Of a stretch of 34,215 nt of DNA, positions 1 through 34,215 are shown one piece after another. How positions within the stretch are numbered: position 1 is the first letter of the stretch; every line of letters starts with the position of its first letter. Origin of the DNA: a bacterium (GTDB lineage: Bacteria; Edwardsbacteria; AC1; EtOH8); NCBI GenBank assembly GCA_030655055.1, contig JAURWH010000186.1, forward strand, positions 1 through 34,215, in the 5' to 3' direction. The translations under genes were made by a program, and so were the position numbers. The notes under the pieces are model-generated. The model saw nothing but the letters and a program-made list of their open reading frames with translations, was not told the DNA's origin and did no database searches.

Positions 1-140
1 CACTTAGAAAAGAACAACTTGCCACAATAGTTCCAAAGGTTTTCATCAGCCACCCTTTGGTTGACCAGTTTCCAACAACTTGTTCCTACCCCTGACATTT
101 TCACTTGCCAGTTACCCTGACATATTGACTAAGCAACGAC

Positions 141-177
141 AACAAAAAAGCGGCGCTTAAAAGTTAAGCGCCGCTTT
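141..177 (-). terminator. Intrinsic terminator of the OmpA-family gene
   Basis: A perfect 14-bp inverted repeat (147-160 against 164-177, 3-nt loop) is followed on the minus strand by a T-rich run. It lies about 50 bp past the stop codon of the minus-strand OmpA-family gene. The plus-strand side has no T tract, so it most likely serves the minus strand only. I see no gene in bases 1-140. Confidence 0.85.
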
Positions 178-229
178 GTGATCACAAATTATATAGCGAT
201 TTTTTCGCGTCCTTTCGTGGGAAAGGTGC

Positions 230-2233
230 CTATTGCTGGCTCATCACCACGAACTCTATCCTCCGGTTCTCGGCCCGTCCCTTGACGGTCTTGTTGCTGG
301 CCAGCGGCAGGGATTCCCCGTAGCCCTTGGCGGTCAGCCGGTCGCCGGCGATGCCCTGGTTGTTGATCAGGTAATTGCGCACCGACACCGCCCTGGCTTC
401 CGATAGCCTCTGGTTCTTGGCATCACTGCCCCGGCTGTCGGTGTGCCCGCCGATCTCCACCTTGATGGTGGGGTTGTCCTTTAGCATTTTGGCGGCTTCG
501 TCCAGGATGCTGTAGGAGGACGGAATGATGTCGGCCCGGTTGGTCTTGAACTTGATGCCGTTTAAGACCACCTTCTCGCCCTTCTTGGGAATGGCCCTCA
601 GCGAGAAATTCTGGATGAAGGTCTGCTTGTCGTTGACCGGCACCGGCGCGGTCTCGGTGTTGTAGCCGTCGGCCTGAACCTGGACCATGTAGATGTTGGG
701 CGGCAGGTTGATGGAGTATATTCCGGTCAACAGATCGCTGACCACCGGTGTTCCCACCATTACCTTGTCCGGCCCGAAGATGCTGATGGTGGAGCCCATG
801 GCGTTGCCGGTCTTGCTGTCTATGATCTTGCCGGTGATGTTGCCCTTGGGGAATTCCTTGCGCCGCAGGCCGAAATCCACGATCATGGTCTGGCCGGCGG
901 TGATGGTCACCGCCTTCTCCTGCCACAGGAACGAGTCTCCGGCCACGGCCCGGATCCGGTAGGTGCCGGCAGGGACGTTGATGGAATAGCTGCCGTCGGG
1001 CTTAAGCATTATGGGCGCGCCGGCGTTGATGGCGGGCGAGCTTAGGGTGGCCTCCACCATGGAGTCGGTTCCGGCGATCATCACCTTGCCGGCGATGGCG
1101 GTGGCCGGCGGCGGCGCGGTCTTCTTGGCGGAGCCCGAGGTCACCGAGAACCCGAACACGGCGTTCCAGTTGGGCGAGGTGGAGCCGTTGAACATCTTGA
1201 ACTCGCAGCCTCCGTCCATGGTGAAACCGCCGGGGGTGTTGAAACGGATGCCCGGGGTAATGCGGGAGGGGCTGCCGTTGGTAAAGGCCTGACCCTTGGC
1301 CTTTTCCCCCGAAGCCTCAACTAAGAAAGTTACATAGGGACCGGCCGCCACTTCAATCCCCGCTCCCCACAAGACCTGATTTTCCCTGGTCACGGTGCCG
1401 GGTTCGGCCGGGTGGACCAGGCTGGCCGGATCGTTGCGGTATACTGAATCGGAGTTTGTACTGTGAGTGTCAGGATTGGCATAAACCAAGGTGTCATAAT
1501 TGATGACATACCCCGGTTTGGCATTGCCGGCTTTTAAGAAACCCAGGTTGCCATGCAATGAGGCTGGGCCCAATGTCAGGGTACCCAAAAACTTGGCGCC
1601 GAAATCGGGGTTGTGGGAGACAAGTTCGGTAAAGCCGTGAGCCACCATATTGGAATCCGGATACTCAGGGGCCTCGGTGTTGTCAGTGTACATATAGGCC
1701 GTTGTTGCCGGAAGTCCTATTGAAACGAACGGCTCTGCGCCTACTGCGTAGGAAAAAGGCGCTCCACCGTATTCCTTGGAGGAATAGCTGAATTTGGTCT
1801 TGATCAACATGTCCCGCACCCAAAACATGGCCAGGTCGTAATTTAACCCGTCGTAGCGGAGCTTGCCGGCCTGGCCAACCACGTTGGAGTGCCGGTCGTA
1901 AGTGGCGTATACCCTGGGCCCAATGGAAAATTCAAAGAAATCCAGAGGGGAGTATGTGATCATCAGCCGCAGTATGCCCCGGTAATGTTTGTCCGGCTTG
2001 CCTCCCTCAGTGGTGGTGTCTCCCTGGAAGAACATGTCTCCTTTTATCATGTCCATTCCGTTAAAGTCTGACTGCAAAAAACCCACCGAAAGCATCCCCT
2101 TGCCCATGGTGCGGGCCGAGGAGACCTTGAATAGCCCGCAGCCGCCGTCGAAGGACGGGGGACGATAGGCCTGGGCCAGTCCGGCCCCGGCCAGCATTAC
2201 CAGCAATAACACCAACCACTTGTTGCTTTTCAT
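230..2233 (-). CDS. OmpA-family outer membrane protein with carboxypeptidase-regulatory-like repeats
   Basis: Outer-membrane protein predicted to anchor to peptidoglycan. I chose the ATG at 2233 (667 aa) because GGAGG sits 9 nt upstream and a clean signal peptide (MKSNKWLVLLLVMLAGAGLAQA) follows; a longer frame to 2266 has neither. Residues about 25-370 are rich in alternating aromatic/polar segments typical of a porin-like beta barrel. Residues about 375-550 hold two beta-sandwich repeats of the carboxypeptidase-regulatory type (GKVMIAGTDS..., then GKIIDSKTG...). Residues about 555-667 are an OmpA C-terminal domain with GGHTDSRG near 595-602 and the RLSEARA helix, which in this family bind diaminopimelate in peptidoglycan. 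It has its own promoter and terminator. What passes through the barrel, if anything, cannot be read from the sequence. Confidence 0.88.
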   Translation of the reverse strand: MKSNKWLVLLLVMLAGAGLAQAYRPPSFDGGCGLFKVSSARTMGKGMLSVGFLQSDFNGMDMIKGDMFFQGDTTTEGGKPDKHYRGILRLMITYSPLDFFEFSIGPRVYATYDRHSNVVGQAGKLRYDGLNYDLAMFWVRDMLIKTKFSYSSKEYGGAPFSYAVGAEPFVSIGLPATTAYMYTDNTEAPEYPDSNMVAHGFTELVSHNPDFGAKFLGTLTLGPASLHGNLGFLKAGNAKPGYVINYDTLVYANPDTHSTNSDSVYRNDPASLVHPAEPGTVTRENQVLWGAGIEVAAGPYVTFLVEASGEKAKGQAFTNGSPSRITPGIRFNTPGGFTMDGGCEFKMFNGSTSPNWNAVFGFSVTSGSAKKTAPPPATAIAGKVMIAGTDSMVEATLSSPAINAGAPIMLKPDGSYSINVPAGTYRIRAVAGDSFLWQEKAVTITAGQTMIVDFGLRRKEFPKGNITGKIIDSKTGNAMGSTISIFGPDKVMVGTPVVSDLLTGIYSINLPPNIYMVQVQADGYNTETAPVPVNDKQTFIQNFSLRAIPKKGEKVVLNGIKFKTNRADIIPSSYSILDEAAKMLKDNPTIKVEIGGHTDSRGSDAKNQRLSEARAVSVRNYLINNQGIAGDRLTAKGYGESLPLASNKTVKGRAENRRIEFVVMSQQ

Positions 2234-2282
2234 TTTTAAAAGCCTCCAAATTATTAGGATTTTCAAAGCGCCGTAAATATTA

Positions 2283-2312
2283 AATATATCAGGAATACCA
2301 AGGTTTTGTCAA
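2283..2312 (-). promoter_or_regulatory. Sigma-70-like promoter of the OmpA-family gene
   Basis: On the minus strand TTGACA (2307-2312) is followed after 18 bp by TATATT (2283-2288). It lies 50 bp upstream of the chosen start codon, in a short AT-rich gap after rluD. This suggests the OmpA-family gene is transcribed on its own. Confidence 0.7.
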
Positions 2313-2335
2313 GCAATAAAAGAACTGTTCGACAA

Positions 2336-3316
2336 TCATTGTTCCAGCAGCCTAATTACCTCCTCCATGTCGCCGGGAAGCGGAGCCTTGAACTCCAGGT
2401 ATTTGCCGGAAGTGGGATGGACAAACCCCAGCACCGCTGCATGCAGGGCCTGGCGGTCAATGGCCTCCAGCAGTTCCTCTGCCAGTTTTGGATCGGCGGA
2501 GGCGAACTGGGAGAACAGTGACCTGGAACGGCCCCCGTAATCCGGGTCCCCCAGCACCGGATGCTCCAGATGCTGTAGGTGCACCCTGATCTGATGGGTG
2601 CGGCCGGTCTCCAGTTTCAGTTCCACCAGCGAGGCGATCTGGTATTCCTTTAAAACCTTGTAATGGGTAACCGCCTGGCGGCCCCGGAGTTTGGTAACGT
2701 CCATTTTTTTTCGGTCGAAGGCCGATCTTCCTATTGGAGCCGAAATAATGCCCTGGGGTTCCCCGAAAACTCCCCAGACCACCGCCCGGTAGCGGCGCAC
2801 TATCTTGCGGGCCTCCAGCTGGCGGGCCAGATGGGTATGGGCCTGGTCGGTCTTGGCCACCAATAAAAGACCGGAGGTCTCCTTGTCCAGCCGATGCACG
2901 ATGCCGGGCCGCTCCCGCCCCCCCACCTGAGAAAGGTTTTGGGCATGGAACAGCAGGGCGTTGACCATGGTGCCCTGGCGGTTGCCGGCCGCCGGGTGGA
3001 CCACCATCCCGGCCGGTTTGTTGATCACCATCAGATCCTGGTCTTCGTATACCACGTCCAGAGGGATATCCTCAGCCAGCATCTCCCGCCGGGGGGCGGC
3101 CAGCTGGTCCTTTTTGATCTCGATCTCGTCGCCGGGTTTCACCAGGTAACCGGGGGGTCTCAGCTTTCCATCCACCAGCACCCGGCCGGATTCTATGAAC
3201 TTCTGCAGCTGGTTGCGGGAATAGTTCATTCCCTGGCAGCTTAGGTAACGGTCCAGCCGCACCCGGCTTTGGGCGGAGGATACGGTAACGGTTATGACCT
3301 GAAGCTCATCCGGCAT
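2336..3316 (-). CDS. rluD: RluA-family 23S rRNA pseudouridine synthase (RluD-like)
   Basis: Converts specific uridines in large-subunit rRNA to pseudouridine. The 326-aa protein has an N-terminal S4 RNA-binding domain (about residues 17-65, with RLDRYLS and FIESGRVLVDG) followed by the RluA catalytic domain. The family signature HRLDKETSGL starts at residue 141, so the catalytic aspartate is D144. INKPAGMVVHPA (residues 98-109) and the tract ETGRTHQIRVHL also match the family. Length and domain order fit RluD (sites 1911/1915/1917 in E. coli), but RluC-type specificity cannot be excluded. No good ribosome binding site precedes the ATG. It lies 60 bp downstream of the large fusion gene on the same strand. 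Confidence 0.9.
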   Translation of the reverse strand: MPDELQVITVTVSSAQSRVRLDRYLSCQGMNYSRNQLQKFIESGRVLVDGKLRPPGYLVKPGDEIEIKKDQLAAPRREMLAEDIPLDVVYEDQDLMVINKPAGMVVHPAAGNRQGTMVNALLFHAQNLSQVGGRERPGIVHRLDKETSGLLLVAKTDQAHTHLARQLEARKIVRRYRAVVWGVFGEPQGIISAPIGRSAFDRKKMDVTKLRGRQAVTHYKVLKEYQIASLVELKLETGRTHQIRVHLQHLEHPVLGDPDYGGRSRSLFSQFASADPKLAEELLEAIDRQALHAAVLGFVHPTSGKYLEFKAPLPGDMEEVIRLLEQ

Positions 3317-3375
3317 GTCGGCAATTCAATTTGCAATTCACAATTCACCATTCACGGTTTACGCGCCACCAGCCG
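3317..3375. repeat. Low-complexity intergenic repeat of the ATTCACAATTCACCATTCAC type
   Basis: The short gap holds tandem near-copies of a CAATTCAC/CCATTCAC unit. Related short-word repeats fill other gaps in the window (for example 29005-29032 and 34119-34150). No gene or terminator is visible. Confidence 0.5.
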
Positions 3376-6300
3376 TCATTGTTCCACCCAGCAGTGTTTG
3401 TACAACTCGGAGCCGAAGGCCCGGGGCCGGAAGCCATGGACGGTGTTCCTGACCGCGGTGGATTTTACGGTGTGATACATGAAAACCCAGGGGGCCTCCT
3501 GCACTATCATCTCCTCGATCTTGCGGTAGCGCAGCAGCCTTTGGCCGGGGTCGCGGATGGTGACGGCCTCGTCCAGCATGGCGTCGATGACCGGGGACTT
3601 GAAGAAGGCCACGTTGCCGGCCCGGCCGGTGTTCTTGGAGTGGAACAGGGGGTATAAAAAATTATCCGGGTCGCCGTTGTCCGAGTTCCAGCCGTTGAAC
3701 GACAGCTGGGACTGGCAGCTGTAGGTCTTTTCCAGCAGGGCCTTCCAGCTTAGGGGATTGATCTTGATGCTGATGCCCGCCTCCCGGCAGTTCTGGAGGA
3801 CGATCTCGGCCCGCTGCCACTGGGCCTTGTTGTCCCGAATGTCCAGCAGGTATTCCCCGGGCAGCCCCCCGGCGTATCCGGCTTCGGCCAGCAGTTTTCT
3901 GGCCCGGTCTGGGTCGTAGCCGTAACCGGCCAGATTTTGATTGTAGGCCCACAGTTCCGGCGGGAAGACCCCCTTGGCCGCCACCGCGTCCCCGGCCAGC
4001 TCGGTGGTCTCTATCAGCGCCTTCTTGTCAACCGCATAATTCAGGGCCTGACGCACCCGTTGATCGGCAAAGGGCGAGACCCGGGAAACATTGATGCACA
4101 GGTACTGGACGTTGAGCTGGGGCAGGCTGACCACCTTCAGGTTGCGGTCCTGGGAAAGGGCCCGGCGCTGAAAACTGTTGACATCGGTGACATCCAGCCG
4201 GCCCGAAGCCAGGGATTCGGTCTTCTGCTCGTCTTTAAGGTCTATGGAATACTTTATCCCCGATAGTGAGATCCGCCGCTCGTGGTAGTGGGGGTTGGGC
4301 TCCAGCTCCAGCGTCTTTCCGGCATCCCATGATTTTAAGATGAACGGCCCCGAGCCCACCGGGTGGCGGGAGAAATCCTGGGTGCCGTCCTCCACCAGTT
4401 CCCTGGGGACGATGGCGGCCATGGTGCAGGCCAGGTTGGAGAGGAACGGCATGAAGGGATATTGGAGCACTATCTTGATGGCATAGTGGTCTATCACCTG
4501 CAGCCCGGCCACTTCCCTGGCCTGGCCCTGGCTGTATTCAGATGCGCCCTTGATCATCTCCACAAAAGACTGGTTGGGCGATTTTATCTTCGGGCTTAGC
4601 AGCCGCTCCAGGGAGTACTTCACGTCCGGGGCGATAAGCTCCCGCCCGTGGCTGAATTTTATCCCCCGCCGCAGGTAAAAAGTCCAGCTCAGCCCGTCGG
4701 GGGAGATCTTCCAGCGCCAGGCTGCGGCCGGCACCACGGCGGAACCGCTGCCGAACTGGACCAGTCCCTCGAAGATCTGGGCCGCCACTTCGTTGGAGGT
4801 GGCGTCGGTCATCATGGCCGGGTCCAGGGTGATGGGGTCGGAGCTGATGTCGGCCTTCAACTGGCCCCCGATGTAATTCTTAAGCCCGGCCGCTTCGATC
4901 TCCGCCCGGCCCAACGAACCCATCCGTTCGAACCAGGCCAGGGAATCCCGGCCTTTGAGCAGGAACCCCGAAAAGCCCTGAAGCTTGGCGGACACTTCCC
5001 GGTAGCTGTGGCTGTACTGGCTGTACCGGTCAAAGATGTCCTGGTGGCGGGACTGCTGGCGGTCGATGCCCGACCCGGCCTCGGCCACTATCTGCTCCAT
5101 CCGCCCCCCGGATTCCCGGGCCAGGTCCAGGGACCTCCTGGCCTGGGAAACCGACTCCAGGCTGGTGGCCATGATCTTCTGGGTCTGCCGGACGGTATGG
5201 CTGGTCTGGGAGAATTGCTCGGTGACCTGCTTCAGCAGGGGCCCGATCCTGGCCGAGTCGGCGGCCGCCTGCTGGGACAGGGCCTGGGCCTGGCCCACTA
5301 TGCCCCCAAATGCTCCGCCCTCCTGGCCCATCTCGGCCACCTCCACCGCGGCGTAGAACGAAAGCAGTTTTATCTGCTCGGTAAAATCCTTGATGGCGGC
5401 GCCGGTCTGGGATATCTCCCCCAGTTTGCCGGCCAGGCCTTCCCGGTCCGACTCAAAATCATCCAGCCAGGTCTTGACCCGGAGCAGATCGTCAAACGAC
5501 CCGGTCAGCCCCTGGTTCATGTCCTCAAAATCCTGGCGGTTGCGGCCGATGCTCTGGCCCATCCCGTCCAGGCTGGATTTGATGCGGTTGATGTTTTCGA
5601 ACAAGGCCTCCAGATTATGCCACATGGCTCCGGCCAGTTCCTCCTCGGCCCCCAGCGCCGTCTTCTGGTCGTCGATGGTGGACTGCAGGTCGCGCCACCG
5701 TTCGGAGGCCGCCTGCAGCTTGGCCTTGAGCATCATCCAGTTGTTCCGGGCCTCGTGCAAAGCGGCCGGGTTTCCGGCCTTTTCCCACAAGCCCAGGGCT
5801 TCGTCCATCTGGTTCTTGGCAAACTCCACCTGCCCCATTTCGCCGGTCTCGGTTGAAAGCACCAGGGCCGCCACCTCCTGGGAGACCGAGAGCCCCTCGG
5901 CGCTCTGGGTGATGTTCTTCAGGCCTCCCACTAATTTGTTCTCCAGCTCCCGCTGCTCCCTGGCCATCAAACCAATCCGGTCAAAATCCTCCACCATTCC
6001 CTGGTTGGACTGGTAAAGGGCATTAAGCTTGTCCTTCACCTGTTCCGCCCCCGATCTCAGCCCGTCCACCAGATGCCGGGATTCCAGCACCCCGGATGAC
6101 ATCTGCTGGATCTTGTCCTTGACCCCCGCCGTCAGGCTGGGGACCAGGGAGGCCGTCTTCTCCATCTCTCCGGCCAGCCGGCTCATGTTCTCGGCGATCA
6201 CCCCGAATCCCTTTCCCTTGCTGCCGGCATGGAAGGCCCGGATCTCGGCGTTGCGCACCAATTGCTTTATCTTGACCGACAGGTCCGCCATCAGCCCGGC

Positions 6301-6726
6301 CAGCTTTTCCAGCTCGGCCGTGGTGGTAAAAAGGTCCTTCAGTTCCACCGCCGACCGCTGGTAGCTCTGGTCCACCAGTTCAAAGGAATCCAAAGCGCCC
6401 TTCAGCTGCTGTTCTGCCCGGGCTATCACCTGCTTGTATTCCTGGCTGTTCCCGGTAACCAGGGCCGAGGAATTGGCGATGGCGTCCATCCCCTCAAAGG
6501 CCTCGGCCAGGGCCGCTCCAAAAGTGTGGATGTTGGCCAGGTGCCCCCGCTCCTCGGCGGCCAGGGCGCTGATGTTCCCCGACATTTCCGGCAGGATCTT
6601 CAGAAACTCGTCTATCTTTTTGAGCACGTCAAGCAGGTCGTCAGACGGCTTCCACCGGGCTTCGGCCGGCCCGGGCGCCTCGATCACCGCCTCGTCGGAC
6701 CTTGAATTGAAGTTGAATAGTTTCAT
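3376..6726 (-). CDS. Cytoplasmic fusion of chemoreceptor-like signalling helices with a family 5 solute-binding domain
   Basis: The protein has 1116 aa, no signal peptide and no membrane segment (it starts MKLFNFNSRSDEAV). Residues about 30-600 are long amphipathic helices. Two segments resemble the conserved hairpin tip of methyl-accepting chemotaxis proteins: residues 152-185 (NAEIRAFHAG, GKGFGVIAE, MSRLA) and 450-485 (IKLLSFYAAVEVAEMG, GGAFGGIV). Residues about 619-1116 match the SBP_bac_5 (OppA/DppA) fold, with ISSDPITLDPAMMTDATSNE, VKYSLERLLSP, HPVGSGPFILKSWD, RVRQALNYAVDKKALIE and LLAEAGYAGG. Such domains are normally exported partners of ABC transporters; here it should sit in the cytoplasm. 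No transporter or chemotaxis gene is adjacent. SgrR is a known precedent for a cytoplasmic SBP_bac_5 sensor, but it carries a DNA-binding domain instead. The ligand and output are unknown. The domain calls are strong; the sensory role is inference. Confidence 0.85.
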   Translation of the reverse strand: MKLFNFNSRSDEAVIEAPGPAEARWKPSDDLLDVLKKIDEFLKILPEMSGNISALAAEERGHLANIHTFGAALAEAFEGMDAIANSSALVTGNSQEYKQVIARAEQQLKGALDSFELVDQSYQRSAVELKDLFTTTAELEKLAGLMADLSVKIKQLVRNAEIRAFHAGSKGKGFGVIAENMSRLAGEMEKTASLVPSLTAGVKDKIQQMSSGVLESRHLVDGLRSGAEQVKDKLNALYQSNQGMVEDFDRIGLMAREQRELENKLVGGLKNITQSAEGLSVSQEVAALVLSTETGEMGQVEFAKNQMDEALGLWEKAGNPAALHEARNNWMMLKAKLQAASERWRDLQSTIDDQKTALGAEEELAGAMWHNLEALFENINRIKSSLDGMGQSIGRNRQDFEDMNQGLTGSFDDLLRVKTWLDDFESDREGLAGKLGEISQTGAAIKDFTEQIKLLSFYAAVEVAEMGQEGGAFGGIVGQAQALSQQAAADSARIGPLLKQVTEQFSQTSHTVRQTQKIMATSLESVSQARRSLDLARESGGRMEQIVAEAGSGIDRQQSRHQDIFDRYSQYSHSYREVSAKLQGFSGFLLKGRDSLAWFERMGSLGRAEIEAAGLKNYIGGQLKADISSDPITLDPAMMTDATSNEVAAQIFEGLVQFGSGSAVVPAAAWRWKISPDGLSWTFYLRRGIKFSHGRELIAPDVKYSLERLLSPKIKSPNQSFVEMIKGASEYSQGQAREVAGLQVIDHYAIKIVLQYPFMPFLSNLACTMAAIVPRELVEDGTQDFSRHPVGSGPFILKSWDAGKTLELEPNPHYHERRISLSGIKYSIDLKDEQKTESLASGRLDVTDVNSFQRRALSQDRNLKVVSLPQLNVQYLCINVSRVSPFADQRVRQALNYAVDKKALIETTELAGDAVAAKGVFPPELWAYNQNLAGYGYDPDRARKLLAEAGYAGGLPGEYLLDIRDNKAQWQRAEIVLQNCREAGISIKINPLSWKALLEKTYSCQSQLSFNGWNSDNGDPDNFLYPLFHSKNTGRAGNVAFFKSPVIDAMLDEAVTIRDPGQRLLRYRKIEEMIVQEAPWVFMYHTVKSTAVRNTVHGFRPRAFGSELYKHCWVEQ

Positions 6727-6840
6727 ATCAGCCTGATGATAAATGTTATTTTACCGCCCCACTAAAACGCACTAAAAAACTCTAACTGAATCGATTGAGT
6801 GGTTGGCCGTTTTAGCAGGTACGGAATTGGGTCCATTCAC

Positions 6841-6900
6841 AAATTGAAAGAGACCTTCCCCGGAAGGTTTCGTGTATTTCGTGGGCAAGAAATAGCCGGG
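6841..6900 (-). terminator. Possible weak terminator after murI
   Basis: A 7-bp hairpin (ACCTTCC/GGAAGGT near 6852-6867) lies about 40 bp past the murI stop codon on the minus strand and is followed by a pyrimidine-rich run. The loop is only 2 nt, so this is weak. The surrounding gap (6727-6904) also contains decayed copies of a TTTCGTGTATTTCGTGGG intergenic repeat. Confidence 0.3.
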
Positions 6901-6904
6901 AAGA

Positions 6905-7729
6905 TCAGAGATCCACCTTCTCCGAAGCTATCTTCTGCCCCATGAATATCTCGCCCAGGTGATCAAAATGTTCGCAGGCGTCGGTGGTCAGGTAGCGGCA
7001 GTTCCCGTTCCGGGAGACCTTGGATTCATGCTCCGGGTGCCGGGCCAAGTATTCCTTGAGGCTCGGCGCCACCAGTTCGTCCTGGGAAAGTATCCTGACA
7101 TCCGATGGCAGAAGCGCCTTGATCTGGGGCAGTATCAGGGGATAGTGGGTGCAGGCCAGCAGAAGTGTGTCTATGTCTTCGATTTGGGATTTGGTTTGAT
7201 TCCAATATTTGGTGATATAGTACTTCAGGCCATCACCCTCCAGCTCCCCGGCCTCCACCAGCGGCACCAGCATGGGGCAGGCCTGCTGGACAAGTTTGAC
7301 TCCCGGCGCGTGCTTGGCGATCTCGATGGCAAAGCTTTCGGAGCGGACCGTGCCCTGGGTGGCCCACAAGGCCACCTGGTTGGTCTTGGTGTAGTTGTGG
7401 ATGACCTCCACCGTGGGCCGGATCACCCCCAGCACCCGGCGTTCGGAGTAGTGCTTGGGCAGATACTGCTGCTGGATGCTGCGCAGAGCCTTGGCGCTGG
7501 CAGTATTGCAGGCGATCAGCACCAGGGGACAGCCCTGCCGGAACAGGTAGTCCACCCCTTCGGTGGCGAACTTTAGGACCGCCTCAAAGGAGCGGTTGCC
7601 GTATGGAGTGCGGGCGTTATCGCCCAGGTAGATGTAGTCGTACTGCGGCAGCAGCCGGCGGATCTGCTTGAAGATGGTCAGCCCGCCGAAGCCGGAGTCG
7701 AAGATGCCTATGGGGATGTGTTGGGGCAT
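6905..7729 (-). CDS. murI: Glutamate racemase
   Basis: Cytoplasmic cofactor-independent racemase that makes D-glutamate for peptidoglycan. The 274-aa protein has the full family pattern: IGIFDSGFGGLT with D11 and S12, LGDNARTPYG at residues 35-44, LIACNTASA with catalytic C74, and LLACTHYPL with catalytic C192 and H194. Length is normal. No clear Shine-Dalgarno sequence precedes the ATG at 7729, but the motif at residue 7 leaves no room for a later start. It stands alone, with an unrelated ORF6N gene upstream. Confidence 0.95.
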   Translation of the reverse strand: MPQHIPIGIFDSGFGGLTIFKQIRRLLPQYDYIYLGDNARTPYGNRSFEAVLKFATEGVDYLFRQGCPLVLIACNTASAKALRSIQQQYLPKHYSERRVLGVIRPTVEVIHNYTKTNQVALWATQGTVRSESFAIEIAKHAPGVKLVQQACPMLVPLVEAGELEGDGLKYYITKYWNQTKSQIEDIDTLLLACTHYPLILPQIKALLPSDVRILSQDELVAPSLKEYLARHPEHESKVSRNGNCRYLTTDACEHFDHLGEIFMGQKIASEKVDL

Positions 7730-7779
7730 AATATTTCGTTAACAATTTACCGAATGTTTAACAATATTTATTAGGGAAA

Positions 7780-8346
7780 TCAACACTTCTTTTTGCCGGT
7801 ACGATAATGTGATTTGGTCTCTCCGATCTTAAACCCTATGGTGCGCTTGGATCGGGCCGGCGGCTCCATAAGTCTGCGGATGGCCTCAAAAATGGCATGA
7901 ATCTCATGGTCGTGTTTTTCCACCTTGCGTTCCAGCAGGGAAAACTGCTCGGCCAATTCCTTGTGAGCGGACAATATTTCCCTCAGTTTTACGAATGTCC
8001 GCATAATGGCAACGTTGACCTGAATGGCCCGTTTGCTGCGCAGCACGCCGGAGAGCATGGCCACGCCTTGTTCGGTAAAAGCATAGGGTCTCTTTCTGAT
8101 GCCGCCCCAACTTGAAGTCACAAATTGTGACTTCAAGTTGGCAAGTTCTACCTGCGACAGCTGGAACATGAAATCAGTTGGAAATCTCTCGATATTTCTT
8201 TTAACGGACTGCATCATTACTCTGCGCGGGACACTGTACATGGCAGCCAGGTCTCCGCTCAGCATCACTTTCAGGCCGCGAAGCAAGTAGATGCGACGCT
8301 CAATGTCGGCATCGGTTATGATCAGACTATGTTTTTCTTTGTTCAT
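7780..8346 (-). CDS. ORF6N-domain (KilA-N/antirepressor-related) DNA-binding protein
   Basis: A 188-aa protein with an ORF6N domain at about residues 9-105: IERRIYLLRGLKVMLSGDLAAMY, then VKRNIERFPTDFMFQLS, and YAFTEQGVAMLSGVLRS. A helical, coiled-coil-like segment follows (about 120-165). ORF6N domains occur in phage regulators and in free-standing chromosomal genes and are thought to bind DNA. No phage genes are nearby. The codons for NLKSQFVTSSW lie in a perfect 17-bp-arm palindrome (8107-8141), and a second palindrome with the same core lies just upstream of the start codon (8359-8391), suggesting autoregulation. The family call is firm; the target is inferred. Confidence 0.85.
   Translation of the reverse strand: MNKEKHSLIITDADIERRIYLLRGLKVMLSGDLAAMYSVPRRVMMQSVKRNIERFPTDFMFQLSQVELANLKSQFVTSSWGGIRKRPYAFTEQGVAMLSGVLRSKRAIQVNVAIMRTFVKLREILSAHKELAEQFSLLERKVEKHDHEIHAIFEAIRRLMEPPARSKRTIGFKIGETKSHYRTGKKKC
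8107..8141. repeat. Perfect palindrome inside the ORF6N gene
   Basis: Two 17-nt arms flank a single central base, with core GTCACAAATTGTGAC. It falls within codons of the ORF6N protein around NLKSQFVTSSW. The 15-nt core is the same as that of the palindrome at 8359-8391, centre to centre 251 bp away. Confidence 0.9.
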
Positions 8347-8358
8347 AAAAAACCTGTT

Positions 8359-8391
8359 ATCTCTAAGGTCACAATTTGTGACCTTAGAGAT
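8359..8391. promoter_or_regulatory. Palindromic operator candidate upstream of the ORF6N gene
   Basis: A perfect inverted repeat with 16-nt arms and a single central base, core GTCACAATTTGTGAC, ends 12 bp before the ORF6N start codon (8346). A TATAAA hexamer (minus strand, about 8392-8397) sits directly upstream, so the palindrome would cover the transcription start and leader. It could act as an operator or as an RNA hairpin next to the ribosome binding site (ACAGG). Confidence 0.6.
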
Positions 8392-8442
8392 TTATATTCC
8401 ACTTTGGTCAATCGGAACACAAACTCATCTAAGAATCATTTC

Positions 8443-8697
8443 CTAATTATTTTTCTTAACTCGCCCCCGGGTCACCCAATATATCGCAAAGATTGTGGCC
8501 CCCAGTTCCAGCAGCATCGGCCAATGCTTGGAGAATTCAAACGCCCCATTGCCGAACAGGGCCATGTTCACCTGCCGGATCAAAAGCAGCACGCCCACAA
8601 AAAATATCATTACGGTCCATCCTTCCCAGGAGATGGGCACCCACAACCTGTAACTGAGCGCCAAGAACCATTGCTTTTTTTCTTTTTCCATGTTCAT
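8443..8697 (-). CDS. Small two-helix membrane protein, unknown function
   Basis: An 84-aa protein with two hydrophobic segments (about residues 27-41, TVMIFFVGVLLLI; and 60-75, MLLELGATIFAIYWV) and charged ends (MEKEKK at the start, RGRVKKNN at the end). I do not recognise the family. The ATG at 8697 or the one two codons later could be the start. It lies between the amidase (upstream) and the ORF6N gene (downstream), all on the minus strand, with about 75-95 bp on either side. Hydrophobicity pattern and compact length support a real gene. Confidence 0.6.
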   Translation of the reverse strand: MNMEKEKKQWFLALSYRLWVPISWEGWTVMIFFVGVLLLIRQVNMALFGNGAFEFSKHWPMLLELGATIFAIYWVTRGRVKKNN

Positions 8698-8699
8698 TT

Positions 8700-8770
8700 C
8701 GAAAATTATTTTCGTGTCTTTTCGTGTATCCTTCGGCTTCGCTCAGGACAAGTTTTCGTGGGAAAGGTTG
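8700..8770. repeat. Decayed intergenic repeats (TTTCGTG family and CTTCGGCTTCGCTCAGG)
   Basis: The gap after the amidase gene holds TTTTCGTGTC, TTTTCGTGTA and TTTTCGTGGGAAAGGT, the last matching the sequence after the OmpA-family gene (213-227). Between them is CCTTCGGCTTCGCTCAGGA, a relative of the CTGAGCCCTGTCGAAG repeat seen at 32757-32811 and 34060-34116. Confidence 0.55.
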
Positions 8771-8773
8771 TCC

Positions 8774-9967
8774 CTACTGCCCCAATTCCTTCTTGTACTT
8801 TTGGGCAAAGGCCTCCAGGCCGTCGGCAATCGCCCTGGCGATCTTCTTCAGGTTGTCCGGCTTTTTCAGCAGCTTCTCCTCGTCCCGGTGGGAGATGAAC
8901 GAGGTCTCCACCAGGATGGCCGGCATGTAGGCTCCGTTCAGCACGTAGAACCCGGCCTGGTTGATCCCCCGGTTGGGCACGGCGGGCATTTTCTTGGTCA
9001 GCGATTCCTGCACCAGTTCGGCCAGGTCGCTGGACTCGGTCAGGAACTCGTTCTGGACCATGTCCCATAATATGAACTGGACGTCATCCTGGTTGGCCAC
9101 GTTCTTCTGGGGCTGCTCGAAGTCGATGGCCGAGTTTTCCATGGCCGCAGTGGCCCTGGCGTCGTCGGTCTTGGCCAGGGACAGGAAGTAGGTCTCGGAG
9201 CCCCGCATGGTCTTGAGCTTTACCTTTTTACGCGGGGCGGCGTTGCAGTGGATGCTGATGAATACGTCGGCCGCCTCCTGGTTGGCCAGCTTGGTGCGGT
9301 CGCCCAGCGGGATAAAGGTATCGTCGCTGCGGGTCATCACCACTATCAGGTTATGGTCCTGCTCCAGGATGGCCTTCAGCATCAGGCCCACCTCCAGGTT
9401 GACATCCTTCTCGCACAGGCCGGTGGGGCCCACCGCCCCGGGGTCCTTGCCGCCGTGTCCGGGGTCCACCACCACCTTCTGGATGCCCTGTTTTTCCGGG
9501 ATCTGGTTGCGGCGGCGGGCTTCGGGGATCTTGATCTGCTCCGGGCTGATGCCACCCAGGCTCAGCTTGCGGTCCTTGGCATCCCAGATGATGCTCCGGC
9601 CCCACAGGGGTATCAGGAACCTGGTGAAAAGCTCCATCGGCACGTAGAGCTCGCCCTGGTACAGCCGGGCCGGGTTGAACAGGTTGTAGGATTTTCCGTC
9701 GGCCAGAAAAAAGGTGTTGTCGGCCGAAAAGCGCAGGGTGTGCCCCGGCAGTTTCAGGTCGGCGTTGCCGGTATGCTCGGACCAGGTGGCCTGGGCGTTC
9801 CAGCTGGCCGACAGATCGGCCAGGCTCAGGTACTCCTCCTTGTCAAAGGTCACCGTCTCGGTGATCTTTGCGCCGCCCCGCCCGTCGATGACGGTCAGCT
9901 GATTGGGAGCCAAAGCGGCCCAGGCCCAAAGGGGGGCCAGCAGCGATATGATGAAAAGTTTTTTCAA
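8774..9967 (-). CDS. Periplasmic N-acetylmuramoyl-L-alanine amidase (AmiC type, Amidase_3)
   Basis: Zinc amidase that cleaves the amide bond between MurNAc and L-alanine in peptidoglycan. The 397-aa protein has a signal peptide (MKKLFIISLLAPLWAWA), an N-terminal region (about 22-137) resembling the copper-amine-oxidase N-terminal fold often found in such amidases, and an Amidase_3 catalytic domain (about 162-392). Expected zinc ligands and catalytic residues are visible: H171 in DPGHGGKDPGA, E186 in LCEKDVNLE, H240 in FISIHCNA and E354 in ILVETSFIS. Its ATG overlaps the stop of the upstream glycosyltransferase by 4 bp (ATGA), so the two are likely co-translated. Confidence 0.93.
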   Translation of the reverse strand: MKKLFIISLLAPLWAWAALAPNQLTVIDGRGGAKITETVTFDKEEYLSLADLSASWNAQATWSEHTGNADLKLPGHTLRFSADNTFFLADGKSYNLFNPARLYQGELYVPMELFTRFLIPLWGRSIIWDAKDRKLSLGGISPEQIKIPEARRRNQIPEKQGIQKVVVDPGHGGKDPGAVGPTGLCEKDVNLEVGLMLKAILEQDHNLIVVMTRSDDTFIPLGDRTKLANQEAADVFISIHCNAAPRKKVKLKTMRGSETYFLSLAKTDDARATAAMENSAIDFEQPQKNVANQDDVQFILWDMVQNEFLTESSDLAELVQESLTKKMPAVPNRGINQAGFYVLNGAYMPAILVETSFISHRDEEKLLKKPDNLKKIARAIADGLEAFAQKYKKELGQ

Positions 9968-11097
9968 GCCTGCCTTGATTTAAAAATGCTTAATATTTCC
10001 GGTTCCTGTTCCTGCCAATTGAGCTTCAGCCGGGCTGCGGCGCAGGCTTTCTGATGTTCCGGCAAATGCCGGCGGATTTCCTCGATGGCCAGCGCCGCCT
10101 GGGGAACGTCCCCGTATGCCGCCGTTTTCCCTGTTCCGTACCGGTCTATCACTTTTTTCATGGCCGGCAGCTCGCTGACCAGAGGCGGGGTCCCGCACAT
10201 GATGTATTCAAACAGCTTGTTTGGCAGGGCGGCAAAATAGCTCAGAGTGATCCCCTCGATCAGGGCCAGTCCGATATCGGCCGAGGCGGTGTATTCCAGC
10301 AACTGCTGGTGGGGAACCCGGCCCATCACAAATAGCTTGTCACGCCATTCCGGGGCCTGGGATTTTTTTTGGAGTTCATCAAACATCGATCCATCACCGA
10401 TCAGCACCAGGGCGTATTTGGGACCTAGCTGTTGCAGTATCTCCAGCATGAACCCTATGCCCCGGCCCGGGGCCAGCATCCCCTGATATATCAGGATGAA
10501 GCGGTCCTCCGGAAGCTTCAGGGCCGAGTGCAGTGATTTGTTGCGGGGAACGTCTTTAAGGCAAGGATAGTTGTAAACCACCTTGGGAACAGGGATGCTG
10601 TAAAGCTCGGTCAGTCTGGCCGAATCGATCTCCCCGGAAGTAAAGACCGCCGCCTTTTTGATGAAAAGTTTTTCCAGCAACTGCCAAATATTTTGCTTGG
10701 TTTTTTTCCCGGCCAAAGCCCCCAGAGCCGAGTATATCTCCCGGGAATCGTAGAACAGACCGGCCTTGTTTATTTTAGCCGCCCAGGCAGCGACAGGAAG
10801 TGAATACAGGTCGGCGGCGCAGAAAAAATCGGCCTTTATTTTTAGGGCAGCGGGAATTATCCTGGCATAGAACCAGAGGAACCTGGCAAAACCTTTTATC
10901 CGGTTATTGGTCTTGACGGAGACCACCCGGACCCCGTCGAGATTGAATCCCTCACTACATTCGGCAGCCTGCAGCACGGTAATAGACTGCCCGTTCCTTG
11001 TCAAAGTGCCGGCAATGTTCTGCAAACGGGAGTCGTAGCGGATATCACCGAAATATATGAAACAGCCGCGGGGTTCTGTCATCGGTTCGTCCATCAA
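9964..11097 (-). CDS. GT4-type glycosyltransferase
   Basis: The 377-aa protein has the two Rossmann domains of a GT-B enzyme. The N-terminal half contains CFIYFGDIRYDSRLQNIA and FCAADLYSLPVAAWAA; the C-terminal half contains ILIYQGMLAPGRGIGFMLE, LVLIGDGSMFDEL, LFVMGRVPHQQLLEY, ADIGLALIEG and the nucleotide-sugar-binding stretch LPNKLFEYIMCGTPPLVSEL, typical of GT4. Sugar donor and acceptor cannot be predicted. Two in-frame ATGs (residues 1, 2) and a third at residue 6 make the exact start uncertain. It overlaps the amidase by 4 bp, suggesting a cell-surface polysaccharide or envelope role. Confidence 0.85.
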   Translation of the reverse strand: MMDEPMTEPRGCFIYFGDIRYDSRLQNIAGTLTRNGQSITVLQAAECSEGFNLDGVRVVSVKTNNRIKGFARFLWFYARIIPAALKIKADFFCAADLYSLPVAAWAAKINKAGLFYDSREIYSALGALAGKKTKQNIWQLLEKLFIKKAAVFTSGEIDSARLTELYSIPVPKVVYNYPCLKDVPRNKSLHSALKLPEDRFILIYQGMLAPGRGIGFMLEILQQLGPKYALVLIGDGSMFDELQKKSQAPEWRDKLFVMGRVPHQQLLEYTASADIGLALIEGITLSYFAALPNKLFEYIMCGTPPLVSELPAMKKVIDRYGTGKTAAYGDVPQAALAIEEIRRHLPEHQKACAAARLKLNWQEQEPEILSIFKSRQA

Positions 11098-11164
11098 GTC
11101 AGTTTTATATTATCTCTGCGCCGGAGTTTGCCCTGAATGTATCGGATGGCGTCTAAGTGGCAGA

Positions 11165-12133
11165 TCATATCCGCAGTTCAAAGGTCTCCCTCAAAAAGCC
11201 CCGGGCCCCGAAGTTCTCCTTGAACTTCCCCAGCCCCCAGTTGGGCTGCATGTTGAGGGTGTAGGTCCCCAGGTCCAGGTACTTGTAGCCGTTGGCCCAG
11301 CCCCAGCGGATGACCTCGTGGTAGACCGAATTGACCGGACGCAGTTCCTGGTATCTCTGGTCGTGCGAGATGTAGAAGGCCAGTATCACCCGCGGATTGC
11401 AGATAAAAACCGTGATCCCGGCCAGCGCCTTCCTCCCCTGATAGGCGGTGAACTGGATGATGTCATCGGGCAGGAGTTTTTTCAGCTTCTTCAGCTCTTC
11501 GGCGGTATGAGTCGGTCTGACATTGTGGCGCTGGCTGAGGTTCCTTTCCAGGATGTGGTAGAATTCATCCAGATCGCCGCCCTGCCGGACCTCTATCCCG
11601 GCCTTCTGCCCCTTGCGCAAAGCGGTCCGGGTCTCCTGCTTGAAACTCAGGGGAATATCCTCCTGGCTCCGGAAATTCAGGGGGATGACCGCGGTGATCT
11701 CCCGCTTTAAATAGGTGAACCCAGCCCGGGCCCAGCAAAAATCGATGTACTGGTCCGGGGTCTTCATGTAGATCAGGGGCGGCTGGGTTATCAGCAGCCG
11801 CTTGATCCCCTGCTTGGTCCAGCGGCTGACTGCAGCCTCGGCCAGCCCGGTGACCTGGGCGATGCCCAGCCCCGGCGCGGTTACCATCCCGCCGTAAGAG
11901 GCCCCGCCGTAACTGATCAGGGTCGGCATGCCCTGTTCGTCCTTGATCAGGGCCGGCAGCACCGCCAGCAGGCGGTCATCCTGGCGGAGCATCAGGTGAT
12001 GATTGGCAAACCGGCCCTTGGGATGATAGTCCAAAAACCTCTGGCGGTGGAATATGGTGCCGTTGGCCGAGGAGGCAATGAAATCTTCCCACTGGCGCCT
12101 GTCGGTTTCCTTGTATTCGGATATCTGGATCAT
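11165..12133 (-). CDS. FemAB-like / GNAT-fold aminoacyl- or acyltransferase
   Basis: I set the start at the ATG at 12133 (322 aa) because GGAGA lies just upstream and a good promoter lies 50-77 bp upstream; a longer frame to 12169 lacks both. The protein shows features of the FemAB/BioF2-like acetyltransferase superfamily: an N-terminal GNAT-like half (WEDFIASSANGTIFHRQRFL, LLAVLPALI, GASYGG) and a C-terminal half with QETRTALRKGQKAGIEVRQG, FYHILERNLSQRH and the conserved tail YLDLGTYTLNMQPNWGLGKFKENFGA. Relatives add amino acids to peptidoglycan cross-bridges or acylate polysaccharides or lipids. With amidase and glycosyltransferase neighbours an envelope role is likely; the substrate is unknown. 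Confidence 0.75.
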   Translation of the reverse strand: MIQISEYKETDRRQWEDFIASSANGTIFHRQRFLDYHPKGRFANHHLMLRQDDRLLAVLPALIKDEQGMPTLISYGGASYGGMVTAPGLGIAQVTGLAEAAVSRWTKQGIKRLLITQPPLIYMKTPDQYIDFCWARAGFTYLKREITAVIPLNFRSQEDIPLSFKQETRTALRKGQKAGIEVRQGGDLDEFYHILERNLSQRHNVRPTHTAEELKKLKKLLPDDIIQFTAYQGRKALAGITVFICNPRVILAFYISHDQRYQELRPVNSVYHEVIRWGWANGYKYLDLGTYTLNMQPNWGLGKFKENFGARGFLRETFELRI

Positions 12134-12182
12134 GACTCTCCGTAATTTAAACCTGATTGAAATTTGCAAACCTAAAACTTTA

Positions 12183-12210
12183 ATTATATCCTAACCTGTT
12201 GTAATGTCAA
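12183..12210 (-). promoter_or_regulatory. Consensus sigma-70 promoter of the FemAB-like gene
   Basis: On the minus strand TTGACA (12205-12210), a 16-bp spacer, then TATAAT (12183-12188). Both hexamers match the consensus exactly. The predicted leader is about 40 nt. Confidence 0.8.
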
Positions 12211-12267
12211 TAGAAAAATGCCCCGGCCATCCCGAAATAACTTGCTCGGAACATCCGGAGACAAAGT

Positions 12268-12300
12268 AAGAACCCCTCCGGTTGGGACGGAGGGGTTCTT
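12268..12300 (-). terminator. Terminator-like hairpin after the zinc-ribbon gene
   Basis: A 13-bp GC-rich stem (12268-12280 against 12288-12300) with a 7-nt loop lies 35 bp past the zinc-ribbon stop codon. The T tract on the minus strand is weak (ACTTTGTC). It sits upstream of the FemAB promoter and probably separates the two units. Confidence 0.65.
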
Positions 12301-12334
12301 GATTACCGTATATTAATGTACAGTAATTGGCTGA

Positions 12335-12607
12335 TTAGCGCTTCTTGTTGAAGCAGTCCGAGCAAAGCACCGGACGGTCGCCGGTGGGCTTGAAGGGAAC
12401 TTCGGCTTCGTTGCCGCACTCGGCGCAGGTCACCTTGAACAACTGGCGCGGTCCGCGCTTGGCGTTCTTGTTGTTCTGACGGCAATCCGGGCAACGCTGG
12501 GGCTCATTCTGAAAGCCCTTCTGTTGGTAGAACTCCTGCTCGCCGGCAGTGAAGGTGAATGGCTTGCTGCAATCTTTACAGCTCAGGGTCTTGTCCGTGA
12601 AACTCAT
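12335..12607 (-). CDS. Small double zinc-ribbon protein (zf-trcl plus CxxC-x17-CxxC)
   Basis: The ATG at 12607 (90 aa) is preceded by AAGGAG, so I prefer it over a frame that reads on to 12670 through the leader hairpin. Four CxxC pairs are visible: C10-C13 and C39-C42 form the first ribbon, C61-C64 and C82-C85 form the second, the last two being separated by exactly 17 residues as in the CxxC-x17-CxxC domain. The remainder is basic (NNKNAKRGPRQ, CFNKKR). Zinc binding is well supported. The role is unknown; nucleic-acid or ribosome binding is a reasonable guess. It has its own promoter, a leader with an attenuator-like hairpin, and a downstream hairpin. Confidence 0.85.
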   Translation of the reverse strand: MSFTDKTLSCKDCSKPFTFTAGEQEFYQQKGFQNEPQRCPDCRQNNKNAKRGPRQLFKVTCAECGNEAEVPFKPTGDRPVLCSDCFNKKR

Positions 12608-12646
12608 GTTTCTCCTTGGAATTGTGGTTTTTTTGTCCGGAGGAAT

Positions 12647-12679
12647 AAAAAAACCGTTTTGGTTTAACAACCGAAACGG
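12647..12679 (-). promoter_or_regulatory. Attenuator-like hairpin in the zinc-ribbon leader
   Basis: On the minus strand CCGTTTCGG (12679-12671), an 8-nt loop and CCAAAACGG (12662-12654) form a 9-bp stem with one G-U pair, followed by seven T residues (12653-12647). It lies between the promoter (12718-12746) and the start codon (12607). A competing pairing is possible: GGTTTTTTT (12655-12647) with AAAAAAACC (12635-12627). This looks like an intrinsic terminator inside the 5' leader. Confidence 0.6.
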
Positions 12680-12717
12680 GATTCTACTTCTCCAAACGTT
12701 CTATTGTTACTGTTGCA

Positions 12718-12746
12718 ATAATAACACAATCACCGCAACTTGTCAA
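12718..12746 (-). promoter_or_regulatory. Sigma-70-like promoter of the zinc-ribbon gene
   Basis: On the minus strand TTGACA (12741-12746), a 17-bp spacer, then TATTAT (12718-12723). The implied leader is about 100 nt and includes the attenuator-like hairpin. Confidence 0.75.
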
Positions 12747-12970
12747 GGGGTAAACAAAAATATTTTAATATTTCTTGCTTGGGGGCCTTTGGGCAAAATT
12801 CGGCTTAATTCACAGGTTTAACATACTCATCCGGATATTCTCATAATTACGGGATATTTTCTTCTGGTTTTTTAATCATGTAAATCCGCTTACGCTATCT
12901 ATTAGACTCCCTCGAGTGCCATAGCTTTAGCGGAGGCGCTCCTGTCTGCCCTTGGTAGAAAAATCAATGG
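12747..12970. other. Gene-free divergent intergenic region
   Basis: This AT-rich stretch lies between the divergent zinc-ribbon and btu promoters. I see no open frame with a credible start and no strong hairpin. The stretch near 12918-12935 (TGCCATAGCTTTAGCGGAGG) looks like a decayed GC-rich repeat. Confidence 0.5.
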
Positions 12971-13000
12971 TTGACAGCAGCATGGGTTTTGGAATATAAT
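12971..13000 (+). promoter_or_regulatory. Consensus promoter of the B12 uptake operon
   Basis: TTGACA (12971-12976), an 18-bp spacer, then TATAAT (12995-13000). Transcription should begin close to 13007, directly before the cobalamin riboswitch. Confidence 0.85.
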
Positions 13001-13008
13001 CCCATCTT

Positions 13009-13166
13009 CAAGGTGCCCCATCTTTTTTGGGGATAATCGGGAATCCCGTGTAAACCGGGAGCTGCCCCGCAACTGTGAACCGGCGTTATGGTCGCGATCA
13101 ATCAGCCACTGTCTTAAAAGGACGGGAAGGCGATCCGGCTGCCGGAAAGCCAGGAGACCGGCCTTG
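13009..13166 (+). ncRNA. Cobalamin (B12) riboswitch
   Basis: The conserved core of the cobalamin aptamer is visible: GGGAA near 13039, GCTGCCCCGCAACTGTGA (13061-13078, the B12 box region) and AAAGCCAGGAGACC (13146-13159). A closing P1 helix can be drawn between CAAGG (13009-13013) and CCTTG (13162-13166). The element starts right after a consensus promoter and is followed by an intrinsic terminator and four B12 uptake genes, so transcriptional attenuation on B12 binding is the likely mechanism. Confidence 0.95.
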
Positions 13167-13169
13167 ATA

Positions 13170-13237
13170 CAGGGAACTGGGACTGGATCACTGGGATTTA
13201 TTCACGAACCCCAAAAATCTATTCCCTGTTCCCAGTT
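13170..13237 (+). promoter_or_regulatory. Possible switching stem between riboswitch and terminator
   Basis: AACTGGGA (13175-13182) can pair with TCCCAGTT (13230-13237), and CAGGGAA (13170-13176) can pair with TTCCCTG (13222-13228). The two pairings overlap, so they exclude each other in part. They may be part of the expression platform, or simply a short inverted repeat. Confidence 0.35.
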
Positions 13238-13296
13238 AGTACTCCGGCTTCGCGGGAAGGCCGGGCTGAATGAAGCATTCGTTAAAAGATTGCCAG

Positions 13297-13342
13297 CCCG
13301 TTCTTCCGGCGTAAAAAGCCGGGGGAACGGGTTTTTGTTTTA
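13297..13342 (+). terminator. Intrinsic terminator of the riboswitch expression platform
   Basis: A 14-bp GC-rich stem with two G-U pairs (13297-13310 against 13318-13331) is followed by TTTTTGTTTT. It lies 130 nt after the aptamer and 34 nt before btuF, where it can stop the operon when B12 is plentiful. Confidence 0.9.
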
Positions 13343-13375
13343 AGAACAAATCACTAATCACGGACGCCGCCTGCC

Positions 13376-14266
13376 ATGAAGCGATCCCTTTATTTCATAT
13401 CCCTGTTGTTTCTCCTGGGATGCAGCGCCCAACCCCGGCCGCATGGTAAAATGACATTGACCCTCACCGACGACCTGGGCCGCACCGTCAGCCTGAGCCA
13501 AGCCCCGTCAAGGGTGATCTCCTTTGCCCCCAGCCTGACTGAGATGGTCTACGCCCTGGGCGGAGAGGGCCGGCTGGCGGGGGTCACCGCCTGGTGCAAC
13601 TGGCCGCCCCAGGCCAAAGAAAAGACCGTGGTCGGCGACATGATCAGCCCCAACTTCGAGCGGATGGTCTCGCTTAAGCCGGATCTGGCCCTGATGATCG
13701 GCAGCCGGCCCAGTCCGCTGCTTAAAAAGTTCGAAGCCCTGAACATACCGGTGCTCTGCTTCAAGGACGAGACCGTGGCCGACATCCAAAGGGCCTTAAA
13801 AGCGCTGGGCCAGGTGCTGGAAAGCCCAAGCCGGGCGGATTCGTTGACCCGGGAAATGGATCTTCAGCTGGCCGCCATCAAAGCCGCGGTGGATCAGGTG
13901 CCTATGGAGCAAAGACCGAAGGTCTTTGCCGAGCTGGGTTCCTCCCCCCTGTTCGCCGCCGGGGATTCCAGCTTCATCGGCCAGATGATAGCCCTGGCCG
14001 GCGGCATCAATGTCACCGGAAACCTCCCCACATCATATACCGCGGTCAACCCCGAACTGGTGGTAAAGAACGATCCCACCATCATCATCGTGCTCCACCC
14101 CCAGGCCAACAAAGAACAGATCGCACAGCGGCTGGGATGGCAGAATGTCTCGGCCGTCAGAAACGGCCGGATCTACCCCGGGCTGGACCAGGACGTGATC
14201 CTGCGTCCCGGCCCCCGTTTTACGGAAGGAATAAAGATACTGCATGGGATATTCTATGCGCCGTGA
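13376..14266 (+). CDS. btuF: Cobalamin-binding lipoprotein of the BtuFCD ABC importer
   Basis: The 296-aa protein captures B12 in the periplasm and hands it to BtuCD. It begins with a lipoprotein signal (MKRSLYFISLLFLLGC), so C16 should be lipidated, unlike the soluble BtuF of E. coli. The mature part is a cluster A-II-type periplasmic binding protein: DDLGRTVSLSQAPSRVISFAPSLTE, GVTAWCNWPP, IGQMIALAGGINV and the C-terminal VRNGRIYPGLDQDVILRPGPR. Members of this fold also bind haem or siderophores; the cobalamin riboswitch upstream fixes the likely substrate as a corrinoid. It is first in the operon and its end overlaps btuC by 23 bp. Confidence 0.9.
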   Translation: MKRSLYFISLLFLLGCSAQPRPHGKMTLTLTDDLGRTVSLSQAPSRVISFAPSLTEMVYALGGEGRLAGVTAWCNWPPQAKEKTVVGDMISPNFERMVSLKPDLALMIGSRPSPLLKKFEALNIPVLCFKDETVADIQRALKALGQVLESPSRADSLTREMDLQLAAIKAAVDQVPMEQRPKVFAELGSSPLFAAGDSSFIGQMIALAGGINVTGNLPTSYTAVNPELVVKNDPTIIIVLHPQANKEQIAQRLGWQNVSAVRNGRIYPGLDQDVILRPGPRFTEGIKILHGIFYAP

Positions 14267-15224
14267 CATCAAAGCCTGGTATTACCTGGCGCCCTTAAGC
14301 CTTTTGACCATCCTGCTGGGGCTGGCTTCCGGGCCGGCCGGTTTCGGCCTGCTGGCTGACCCCCAGGTGATGGCCATCCGCCTGCCCCGGGTGCTTTTGG
14401 GTCTGCTGGCCGGGGCCGGGCTGGCCTCTTCCGGCGCGGCCCTGCAGGCGGCCCTGGGCAACCCGCTGGCCGAGCCCTATCTGTTGGGCGTCTCCGGCGG
14501 CGCGGCTTTTGGGGCGGCTCTGGCCCTGCTGCTGGGGCTTTCGGCCGGGCTGGGCGGGGCCGTAGGCCTGCCCTTGTTCTCGCTGGCCTTCGGCCTTTTA
14601 GCCCTCTATGTTGTCTACAGTTTGAGCAAGGTGGGGTCCAGGCTGCCGGCGGAGACGGTGATCCTCTCCGGAATAATAGTCAACGCCTTCTTCTCGGCCC
14701 TGATCATGCTGCTTTTGGCTTTGGCCGGGCGCCAGCTGCAGGAGATGATATATCTTTTGATGGGCAATTTGGGGATGATCTTCGGCGCCCAAAGCCTCTA
14801 TCTGTTGTGGGTCTGCGCCGCCATCATCATCCTCTGCACCGGCTACCTCTGGAGCCAGGGGCGCAACCTGGACCTGCTCTCTTTGGGGGAACAGCCGGCC
14901 CAAAGCCTGGGGCTTAAGGTGGAGAAGCTGAAGTTGCGGATACTTTTGGCCTCGGCCCTGATGGTGGCGGCGGTGGTCTCACTGGCCGGGGTGATCGGCT
15001 TCGTGGGGCTGGTGGTCCCCCATCTGGCCCGGATGATTTCAGGACCAAAGAATTCCCGGCTGCTTCCCCTGTCGGTGGTGCTGGGCGCAAACCTCTTGGT
15101 GCTGGCCGACGCCCTGGCCCGGACCATCGCCCCCCAGGAGATCCCGGTGGGGGTGATCACCTCGCTTTTGGGCGTGCCGTTCTTCATCTACCTGCTGCGG
15201 CGCAAAAAGAGGGCCGGGCTGTGA
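14244..15224 (+). CDS. btuC: Cobalamin ABC transporter permease
   Basis: A FecCD-family inner-membrane permease of 326 aa with about ten hydrophobic segments. Family landmarks are RLPRVLLGLLAGAGLASSGA near residue 46, GNPLAEPYLLGVSGGAAFGA near residue 72, and GVIGFVGLVVPHLARMI near residue 250, which includes the coupling region that docks on BtuD. The start is either the ATG at 14244 or that at 14256; GGAAGGA at 14224-14230 serves either imperfectly. It overlaps btuF by 23 bp and its stop overlaps the GTG of btuD, a layout that indicates translational coupling. Confidence 0.93.
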   Translation: MGYSMRRDIKAWYYLAPLSLLTILLGLASGPAGFGLLADPQVMAIRLPRVLLGLLAGAGLASSGAALQAALGNPLAEPYLLGVSGGAAFGAALALLLGLSAGLGGAVGLPLFSLAFGLLALYVVYSLSKVGSRLPAETVILSGIIVNAFFSALIMLLLALAGRQLQEMIYLLMGNLGMIFGAQSLYLLWVCAAIIILCTGYLWSQGRNLDLLSLGEQPAQSLGLKVEKLKLRILLASALMVAAVVSLAGVIGFVGLVVPHLARMISGPKNSRLLPLSVVLGANLLVLADALARTIAPQEIPVGVITSLLGVPFFIYLLRRKKRAGL

Positions 15225-15991
15225 TCAAAGTAAAAGATCTTTCATACCGCTACGGGCCGTTAAAGGCATTGGACGGCGTCAGTTTTTCCCTGCCCCGGGG
15301 AAAGATGGTGGGCCTGCTGGGGCCAAACGGCTCGGGCAAGAGCACCCTCTGCCTGTGCCTGGGCGGAATGCTGGACAGGAAAGGCTTTTCCGGGGAGATA
15401 AAAATATCGGGCCAGGACCTGGGAAGTTTTTCCCCGGAAATACTGGCCCTTAAGATGGCCGTGGTCTTTCAGGACAATTTGTTCTCCTTCGACTTTACCG
15501 CATACGAGATCGTGCTGATGGGACGCAGCCCCTATTTAAGGCCCCTCCAGCCTGAGGGCATCGAAGACCACCAGATCGCCGAAAAGGCCATGCGCGACTG
15601 CGACTGCTTTGGCCTGAAAGACCGGCCCATCAAAAGCCTGTCGGGCGGCGAACGCCAGCGGGTGGTGCTGGCCCGGGCTTTGGCTCAGACTACATCCGTC
15701 CTGCTGCTGGACGAGCCCACCAACCACCTGGATCTGAAGCACCAGAAACAGATCCTGTCTCTGGTGAGGGAACTGGCCGAGTTCAAAGGAGTGTTGTCGG
15801 TGGTGGTGCTGCACGACCTGAACCTGGCCGGACAGTTCTGCGACCACCTGCTGCTGCTGGACCAGGGCCGGTTGGTAAAGCAGGGAACTCCGGAGGAGGT
15901 GCTGACGCCGGAGAACTTGAACCCGGTATACCAGATCAATGTCCATAAGATATCCCATCCTGTGACCGGACGCCCCCAGATAATAATCTAA
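15221..15991 (+). CDS. btuD: Cobalamin ABC transporter ATP-binding protein
   Basis: The 256-aa ATPase energises BtuC. All ABC motifs are present: Walker A GPNGSGKST (residues 34-42), Q-loop Q84 in VVFQDNLF, signature LSGGERQR (140-147), Walker B LLLDEP (161-166), D-loop NHLD and the H-loop histidine H198 in VVLHDLN. It starts with GTG at 15221, overlapping the btuC stop by 4 bp. Length is typical for the FepC/BtuD class. Confidence 0.94.
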   Translation: MIKVKDLSYRYGPLKALDGVSFSLPRGKMVGLLGPNGSGKSTLCLCLGGMLDRKGFSGEIKISGQDLGSFSPEILALKMAVVFQDNLFSFDFTAYEIVLMGRSPYLRPLQPEGIEDHQIAEKAMRDCDCFGLKDRPIKSLSGGERQRVVLARALAQTTSVLLLDEPTNHLDLKHQKQILSLVRELAEFKGVLSVVVLHDLNLAGQFCDHLLLLDQGRLVKQGTPEEVLTPENLNPVYQINVHKISHPVTGRPQIII

Positions 15992-16021
15992 CCGTTTAAC
16001 ATAAATCAGATCGAGGTCCAC

Positions 16022-17932
16022 ATGATCCTATCCCTGCTGGCAACATTTCTTTTGACCGCTGCAGCAATTGACAGCACCTCCGACAGCACCAGGGTCACCA
16101 AATTCATTCCGGACAGTACGGCTGATTCCGTTGCGTCCTTAGACAGCACCGCCGCCGTCAAGACCAAAGAGATGAAGGATTCCCTGGCGGTCTATATGCT
16201 GAAGGGAATGGTGGTCACCGCCACCCGGACCCCGCTGGCTGAACGGTCGGCCCCGGCCTCGGTGTCGGTACTGGAACCCGAACCCCTGACCCCGAATGTT
16301 GACGCCGCCAACCGCCTGTCCCAGACCGCCGGGGCATCCCTGGGCGGCAACGGGGGCCTGGGCAGCGCCCTGTCGCTTTCCATCCGGGGGGCGGCCGCCA
16401 ACCAGGTGCTTTACCTGCTGGACGGACTTCCTGTCAACTCGGCCCAGAACGGTTCTTACGATCTCAACCGGATATTGAGCCAGGCCGAAAGGATCGAGAT
16501 CGTGCGGGGGCCGGCCTCCAGCCTTTACGGGGCCAATGCCGTGGCCGGGGTGATCAACATCATCACCCGGGACTCCAAACAACTCAAACCGTATTCCAGG
16601 ATAAATTTTGAAAAAGGCGGCTACAGCTCCCAGGTCTGGGAGGCCATGGTATCAAGACCTCTGGCCCAATGGGCCTCCCTCTCCATGGGCGCCACCTGGA
16701 AGAAGACCGGCGGACAACGGGTCAATTCCGACTACGACGGCACCAATTACTTTTTGGACCTGTTCGCCCGGCCCTATGACAGGATCGAGACCAAGCTGCG
16801 TTACCAGGAATACAAGTCCCAGAACGGTGTGCCGGGTTCGCTGCTTGATCCTTCCTATACCGACCGGCAGAAGGACTGGGGAAAGGATCTAAGTTTAAAG
16901 GTCAGTTACGACCAGAACAGCTTTGTGGCCGTCTCCCGCAATTCCATCGAGAACATGTGTTATGCCGATGTTGACAGCCGCAACTACACCCGGCAGACCA
17001 ATGTGGACGGCCAATATCAGCATTCATGGATGCCCCAGGCGATCACCACGGCGGGGGCCGGTTACCAGATGGTGGAAAGCTACATCTCCAATGTGGGAAC
17101 GCCGGAACTTCATCATAAAGCTGTCTTCCTGATCCAACAGCTGGAACCATTGAAAGGCCTTTTGCTGGTGGGCAGCGTCAGGTACGACAAGGATTTCGCC
17201 TATCCGGCTCAAACCTCGCCCTCGGTTTCGCTTAACTACGGCTTTTTTGAAGGCCTGAATTTTTACGCCAGCTACGGCCGGGCCTTCCGGGCTCCGACCC
17301 TGAACGAGCTTTACTGGAAGGATGACATCTGGATGATGTACGGCAATCCGGATCTCAAGCCCGAGAGATCCAGCCAGCTTGAAGCCGGGATAAAGACGGA
17401 CATTGTGGGGGTTTCGGCTTCCCTGTCCGCCTTTCAAAGAAACACGCTTGACCTTATCATCTGGGATTATGATCCCTTGACCTGTGTGTCCAAAACCGCC
17501 AATCTGGGCAAGACCATATCCCAGGGGATCGAACTGCAGGCCGGCCGCACTCTTTTTGACCTGGTCACTTTGGACCTCAACTACACCTATTGCCTGACGG
17601 TCCAGGACACCGTGGGCAGTCCCGAACTTCCCTTTAAGCCCCAGCATATCGCCAACGGCTCCGTCTCAATCAACGACATCCAGATCGTGCCCGACCTGAA
17701 ACTGGGCTGGAAGTTCTGGTCCCAGTATTCCGACATCCAATATGACAATATGTACAACCAGACCCTGCCCCGTTATATCATTAGTAACCAGGTGCTTTCC
17801 CTGAAGATCGTAGATGCCCGGGTCTATTACAAGGTGGAGAACCTATTCAACGCTAATTATGAAACCCGCTACGGCTACCCCATGCCCCGCCGCACCCAGT
17901 CATTCGGAGTGACTTTGGAATTATGGGATTAG
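16022..17932 (+). CDS. btuB: TonB-dependent outer-membrane receptor (BtuB-like)
   Basis: The 636-aa receptor takes up cobalamin across the outer membrane. After a short signal peptide (about residues 1-15) there is an unusual Asp/Ser/Thr-rich stretch (about 16-55, several DST triplets), then a likely TonB box MVVTATRT (residues about 63-70). The plug domain runs to about 190 (LSIRGAAANQVLYLLDG, RIEIVRGPASSLYGANAVAG, VINIITR) and a 22-strand barrel follows, with the family stretches YGRAFRAPTLNELYW and GNPDLKPERSSQLE. It is last in the riboswitch-controlled operon, 30 bp after btuD. Cobalamin specificity rests on the operon rather than on sequence alone. No clear terminator follows. Confidence 0.9.
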   Translation: MILSLLATFLLTAAAIDSTSDSTRVTKFIPDSTADSVASLDSTAAVKTKEMKDSLAVYMLKGMVVTATRTPLAERSAPASVSVLEPEPLTPNVDAANRLSQTAGASLGGNGGLGSALSLSIRGAAANQVLYLLDGLPVNSAQNGSYDLNRILSQAERIEIVRGPASSLYGANAVAGVINIITRDSKQLKPYSRINFEKGGYSSQVWEAMVSRPLAQWASLSMGATWKKTGGQRVNSDYDGTNYFLDLFARPYDRIETKLRYQEYKSQNGVPGSLLDPSYTDRQKDWGKDLSLKVSYDQNSFVAVSRNSIENMCYADVDSRNYTRQTNVDGQYQHSWMPQAITTAGAGYQMVESYISNVGTPELHHKAVFLIQQLEPLKGLLLVGSVRYDKDFAYPAQTSPSVSLNYGFFEGLNFYASYGRAFRAPTLNELYWKDDIWMMYGNPDLKPERSSQLEAGIKTDIVGVSASLSAFQRNTLDLIIWDYDPLTCVSKTANLGKTISQGIELQAGRTLFDLVTLDLNYTYCLTVQDTVGSPELPFKPQHIANGSVSINDIQIVPDLKLGWKFWSQYSDIQYDNMYNQTLPRYIISNQVLSLKIVDARVYYKVENLFNANYETRYGYPMPRRTQSFGVTLELWD

Positions 17933-18032
17933 TCTTTGGATATTTTATTAGTAATCCAGGAAAATAGGAAATATTTTTCTATCCTTCATGGTTTCTTCGT
18001 AGTTGTAGTTTATCCTGGCGTTTATATTTACA

Positions 18033-18061
18033 TTGACATCCGGTGGCAGTTCAGCTAAAAT
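18033..18061 (+). promoter_or_regulatory. Sigma-70-like promoter of purN-lnt
   Basis: TTGACA (18033-18038), a 17-bp spacer, then TAAAAT (18056-18061). The expected transcription start (about 18068) coincides with the purN ATG at 18069, so the message may be leaderless. An apparent TTG start for purN at 18033 is in fact this -35 hexamer. Confidence 0.75.
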
Positions 18062-18068
18062 TAAAAAC

Positions 18069-18698
18069 ATGGATAACAAACTTAAAATAGCCTGCCTGGT
18101 CTCGGGCGGGGGCACCAACCTTCAGGCCATAATCGACAACATTGAGGCCGGAAAACTGAAGGCGGAAATTGCCGCCGTGATCTCCAATGTTCCCGGGGCG
18201 GGGGCTTTGGATAGGGCCAAAAAACACGGCCTGCCGGCTTTCGTGGTCAACCACCGGGATTTTACATCCCGCGAACAGTTCGACCGGGAGCTGGCCGCCA
18301 TCATCGACCGCCAGGGGGCAACCCTGGTCTGCCTCTGCGGGTTCATGCGGATCTTCAGCCCCTTCTTCGTGGAGCATTACCCCGGCCGGGTCATCAACAT
18401 CCACCCCGCCCTGCTGCCGGACTTCGGCGGCAAGGGATTCTACGGCCACAAGGTCCACGAGGCGGTGCTGGCTGCGGGCAGGACCGAATCCGGCTGCACC
18501 GTCCACTTCGTGGACAGGGAGGTGGACCACGGCCCCATCATCCTCCAGCGCACCGTGCCGGTCCTGGTGGACGATACACCGGAGACCCTGGCCGAACGGG
18601 TTCTGCATGAAGAACACATCGCCTATTCCCAGGCCATCGAACTCTTTGCCCGGAACCGGCTGGAACTGAAGGATAAAAAGGTTTTGATAAAACCATGA
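18069..18698 (+). CDS. purN: Phosphoribosylglycinamide formyltransferase
   Basis: Transfers a formyl group from 10-formyltetrahydrofolate to GAR in purine synthesis. From the ATG at 18069 the protein has 209 aa. It shows IACLVSGGGTNLQAII (substrate phosphate loop, residues 7-22), GFMRIFSPFF (91-100), and the catalytic triad N110 and H112 in VINIHPALLP plus D153 in REVDHGPIILQ. No Shine-Dalgarno sequence precedes the start, and the promoter lies so close that a leaderless transcript is likely. The stop overlaps the lnt start by 4 bp. Confidence 0.93.
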   Translation: MDNKLKIACLVSGGGTNLQAIIDNIEAGKLKAEIAAVISNVPGAGALDRAKKHGLPAFVVNHRDFTSREQFDRELAAIIDRQGATLVCLCGFMRIFSPFFVEHYPGRVINIHPALLPDFGGKGFYGHKVHEAVLAAGRTESGCTVHFVDREVDHGPIILQRTVPVLVDDTPETLAERVLHEEHIAYSQAIELFARNRLELKDKKVLIKP

Positions 18699-20254
18699 TC
18701 CAAAAACGATCCATGCAATTCATCTTGGCAGGTCTCACCAGCCTGCTTTTATTTTCGGCCTTCCCCCTGTTGACGCTTTGGCCCCTGGCCTTCGTCTGCC
18801 TGACCCCCCTGATGTCCGCGGTCAAAGAACTTCCGGCCAGAAAGACCTTCCTGCTCTCCTGGCTTTCGGGGACGATCTTTTACATCGGCTTGCTGCACTG
18901 GATAGTCTTCAACCCCGCGGTGGAGGGCTGGGTAAAACCCCTGCTCTATCTGGGAGTGGTGCTGATCGGCTTCTATCTCTCGCTCTATTTTGCCCTGAGC
19001 TTTGCCCTGGCTAAATGGCTGGCCGTCAGGACCAGGATCCCTTTCTGGGCCTGGCTGGCATTATGCCTTCCAACGTTTGATCTTCTGCGCAGCCAGGGGC
19101 TTTTGGGATTTCCCTGGGGCAGCCTGGGATACGCGCTGGTCCCCTGGACCAACGGGATCCAGATGGCTGCGCTGACCGGAGTTTACGGCCTGACCTTCTG
19201 GGCGGTGCTGGTAAACGGCCTGCTGTTTGGTCTGGGATCAAGGATATGGAGCCAGCGGACCGGTTTGTCAGAAACATTCAGAAAGCCCAAAACAATTGCA
19301 ATGGCCCTGGGTTTGGTTTTGCTGCTTGTTCTGCCCCCCTGGCTGGGAAGCCTGGCCGTCCGCTCGGTGGAGAAACTGTCTTCAAGCTCGCCCCGGTTGA
19401 ATACCGCCTTGATCCAGGGCAACATCCAGCAGGGCATGCGCTGGGACCGGGAATTCCAGCGTTTCAACTTTGAGGAATACAAAAGGCTGACCCTGGACGC
19501 CTCCGCCCAAAAGGTTGGCCTGGTGGTCTGGCCGGAAACGGCCCTGCCGTTTTACCTGAGATTTCAGCCCCAGTACGGCAACCAGATGCGGCAGCTGGCG
19601 GACCGGACAAATTCCCTGATCCTGACCGGAGTCCCGGACATGGCCGCGGATGACAATCAAAACCAATTGTACTTCAACGCCGCCTTCCTCTTTGCCCCCG
19701 GCCGGGGGCTTTTGGGCAGTTACGCCAAGAGCCGGCTGGTGCCCTTCGGCGAAAGGTTCCCCTTGAAGGACAGGATACCGTTTTTAAAGAATGTCAATTT
19801 CGGCGAGGGGGAGTGGACCGCTGGCTCCGACACCATTGTATTTGAAACGCCTGAGGCAGCCCTGTCCTGCCTGATATGCTTCGAGTCCATCTTCCCGGAA
19901 ATATCCCGGCATCAGGTTAACAAAGGCTCAAAACTTCTGGTCAACATCACCAACGACGGCTGGTTCGGGCGCTCCGGGGCCGCCATGCAGCACGCCCAGA
20001 TGGCCGTCCTGCGGGCGGTGGAGAACCGCCGGGCCGTGGCCCGCTGCGCCAATTCCGGCATCTCCATGTTCATCCTGCCCACGGGCAAGGTTCTGCAGCC
20101 CACCCCGCTGTATCAGCAGACGGTGACGGTGGAGTCCCTGCCGTTGCTTTCCGTCAGGACCTTTTACAGCCGTTTCGGGGACGTGTTCCAGTATGGCCTG
20201 ATACTGCTGATCGCCATTGGGGTTTTAGTCCCCTTGGCCAGAAAACGGTCATAA
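18695..20254 (+). CDS. lnt: Apolipoprotein N-acyltransferase
   Basis: Inner-membrane enzyme that adds the third acyl chain to lipoproteins in two-membrane bacteria. The 519-aa protein has several N-terminal membrane segments (residues about 8-220, including LLGFPWGSLGYALVPW), a periplasmic nitrilase-like domain (about 235-480) and a last membrane helix (about 497-513). The catalytic triad is visible: E281 in VVWPETALPF, K345 in YAKSRLVPFGE and C395 in SCLICFESIFPE. ITNDGWFG and AVENRRAVARCANSGIS also match the family. It overlaps purN by 4 bp and ends in a strong terminator. The lipoprotein BtuF in this window is one plausible substrate. Confidence 0.94.
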   Translation: MIQKRSMQFILAGLTSLLLFSAFPLLTLWPLAFVCLTPLMSAVKELPARKTFLLSWLSGTIFYIGLLHWIVFNPAVEGWVKPLLYLGVVLIGFYLSLYFALSFALAKWLAVRTRIPFWAWLALCLPTFDLLRSQGLLGFPWGSLGYALVPWTNGIQMAALTGVYGLTFWAVLVNGLLFGLGSRIWSQRTGLSETFRKPKTIAMALGLVLLLVLPPWLGSLAVRSVEKLSSSSPRLNTALIQGNIQQGMRWDREFQRFNFEEYKRLTLDASAQKVGLVVWPETALPFYLRFQPQYGNQMRQLADRTNSLILTGVPDMAADDNQNQLYFNAAFLFAPGRGLLGSYAKSRLVPFGERFPLKDRIPFLKNVNFGEGEWTAGSDTIVFETPEAALSCLICFESIFPEISRHQVNKGSKLLVNITNDGWFGRSGAAMQHAQMAVLRAVENRRAVARCANSGISMFILPTGKVLQPTPLYQQTVTVESLPLLSVRTFYSRFGDVFQYGLILLIAIGVLVPLARKRS

Positions 20255-20275
20255 TATTTCCAGACACAAGATACT

Positions 20276-20308
20276 AAAGACGCCGGCAAGTTTGCCGGCG
20301 TCTTTTTT
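20276..20308 (+). terminator. Intrinsic terminator of the purN-lnt unit
   Basis: A perfect inverted repeat (20276-20289 against 20292-20305, with a CGCCGGC core) runs into TTTTTTT. It lies about 20 bp after the lnt stop codon. Confidence 0.92.
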
Positions 20309-20377
20309 TATGCTTTCAGGGAATAAACCCCCGCTTTCTCCCGTATATTCTACAGAACTAAAAAAGGAGCAAACACC

Positions 20378-21214
20378 ATGAAGAACATATTCTGGCTGTT
20401 ACCGCTGGCTGGAGCCCTGCTGGGGTTCGCCGCAAGCTACCTGGCCCTTTACCTGAAGCTTAAACTGGCCCCCGTTCCCGGCTACACCAGGGCCACCTAC
20501 CGGGCCATCGAAACCTTTGACCTGAAGTCGGCCCTTTTCAGCACCGCGCTTCTGATGGTTCTAGCCATGGGGGCGGCCGGTGGTTATCCGGTAATCCGGG
20601 ACCTCCTGCAACCGGAACCGGCGGGGCCGGACGGCGGGAACCGGGTCATCATCCCGATGCCCATGGACTCCCTGATCCGGATGATCCCCCAACCCAAGTC
20701 GGTTGATCCCAACCAGAATGCGGAACCGCAGGATATTGGTCTGATCAAGCGCCCGGCCTTCGGCAGCAAAATAGTTTTGGTGGATGACAACGCTTCCGAC
20801 ACCACCGAATTTGACGACCGGACCAACAATGACATAGTGAACTCCTTTTCCAACCGTAACAGCCCGGCCAACGACAGCCTGATTCGGAACGCGGTTGTGG
20901 ACAACAACGCCGATCTTCCCAAGCCCGGAGATTATGTGGCCTATAGCACCTCACCCGCTCCACTTAATGTGCTCCGGCCGGTCTACCCCTCCATCTGCCG
21001 GACCATGGGGGCCGAAGGCAAAGTCACCCTTTATGTGCTGGTGGACAAGGGTGGCCAGGTGGCCAAGGTCAGGGTGCTTAAAAGCTCGGGCAACGAAGCT
21101 CTGGACGAGGCGGCCATGGAGGCATTAAGAGCCTCCACCTTCTCCCCGGCCCTGCAGGGCGATAAGCCGGTGGCGGTCTGGCTGAGCTACCCGGTGGTGT
21201 TCAGTTTGGAGTAA
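20378..21214 (+). CDS. TonB-family energy transducer with two predicted membrane helices
   Basis: The 278-aa protein ends in a TonB C-terminal domain (about residues 190-278: VLRPVYPSICRTMGAEGKVT, VDKGGQVAKVRVLKSSGNEA, LDEAAMEALRASTFSPALQ). The N terminus has two hydrophobic segments (about 4-26 and 52-68), whereas ordinary TonB has one. The linker (about 80-185) is rich in Asp and Asn and lacks the usual Pro/Glu/Lys repeats. AAGGAG precedes the ATG. No exbB or exbD gene is in the window. It could energise the BtuB-like receptor nearby, but that is inference. Terminators flank it on both sides, so it is probably monocistronic. Confidence 0.85.
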   Translation: MKNIFWLLPLAGALLGFAASYLALYLKLKLAPVPGYTRATYRAIETFDLKSALFSTALLMVLAMGAAGGYPVIRDLLQPEPAGPDGGNRVIIPMPMDSLIRMIPQPKSVDPNQNAEPQDIGLIKRPAFGSKIVLVDDNASDTTEFDDRTNNDIVNSFSNRNSPANDSLIRNAVVDNNADLPKPGDYVAYSTSPAPLNVLRPVYPSICRTMGAEGKVTLYVLVDKGGQVAKVRVLKSSGNEALDEAAMEALRASTFSPALQGDKPVAVWLSYPVVFSLE

Positions 21215-21238
21215 GTGACCTTGACCTTAGATACAAAT

Positions 21239-21269
21239 AAAAACGGGACGCTTTTAGCGTCCCGTTTTT
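21239..21269. terminator. Bidirectional intrinsic terminator
   Basis: A 14-bp perfect stem (21239-21252 against 21256-21269, TTT loop) has a run of T residues on both strands. It lies between the convergent TonB-family gene (plus) and addB (minus) and can serve both. Confidence 0.92.
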
Positions 21270-21273
21270 ATTA

Positions 21274-24096
21274 TTAGGCAGTCACCCACTGCCTCCCGCA
21301 CATCACCTTGAAGTCGCAGTGCCGGCACTGGTTCTGGGTGTCATCGGTCCCCTCAAAGGGCAGGGCGGGGTCCCGGATCTCGCCCACCAGCCTGGCGATG
21401 GCCTCCAAGCAGTCCCGGTAGTTCCTGTCCCTGGTTTCCAAATCCTTGAACAGGGGCCGGGACTGGATGGCCTTCCCCCCCAGCATCAGCAGTTCGCTGT
21501 CCACCATATTGGGATCAGTTTCTGGATTGAAGGCGCAGTACAGCATGATGTAGAACGGAAGCTGCACCGAGCTTAAGCTCTTGGCCCAGTCCTGACGCCG
21601 TTTTAGGTCGAACTTTTTGAAGGAGGGGATTTTGGCCGAGCCGCCGGTCTTGTAATCCACGATCACCACCCGCCCTCCCCTCCTGTCTATCCGGTCCAGG
21701 GAGCCGTTGACCGGCACCGCCTTCAGTCCGGGCAGGACGTCCACCGCCCCCTTCAGCCTTTTTTCGCAGGCCAAAATCTCCGGGGCCGGCTTCATCCGCC
21801 GGTGATACTGCAGCAGCTGGGCCATCCTGGTCCTGATCTGGGAGGCCACCAGGTACATGCCACCGTCCAGGGACTGGCCCTGCAGTTCCCCAATGACCTG
21901 GTCCACCAAGGCATCCATACGGGCAAAATCCTGCGGCTGGGGAATGAAAGGCCGGCCCTTGAAATCCTCGAAGAATAATTTCAGGATCCGGTGGACGGTG
22001 GTGCCGGTCTGGCGGGCCTCGATGTCACCGCCCACCTGGTCCGGCTCCCGCAGCATCAGCAGGTAGTGCTGGTAGAACCTCAGGCCGCAGCCCAGATAAC
22101 TGTCCAGCATTGAGGCCGAGAACGACAGCCGGGACACGGCCTCCATCATGGCCGGGGTCTTACTGACAGGGGGCGGATCCTGCTGGGTGAAGGACTCGGC
22201 GAACTTCAACAGCCGGTCCCCTCCGGCCGAGATGCTTTTTTCGGCCTGCTGCTTTTCCCAGACCAGCTGTTCCAGAAACCGGCTGCGCTGGGCCCCGCCG
22301 CCGTGGCTGTAAAACAGGCTGACCTCGCGGGCCCCATAAATCAGGTTCTCGAAATGATAGCGGGCGATCAGCTCCCTTTGCAGGGATCCTGAAAGCCCCA
22401 GCTGGGCCCGCAGGGCCTGGGGCAGGATGGCATCAGGCTTCCTGCCCTCCGGCAAAATGCCGTCGTTGGCGTCCAGGACCATCACCCGGTCAAAGGCCAG
22501 GTCCCTGGTCTCCAGAAAGCCCAGCACCTGCAGGCCGTTTAGGGGGGTGCCGGGGAACGGCACCCGGGACTGCCGGACAAAACCATCCAGCAGCCCGAAA
22601 TATATTTTGGTCTCGGAAAATGACTGACCGGCCAAAAGCGAGTTCTGCAGTTGCTCCAGGCATCCGGTCATGGACATGAAATATTTGGCGGCATAAGGGT
22701 GCCTTCCGGCCGGGCTGTTTTCGGCCACTTGGGAAACTATGCCCAGGAGGATTGAGGCAAAGGATGACACTTCCCCCGGCTGCTCCAGCGGCAGAAGCAG
22801 CAGCCGGTGCAGGAAGGCCAGATGGGCGTAAAGCTCCTCCAGGTTCCAGCCCCGGTCTTCCAGCCCCTGCAGTTTTTTCTCCAGCTTGGCTTTGATCTCG
22901 GGATCGTTTTCGATTTCCTCCAGGGATATCAGCCTCCGGCCCCTTTCGTTCAAGACCTGTTCCAGGGCATGCAGCAGTATCCGGGCGGGAAAGCTGGCCT
23001 TCCCCATGGCCAGGTTCTTGACGTAGGGGTGCAGCATCAGCCGCAGATAGTCCGGCAGAAAATAACCGTTCTGGTCCCGGCTCTCCTGGACTCTGGCTAA
23101 AATCTGCATCAGGCCGTACAGCGGGGTGCGCTCCAGCGGGTAGCCCAGGGAGATGTTCCAGGGGGAGGAAAGCCCCGACAGGGTGTGGTGGATCAGGGGG
23201 AAGACGGTGTCGGGCCGGGGCAGCACCAGCACCGTGCCGTCCAGATTTTCACCGGCGGCATCCAGCAGGGGTTTAAGGCCCATCACCTGGCCGTGGCTGT
23301 CGGTGGCCCGGTAAAAACTTACCCTGGGGGGAGCCTGTTTTTGGCCGGTCTTTTCCGGAGAGATTGCAAGCTGCGAAATTATCCGTTCGATGCCCGGGCC
23401 GTCCCGCAGCACCAGGGTCACATTGTCCCGCGGGGTCAGATCCTTGAACATCTCCAGTTCGCATCCGGTCAGGGCGTGGAAGCCTGCCAGGATAATGGTT
23501 TCAAAGGACGAGAGATCCAGCCTCTTGATGTTTGAGGCGGCATAAAAGTAGCTGTTGGCCCGGGTGGTAAGATTTTGCGATTCCAGCTCCCGGTAAAATC
23601 CTTCATACCATTCCGCCAGGTGCGGCAGCATCTCCTGAAAGCGGGCCGGCCAGGACTCCCCGGCCAGGGCCTGGACCCCCTTGAGCTTTGCCGGGGTGAT
23701 CCCCTCAATCCGCAGCTCCTCAAAATCGGCCTGCAGCTTGAAGCCCCAGGCCATGAATTCCTCGAAGGACAGCGGGCCGCCCTGCTCCCCCGGCAGTCTC
23801 TGGTCCTGGTGCAGCTTGAACAACAGCGCCACCCCGTCGGCGGCCAAAAGCGGGCCGGAAGACTGTCCCAGTTCCAGGGCCGCCCAGTCCACCCAGTCGT
23901 CGAAGGAGAAGAGGCGGGGGGCCAGGAAGGGTTTTTTGCGTTCCTGTCTAAAGAGGGCCCGCAGCAGAAAATGGGAGGGCCGGCGGCCGGGAAAGACCAC
24001 CATGGTTTTGGAGAGGTCCGCCTGATCTTCGGGGATCATCCGGCAGACATGGGTTATCAGGTCGGCCCCCTTGGGTAATAAATAAGATCTGCTCAT
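21274..24096 (-). CDS. addB: AddB-like subunit of the AddAB helicase-nuclease
   Basis: Partner of AddA in processing double-strand breaks for recombination. The 940-aa protein has a degenerate superfamily I helicase-like N-terminal part (TMVVFPGRRPSHFLLRALF, LFSFDDWVDW) and a C-terminal PD-(D/E)XK nuclease (about 655-940): SASMLDSYLGCGLRFYQHYL, GTTVHRILKLFFEDF, SLDRID with D801, and IVDYKTG with D814 and K816. The four cysteines of the AddB iron-sulfur cluster are present: C670, then C924, C927 and C933 (C-x2-C-x5-C). No intact Walker A is seen, as expected for AddB. It overlaps addA by 4 bp and ends 5 bp from the bidirectional terminator. Confidence 0.88.
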   Translation of the reverse strand: MSRSYLLPKGADLITHVCRMIPEDQADLSKTMVVFPGRRPSHFLLRALFRQERKKPFLAPRLFSFDDWVDWAALELGQSSGPLLAADGVALLFKLHQDQRLPGEQGGPLSFEEFMAWGFKLQADFEELRIEGITPAKLKGVQALAGESWPARFQEMLPHLAEWYEGFYRELESQNLTTRANSYFYAASNIKRLDLSSFETIILAGFHALTGCELEMFKDLTPRDNVTLVLRDGPGIERIISQLAISPEKTGQKQAPPRVSFYRATDSHGQVMGLKPLLDAAGENLDGTVLVLPRPDTVFPLIHHTLSGLSSPWNISLGYPLERTPLYGLMQILARVQESRDQNGYFLPDYLRLMLHPYVKNLAMGKASFPARILLHALEQVLNERGRRLISLEEIENDPEIKAKLEKKLQGLEDRGWNLEELYAHLAFLHRLLLLPLEQPGEVSSFASILLGIVSQVAENSPAGRHPYAAKYFMSMTGCLEQLQNSLLAGQSFSETKIYFGLLDGFVRQSRVPFPGTPLNGLQVLGFLETRDLAFDRVMVLDANDGILPEGRKPDAILPQALRAQLGLSGSLQRELIARYHFENLIYGAREVSLFYSHGGGAQRSRFLEQLVWEKQQAEKSISAGGDRLLKFAESFTQQDPPPVSKTPAMMEAVSRLSFSASMLDSYLGCGLRFYQHYLLMLREPDQVGGDIEARQTGTTVHRILKLFFEDFKGRPFIPQPQDFARMDALVDQVIGELQGQSLDGGMYLVASQIRTRMAQLLQYHRRMKPAPEILACEKRLKGAVDVLPGLKAVPVNGSLDRIDRRGGRVVIVDYKTGGSAKIPSFKKFDLKRRQDWAKSLSSVQLPFYIMLYCAFNPETDPNMVDSELLMLGGKAIQSRPLFKDLETRDRNYRDCLEAIARLVGEIRDPALPFEGTDDTQNQCRHCDFKVMCGRQWVTA

Positions 24097-27000
24097 GGCC
24101 GCACCTCCTTGACATCGCCGTCCAGATAGACGATCCTTCCCTCCGATTTCCGGCCGGGGAAAATTCCCGCCAGGGCCGCCAGATATCCCCGCACCTGGGC
24201 CTGGTGCTGCGCCTCCTGCCTGGGGTCATCGGCCCGGCCGGTTTTAAAATCCAGCACCGTGACCGTATTTCCGCCCTTTACCAGACGGTCCACCCGCAGC
24301 AGTTCTCCGCCAGCACCCACCAGCTGGGCCTCGCAGAGCGCGGACTGGCCCTCTATTTTGGCAAAGAAGGGGGCCACCTCCCGGCGCTCCATCAGGGTCT
24401 TGACCTGCTCCGCCATGGCCTTGATGTCCCGGCCCGGGACCAGCACCTGGTGGCGGCGGGCCAAAGCCAATAGCCTGGCATCCATATCCTCCGGCAGGGT
24501 TTGCATACCCTCCAGCAATTTGTGATAAAACTGGCCCAGCCGGGCCTTGAGATATCTCTCCCCCTCCCAGGATTGCTCCGGCTCCCAGTCCGCGCCCGGC
24601 TCCGTCCCCCGCCCGATCGATGGCTGGTCGGGTATGGCCAAAACCTCTTTTTGGGAAAGTGTTTCCTTGTGTCCCCGATCTATCAACGGGAAAAGCCTGG
24701 GATACCATGACTCTTTGGATTTGCCCGGTTTGCCTGCGGCCCCGTCCTTTTTTGGCTGGGGCACCTTGAAGATCACCAGGTTGTATAGTTCATGGCGGGC
24801 CCGGGTGCAGACCACATACAGTGAGTTGAGTTCCTGCACCTGGTCATCAGCCAGAAACTCGTCCTGCAAAACCGCCAGATCAGGGGAATACCCCCTGGTG
24901 CGGCCGGCGATGTCTTTGGTGATCTTGTAGAGGGTTATCTCCTCGCCGGTTTTTCCGTAATAGACCCGGCGGCTGTCCCCGGCCTCGTCGTACAGGAGAT
25001 TTATCACCACCGGAAAACCCAAACCCTTGGACTTGTGAAAGCTCATCAGCTGCACCGCCGGAACATTCTCCGGCAGCTCCAGGGAAAAAAGCTCCGGCTC
25101 CGGCCGCTGGCAGGTTTCCAGAAAATCCTTGAGGCTGCCCCGGCCCTTTGACTCCGCCTGGTTGACGGTCTCCAAAAGCTTCAGCAGGGCCGCCGCCTCG
25201 TCCGGGAAATTTTGGAAAACGCCCAAGCGTCCCAGGGCCAGGCAGACCAGGTCGTACAGGGGATAGTACCCGGCCAGCCGGTAGAGGTCGCTGAAGAACG
25301 TTTCCCAGACCGGGGCGAACCTGGGGTCCCGGCGGCATTCCTGATAATGGTATCCGTGCGGACCGGCCTTCTGCCCCGCCAAAAGCAGGATGTCATCGGC
25401 CAGGGCCTGGCTCCATTCCAGCCCGGCCGTTTGGACGGCCGCGGCCAAAAGCCGGCCCCGGACCACCGAACCCCAGGCCAGGTTGTCGATGGGCGAATCC
25501 AGAAAGCGCAGCAGGTCCAAAAGCTCGGCCACCGCCCGGCGCCGGCGGATGTCCAGCCCGCCGGAGGACGAGGCCGGGATGCCGGCCTGGGTCAGCCAGT
25601 CGATGGCCTGTCCCAGATGCTTGTTCTTGGGGGCCAGCACCGCGATGTCCTGGGGCCGGTAACCCCGGACCAGCACCTCCCGGACTATTGAAAGCAGCGC
25701 CTCCCGCTCCGGCTCCTGGTCATTAATACTTGCAGTTTCGGATTCATTGGCAGTTGGATCAGCACTCTGATCAGTATCAAACTCTGCGGCATTTTCAGGA
25801 TCGCCTTCGCTCTCCGCCTCCCCGTAGCCTGCCGCCCCCTTGGGAATGTGCACGGTCCGGACATAGCCCCGGTTGGCCGTTTTCTCCGACGGCCGCTGGA
25901 CATAGGTCAAAAGCCCGGTGCGGTCGGGGCCCAAAACCCCCTCCCCGATCAGCTGGTTCAGATTGTGATGGAAGGCCTGCTCCACGTATTCCAGGATCAC
26001 CTGGCCGCAGCGGAAGTTTTCCTCCAACCCGCCCACCTGCGAACTATCGGTCACGCTGGCCGGCAGCCAGACCGGCGGTTTGCTCTTCCCCTGAATATCA
26101 TCCTGAAGCTGTTTCATTATCTTGTAATCGGCCTTGCGGAACAAGTAGATGGCCTGTTTGAGGTCGCCCACCAAAAAGGCCGAGCCGCCCGAGGCCAGGG
26201 CCTCGGCCAGCAGCGGGTGCAGGCTGCGCCACTGGGCCAGGTCGGTGTCCTGGAACTCGTCGATCAGGTAATGGCAGAGTTTGGCCCCCAAAGCCAGGTA
26301 GATCCCGGGGATCATCTCCTGGTCCAGCTGCCGGGAAAGTTTCCGGGCGATGTCGTCGATGTGGATCACCCCCCGGCGCCGCTTGGTCTGCTCCAATATC
26401 TGCTTGAAATGGTGGTAGGGCTGGCCGTAGGCGGCATAGTGGCTTTCAGCCTGGGCCACGGCCAGACCGGCCGCCACCGGCCCCAGTTTCCCCCAAAGCT
26501 CCTTGGTCGATTCATGGACGGCCAGCTTGTCTTTGGGGCACTTTCCCTTGAGCATCGGGGTATGTCCGTTGTGGTAGGTGGTCCTGGCCAGTATCTTGTC
26601 CACATCCCCCTGCTCCAGGTATGAGGCAAAGGCGTCGGCCTTCATTTCAAATCCTTGATCATGGGCGATGCCGCAGATCTGCCAGTAGACATCATTGATG
26701 ATCCCCAGGCAGCGGTCTCTTTCGGCGGTCCGGTCGTTGAAGGCAAACTGCCCCGACTCCTTGGCCTCGATGACCAGAAATTTTTCGAAACTTTCGCGCA
26801 TCAGGGGCTGGGGGTTCCAGGCGAAGCTGCCGCCGGAGGCGTTGAGCAGTTCCAGGAACCGGCCCATCACCGCGGTCAGATCCTGGTCCCGGCCGGCCTG
26901 CTTCAACAGCAGGTCCAGGGAATAGTCCAGCAGTTCGCCGTAGCTGGTGGTCACCTGAAAATCCGGCCGGAAGCCCAGCTCCCGGGCCGAGGCCTGGGCC

Positions 27001-27386
27001 AGCCGGTTGGTAAAGCTGTCTATGGTCTGGACCTGGAAATCGGAAAAGTGCTCTATCACCCGGTCCACCATCCCAAAGGCCAGGCCCGGTATTTCCTTGG
27101 ACTCCGTCTCCAGCAGGCCGGCAGTTTGTTTTAAAAGCTCTTCGTCGCCGCCCAGGGCCAGCTCCTTCAGCCAGCTTAATATCCGCTGCTTCATCTCCCG
27201 GGCCGCGTTGTTGGTGAAGGTGATGGCCAGCAGATGGGGCAGCTGGTTGTGCTCGATCCGGGAGGACAGCAGGAACTGCACGAAGCGGCTGGCCAGGGCG
27301 TGGGTCTTGCCCGAGCCGGCCGAGGCTTCGATCAACAGCAGGTGGGGAAACCGGTAGAGGCTGTCTTTTTCCAATACTTGGGGCAT
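24093..27386 (-). CDS. addA: AddA-like helicase-nuclease subunit (UvrD/PcrA family)
   Basis: ATP-driven 3'-5' helicase and nuclease of the AddAB complex. I start at the ATG at 27386 (1097 aa), where AAGGAG lies 8 nt upstream; a frame reaching 27458 begins with the TTG of the -35 hexamer. Walker A is ASAGSGKT (residues 21-28), motif Ia is AITFTNNAAREMKQRI, Walker B is LIDEFQDTD (about 374-382), and VQLMSFHKSKGLGFPVVI is the motif V-type segment. The C-terminal PD-(D/E)XK nuclease has D1033 (RVDRLV), D1046 and K1048 (LDFKTG). An acidic low-complexity insert (about residues 530-570) is unusual. Two nuclease domains, one per subunit, identify AddAB rather than RecBCD. Confidence 0.9.
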   Translation of the reverse strand: MPQVLEKDSLYRFPHLLLIEASAGSGKTHALASRFVQFLLSSRIEHNQLPHLLAITFTNNAAREMKQRILSWLKELALGGDEELLKQTAGLLETESKEIPGLAFGMVDRVIEHFSDFQVQTIDSFTNRLAQASARELGFRPDFQVTTSYGELLDYSLDLLLKQAGRDQDLTAVMGRFLELLNASGGSFAWNPQPLMRESFEKFLVIEAKESGQFAFNDRTAERDRCLGIINDVYWQICGIAHDQGFEMKADAFASYLEQGDVDKILARTTYHNGHTPMLKGKCPKDKLAVHESTKELWGKLGPVAAGLAVAQAESHYAAYGQPYHHFKQILEQTKRRRGVIHIDDIARKLSRQLDQEMIPGIYLALGAKLCHYLIDEFQDTDLAQWRSLHPLLAEALASGGSAFLVGDLKQAIYLFRKADYKIMKQLQDDIQGKSKPPVWLPASVTDSSQVGGLEENFRCGQVILEYVEQAFHHNLNQLIGEGVLGPDRTGLLTYVQRPSEKTANRGYVRTVHIPKGAAGYGEAESEGDPENAAEFDTDQSADPTANESETASINDQEPEREALLSIVREVLVRGYRPQDIAVLAPKNKHLGQAIDWLTQAGIPASSSGGLDIRRRRAVAELLDLLRFLDSPIDNLAWGSVVRGRLLAAAVQTAGLEWSQALADDILLLAGQKAGPHGYHYQECRRDPRFAPVWETFFSDLYRLAGYYPLYDLVCLALGRLGVFQNFPDEAAALLKLLETVNQAESKGRGSLKDFLETCQRPEPELFSLELPENVPAVQLMSFHKSKGLGFPVVINLLYDEAGDSRRVYYGKTGEEITLYKITKDIAGRTRGYSPDLAVLQDEFLADDQVQELNSLYVVCTRARHELYNLVIFKVPQPKKDGAAGKPGKSKESWYPRLFPLIDRGHKETLSQKEVLAIPDQPSIGRGTEPGADWEPEQSWEGERYLKARLGQFYHKLLEGMQTLPEDMDARLLALARRHQVLVPGRDIKAMAEQVKTLMERREVAPFFAKIEGQSALCEAQLVGAGGELLRVDRLVKGGNTVTVLDFKTGRADDPRQEAQHQAQVRGYLAALAGIFPGRKSEGRIVYLDGDVKEVRP

Positions 27387-27428
27387 CTGCTTGCTCCTTT
27401 TGGTTTGGTCTTTAAACCGCCGTTTCCT

Positions 27429-27458
27429 AATATACCAGTTAAGAGGCGGGATAGTCAA
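27429..27458 (-). promoter_or_regulatory. Sigma-70-like promoter of addAB
   Basis: On the minus strand TTGACT (27453-27458), an 18-bp spacer, then TATATT (27429-27434), about 43 bp upstream of the addA ATG. Confidence 0.7.
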
Positions 27459-27560
27459 GACCTCTTTTTAAAGGGTTGGAATACTTTTGATCCCGGGTTT
27501 AAATTGCCGCCTGCTCCCCGGTTCCCTTCAGTCATTTTACCGTCTGGGGATGACAAAATA

Positions 27561-27634
27561 CCGCCTGAATCCTGAAAACATCAGAACAGGCGGCAATAAA
27601 ATAAGCGGGGCCGCTGATGGCAGCCCCGCTTATT
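27561..27634 (-). terminator. Hairpins downstream of the tRNA-Ser genes
   Basis: A 12-bp stem (27600-27611 against 27623-27634) lies just past the 3' end of tRNA-Ser(GCU) and is followed by TTTTATTG on the minus strand. The plus side also carries a T-rich run. A second stem (CCGCCTG 27561-27567 with CAGGCGG 27587-27593) follows. The stretch 27459-27560 upstream of addA shows nothing else recognisable. Confidence 0.75.
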
Positions 27635-27654
27635 GATTTTTGTTTTTGACAATA

Positions 27655-27748
27655 TGGCGGAGGGGCAGGGATTTGAACCCTGGATACAGCTTTAAGGCCG
27701 TATAACGGTTTAGCAAACCGTCGCCTTCGGCCACTCGGCCACCCCTCC
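27655..27748 (-). tRNA. tRNA-Ser (anticodon GCU)
   Basis: On the minus strand the acceptor arms GGAGGGG and CCCCTCC, the D arm GGCCGAGTGGCCGAAGGC, an anticodon loop reading TTGCTAA, the long variable arm of class II tRNAs and the T arm CAGGGTTCAAATCCCTG are all present. The discriminator is G and the CCA end is encoded (27655-27657). It reads AGC and AGU serine codons. Confidence 0.96.
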
Positions 27749-27775
27749 GCAAATGAACCCTTGTGTTATTTATTT

Positions 27776-27835
27776 GTCTGGCCCGCCAGACGAGGCCTCA
27801 TGTTTGCCCGGTTTTTATATGGCGCAGTCTGGCGG
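27776..27835. repeat. Short inverted repeats between the tRNA-Ser genes
   Basis: CCGCCAGAC (27783-27791) is inverted at 27827-27835, and GTCTGG/CCAGAC (27776-27781, 27786-27791) forms a smaller nested hairpin. They border the damaged tRNA copy that begins at 27830. Confidence 0.5.
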
Positions 27836-27910
27836 AAGCGAGAGGATTCTCCGCCTGCGGCGGATCCGCCGTCGCTTGGCCAGTCCGAATTCCTGCCGGC
27901 GGAGAACCCC
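27830..27910 (-). pseudogene. 3' fragment of tRNA-Ser(UGA), split in the T loop by a 54-nt insert
   Basis: Bases 27830-27849 are identical to the last 20 nt of the intact tRNA-Ser(UGA), including CCA (27945-27964). Bases 27904-27910 (GAACCCC) continue the tRNA match. Between them lies a 54-nt insert (27850-27903); removing it restores the tRNA sequence GAGGATTC-GAACCCC exactly. Beyond 27910 the similarity ends in a hairpin (27904-27936). Confidence 0.75.
27850..27903. repeat. 54-nt palindromic insert in a tRNA T loop
   Basis: The insert begins TCCGCCTGCGGCGGA and ends GGCGGA, so its ends are inverted repeats (TCCGCC/GGCGGA). The CCGCC-NNN-GGCGG opening is shared with the two 35-nt inserts at 28312-28346 and 28366-28400. 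Confidence 0.7.
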
Positions 27911-27936
27911 GCAGATTTCATCTGCACCAGGGGTTC
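27904..27936. repeat. Hairpin carrying an inverted copy of the tRNA T arm
   Basis: GAACCCC-GCAGAT and ATCTGC-(ACCA)-GGGGTTC form a long hairpin just past the CCA end of tRNA-Ser(UGA). The 14-nt word at 27924-27937 is the exact inverse of 27964-27977 in the tRNA, so the trailer could pair with the T arm of the precursor. Confidence 0.6.
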
Positions 27937-27944
27937 GTCAATAA

Positions 27945-28032
27945 TGGCGGAAGCGAGAGGATTCGAACCCCTGGTGCCTTTCAGCACAACGGTTTTCAAG
28001 ACCGCCGCCATCGACCACTCGGCCACGCTTCC
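27945..28032 (-). tRNA. tRNA-Ser (anticodon UGA)
   Basis: On the minus strand the acceptor arms GGAAGCG and CGCTTCC pair, the D arm is GGCCGAGTGGTCGATGGC, the anticodon loop reads CTTGAAA (anticodon TGA), a long variable arm follows and the T arm is AGGGGTTCGAATCCTCT. Discriminator G and encoded CCA are present (27945-27948). It starts only 4 bp past the GIY-YIG stop codon, so both are probably on one transcript. Partial copies of this gene lie on both sides. Confidence 0.96.
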
Positions 28033-28036
28033 GGAG

Positions 28037-28294
28037 TTAGTTAGCCTTTTCTTCCTTTAAAATCAATCTTTTAAAGGCTTCTCCACCCTTATAGCTTTTT
28101 ATCTGCAACTCCCGACGATATGCAGCCTGTTTCGTTTCGTGGATCTCGCTATACAACAGAACAAATGGACCTTTGTTTCTTAGAGACCTGGTTTTCCCCG
28201 CGCAATGTTCTTCTAACCTTCGTACAATATCAGCTGTGTGGCCGATGTAGTACCTCCCATTGCCTTGACATTTTATCACATAGGTATAATACAT
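28037..28294 (-). CDS. Small GIY-YIG nuclease domain protein
   Basis: An 85-aa stand-alone GIY-YIG protein (MYYTYVIKCQ...). The GIY-like tyrosine lies in YTYV, the YIG motif is Y16-I17-G18 in RYYIGHT, the catalytic arginine is R25 or R26 in RRLEEH, and the metal-binding glutamate is E62 in YRRELQIK. Length matches the minimal YhbQ/UvrC-N-like class. Its coding sequence is visibly less GC-rich than its neighbours. It is placed between a 5' fragment of tRNA-Ser(UGA), which ends about 11 bp before its ATG, and an intact tRNA-Ser(UGA), which begins 4 bp after its stop. No Shine-Dalgarno sequence is seen. A role as a tRNA-targeting mobile endonuclease is inference; relatives are mostly uncharacterised. 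Confidence 0.88.
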   Translation of the reverse strand: MYYTYVIKCQGNGRYYIGHTADIVRRLEEHCAGKTRSLRNKGPFVLLYSEIHETKQAAYRRELQIKSYKGGEAFKRLILKEEKAN

Positions 28295-28311
28295 TTAACT
28301 TTACAGGTTTT

Positions 28312-28346
28312 TGCCGCCGTTGGCGACACCCCGCCACAGGCGGTGG
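28312..28346. repeat. 35-nt palindromic insert, copy A (anticodon loop)
   Basis: This 35-nt GC-rich element holds two small hairpins (CCGCC-GTT-GGCG and CCGCC-ACA-GGCGG) and ends GCGGTGG. It aligns over its whole length with copy B at 28366-28400 (same ends, central ACCCCGC). It interrupts the tRNA copy between the second and third anticodon bases. Confidence 0.7.
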
Positions 28347-28365
28347 CAAGACCGCCGCCATCGAC

Positions 28366-28400
28366 TCACCGCCAAAGGCGGGACCCCGCTGCTGCGGTGG
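28366..28400. repeat. 35-nt palindromic insert, copy B (D loop)
   Basis: The element starts TCACCGCC and ends GCGGTGG, giving CACCGC/GCGGTG terminal inverted repeats, with internal CCGCC-AAA-GGCGG. Removing it joins the two tRNA pieces without a missing or extra base. Confidence 0.75.
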
Positions 28401-28485
28401 CACTCGGCCACGCTTCCCGTGAACTTACCCTTATTTTATCACTTAAAATACTGGCCTGTCAATCACTTTTTACGGGCCGGCTGAA

Positions 28486-28989
28486 TTATGCCGTAGTAAA
28501 GATTCTCCCAATCTCACCCACGTACATCCTATGGTAATCCTTTTTGGGATAGTTCTTTTCGATCCCCGGGATCAAAAACTTCTTGGGATCAAGGTCGTCA
28601 AAGTATATTTTCCGGCATTCCAGCACCATTCGGGCTTCCTTGAAATAAACATTGCCCTTGGGGGTAAAAATCGGCGTCAGCCCGGCCTCTTTGACCTTGT
28701 CGCCGTCCCGCCCCGACTTGGTGCCGCAGATCTTAAGGGCCGGGCGGCACTTTTTCCCGAAGAACGACAGGGTAAAGTCCTGGTATTTGTTGGTGAACTT
28801 GTAGGTATGGCGGGTGGGCCTCACAAAGACCACGGCGATGGGCTTGTTCCAAAGTATTCCCAGGGTTCCCCAGGCGCAGGTCATGGTGTTGTAGTCGCCC
28901 TTTTTTCCGGCGGTCAGCAGGAACCATTCGTCCTCCATCAGGGTGAAGGGATTGAACTTGAGTTTTTTGGGATCAAGTTTTTTCAGCAT
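28486..28989 (-). CDS. Flavin reductase-like (FMN-binding split-barrel) protein
   Basis: The 167-aa protein resembles the flavin reductase-like domain family, which binds FMN in a split barrel: NPFTLMEDEWFLLTAGKKGD, YNTMTCAWGTLGILWNKPIAVVFVRPTRHT, and FTLSFFG near residue 72. Members include flavin reductases and FMN-binding proteins of anaerobes, so the exact reaction is open. The ATG at 28989 lacks a strong ribosome binding site. It is the last gene of a minus-strand group that includes the STAS-like gene and korB, 42 bp after the former with a low-complexity repeat between. No terminator is evident after it. Confidence 0.75.
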   Translation of the reverse strand: MLKKLDPKKLKFNPFTLMEDEWFLLTAGKKGDYNTMTCAWGTLGILWNKPIAVVFVRPTRHTYKFTNKYQDFTLSFFGKKCRPALKICGTKSGRDGDKVKEAGLTPIFTPKGNVYFKEARMVLECRKIYFDDLDPKKFLIPGIEKNYPKKDYHRMYVGEIGRIFTTA

Positions 28990-29016
28990 ATTCTCTGTTC
29001 AGTTTAGCGTTCATTG

Positions 29017-29032
29017 TTCATTGTTAACTGTT
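29017..29032. repeat. 16-nt direct repeat TTCATTGTTAACTGTT, copy 1
   Basis: Identical to 34123-34138. Both lie in short gaps between minus-strand genes within longer runs of TTCATTG words. Confidence 0.6.
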
Positions 29033-29397
29033 TATAGTTGTCCCGCCAGCCAGTCCAGGGCCTTTTCCCGGTCACCGAACATCTCGATATGGCGGCCCGA
29101 AAGTTTTATCAGGGACTGTAGCACTATCCGTTTGATCCCGGATACCCCCACCGCGGCGCTGGCCAATATGTGCGGGGTGACTGTTTTAGAGAACTGCTTC
29201 ATGGCGTCCACCGCCTGGGTGGTGTAATGGGCCTTGGTGACGTCGGACAAAAGCCGCACCGATTTGGGCGGCTGTTGCAGGATAAGGGCCTGGGCCTGTT
29301 GAAAGGCCTCGATGTTCTCCTCGGCGCTGTGGGAGTGACTGACGTCCAGGGATAGTATCCTTGCCCCTTTGTGTTCTATGAAACCTACTTTTGCCAT
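29032..29397 (-). CDS. STAS/SpoIIAA-like small protein
   Basis: The 121-aa protein has the alternating strand-helix pattern of SpoIIAA/SEC14-like domains: GARILSLDVSHS, AQALILQQPPKSVRLLSDVTKAHY, ILASAAVGVSGIKRIVLQSLIKLSG and a C-terminal EKALDWLAGQL. Such proteins often bind partners or small lipids, but no function is assigned. AAGGA overlapping the end of korB serves its ATG, and only 9 bp separate the genes, so the two are co-transcribed. A regulatory or accessory link to the oxidoreductase is speculation. Confidence 0.65.
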   Translation of the reverse strand: MAKVGFIEHKGARILSLDVSHSHSAEENIEAFQQAQALILQQPPKSVRLLSDVTKAHYTTQAVDAMKQFSKTVTPHILASAAVGVSGIKRIVLQSLIKLSGRHIEMFGDREKALDWLAGQL

Positions 29398-29406
29398 TGT
29401 TCTTCC

Positions 29407-30261
29407 TTAGTTGAATTGTGCGCTGAGTTTTTTTCTTTGCGAAGGATCGGCCGCCTGTTTGACCAGCGGGCCGGGCTTCAATTGGGGCAGCAGGGTTTCC
29501 AGGGGAAGCCTGTCATTCTTATAAATGATGCCCAAAGGTATCCTGTCCCCCCACTCCAAGGCCCTGGCAAAGGCTTTTTGCCGGTCTGAAGGATCGTATT
29601 CCGGCTCCAGTTGGTAGACCCGTTCTTTGTACCATTGAAAGGTGTTAAGCTTGTTGAAAGTGACGCAGGGCTGGAGGATGTCCACCAGGGCAAAGCCGGG
29701 GTGCTTGATGGCGGCAGCGATCAGCTCCGCCAGACTGTCGGAATCCCCGGCAAAACCCCGGGCTACTAAACTGCAGTCGGCGGCAATGGCCAAAGCCAGC
29801 GGATGCTCCGGGGCGTTGTAATTGCCGAAGGGGGTGGTGCCGGTCACCAGGCCTCCTTCCGAGGTGGGAGAGGTCTGGCCCTTGGTCAGTCCGTAGATCT
29901 GGTTGTCGTGGACCAGATAGGTGATCCCCGGGTTGCGCCGCATGGCATGGACGAAGTGGTTGCCGCCCTCGGCGTAACCGTCCCCGTCCCCGCCCTCGGC
30001 GATGACCTGCAGGCCGTGGTTGGCCAGCTTGATGCCGGTGGCCACGGGAAGGGTCCGCCCGTGCAGGCCGTTGAACAGGTTGCATTTCAGGTAATGCGGC
30101 AGCTTGGGGGCCTGGCCGATCCCTGAGGAGAACATCACCTGATGGGGGGCGATGTCCAGCGAGGCCAGGGCCTGCTTGACCGCCTTAAGGATGGCGAAAT
30201 TGTAGCAGCCTGGGCACCAGGCGCTTTGGTCTTCGCTTTTATATATGTTTACATCCAGCAT
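29407..30261 (-). CDS. korB: 2-oxoacid:ferredoxin oxidoreductase, beta (TPP-binding) subunit
   Basis: Catalytic thiamine-diphosphate subunit of a KorAB-type enzyme that interconverts a 2-oxoacid and CoA with an acyl-CoA, CO2 and reduced ferredoxin. The 284-aa protein has WCPGC with C16 and C19 (iron-sulfur ligands), GLHGRTLPVATGIKLAN, the TPP motif EGGDGDGYAEGGNHF (GDGD at 91-94), DNQIYGLTKGQTSPTS, and C199 in LQPCVTFN. The usual SGIGC cysteine is Q50 (SGIGQAPKLPHY), and C60 may substitute. 2-Oxoglutarate is the likely substrate, though other 2-oxoacids are possible. Its alpha-gamma partner lies upstream on the same strand but is separated by about 1.07 kb containing an AT-rich gene. Confidence 0.88.
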   Translation of the reverse strand: MLDVNIYKSEDQSAWCPGCYNFAILKAVKQALASLDIAPHQVMFSSGIGQAPKLPHYLKCNLFNGLHGRTLPVATGIKLANHGLQVIAEGGDGDGYAEGGNHFVHAMRRNPGITYLVHDNQIYGLTKGQTSPTSEGGLVTGTTPFGNYNAPEHPLALAIAADCSLVARGFAGDSDSLAELIAAAIKHPGFALVDILQPCVTFNKLNTFQWYKERVYQLEPEYDPSDRQKAFARALEWGDRIPLGIIYKNDRLPLETLLPQLKPGPLVKQAADPSQRKKLSAQFN

Positions 30262-30540
30262 AATTTACCATTTCTTATTAGGAAACCAGGAAGACAGGAA
30301 TTACTTTGAGATCACCCTTTTTACGTCCAATGTCAACTTGCCGAAATTCAATAATAATCATGTTCTATCGTAAAGTTTTTGGACAGGATATTACAGTTGC
30401 ATTTTGAAGGCGAAATTTTAAATATTTATTGCTGCACTATCTTTGGTCTTATTTTGTTACTGCTGTCGGGAGGCAGGTTTACGAAATCCGTGTCCTTAAC
30501 TTCCTGGAATGCAAACCGGCTTGTTGTGCACAGTAATTAA
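30262..30540. other. AT-rich intergenic region with a short repeat
   Basis: Apart from the 23-nt repeat at 30280-30302 I see no gene, clear promoter or hairpin here. Base composition is much more AT-rich than the flanking kor genes and resembles the inserted gene upstream. Confidence 0.5.
30280..30302. repeat. Boundary repeat AGGAAACCAGGAAGACAGG, left copy
   Basis: The inverse complement resembles the two right-hand copies at 31234-31259 and 31299-31324 (TTTCCTG..TTC.TGGTTTCCT). The copies bracket the AT-rich gene between korB and korA. Confidence 0.6.
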
Positions 30541-31125
30541 TTAATGTTTCCATATAGATATTGATGAAATGTAACCATCTAATCGATATTCTTTAGAATA
30601 ATACTCCCCGTTTTTATCAGGTTCATATTTTATACCAACAGGTTCACCATTGTCCCAGCCAACTTTTAATGTGCAGTAATAGTTTTTTGCTTTACCATCT
30701 AAATCCACAAAGTCAAAACTCTCATCATGCCGAAAGACAATGTCTTGATGTATTGGGATTGTAGGATATAAATGGTTGAATTCTTCTAATGTCATGCCAA
30801 CATGTACGCCTTTACGAGTCCTATACAAAGGATCAAATATTGTAATACCACGTACAAAATATCTTTTAGGTGTATTTGGACCACCAAATTTTAATATTTT
30901 CACCTTATTTTTATATAAGGTCCAACCAGTATCTTCTTTGTACATGCTATCAACACTGTCACATTTAATACATTTGATAAATTCACTAACTTTCATGCCG
31001 ATTTTCCCATAGCCGACAGAATTGGCAGTAATTAAATAAGTGCTATCAATACCACCGGCGATAGTATTTTTAACAAGTATCGTTAAAAACAACAAAACAA
31101 TAAAAGCAATTTTTTGATGTGCCAT
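30541..31125 (-). CDS. Secreted protein of unknown function, AT-rich, probably acquired
   Basis: A 194-aa protein with a signal peptide (MAHQKIAFIVLLFLTILVKNTIAG) and a compact, Tyr/Asp/Lys-rich mature part. I do not recognise the family. Two closely spaced cysteines (CIKCD, near residue 54) are the only ones apart from one near 151. AAGGGGA precedes the ATG. The gene is strikingly AT-rich, uses codons unlike its neighbours (many AAA, TTT, ATA, TTA), and interrupts what should be a korA-korB pair, flanked by inverted short repeats. Horizontal acquisition is therefore likely. Confidence 0.7.
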   Translation of the reverse strand: MAHQKIAFIVLLFLTILVKNTIAGGIDSTYLITANSVGYGKIGMKVSEFIKCIKCDSVDSMYKEDTGWTLYKNKVKILKFGGPNTPKRYFVRGITIFDPLYRTRKGVHVGMTLEEFNHLYPTIPIHQDIVFRHDESFDFVDLDGKAKNYYCTLKVGWDNGEPVGIKYEPDKNGEYYSKEYRLDGYISSISIWKH

Positions 31126-31233
31126 TGATTCCCCTTATATTTATTGTACACGAGTATGAAGAACCTTTATTGCGGCTCCGATTATTGCCTCTGTCAGTTT
31201 TTCATGTTCTAATGCCATAATATCCTGTGTTTG

Positions 31234-31324
31234 ATTTTCCTGCGTTCTTGGTTTCCTTAAAAAGATTACCTTAGGTATCGTAAGTATCCGTGCCGTTTAT
31301 TTTCCTGTATTCCTGGTTTCCTTA
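31234..31324. repeat. Two right-hand boundary repeats TTTTCCTG..TTCTTGGTTTCCTTA
   Basis: Copies at 31234-31259 and 31299-31324 are direct repeats of one another (26 nt, about four differences) and inverted relative to 30280-30302. The rest of the gap between korA and the AT-rich gene shows no gene. Confidence 0.65.
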
Positions 31325-31330
31325 TAGAGG

Positions 31331-33118
31331 TTAGTCTATTGTATTGTAACTATCAACTATGTACTGCGCCGTCAGCGGCCGGCCGTCAAACTTCCTTATC
31401 GACCCGTCGGCCTTGATCCCCGTTTCCGTCAGCAGCAGTTTCTCGAACTGCCCGGTGGCGTTCTGCTCCACCACTATGATCTTCTTATACCCGGACAGCA
31501 ATTCCACAGTTTCTTTTGGCAGCGGGAAGACCTGCGGGAAATGCACCGCCGAAACCTTCTCCCCCTGCTCCTGCAGTTTTTCGACCGCCTCCCGCACCGC
31601 CCATTTTGAAGAACCGAAGCCGACCAGGACTGTTTCCCTGGAATCTCCGAAGACTTCAGGACTAAGCGAATCCTCCTTAAGGCCTTTGAGCTTGGCCAGT
31701 CTTTTGGCCGTCATCTGCAGGCGAACCGAAGCGCTCTCTGCAATGTGCCCTTCCTCGGTGTGTTCGTCGCTGTCCCAGTACTGCACCTCTTCCGTGGCTC
31801 CGGGAATGAGGCGGTCGGAGATCCCGTCCGAGGAAAGGTGGTACCGCTTGTAGGAACCGGAAGCCTGATCCCAGGAAGCCAGGAGTTTGCCCCGGTCAAT
31901 GGATATTTTATCCAGGTCCAGACCATCCACGGTCCAGAACGAGTCGTTCAGGTTCTGGTCGCCCAGGACTATTACCGGGGTCTGGTATCTGTCGGCCAGG
32001 TTGAAAGCCTGCTGCATGGCGTAGACGGTCTCTTCGGCGTCGCCGGGGGCCAGAATGGCCCGGGCAAACTCGCCGTGGCCGCCGTATAGTGCGAACAAAA
32101 GATCCCCCTGCTCGGTGCGGGTGGGAAAGCCGGTGGCCGGGCCGGGCCGCTGGGCAATGAAGACCACCAGCGGCACTTCGGTCATCCCGGCCAGCGAAAG
32201 GCCCTCGGTCATCAGGGCAAAGCCGCCGCCCGAGGTGCAGGTCATGGCCCTTACTCCCGCCACTGAGGCCCCGATGGTCATGTTTATGGCGGCGATCTCG
32301 TCCTCGGCCTGTTCCACCAGCAGCCCCGAAACTTCCTTTTGCTTGGCGGCGCAGTATTCCATTATCCCGGTGGAGGGCGACATGGGATAGGCCGACAGGA
32401 ACTGCAGGCCCGAGACCAAACTGCCGAACCCGGCCGCTTCGCTGCCGGTCATCAGCATCTTGCCGGGGCTTGTGGAAGCTTTCCGGTGCAGGGTGCAGTA
32501 GGGGCAGACGCCCTTGAACTCCCGCTCGGCAAAATCGTAACCGGCCCGGGCCGCCCGGATGTTGGCCTCCACGATAAGGTCTCCCTTGCGGTCGAACAGG
32601 TCGCCCAGGGTGTCGGCCAGCACGTCAAAATCGTACTCCATCAGGCTGAAGCAGACACCGCAGGCCGCAGCGTTGACCATGATCTTGCTCTGGGCCGCCT
32701 CCAGGGCCAGTTTCTCCAGCGGCACCGGGAACAGGTTCAGCTTTTTATCATCGTGGGCGCTGAGCCCTGTCGAAGCGCCGCCACCGTGGACGCTGAGCCC
32801 TGTCGAAGCGCCCGCATCTGATATCTTTTCATCAAACACCACCACCCCGCCCTCCACCATGCCGGGTGAATGGATGTCAATTGACTCCCGGTTGAGGGCG
32901 ATCAGAATGTTGGACCTTTCCGACAGACTGCCCACCGGCCGGTCGGAGATCCGCAAGACAGCGAAATTGTGCCCGCCCCGGATCCGGGACATCAGGTCCT
33001 GGTAGCAATGGACAAAGTAGCCCTGGCGGGTTAGCGCCTTGGCCAAAGTATAGGAGATGGTCTGCATCCCCTGTCCGGCCGCGCCGGCTATGGTGATGGT
33101 GATATCTATCATACGCAT
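31331..33118 (-). CDS. korA: 2-oxoacid:ferredoxin oxidoreductase, fused gamma-alpha subunit
   Basis: The 595-aa protein joins the gamma domain (residues about 5-205: IAGAAGQGMQTISYTLAKALT, SRIRGGHNFAVLRIS) to the alpha domain (about 225-595: MTGSEAAGFGSLVSGLQFLSAYPMSPSTGI, LVEQAEDEIAAINMTIGASVAG, TSGGGFALMTEGLSLAGM). This gamma-alpha fusion is common for KorA-type enzymes. C207 and C210 (CPYCTLHRK) link the two. Residues 102-124 are an in-frame insertion of two 11-residue repeats encoded by an intergenic-type DNA repeat. The start may be the first or third codon (both ATG); no Shine-Dalgarno sequence is seen, and a 38-nt perfect palindrome ends 2 bp before the first ATG. Confidence 0.9.
   Translation of the reverse strand: MRMIDITITIAGAAGQGMQTISYTLAKALTRQGYFVHCYQDLMSRIRGGHNFAVLRISDRPVGSLSERSNILIALNRESIDIHSPGMVEGGVVVFDEKISDAGASTGLSVHGGGASTGLSAHDDKKLNLFPVPLEKLALEAAQSKIMVNAAACGVCFSLMEYDFDVLADTLGDLFDRKGDLIVEANIRAARAGYDFAEREFKGVCPYCTLHRKASTSPGKMLMTGSEAAGFGSLVSGLQFLSAYPMSPSTGIMEYCAAKQKEVSGLLVEQAEDEIAAINMTIGASVAGVRAMTCTSGGGFALMTEGLSLAGMTEVPLVVFIAQRPGPATGFPTRTEQGDLLFALYGGHGEFARAILAPGDAEETVYAMQQAFNLADRYQTPVIVLGDQNLNDSFWTVDGLDLDKISIDRGKLLASWDQASGSYKRYHLSSDGISDRLIPGATEEVQYWDSDEHTEEGHIAESASVRLQMTAKRLAKLKGLKEDSLSPEVFGDSRETVLVGFGSSKWAVREAVEKLQEQGEKVSAVHFPQVFPLPKETVELLSGYKKIIVVEQNATGQFEKLLLTETGIKADGSIRKFDGRPLTAQYIVDSYNTID
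32752..32813. repeat. Tandem CTGAGCCCTGTCGAAG repeat inside korA
   Basis: Two copies of CGCTGAGCCCTGTCGAAGCG (32758-32777 and 32791-32810) occur in a 33-nt tandem unit. Read on the minus strand they encode GASTGLSVHGG and GASTGLSAHDD in frame. Related words lie in intergenic DNA at 34045-34116 and 8732-8750. Confidence 0.85.
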
Positions 33119-33119
33119 A

Positions 33120-33157
33120 ATTTATTAGCCCAGCCCTTAAGGGCTGGGCTAATAAAT
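33120..33157. terminator. 38-nt perfect palindrome between the MBL gene and korA
   Basis: Arms of 19 nt (core AGCCCAGCCCTT/AAGGGCTGGGCT with AT-rich ends) meet at the centre with no spacer. It lies 14 bp past the MBL-fold stop and 2 bp before the korA ATG. It may be a terminator for the MBL gene, but U tracts are poor, and its position also allows a role in controlling korA. Confidence 0.6.
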
Positions 33158-33171
33158 ATTATTTTAAAATT

Positions 33172-34002
33172 TTAGACCTCCAGTTTTTCGCCTTCCCGGG
33201 CCCCAAAGATATGGATATTGGTGTTGGCCTCCATCTCCCCTATTATCTGCTCCAGCTGCCGGTCGCTGCGTTCCGGGTCGTGGTGGTGGAATCCCAGCGA
33301 CTTGACCCCGGCGTCCTCGGCCAGCTTGATCACTTCCAGGAAGGTGGAGTGCCCCCAGCCCCTGGTCCGTTTCATGTCGTCCTCGGTGTACTGGGCGTCG
33401 TGGATCAGCAGGTCGGCCCCGGCGCAGAACTCCACGAACTTTTTGTACTCGGTCTGGGGCTTGTCTATGTTCAGCTCGTTGTCGGTCAGAAAACAGAAGG
33501 TCTTTCCCTGGTCGTGGATCTTGACCCCGTAGGTGGGCACCGGGTGGTTGTTGCGAATGATGTCGCAATGCATCTCGCCCAGGTTAAAGCCCTCGTCGTC
33601 GTCCACCACCTGGTAATTGATGTTGGACTGGACCTCCTGCAGCTTGGCCGGAAAGACATAGCCGTCCATCTGGTCGTAGAGGGTGGAATACAGGCGGCCG
33701 AAGCTTTCCTTGGCCCCCAGAAAGCGGATCTTGAAACGGGACATGTAGATCGGCAGAAAGAAAGGCAGGCCCTGGATGTGGTCCCAGTGGACGTGGGTCA
33801 CGAAGATCGGGATCTCGGGCACCTCTTCCTTTGCCTTCAGGAGATTCAATCCCAGCTTGCGGATGCCGGTGCCGCAATCGATGATCAGCCTCTGGCCCTT
33901 GCTGGTGACCACCTCCACGCAGGTGGTGTTGCCGCCGAAATCAACAGTGTCATGCCCCGGCGCCGGGATCGAGCCCCTCACTCCGTAATGGGTGATCTGC
34001 AT
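33172..34002 (-). CDS. MBL-fold metallo-hydrolase (phosphodiesterase-like)
   Basis: I chose the ATG at 34002 (276 aa), preceded by AAAGG; a longer frame to 34059 runs into the repeat cluster. The metallo-beta-lactamase fold is clear: FGGNTTCVEV, LIIDCGTGIRKLG, the zinc motif THVHWDHIQG (H70, H72, D74, H75), H153 in NNHPVPTYGV, D174 in FLTDNE, IHDAQYTEDD (D202), WGHSTF (H218) and GFHHHDPERSD near residue 240. This resembles the RNase Z/PhnP-like branch and 3',5'-cyclic-nucleotide phosphodiesterase-like proteins rather than beta-lactamases. The substrate is unknown. It lies directly upstream of korA. Confidence 0.85.
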   Translation of the reverse strand: MQITHYGVRGSIPAPGHDTVDFGGNTTCVEVVTSKGQRLIIDCGTGIRKLGLNLLKAKEEVPEIPIFVTHVHWDHIQGLPFFLPIYMSRFKIRFLGAKESFGRLYSTLYDQMDGYVFPAKLQEVQSNINYQVVDDDEGFNLGEMHCDIIRNNHPVPTYGVKIHDQGKTFCFLTDNELNIDKPQTEYKKFVEFCAGADLLIHDAQYTEDDMKRTRGWGHSTFLEVIKLAEDAGVKSLGFHHHDPERSDRQLEQIIGEMEANTNIHIFGAREGEKLEV

Positions 34003-34044
34003 AACTTTGCCTTTAAGATGTTTCTGGTTCCGTTTGCCGTTTAT

Positions 34045-34152
34045 TTGCCCTGAGCCCACTGTTTACGTGCCCTGAGCCGCCGGGCTGAGCGTGCCGAAGC
34101 CCTGTCGAAGGGCCGTTTCCAGTTCATTGTTAACTGTTCATTGCTCATTGTA
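34045..34152. repeat. Intergenic repeat cluster (CCCTGAGCC / CCCTGTCGAAGGG and TTCATTG words)
   Basis: GCCCTGAGCC occurs at about 34047 and 34069, followed by GGGCTGAGCGTGCCGAAG and CCCTGTCGAAGGGCC (to 34114). A TTCATTGTTAACTGTT copy (34123-34138) then matches 29017-29032. No gene or terminator is visible. Confidence 0.7.
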
Positions 34153-34215
34153 TCAGACTTCCTTGTACTTCTCGTAGACCTCCATCACCTGGTCCATCCC
34201 CTTGACAAAGGCCTC
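34153..34215 (-). CDS. C-terminal end of a further gene (partial)
   Basis: The last 20 codons of a minus-strand frame that continues beyond the window (EAFVKGMDQVMEVYEKYKEV, then TGA at 34155-34153). GC-rich third positions and a helical, charged tail fit a real protein end. It is too short to assign a family. Confidence 0.6.
   Translation of the reverse strand, partial: EAFVKGMDQVMEVYEKYKEV

Follow-up and report, generated by a model that had tools for sequence, protein, structure and literature searches.

Chemoreceptors normally work as dimers with an N-terminal sensor, and they often reach outside through the membrane. Among the cytoplasmic ones, Tm14 of Thermotoga maritima (2ch7) carries one hairpin per chain and dimerises, and FrzCD of Myxococcus xanthus also has one hairpin per chain and is without an SBP domain. 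SgrR of E. coli is a known case of an SBP_bac_5-type domain in a cytoplasmic protein. Natural chains with two MCP signalling hairpins were found to be soluble, their role being left undefined in the available part of PMC4692393, and the same part describes engineered Tsr-Tsr chains which, with a long enough linker, controlled CheA and gave near-normal serine responses. In the Frz system of M. xanthus, the cytoplasmic chemoreceptor acts through a CheA pathway on MglA/MglB polarity and surface motility (available parts of PMC10329633 and PMC6952110).

In our study, a window of 34,215 nucleotides (the whole stretch of DNA analysed, contig JAURWH010000186.1 of a Candidatus Edwardsbacteria assembly) was found to carry a gene in which a chemoreceptor of this single-chain kind is fused to a transporter-type binding domain (Table 1). 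The open frame is uninterrupted and its translation gives 1116 amino acids plus a stop, with two MCPsignal stretches followed by a complete SBP_bac_5 domain. Both stretches were matched by the Pfam MCPsignal profile (E 2.7e-18; 66.8 bits, curated cut-off 34.6), so that the protein belongs to the chemoreceptor (MCP signalling domain) superfamily; a genome-wide search reported the two matches separately within the one open frame, at 39.2 and 35.0 bits, both above the cut-off. SBP_bac_5 was matched at residues 664-1033 (E 1.8e-82), covering model positions 2-366 of 368. Both domains were found in all 22 sequences of the family alignment used for conservation and for the AlphaFold2 model, MCPsignal at E <= 0.01. 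The sequence-only reading of this DNA, which had proposed two MCP-like segments joined to a complete SBP_bac_5 domain, is borne out by these matches. EAD11 and DUF1664 were also matched weakly along the helices, below the Pfam cut-offs, and were set aside as coiled-coil noise.

Table 1. Coordinates of the fusion gene, its parts and its upstream neighbour within the window.
Feature	Position	Strand	Basis
Whole gene: single-chain soluble chemoreceptor with C-terminal SBP_bac_5	3376..6726	-	ORF and translation; full-length orthologues
SBP_bac_5 domain, dipeptide-binding type, residues 619-1116	3379..4872	-	Pfam; DppA profile; fold match
Asp1016 codon, aligned with DppA Asp408	3679..3681	-	Alignment to 1dpp; invariant in 22-sequence alignment
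Hairpin 2, residues 320-613	4888..5769	-	Helices 320-465 and 467-613; profile alignment to 2ch7
Tip 2, residues 450-483	5278..5379	-	Conservation windows; family alignment; E462
Hairpin 1, residues 29-317	5776..6642	-	AlphaFold2 helices 29-166 and 168-317; MCPsignal; 3.5-residue period in both arms
Tip 1, residues 152-185	6172..6273	-	Top conservation window of helical part; 22-sequence alignment
murI (glutamate racemase), upstream neighbour	6905..7729	-	TIGR00067 above cut-off; synteny

Like the natural two-hairpin chains, the fusion protein holds two MCP hairpins in one soluble polypeptide; unlike them, as far as the available part of PMC4692393 describes them, it has mutually diverged tips, it is encoded at the head of a che operon in WOR-3, and it bears a C-terminal SBP_bac_5 domain, whereas no binding-protein domain is reported there. 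It is without a membrane segment, as are Tm14 and other cytoplasmic MCPs, but Tm14 has no sensor domain of the SBP_bac_5 type.

Structural analysis suggests that the helical part consists of two equal antiparallel hairpins, which may form a natural single-chain pseudo-dimer. The AlphaFold2 model built from the 22-sequence alignment (pLDDT 85.5, hairpin 1 mostly 70-93; pTM 0.68) has helix turns at residues 167, 318 and 466, giving the predicted helices of two hairpins; a model from the single sequence was unusable (pLDDT 41.5), and the alignment was needed. All four arms showed a period of 3.48-3.5 with a power of 31-36, where the 99th percentile of shuffled controls was about 8, and half of the tip-to-tip spacing of 280-306 residues about equals the remaining arms. 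Packing into one bundle would fit because the arms are equal in length and the turns are placed accordingly. With 2ch7, the soluble receptor of Thermotoga, the family profile aligned 230 residues of hairpin 2 (E about 1e-28). Antiparallel coiled-coil hairpins with a heptad repeat and conserved tips are present, and as a single chain holds both signalling hairpins and no membrane segment, the protein can be classed as a probable single-chain soluble chemoreceptor. The earlier description of two hairpin domains holds for the hairpins themselves; from spacing, helices and period they are better read as a single pseudo-dimer.

The tip windows ranked at the 99.5th and the 93rd-95th conservation percentile of the helical part, within a residue or two of the segments first picked out from the sequence alone (152-185 and 450-485), and they were again the top-conserved helical windows when only Edwardsbacteria were aligned. 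The family motif of tip 1, [AS]RNA[EG]I[KT]A[FY]HAG..G[RK]GF.V[IV]A, retains RNA..A..AG..G.GF, with K/R in place of Tsr E385 and H in place of R388. Tip 2, with the motif LLS[LF]YA.[IV]E.A, keeps the equivalent of E385 (E462, invariant across the 22 relatives) and, in WOR-3, R388, whereas Y replaces N381 and the G.GF turn is lost. The second hairpin had been described as diverged; this is so, and tip 1 has diverged as well. Because the tips have departed from the Tsr residues, the canonical CheA/CheW contacts might not form. In a motif search, the CheR-site consensus was absent from the protein and from 18 of the 22 members, and occurred 2-5 times in the membrane MCPs of the same genome; lacking such methylation sites, the protein was not classified as a methyl-accepting chemotaxis protein in the strict sense.

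The SBP domain was found to be the best conserved part of the protein and to have a complete SBP_bac_5 fold. Dipeptide-type models match it best, 1dpp (DppA, E 4e-114) and 3m8u being the closest domains by profile, and the predicted model superposed on 5u4o with Z 44 and rmsd 2.1 over 471 residues. The murein-tripeptide binders MppA and DppE were among the fold matches; with the whole model only SBPs stood among the matches listed, a list which the SBP domain fills and which is silent on the receptor. In DppA, Asp408 (1dpp) holds the alpha-ammonium group of the bound peptide, and this residue is retained in all members examined. Since the motif GW..DNGDPDNFL was used in the scan for relatives, its invariance in the 22-sequence alignment is partly selected; the Edwardsbacteria orthologues and four paralogues found without use of the motif, which also carry the Asp, are free of this bias. 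The ligand is most likely a peptide or another compound with a free alpha-amino group. The domain has the GW..D.G.PDNF motif and the ammonium-binding Asp in common with the dipeptide and glutathione binders DppA, HbpA and GbpA, its nearest SBPs by fold as well as by profile, whereas these are exported and serve ABC transporters and the fusion domain is cytosolic and joined to a receptor bundle. An ordinary SBP_bac_5 (cluster C) assignment, with export and pairing to an ABC permease, was rejected, as there is no signal peptide and no adjacent permease. SgrR is a DNA-binding regulator which the protein matches just in part: its model NF010149 covers only residues 644-798 and scores 45 bits, the cut-off being 476, and no DNA-binding domain was found. 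The earlier analogy with SgrR and a sugar-phosphate ligand is therefore weak.

Judged by sequence, the whole protein is cytosolic. More than 20 members were analysed by sequence and none had a signal peptide or a membrane helix, in agreement with what had been proposed for this one. The top 19-residue hydropathy was about 1.2 here and at most about 1.5 in 10 orthologues, against about 2.0 in the positive control, another SBP_bac_5 protein of the same genome with a lipoprotein signal; a missed signal peptide was rejected on this comparison.

Full-length orthologues are present in all 10 available Ca. Edwardsbacteria genomes, one copy each at 41-92% identity, and 34 of the 100 WOR-3 genomes sampled have the same architecture. 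The start of one copy is cut off by a contig end. A frameshift joining two separate genes, or a chimeric assembly, was rejected, the gene being uninterrupted throughout the ten genomes of the phylum. Scans of genome contigs and viral contigs with the single protein returned no relatives; they were recovered by a profile scan instead. As read from the tree, the fusion arose once, because all 26 SBP domains taken from fusions group in a single clade (support 100/100) against 31 other SBPs. Literature searches, with most subscription journals outside their reach, found nothing on SBP_bac_5 combined with MCPsignal, which is weak evidence, and nothing on WOR-3 with chemotaxis and MglA.

In WOR-3, the fusion gene is the first of an operon fusion-CheW-CheY-CheA-CheC-TPR-DUF4388-Roadblock, found on at least 26 distinct contigs, and this operon holds the only CheA of the genome in all seven genomes checked. 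Three of the WOR-3 copies lack che neighbours, one paralogous subfamily lies apart from che genes, and orphan paralogues show weak MCPsignal scores. In Edwardsbacteria, the fusion gene is not adjacent to cheA; an orthologous che operon lies at a separate genome site (CheC 54-56% and CheY about 70% identical to WOR-3, CheA orthologous to the WOR-3 partner) with additional Roadblock proteins, an MglA-like GTPase, CheR, CheD and CheB. In one genome the fusion gene and an MglA/CheD/DUF4388 cluster are divergently oriented. The sequence-only reading had noted the lack of adjacent CheA/CheW, which is correct for this window and not for the WOR-3 relatives, and its doubt about a chemotaxis-type pathway finds no support in view of their operon. 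A genetic link to CheA/CheW thus exists, and gene order strongly supports coupling to CheA, through which the protein would control the kinase. Membrane-type MCPs occur in every genome searched, and those with canonical tips, also present in these genomes, could be the main CheA input. Flagellin was not found in any of 15 genomes and PilB/PilT-family ATPases occur in all 15; because of the missing flagellin, the output is probably MglA/Roadblock-linked motility of the type IV pilus type. The likeness to Frz lies in the Roadblock (MglB-type) genes that come after the che operon and, for Edwardsbacteria, in the MglA-like GTPase, the MglA link being one of gene order.

The evidence favours, with a probability of about 0.72, a non-methylatable cytosolic single-chain receptor which controls CheA in response to a peptide-like ligand inside the cell. 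Its two tandem MCP-type hairpins of equal length would fold into one four-helix bundle, with the dipeptide-type SBP domain remaining in the cytoplasm at the end opposite the tips. On ligand binding the two SBP lobes would close, and this movement would be transmitted along the 20-heptad bundle to the tips, which together with CheW would control (in a direction that we can only infer) the CheA kinase of the WOR-3 operon or of its Edwardsbacteria counterpart. CheY and CheC would carry and terminate the signal, and the co-encoded TPR, DUF4388, Roadblock and MglA-like proteins would lead it to surface motility or polarity. As the receptor is without methylation sites, it would report the ligand level without methylation-based adaptation.

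Other explanations give different weight to the tips, the neighbours and the binding domain. The protein might be an array member rather than a true sensor, its tips serving CheW/CheA and the membrane receptors as an adaptor, decoy or organiser, and its SBP domain binding a protein or being a vestigial clamp. Both tips do depart from canonical MCP tips, in complementary ways, and membrane-type MCPs accompany the protein in each searched genome, but the strong conservation of the SBP domain, the Asp kept even in paralogues not selected by motif, and a single fusion event with long retention favour a working binding site; we regard such a role as unlikely, if still credible. Slightly more doubtful is a sensor that monitors peptidoglycan breakdown or precursor peptides inside the cell, in which recycled murein peptides or a D-Glu-containing relative would be bound and the state of cell-wall metabolism would pass through CheA to MglA/Roadblock polarity control. 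This is suggested because murI is a conserved neighbour of the fusion gene in Edwardsbacteria (same strand and possibly co-transcribed, with an ATGA overlap in one genus), a cell-wall amidase gene lies nearby and MppA and DppE are fold matches; no neighbour of the murI or amidase type was seen beside the WOR-3 gene.

The same murI neighbour, translationally coupled in one genus, and the orphan paralogues without che neighbours would also suit a coiled-coil scaffold that has departed from the CheA pathway for another process such as peptidoglycan metabolism, the WOR-3 operon being historical. Against this improbable reading, the tips stay the top-conserved helical part even within Edwardsbacteria, the partner-type CheA is retained, and the order with CheW-CheY-CheA has been kept on the WOR-3 contigs. 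Non-classical export of the protein or its SBP domain, leaving an ordinary binding protein outside the inner membrane, is very improbable: SBP_bac_5 domains mostly act there and binding-protein-dependent permeases occur in 14 of 15 genomes, but the members, unlike the genome's other SBP, have no export signal, the attached helices are of the cytosolic CheA/CheW-binding type, and the gene is operonic with cheA/cheW.

This study supports the earlier proposal of a cytoplasmic binding-protein sensor joined to a chemoreceptor-type helical bundle. What is unusual is that one chain contains both bundle halves, two specialised non-identical tips and a C-terminal transporter-type sensor, in an all-cytosolic receptor without methylation sites that has been kept in two uncultured phyla. 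If confirmed, it would be a natural receptor dimer whose two non-equivalent subunit positions are separate sequences, which is what the engineered single-chain Tsr experiments tried to create. Because the relatives' gene heads a chemotaxis-signalling operon in another phylum, these bacteria probably use the protein to pass a chemical signal from inside the cell to the pathway for surface movement, and a nutrient-transport protein would, if this is confirmed, have come to serve motility control as an internal gauge.

Pfam places an SBP_bac_5 domain at residues 664-1033 of the fusion protein (E 1.8e-82) and detects two MCPsignal stretches (E 2.7e-18, above cut-off), each of which exceeds the cut-off by itself in a genome-wide search. 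The union of two chemoreceptor hairpin segments with this binding domain in one chain, as claimed by the sequence-only reading, is hence confirmed. The claimed lack of a signal peptide or membrane helix was also borne out, since the highest 19-residue hydropathy mean is only about 1.2. The genome (2.37 Mb, 98% complete, Candidatus Edwardsbacteria) has just one other SBP_bac_5 protein, which bears a clear lipoprotein signal. No NCBIfam model spans this architecture, and no account of a chemoreceptor fused to SBP_bac_5 was found in the literature search.

One full-length copy in a single open frame was found in all ten available Edwardsbacteria genomes (41-92% identity), and a profile scan of named genomes showed the same architecture in Stahlbacteria (WOR-3), where 34 of 100 sampled genomes carry it (E <= 1e-120), with frame lengths of 1035-1138 aa in nearly every case. 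The fusion is a conserved family rather than an accident. Both Pfam families were matched in all 22 aligned members, and a signal peptide is plausible in none of these 22. When compared with 31 other SBPs, the SBP domains of 26 fusion proteins formed a single clade (support 100/100), from which a single origin of the fusion would most simply follow. Nested in this clade is a paralogous subfamily that scores weakly for MCPsignal and lacks che neighbours. Its orphan Stahlbacteria members with degenerate tips are listed in the table; at loci L074, L136, L138 and L139 the adjoining gene encodes a coiled-coil protein (~720-730 aa where complete), not che components.

The gene context is the decisive evidence for the role of the protein. 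Downstream of the WOR-3 fusion gene, and on its strand, come CheW, CheY, CheA (Hpt-P2-dimerisation-ATPase-CheW), CheC/CheX, a TPR protein of 800-900 aa and Roadblock/LC7 proteins, often with a DUF4388 protein between the last two. This operon was present on at least 26 distinct contigs (13 and, after repeat removal, 13 further; a few end before the operon is complete), and in genomes G010-G016 it holds the only CheA. In Edwardsbacteria an orthologous operon lies on a contig other than that of the fusion and comprises AcrB, CheW, CheY, CheA, CheC, TPR, DUF4388 and Roadblock genes followed by an MglA-like GTPase, CheR and CheD; CheB, a second CheW and two membrane MCPs lie farther along, and its CheC is 54-56% identical to that of WOR-3. 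The fusion protein probably works in the CheA pathway (probability about 0.8). The sequence-only interpretation of an intracellular sensor, with no adjacent CheA/CheW and perhaps an output other than chemotaxis, is partly supported and extended.

The AlphaFold2 model built from 22 sequences (pLDDT 85.5, pTM 0.68) shows helices at 29-166, 168-317, 320-465 and 467-613, short breaks left out, with turns at both tips and at residue 318. Hydrophobic residues recur with a period of 3.48-3.5 in each of the four arms (power 31-36 against a shuffle 99th percentile of 8), and conservation in the helical part is highest at the two tips. By family profile, hairpin 1 aligned to 6s18, 3g67 and Tsr (1qu7), and hairpin 2 to 2ch7, a soluble receptor. 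Tip-to-tip spacing is 280-306 residues (excluding L075, whose start is missing), and half of it approximates the stretch that separates tip 2 from the SBP domain. The 14-residue difference in spacing between Edwardsbacteria and one Stahlbacteria group amounts to one heptad per arm, in keeping with the known length classes of chemoreceptors. Tip 1 retains RNA..A..AG..G.GF with K/R in place of Tsr E385, and tip 2 keeps this glutamate as invariant E462 with Y replacing N381 and the G.GF turn missing (Tsr numbering). This divergence is complementary and fits a putative single-chain pseudo-dimer with two specialised halves.

CheR was present in 15 of 15 genomes tested. Consensus methylation sites number 2-5 in the membrane MCPs of the same genome, unlike the fusion protein, which has none (as is the case for 18 of the 22 members in all). 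It is thus unlikely to be a methyl-accepting receptor.

The fold search matched the SBP domain over 619-1115 (Z 44, rmsd 2.1), and its nearest solved relatives by profile comparison are DppA, HbpA and GbpA. Asp408 of DppA holds the alpha-ammonium group of bound peptides; it aligns with Asp1016, which is retained in all fusion members examined and in four paralogues found independently of its motif. The carboxylate-binding Arg of DppA is not clearly retained. A DppA R383D+D436R structure, which alters these two ligand residues as counted in the precursor, is among the fold matches listed. From sequence, a ligand with a free alpha-amino group is predicted at roughly even odds. Across most of Edwardsbacteria the fusion gene lies between the glutamate racemase gene (murI) on one side and, on the other, genes for an RluA-family pseudouridine synthase and then an OmpA protein; a single genus has the murI stop codon overlapping the fusion start (ATGA), a sign of co-expression. 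With murI beside the fusion gene and, often, a cell-wall amidase nearby, a peptidoglycan-related ligand is weakly suggested.

Other loci were recorded alongside. The second SBP_bac_5 protein ends in a TonB C-terminal domain (Pfam), with similar C-termini in other Edwardsbacteria copies (L028, L030, L035, L036, L037); this SBP-TonB_C fusion is an unusual architecture conserved across Edwardsbacteria. A TonB-like gene lies farther along from the uptake cluster of the window. The two membrane MCP genes, neighbours in most Edwardsbacteria, form a single frame in G009, with the best HAMP and MCPsignal matches in its C-terminal half (Pfam), and comparable frames (~1270-1290 aa) occur in G005 and G006.

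Coordinates of the fusion gene and of the other loci recorded
Feature	Locus	Position	Strand	Remark
Fusion gene	window	6726 down to 3376	minus	1116 codons
Iron/cobalamin-type uptake cluster	window	13376-21214		periplasmic binding protein, FecCD permease, ABC ATPase, TonB-dependent receptor
Orphan paralogue	L136	475-3738
Orphan paralogue	L137	281-3142
Orphan paralogue	L138	3603-6770
Orphan paralogue	L139	1013-4252
Orphan paralogue	L074	2105-5254
DnaA-type ATPase-domain protein	L140	5889-7283		directly after MglA-like gene, Edwardsbacteria che/MglA/CheR cluster
DnaA-type ATPase-domain protein	L042	4549-5943		as for L140
Weak CheW-like protein and PEGA-domain serine/threonine kinase	L042	15519-17614		after two membrane MCP genes
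Fused membrane MCP frame	L054 (G009)	6255-10019		~1254 aa
Second SBP_bac_5 protein	L043 (own genome, contig C140)	1853-3973		~700-730 aa across the copies, lipoprotein signal

The MglA-like product owes its name to its sequence, that of a small GTPase with weak Arf/Roc and small_GTP matches. In the WOR-3 genome G035 an MglA/CheD/DUF4388 cluster is divergent from the fusion gene. No flagellin was found in the 15 genomes searched, and PilB/PilT-family ATPases were present in all 15. According to two sources (PMC6952110, PMC10329633), MglA-based polarity in Myxococcus is acted on by cytoplasmic receptors, FrzCD among them. The output of the fusion/CheA pathway may be MglA/pilus-type motility, a proposal for which the chances are evenly balanced.

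Follow-up and report, generated by a model that had tools for sequence, protein, structure and literature searches.

Small GIY-YIG Nuclease Genes with a Duplicated tRNA Half Recur beside Bacterial tRNA Genes and Are Probably Minimal Homing Cassettes

A family of small GIY-YIG nuclease genes recurs beside many different tRNA genes in many bacteria and is thus general rather than a local oddity. In the window (the whole 34,215-nucleotide stretch of DNA analyzed here), one member lies between a leftover 5' part of tRNA-Ser(UGA) and an intact copy of that tRNA. Our data establish this arrangement and its generality, a same-strand bias, occupied and empty alleles at the same site, protein lineages that follow the tRNA isotype, purifying selection on the nuclease, and the status of the intact tRNA as the sole full-length copy in the genomes checked. 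We consider it likely, with a probability of about 0.66, that gene and duplicated half form a minimal, free-standing cassette that homes into tRNA genes and leaves a rebuilt tRNA behind; cleavage, homing, and import of the new half rest on inference.

RESULTS

Architecture of the tRNA-Ser(UGA) locus

Read 5' to 3' on the minus strand, the locus consists of a promoter, an interrupted tRNA 5' part, the GIY-YIG gene, an intact tRNA-Ser(UGA), and a tRNA 3' remnant. The individual features are as follows.

28433..28462, minus strand: sigma-70-like promoter TTGACA-N18-TAAAAT (11/12 matches), directly 5' of the tRNA remnant
28401..28417, minus strand: leftover tRNA-Ser(UGA) 5' part, nt 1-17, matching the intact tRNA exactly
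28366..28400, minus strand: hairpin insert of 35 nt within the leftover tRNA's D-loop (folding z -2.25)
28347..28365, minus strand: leftover tRNA-Ser(UGA), nt 18-36 (19/19 identical)
28312..28346, minus strand: hairpin insert of 35 nt within the leftover tRNA's anticodon loop (folding z -2.30)
28306..28311, minus strand: leftover tRNA-Ser(UGA), nt 37-42 (AAAACC, assigned by sequence)
28037..28294, minus strand: GIY-YIG nuclease gene, 85 aa, single domain (PF01541, E 1.2e-17)
27945..28032, minus strand: intact tRNA-Ser(UGA) (ARAGORN; Rfam 56.4 bits), starting 4 bp after the GIY-YIG stop
27904..27910, minus strand: GGGGTTC from the T-arm of the 3' remnant; pairs with 27936-27930 as the 3' arm of a hairpin
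27850..27903, minus strand: twin-hairpin insert of 54 nt within the 3' remnant's T-loop (folding z -1.42)
27830..27849, minus strand: tRNA-Ser(UGA) 3' remnant GAATCCTCTCGCTTCCGCCA, nt 69-88 (20-nt exact copy)
27655..27748, minus strand: tRNA-Ser(GCU), neighbor gene (ARAGORN)

The leftover 5' part (28417-28306) amounts to 42 tRNA nucleotides split by two 35-nt inserts; the GIY-YIG gene runs from its ATG at 28294, 11 bp further on, to the end of its stop codon at 28037. The original prediction, made from sequence alone, had named a 42-nt tRNA 5' part, an 85-aa GIY-YIG gene after about 11 bp, an intact tRNA after a further 4 bp, and a 3' fragment, and this description held to the base. Its claim that the cassette lacks an integrase held as well, the insert containing the GIY-YIG ORF only. 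The exact copies of 19 and 20 nt (scores of 19 and 20) are not due to chance, as shuffled sequences reached at most 11 and 7, respectively. All three inserts contain, or can form, two adjacent short hairpins, and an insert of the same kind as the one in the anticodon loop is present at tRNA-Tyr in L029, L028, and L016. The intact tRNA-Ser(UGA) is the sole full-length match in the 2.37-Mb genome assembly of the window; this and the other tRNA copy counts rest on DNA searches. Neighboring genes are of housekeeping types (flavin-reductase-like, UvrD/PD-(D/E)XK helicase-nuclease, and pyruvate:ferredoxin oxidoreductase), and the Ser(UGA)-Ser(GCU) tRNA pair is conserved, without a GIY-YIG gene, in the relative G001. 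Shuffled sequences contain a mean of 1.0 sites like the promoter, which is weak evidence alone and counts only with comparative evidence. The same promoter-tRNA layout is found at empty alleles of G001, G005, and G009, and the element, sigma-70-like by sequence, likely occupies the expected place of the original tRNA promoter.

The original prediction, which had listed the 3' fragment as part of the arrangement, needs refinement here. The remnant is probably a separate, GIY-independent event, because the relative G005 has such a remnant at the same tRNA without a GIY-YIG gene (L068) and because other tRNAs of the window's genome have such remnants with no GIY-YIG gene adjoining. The twin-hairpin structure of the window's remnant has GIY-less counterparts in L068, L002, L003, and L007.

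GIY-less hairpin arrays ending in a duplicate of the last ~20 nt of the tRNA were observed directly after several tRNAs, namely, Ala(CGC, UGC, GGC), Ser(CGA), Ser(UGA), and Gln(UUG), at contigs C56, C128, C110, and C238 of the window's genome (L003, L005, L007, and L002, respectively), in G005 (L068), and in G008 (L248). At L003 the duplicate occurs twice in tandem. These arrays might be a non-autonomous relative or a scar. As a further observation, a repeat, GACTRCGYCATATAA..GGCAAGAGRCTTCGTCTGGCRRGCCAGA, lies immediately 3' of tRNA genes in the window (27829-27775) and in L067, L002, L244, and L246; its three best pattern sites in the window's genome (0 or 1 mismatch; C186, C223, and C238) are all beside tRNAs, and a close pair in C128 is likewise tRNA adjacent.

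The nuclease family adjoins tRNA genes on the same strand

Homologs were gathered on protein similarity alone, and tRNA proximity was therefore not selected for. A tRNA was found within 260 bp in 20 of 21 loci from GTDB contigs, the nearest one always on the same strand. Among homologs scoring at least 60 bits, 107 of 146 had a same-strand tRNA or tmRNA within 150 bp and none had one on the opposite strand; the control of other ORFs in the same loci gave 86 of 492 near a tRNA, with a ratio of 54 same to 32 opposite strand. Only 4 of 39 distant homologs (<60 bits) were near a tRNA. An independent sample of genomes across the domain was scored once the rule was fixed: 28 of 40 homologs (≥70 bits) were tRNA adjacent, with 0 on the opposite strand, and 59 of the 386 genomes had a match at E ≤ 1e-16, a number that counts profile matches and not proven cassettes. 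The original prediction would have been refuted had such homologs never lain next to tRNA genes, which is not the case. A point against the cassette reading is that about a quarter of the homologs scoring at least 60 bits have no tRNA within 150 bp.

GIY-YIG genes were also seen some 120 to 250 bp downstream of tmRNA genes (L144, L183, and L180), with two tmRNA cases within the enlarged set, and the target range may include tmRNA. The window's own genome holds further GIY-YIG genes, one before tRNA-Phe with a 26-nt exact 5' copy (C150, L013) and one after tRNA-Ser(GGA), located in a 336-codon open frame (C111, L012).

One half of the adjoining tRNA is duplicated beyond the gene

Where the GIY-YIG gene precedes the tRNA, a 5' copy of the same tRNA was present on the far side of the gene in 47 of 74 loci, against 12 of 2,030 when tRNAs of another isotype served as probes. 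Where the gene follows the tRNA, a 3' copy lay beyond it in 15 of 32 loci, against 35 of 2,030 with other-isotype probes. The corresponding values in the independent set were 13/16 for 5' copies and 6/12 for 3' copies. At L022, halves comprising nt 1-35 and 36-85 flank the GIY-YIG gene and the intact tRNA-Tyr without a mismatch, and a DNA search returned one near-full-length tRNA-Tyr match in each of ten CPR genomes. Several tRNA halves per locus occur at L015, L018, L213, and L217, possibly a trace of repeated insertion rounds.

Leftover and intact copies are mostly identical, so that import from elsewhere is not demonstrated. The two differ in the acceptor stem at a few loci, most clearly at L017 and also at L154 and L027. 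At L017 (~2500-2980), the leftover tRNA-Gly has the acceptor GCGGAGT/ACTCCGC and the intact tRNA-Gly has GCGGGAT/ATCCCGC; this mismatch is the best hint that an intact copy may have been imported.

Leftover copies are interrupted by hairpins

Of 56 leftover 5' copies, 42 show tRNA sequence that breaks off, gives way to a GC-rich insert, and then resumes, and 32 of these 42 inserts fold better than shuffled sequences (z < -2). Most interruptions fall in the D-loop or take the place of, or divide, the anticodon arm; some fall in the T-loop. Palindrome density is about fivefold higher in leftover tRNA than in other intergenic DNA (9.06 versus 1.92 per kb). Hairpin stems are conserved, with variable loops and stem sequences, and at L128 the upstream and downstream copies hold different, equally perfect hairpins. 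The role of the hairpins can only be conjectured: (i) they might destroy the target site in the leftover copy, (ii) they might provide a DNA structure used by the nuclease, or (iii) they might be parasites resembling double-hairpin elements that settle in freed tRNA copies. Template switching could conceivably keep the palindromes perfect with no need for selection. We rejected the reading of leftover fragment ends as cut sites; the ends are the points at which hairpins interrupt the tRNA copy.

Sister species carry occupied and empty alleles

The tRNA-Gln(UUG) upstream of prs is occupied as 5' copy - GIY - intact tRNA in G004, G005, and G007. In G003, G006, and G009 the site holds one clean tRNA only; G008 has the tRNA with a GIY-less hairpin-bearing 3' copy. 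The tRNA-Gln(CUG) is occupied in G007, where it exemplifies decay of the leftover, and in G008, and is clean in G005 and G009. Its promoter (TTGACA..TATAAT) lies 5' of the leftover copy when the site is occupied and 5' of the tRNA when the site is clean. Clean empty alleles lack both the GIY-YIG gene and the hairpins. In occupied alleles, the leftover 5' part stands behind the native promoter and the complete tRNA after the nuclease gene, as the original prediction had proposed; the absence of empty sites in close relatives, which would have refuted it, is ruled out by both tRNA-Gln sites. G005, G007, G008, and G009 belong to the same genus, and the patterns {G005, G007} and {G007, G008} cannot both be placed on one tree of these four genomes without extra gains or losses.

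Within the window's genus, a GIY-YIG gene is present at tRNA-Ser(CGA) in G001 and G002, its order relative to the leftover differing between them, and the window's genome has a leftover 5' copy without the gene at this tRNA. At tRNA-Ser(UGA), the gene is present in the window's genome and absent from G001, whose copy of this tRNA is an identical match of 88 nt. A point against the cassette reading is that the genes flanking the relatives' empty alleles of the window's own site differ.

A conserved block, TTGACAGTRGGTCGCCGCG..ACATCTCCRTGCGGCT..AAGCTTGAC..CCTGTTGTCA, followed by a T-run, was noted upstream of tRNA-Gln(UUG)/prs in L230, L232, L243, and L246. It may be a structured RNA with a terminator, which it resembles; a search of L230 returned no Rfam match at gathering score for it.

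The protein is a single-domain GIY-YIG nuclease with isotype-following lineages

The protein meets the test for membership in the GIY-YIG superfamily, having the domain, the catalytic Tyr, Tyr, Arg, and Glu, and a matching fold; Y5, Y16, R26, H30, and E62 are invariant among 20 homologs. The fold predicted by modeling (mean pLDDT 83.7) is nearest to UPF0213, Slx1, and I-TevI, and the nearest solved relatives by sequence are the UPF0213-type 1zg2 (E 1.3e-12) and 1ywl. NCBI named families returned only a subthreshold match to a group I intron endonuclease, and PHROG only weak homing-endonuclease matches. With 85 aa and one Pfam domain, the protein has no extra DNA-binding domain after GIY-YIG, which speaks against homing. 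The dN/dS values in seven pairs range from 0.06 to 0.19, and the nuclease is therefore under purifying selection.

The protein tree requires 55 changes of tRNA isotype, against 78.9 after shuffling (minimum, 71), and the nearest neighbor shares the isotype in 53 of 107 cases, against 8.9 expected. This signal is partly explicable by vertical descent at one locus. Isotype clustering also joins distant hosts, for example, Ignavibacteria (L021) and Bacteroidetes (L025) at tRNA-Ser(GCU), and the tree unites the tRNA-Phe protein of the window's genome (L013), whose gene precedes the tRNA, with the tRNA-Phe proteins of G007 and G008, whose genes follow it. The closest relative of the window's protein is that of G001 at tRNA-Ser(CGA). 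Small CPR genomes contain up to 16 copies of the family each.

DISCUSSION

Proposed mechanism

In our preferred reading, the 85-aa protein would most likely be an endonuclease that cuts a particular tRNA gene, and repair of the break would install the nuclease gene together with a second copy of one tRNA half; the resulting arrangement is shown and the route is inferred. One complete tRNA always survives, as is seen directly at the loci, either as old 5' part - GIY - intact tRNA or in the mirror form, intact tRNA - GIY - old 3' part, with tRNA sequence presumably serving as the homology arm for homing. The leftover part would no longer make tRNA, and its decay is observed, for example, at the tRNA-Gln(CUG) of G007. 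The cassette is oriented as the tRNA is, and would probably be transcribed from the original tRNA promoter. Two marks of a free-standing homing endonuclease are met, in that the gene lies outside introns and inteins, beside a tRNA gene inferred to be its target, and in that it is present or absent at one site among close relatives. Against this stands that the intact tRNA retains the presumed target site, and how the donor escapes self-cutting is unexplained.

The original prediction was that an element had entered the tRNA gene and brought its own 5' portion, leaving the old 5' part behind. This is supported with refinements: some loci show the mirror order (tRNA - GIY - 3' copy), leftover copies have hairpins in tRNA loops, and neither cleavage nor horizontal delivery of the new half goes beyond inference, a local duplication made by repair not being excluded.

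Alternative explanations

The most serious rival, which we nevertheless regard as unlikely, is cutting and duplication without cargo: the gene arrives otherwise, the nuclease breaks the tRNA gene, and error-prone repair duplicates a half locally in tandem, so that the half is not borne by the element. The general identity of leftover and intact copies fits this view, as do a duplication in G005 and G007 that takes in ~10 bp of native 5' flank ahead of the tRNA, GIY-less half-duplications with the same hairpins (L002, L003, L005, L007, L068, and L248), and the several halves at L015, L018, L213, and L217. However, it leaves unexplained, on its own, how the gene reached different tRNAs in isotype-following lineages, and the leftover at L017 is a different tRNA-Gly from the intact one. 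It is also improbable that the hairpin-bearing remnants are the real mobile or structural unit, with the GIY-YIG protein a helper or hitchhiker that processes cruciform or branched DNA. Its support comes from the roughly fivefold hairpin density in leftover tRNA, with 42 of 56 copies resuming after an insert and 32 inserts at z < -2, from the preservation of stems while loops and stem sequence change, from a nuclease fold that resembles the branched-DNA nuclease Slx1 as well as I-TevI, and from the existence of GIY-less hairpin copies. Yet hairpin sequence and position differ widely between loci, the constant pair being GIY-YIG gene and tRNA, and there are clean empty alleles with neither hairpins nor the gene.

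Strict same-strand adjacency and purifying selection would also suit a housekeeping RNA nuclease that matures, trims, or degrades the adjoining tRNA. This is very unlikely, as the gene is missing from the same tRNA in sister species that retain that tRNA, leftover tRNA halves are present, and one protein family serves many isotypes. Chance, in the form of a tandemly duplicated, decaying tRNA that happens to enclose an unrelated gene, had been the alternative named in the original prediction. Decayed copies do occur, but more than 100 loci repeat the arrangement with one gene family, always on the same strand; as a general explanation chance is refuted statistically and all but excluded.

Three further candidates were rejected. 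(i) A group I or II intron or other known RNA was dismissed: Rfam gave nothing beyond tRNA worth keeping, with no intron family in the window and only tRNA reaching its gathering score at 12 loci. (ii) Phage or plasmid cargo was dismissed for lack of close relatives in either: a search with the family alignment found no close homolog in IMG/VR viral contigs, none was found in plasmids, and the three phage matches are weak (35-40% identical), so that no vector is known, a point that also weighs against the cassette reading. (iii) An integrase-made island was dismissed since there is no integrase and the 5' duplications are unlike 3'-end attachment.

Significance

If the homing-cassette reading is true, a nuclease persists in essential bacterial tRNA genes by way of an intact copy, achieving in DNA what self-splicing achieves in RNA. 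The occurrence of small GIY-YIG genes next to tRNAs across many bacteria would then be accounted for, and partial tRNA genes would have one identified origin. The family would also offer very small nucleases that are apparently specific for tRNA genes, and it would point to a widespread, little-noticed kind of selfish DNA. The empty and occupied alleles of sister species make it directly testable. A bolder version, towards which we lean by a narrow margin, is that of an undescribed but widespread class of very simple selfish elements in bacteria, each an ~80-codon nuclease gene plus a duplicated half-tRNA, with isotype-following lineages (many isotypes and possibly tmRNA) and up to 16 copies per small CPR genome. 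Such elements would time and again enter essential tRNA genes that exist as single copies, restore these genes at the DNA level, and leave behind tRNA scars marked by hairpins.

Comparison with known systems

The usual refuges of homing endonucleases are introns, inteins, and the spaces between phage genes. The original prediction could not name a tRNA-restoring minimal cassette from the literature; our search of open-access literature found SegB and the fungal mORFs and no bacterial tRNA-rebuilding GIY-YIG cassette, which is not proof of novelty. SegB is a free-standing GIY-YIG homing endonuclease of T-even phages, often located beside phage tRNA genes (PMC13096335). It is likewise a tRNA-associated GIY-YIG gene, implicated in cutting tRNA-containing DNA, and recombination copies tRNA segments; however, it is phage borne, and we noted in that article no duplicated half that rebuilds an interrupted tRNA. 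The UPF0213 (YhbQ-type) proteins are the closest solved relatives by sequence and fold and share the single small domain, whereas homologs below 60 bits, which we take to be mostly UPF0213-like housekeeping proteins, seldom have a tRNA nearby (4/39). Group I introns with homing endonucleases enter bacterial tRNA genes without destroying their function (PMC3984707); here, in contrast, no intron RNA was found in the window or at 12 loci, and function is kept by a second DNA copy and not by splicing. Double-hairpin or repetitive hairpin-forming elements of mitochondrial DNA (PMC2800124, citing Paquin et al. 2000) are similar in being short palindromic units that often come as tandem pairs and whose stems are better conserved than their loops, but the hairpins described here are concentrated in leftover tRNA copies beside bacterial GIY-YIG genes.

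The mORFs of fungal mitochondria replace the end of atp6, atp9, cox2, or nad3 (Allomyces and Glomus; PMC3630166). An endonuclease ORF (GIY-YIG in Glomus atp9) lies between the old and new copies of the gene end, the gene remains whole, and the old end is left behind. Our loci meet the mORF criterion of an endonuclease ORF between copies of part of an intact host gene (47/74 plus 15/32 loci). They differ in that mORFs affect the C-terminal end of organelle protein genes, whereas here either half, mostly the 5' one, of bacterial tRNA genes is concerned, and in the single-domain nuclease and the hairpins in the leftover. The cassettes are thus likely a variant of free-standing homing elements, with DNA cleavage inferred, that is new by its architecture and population pattern.
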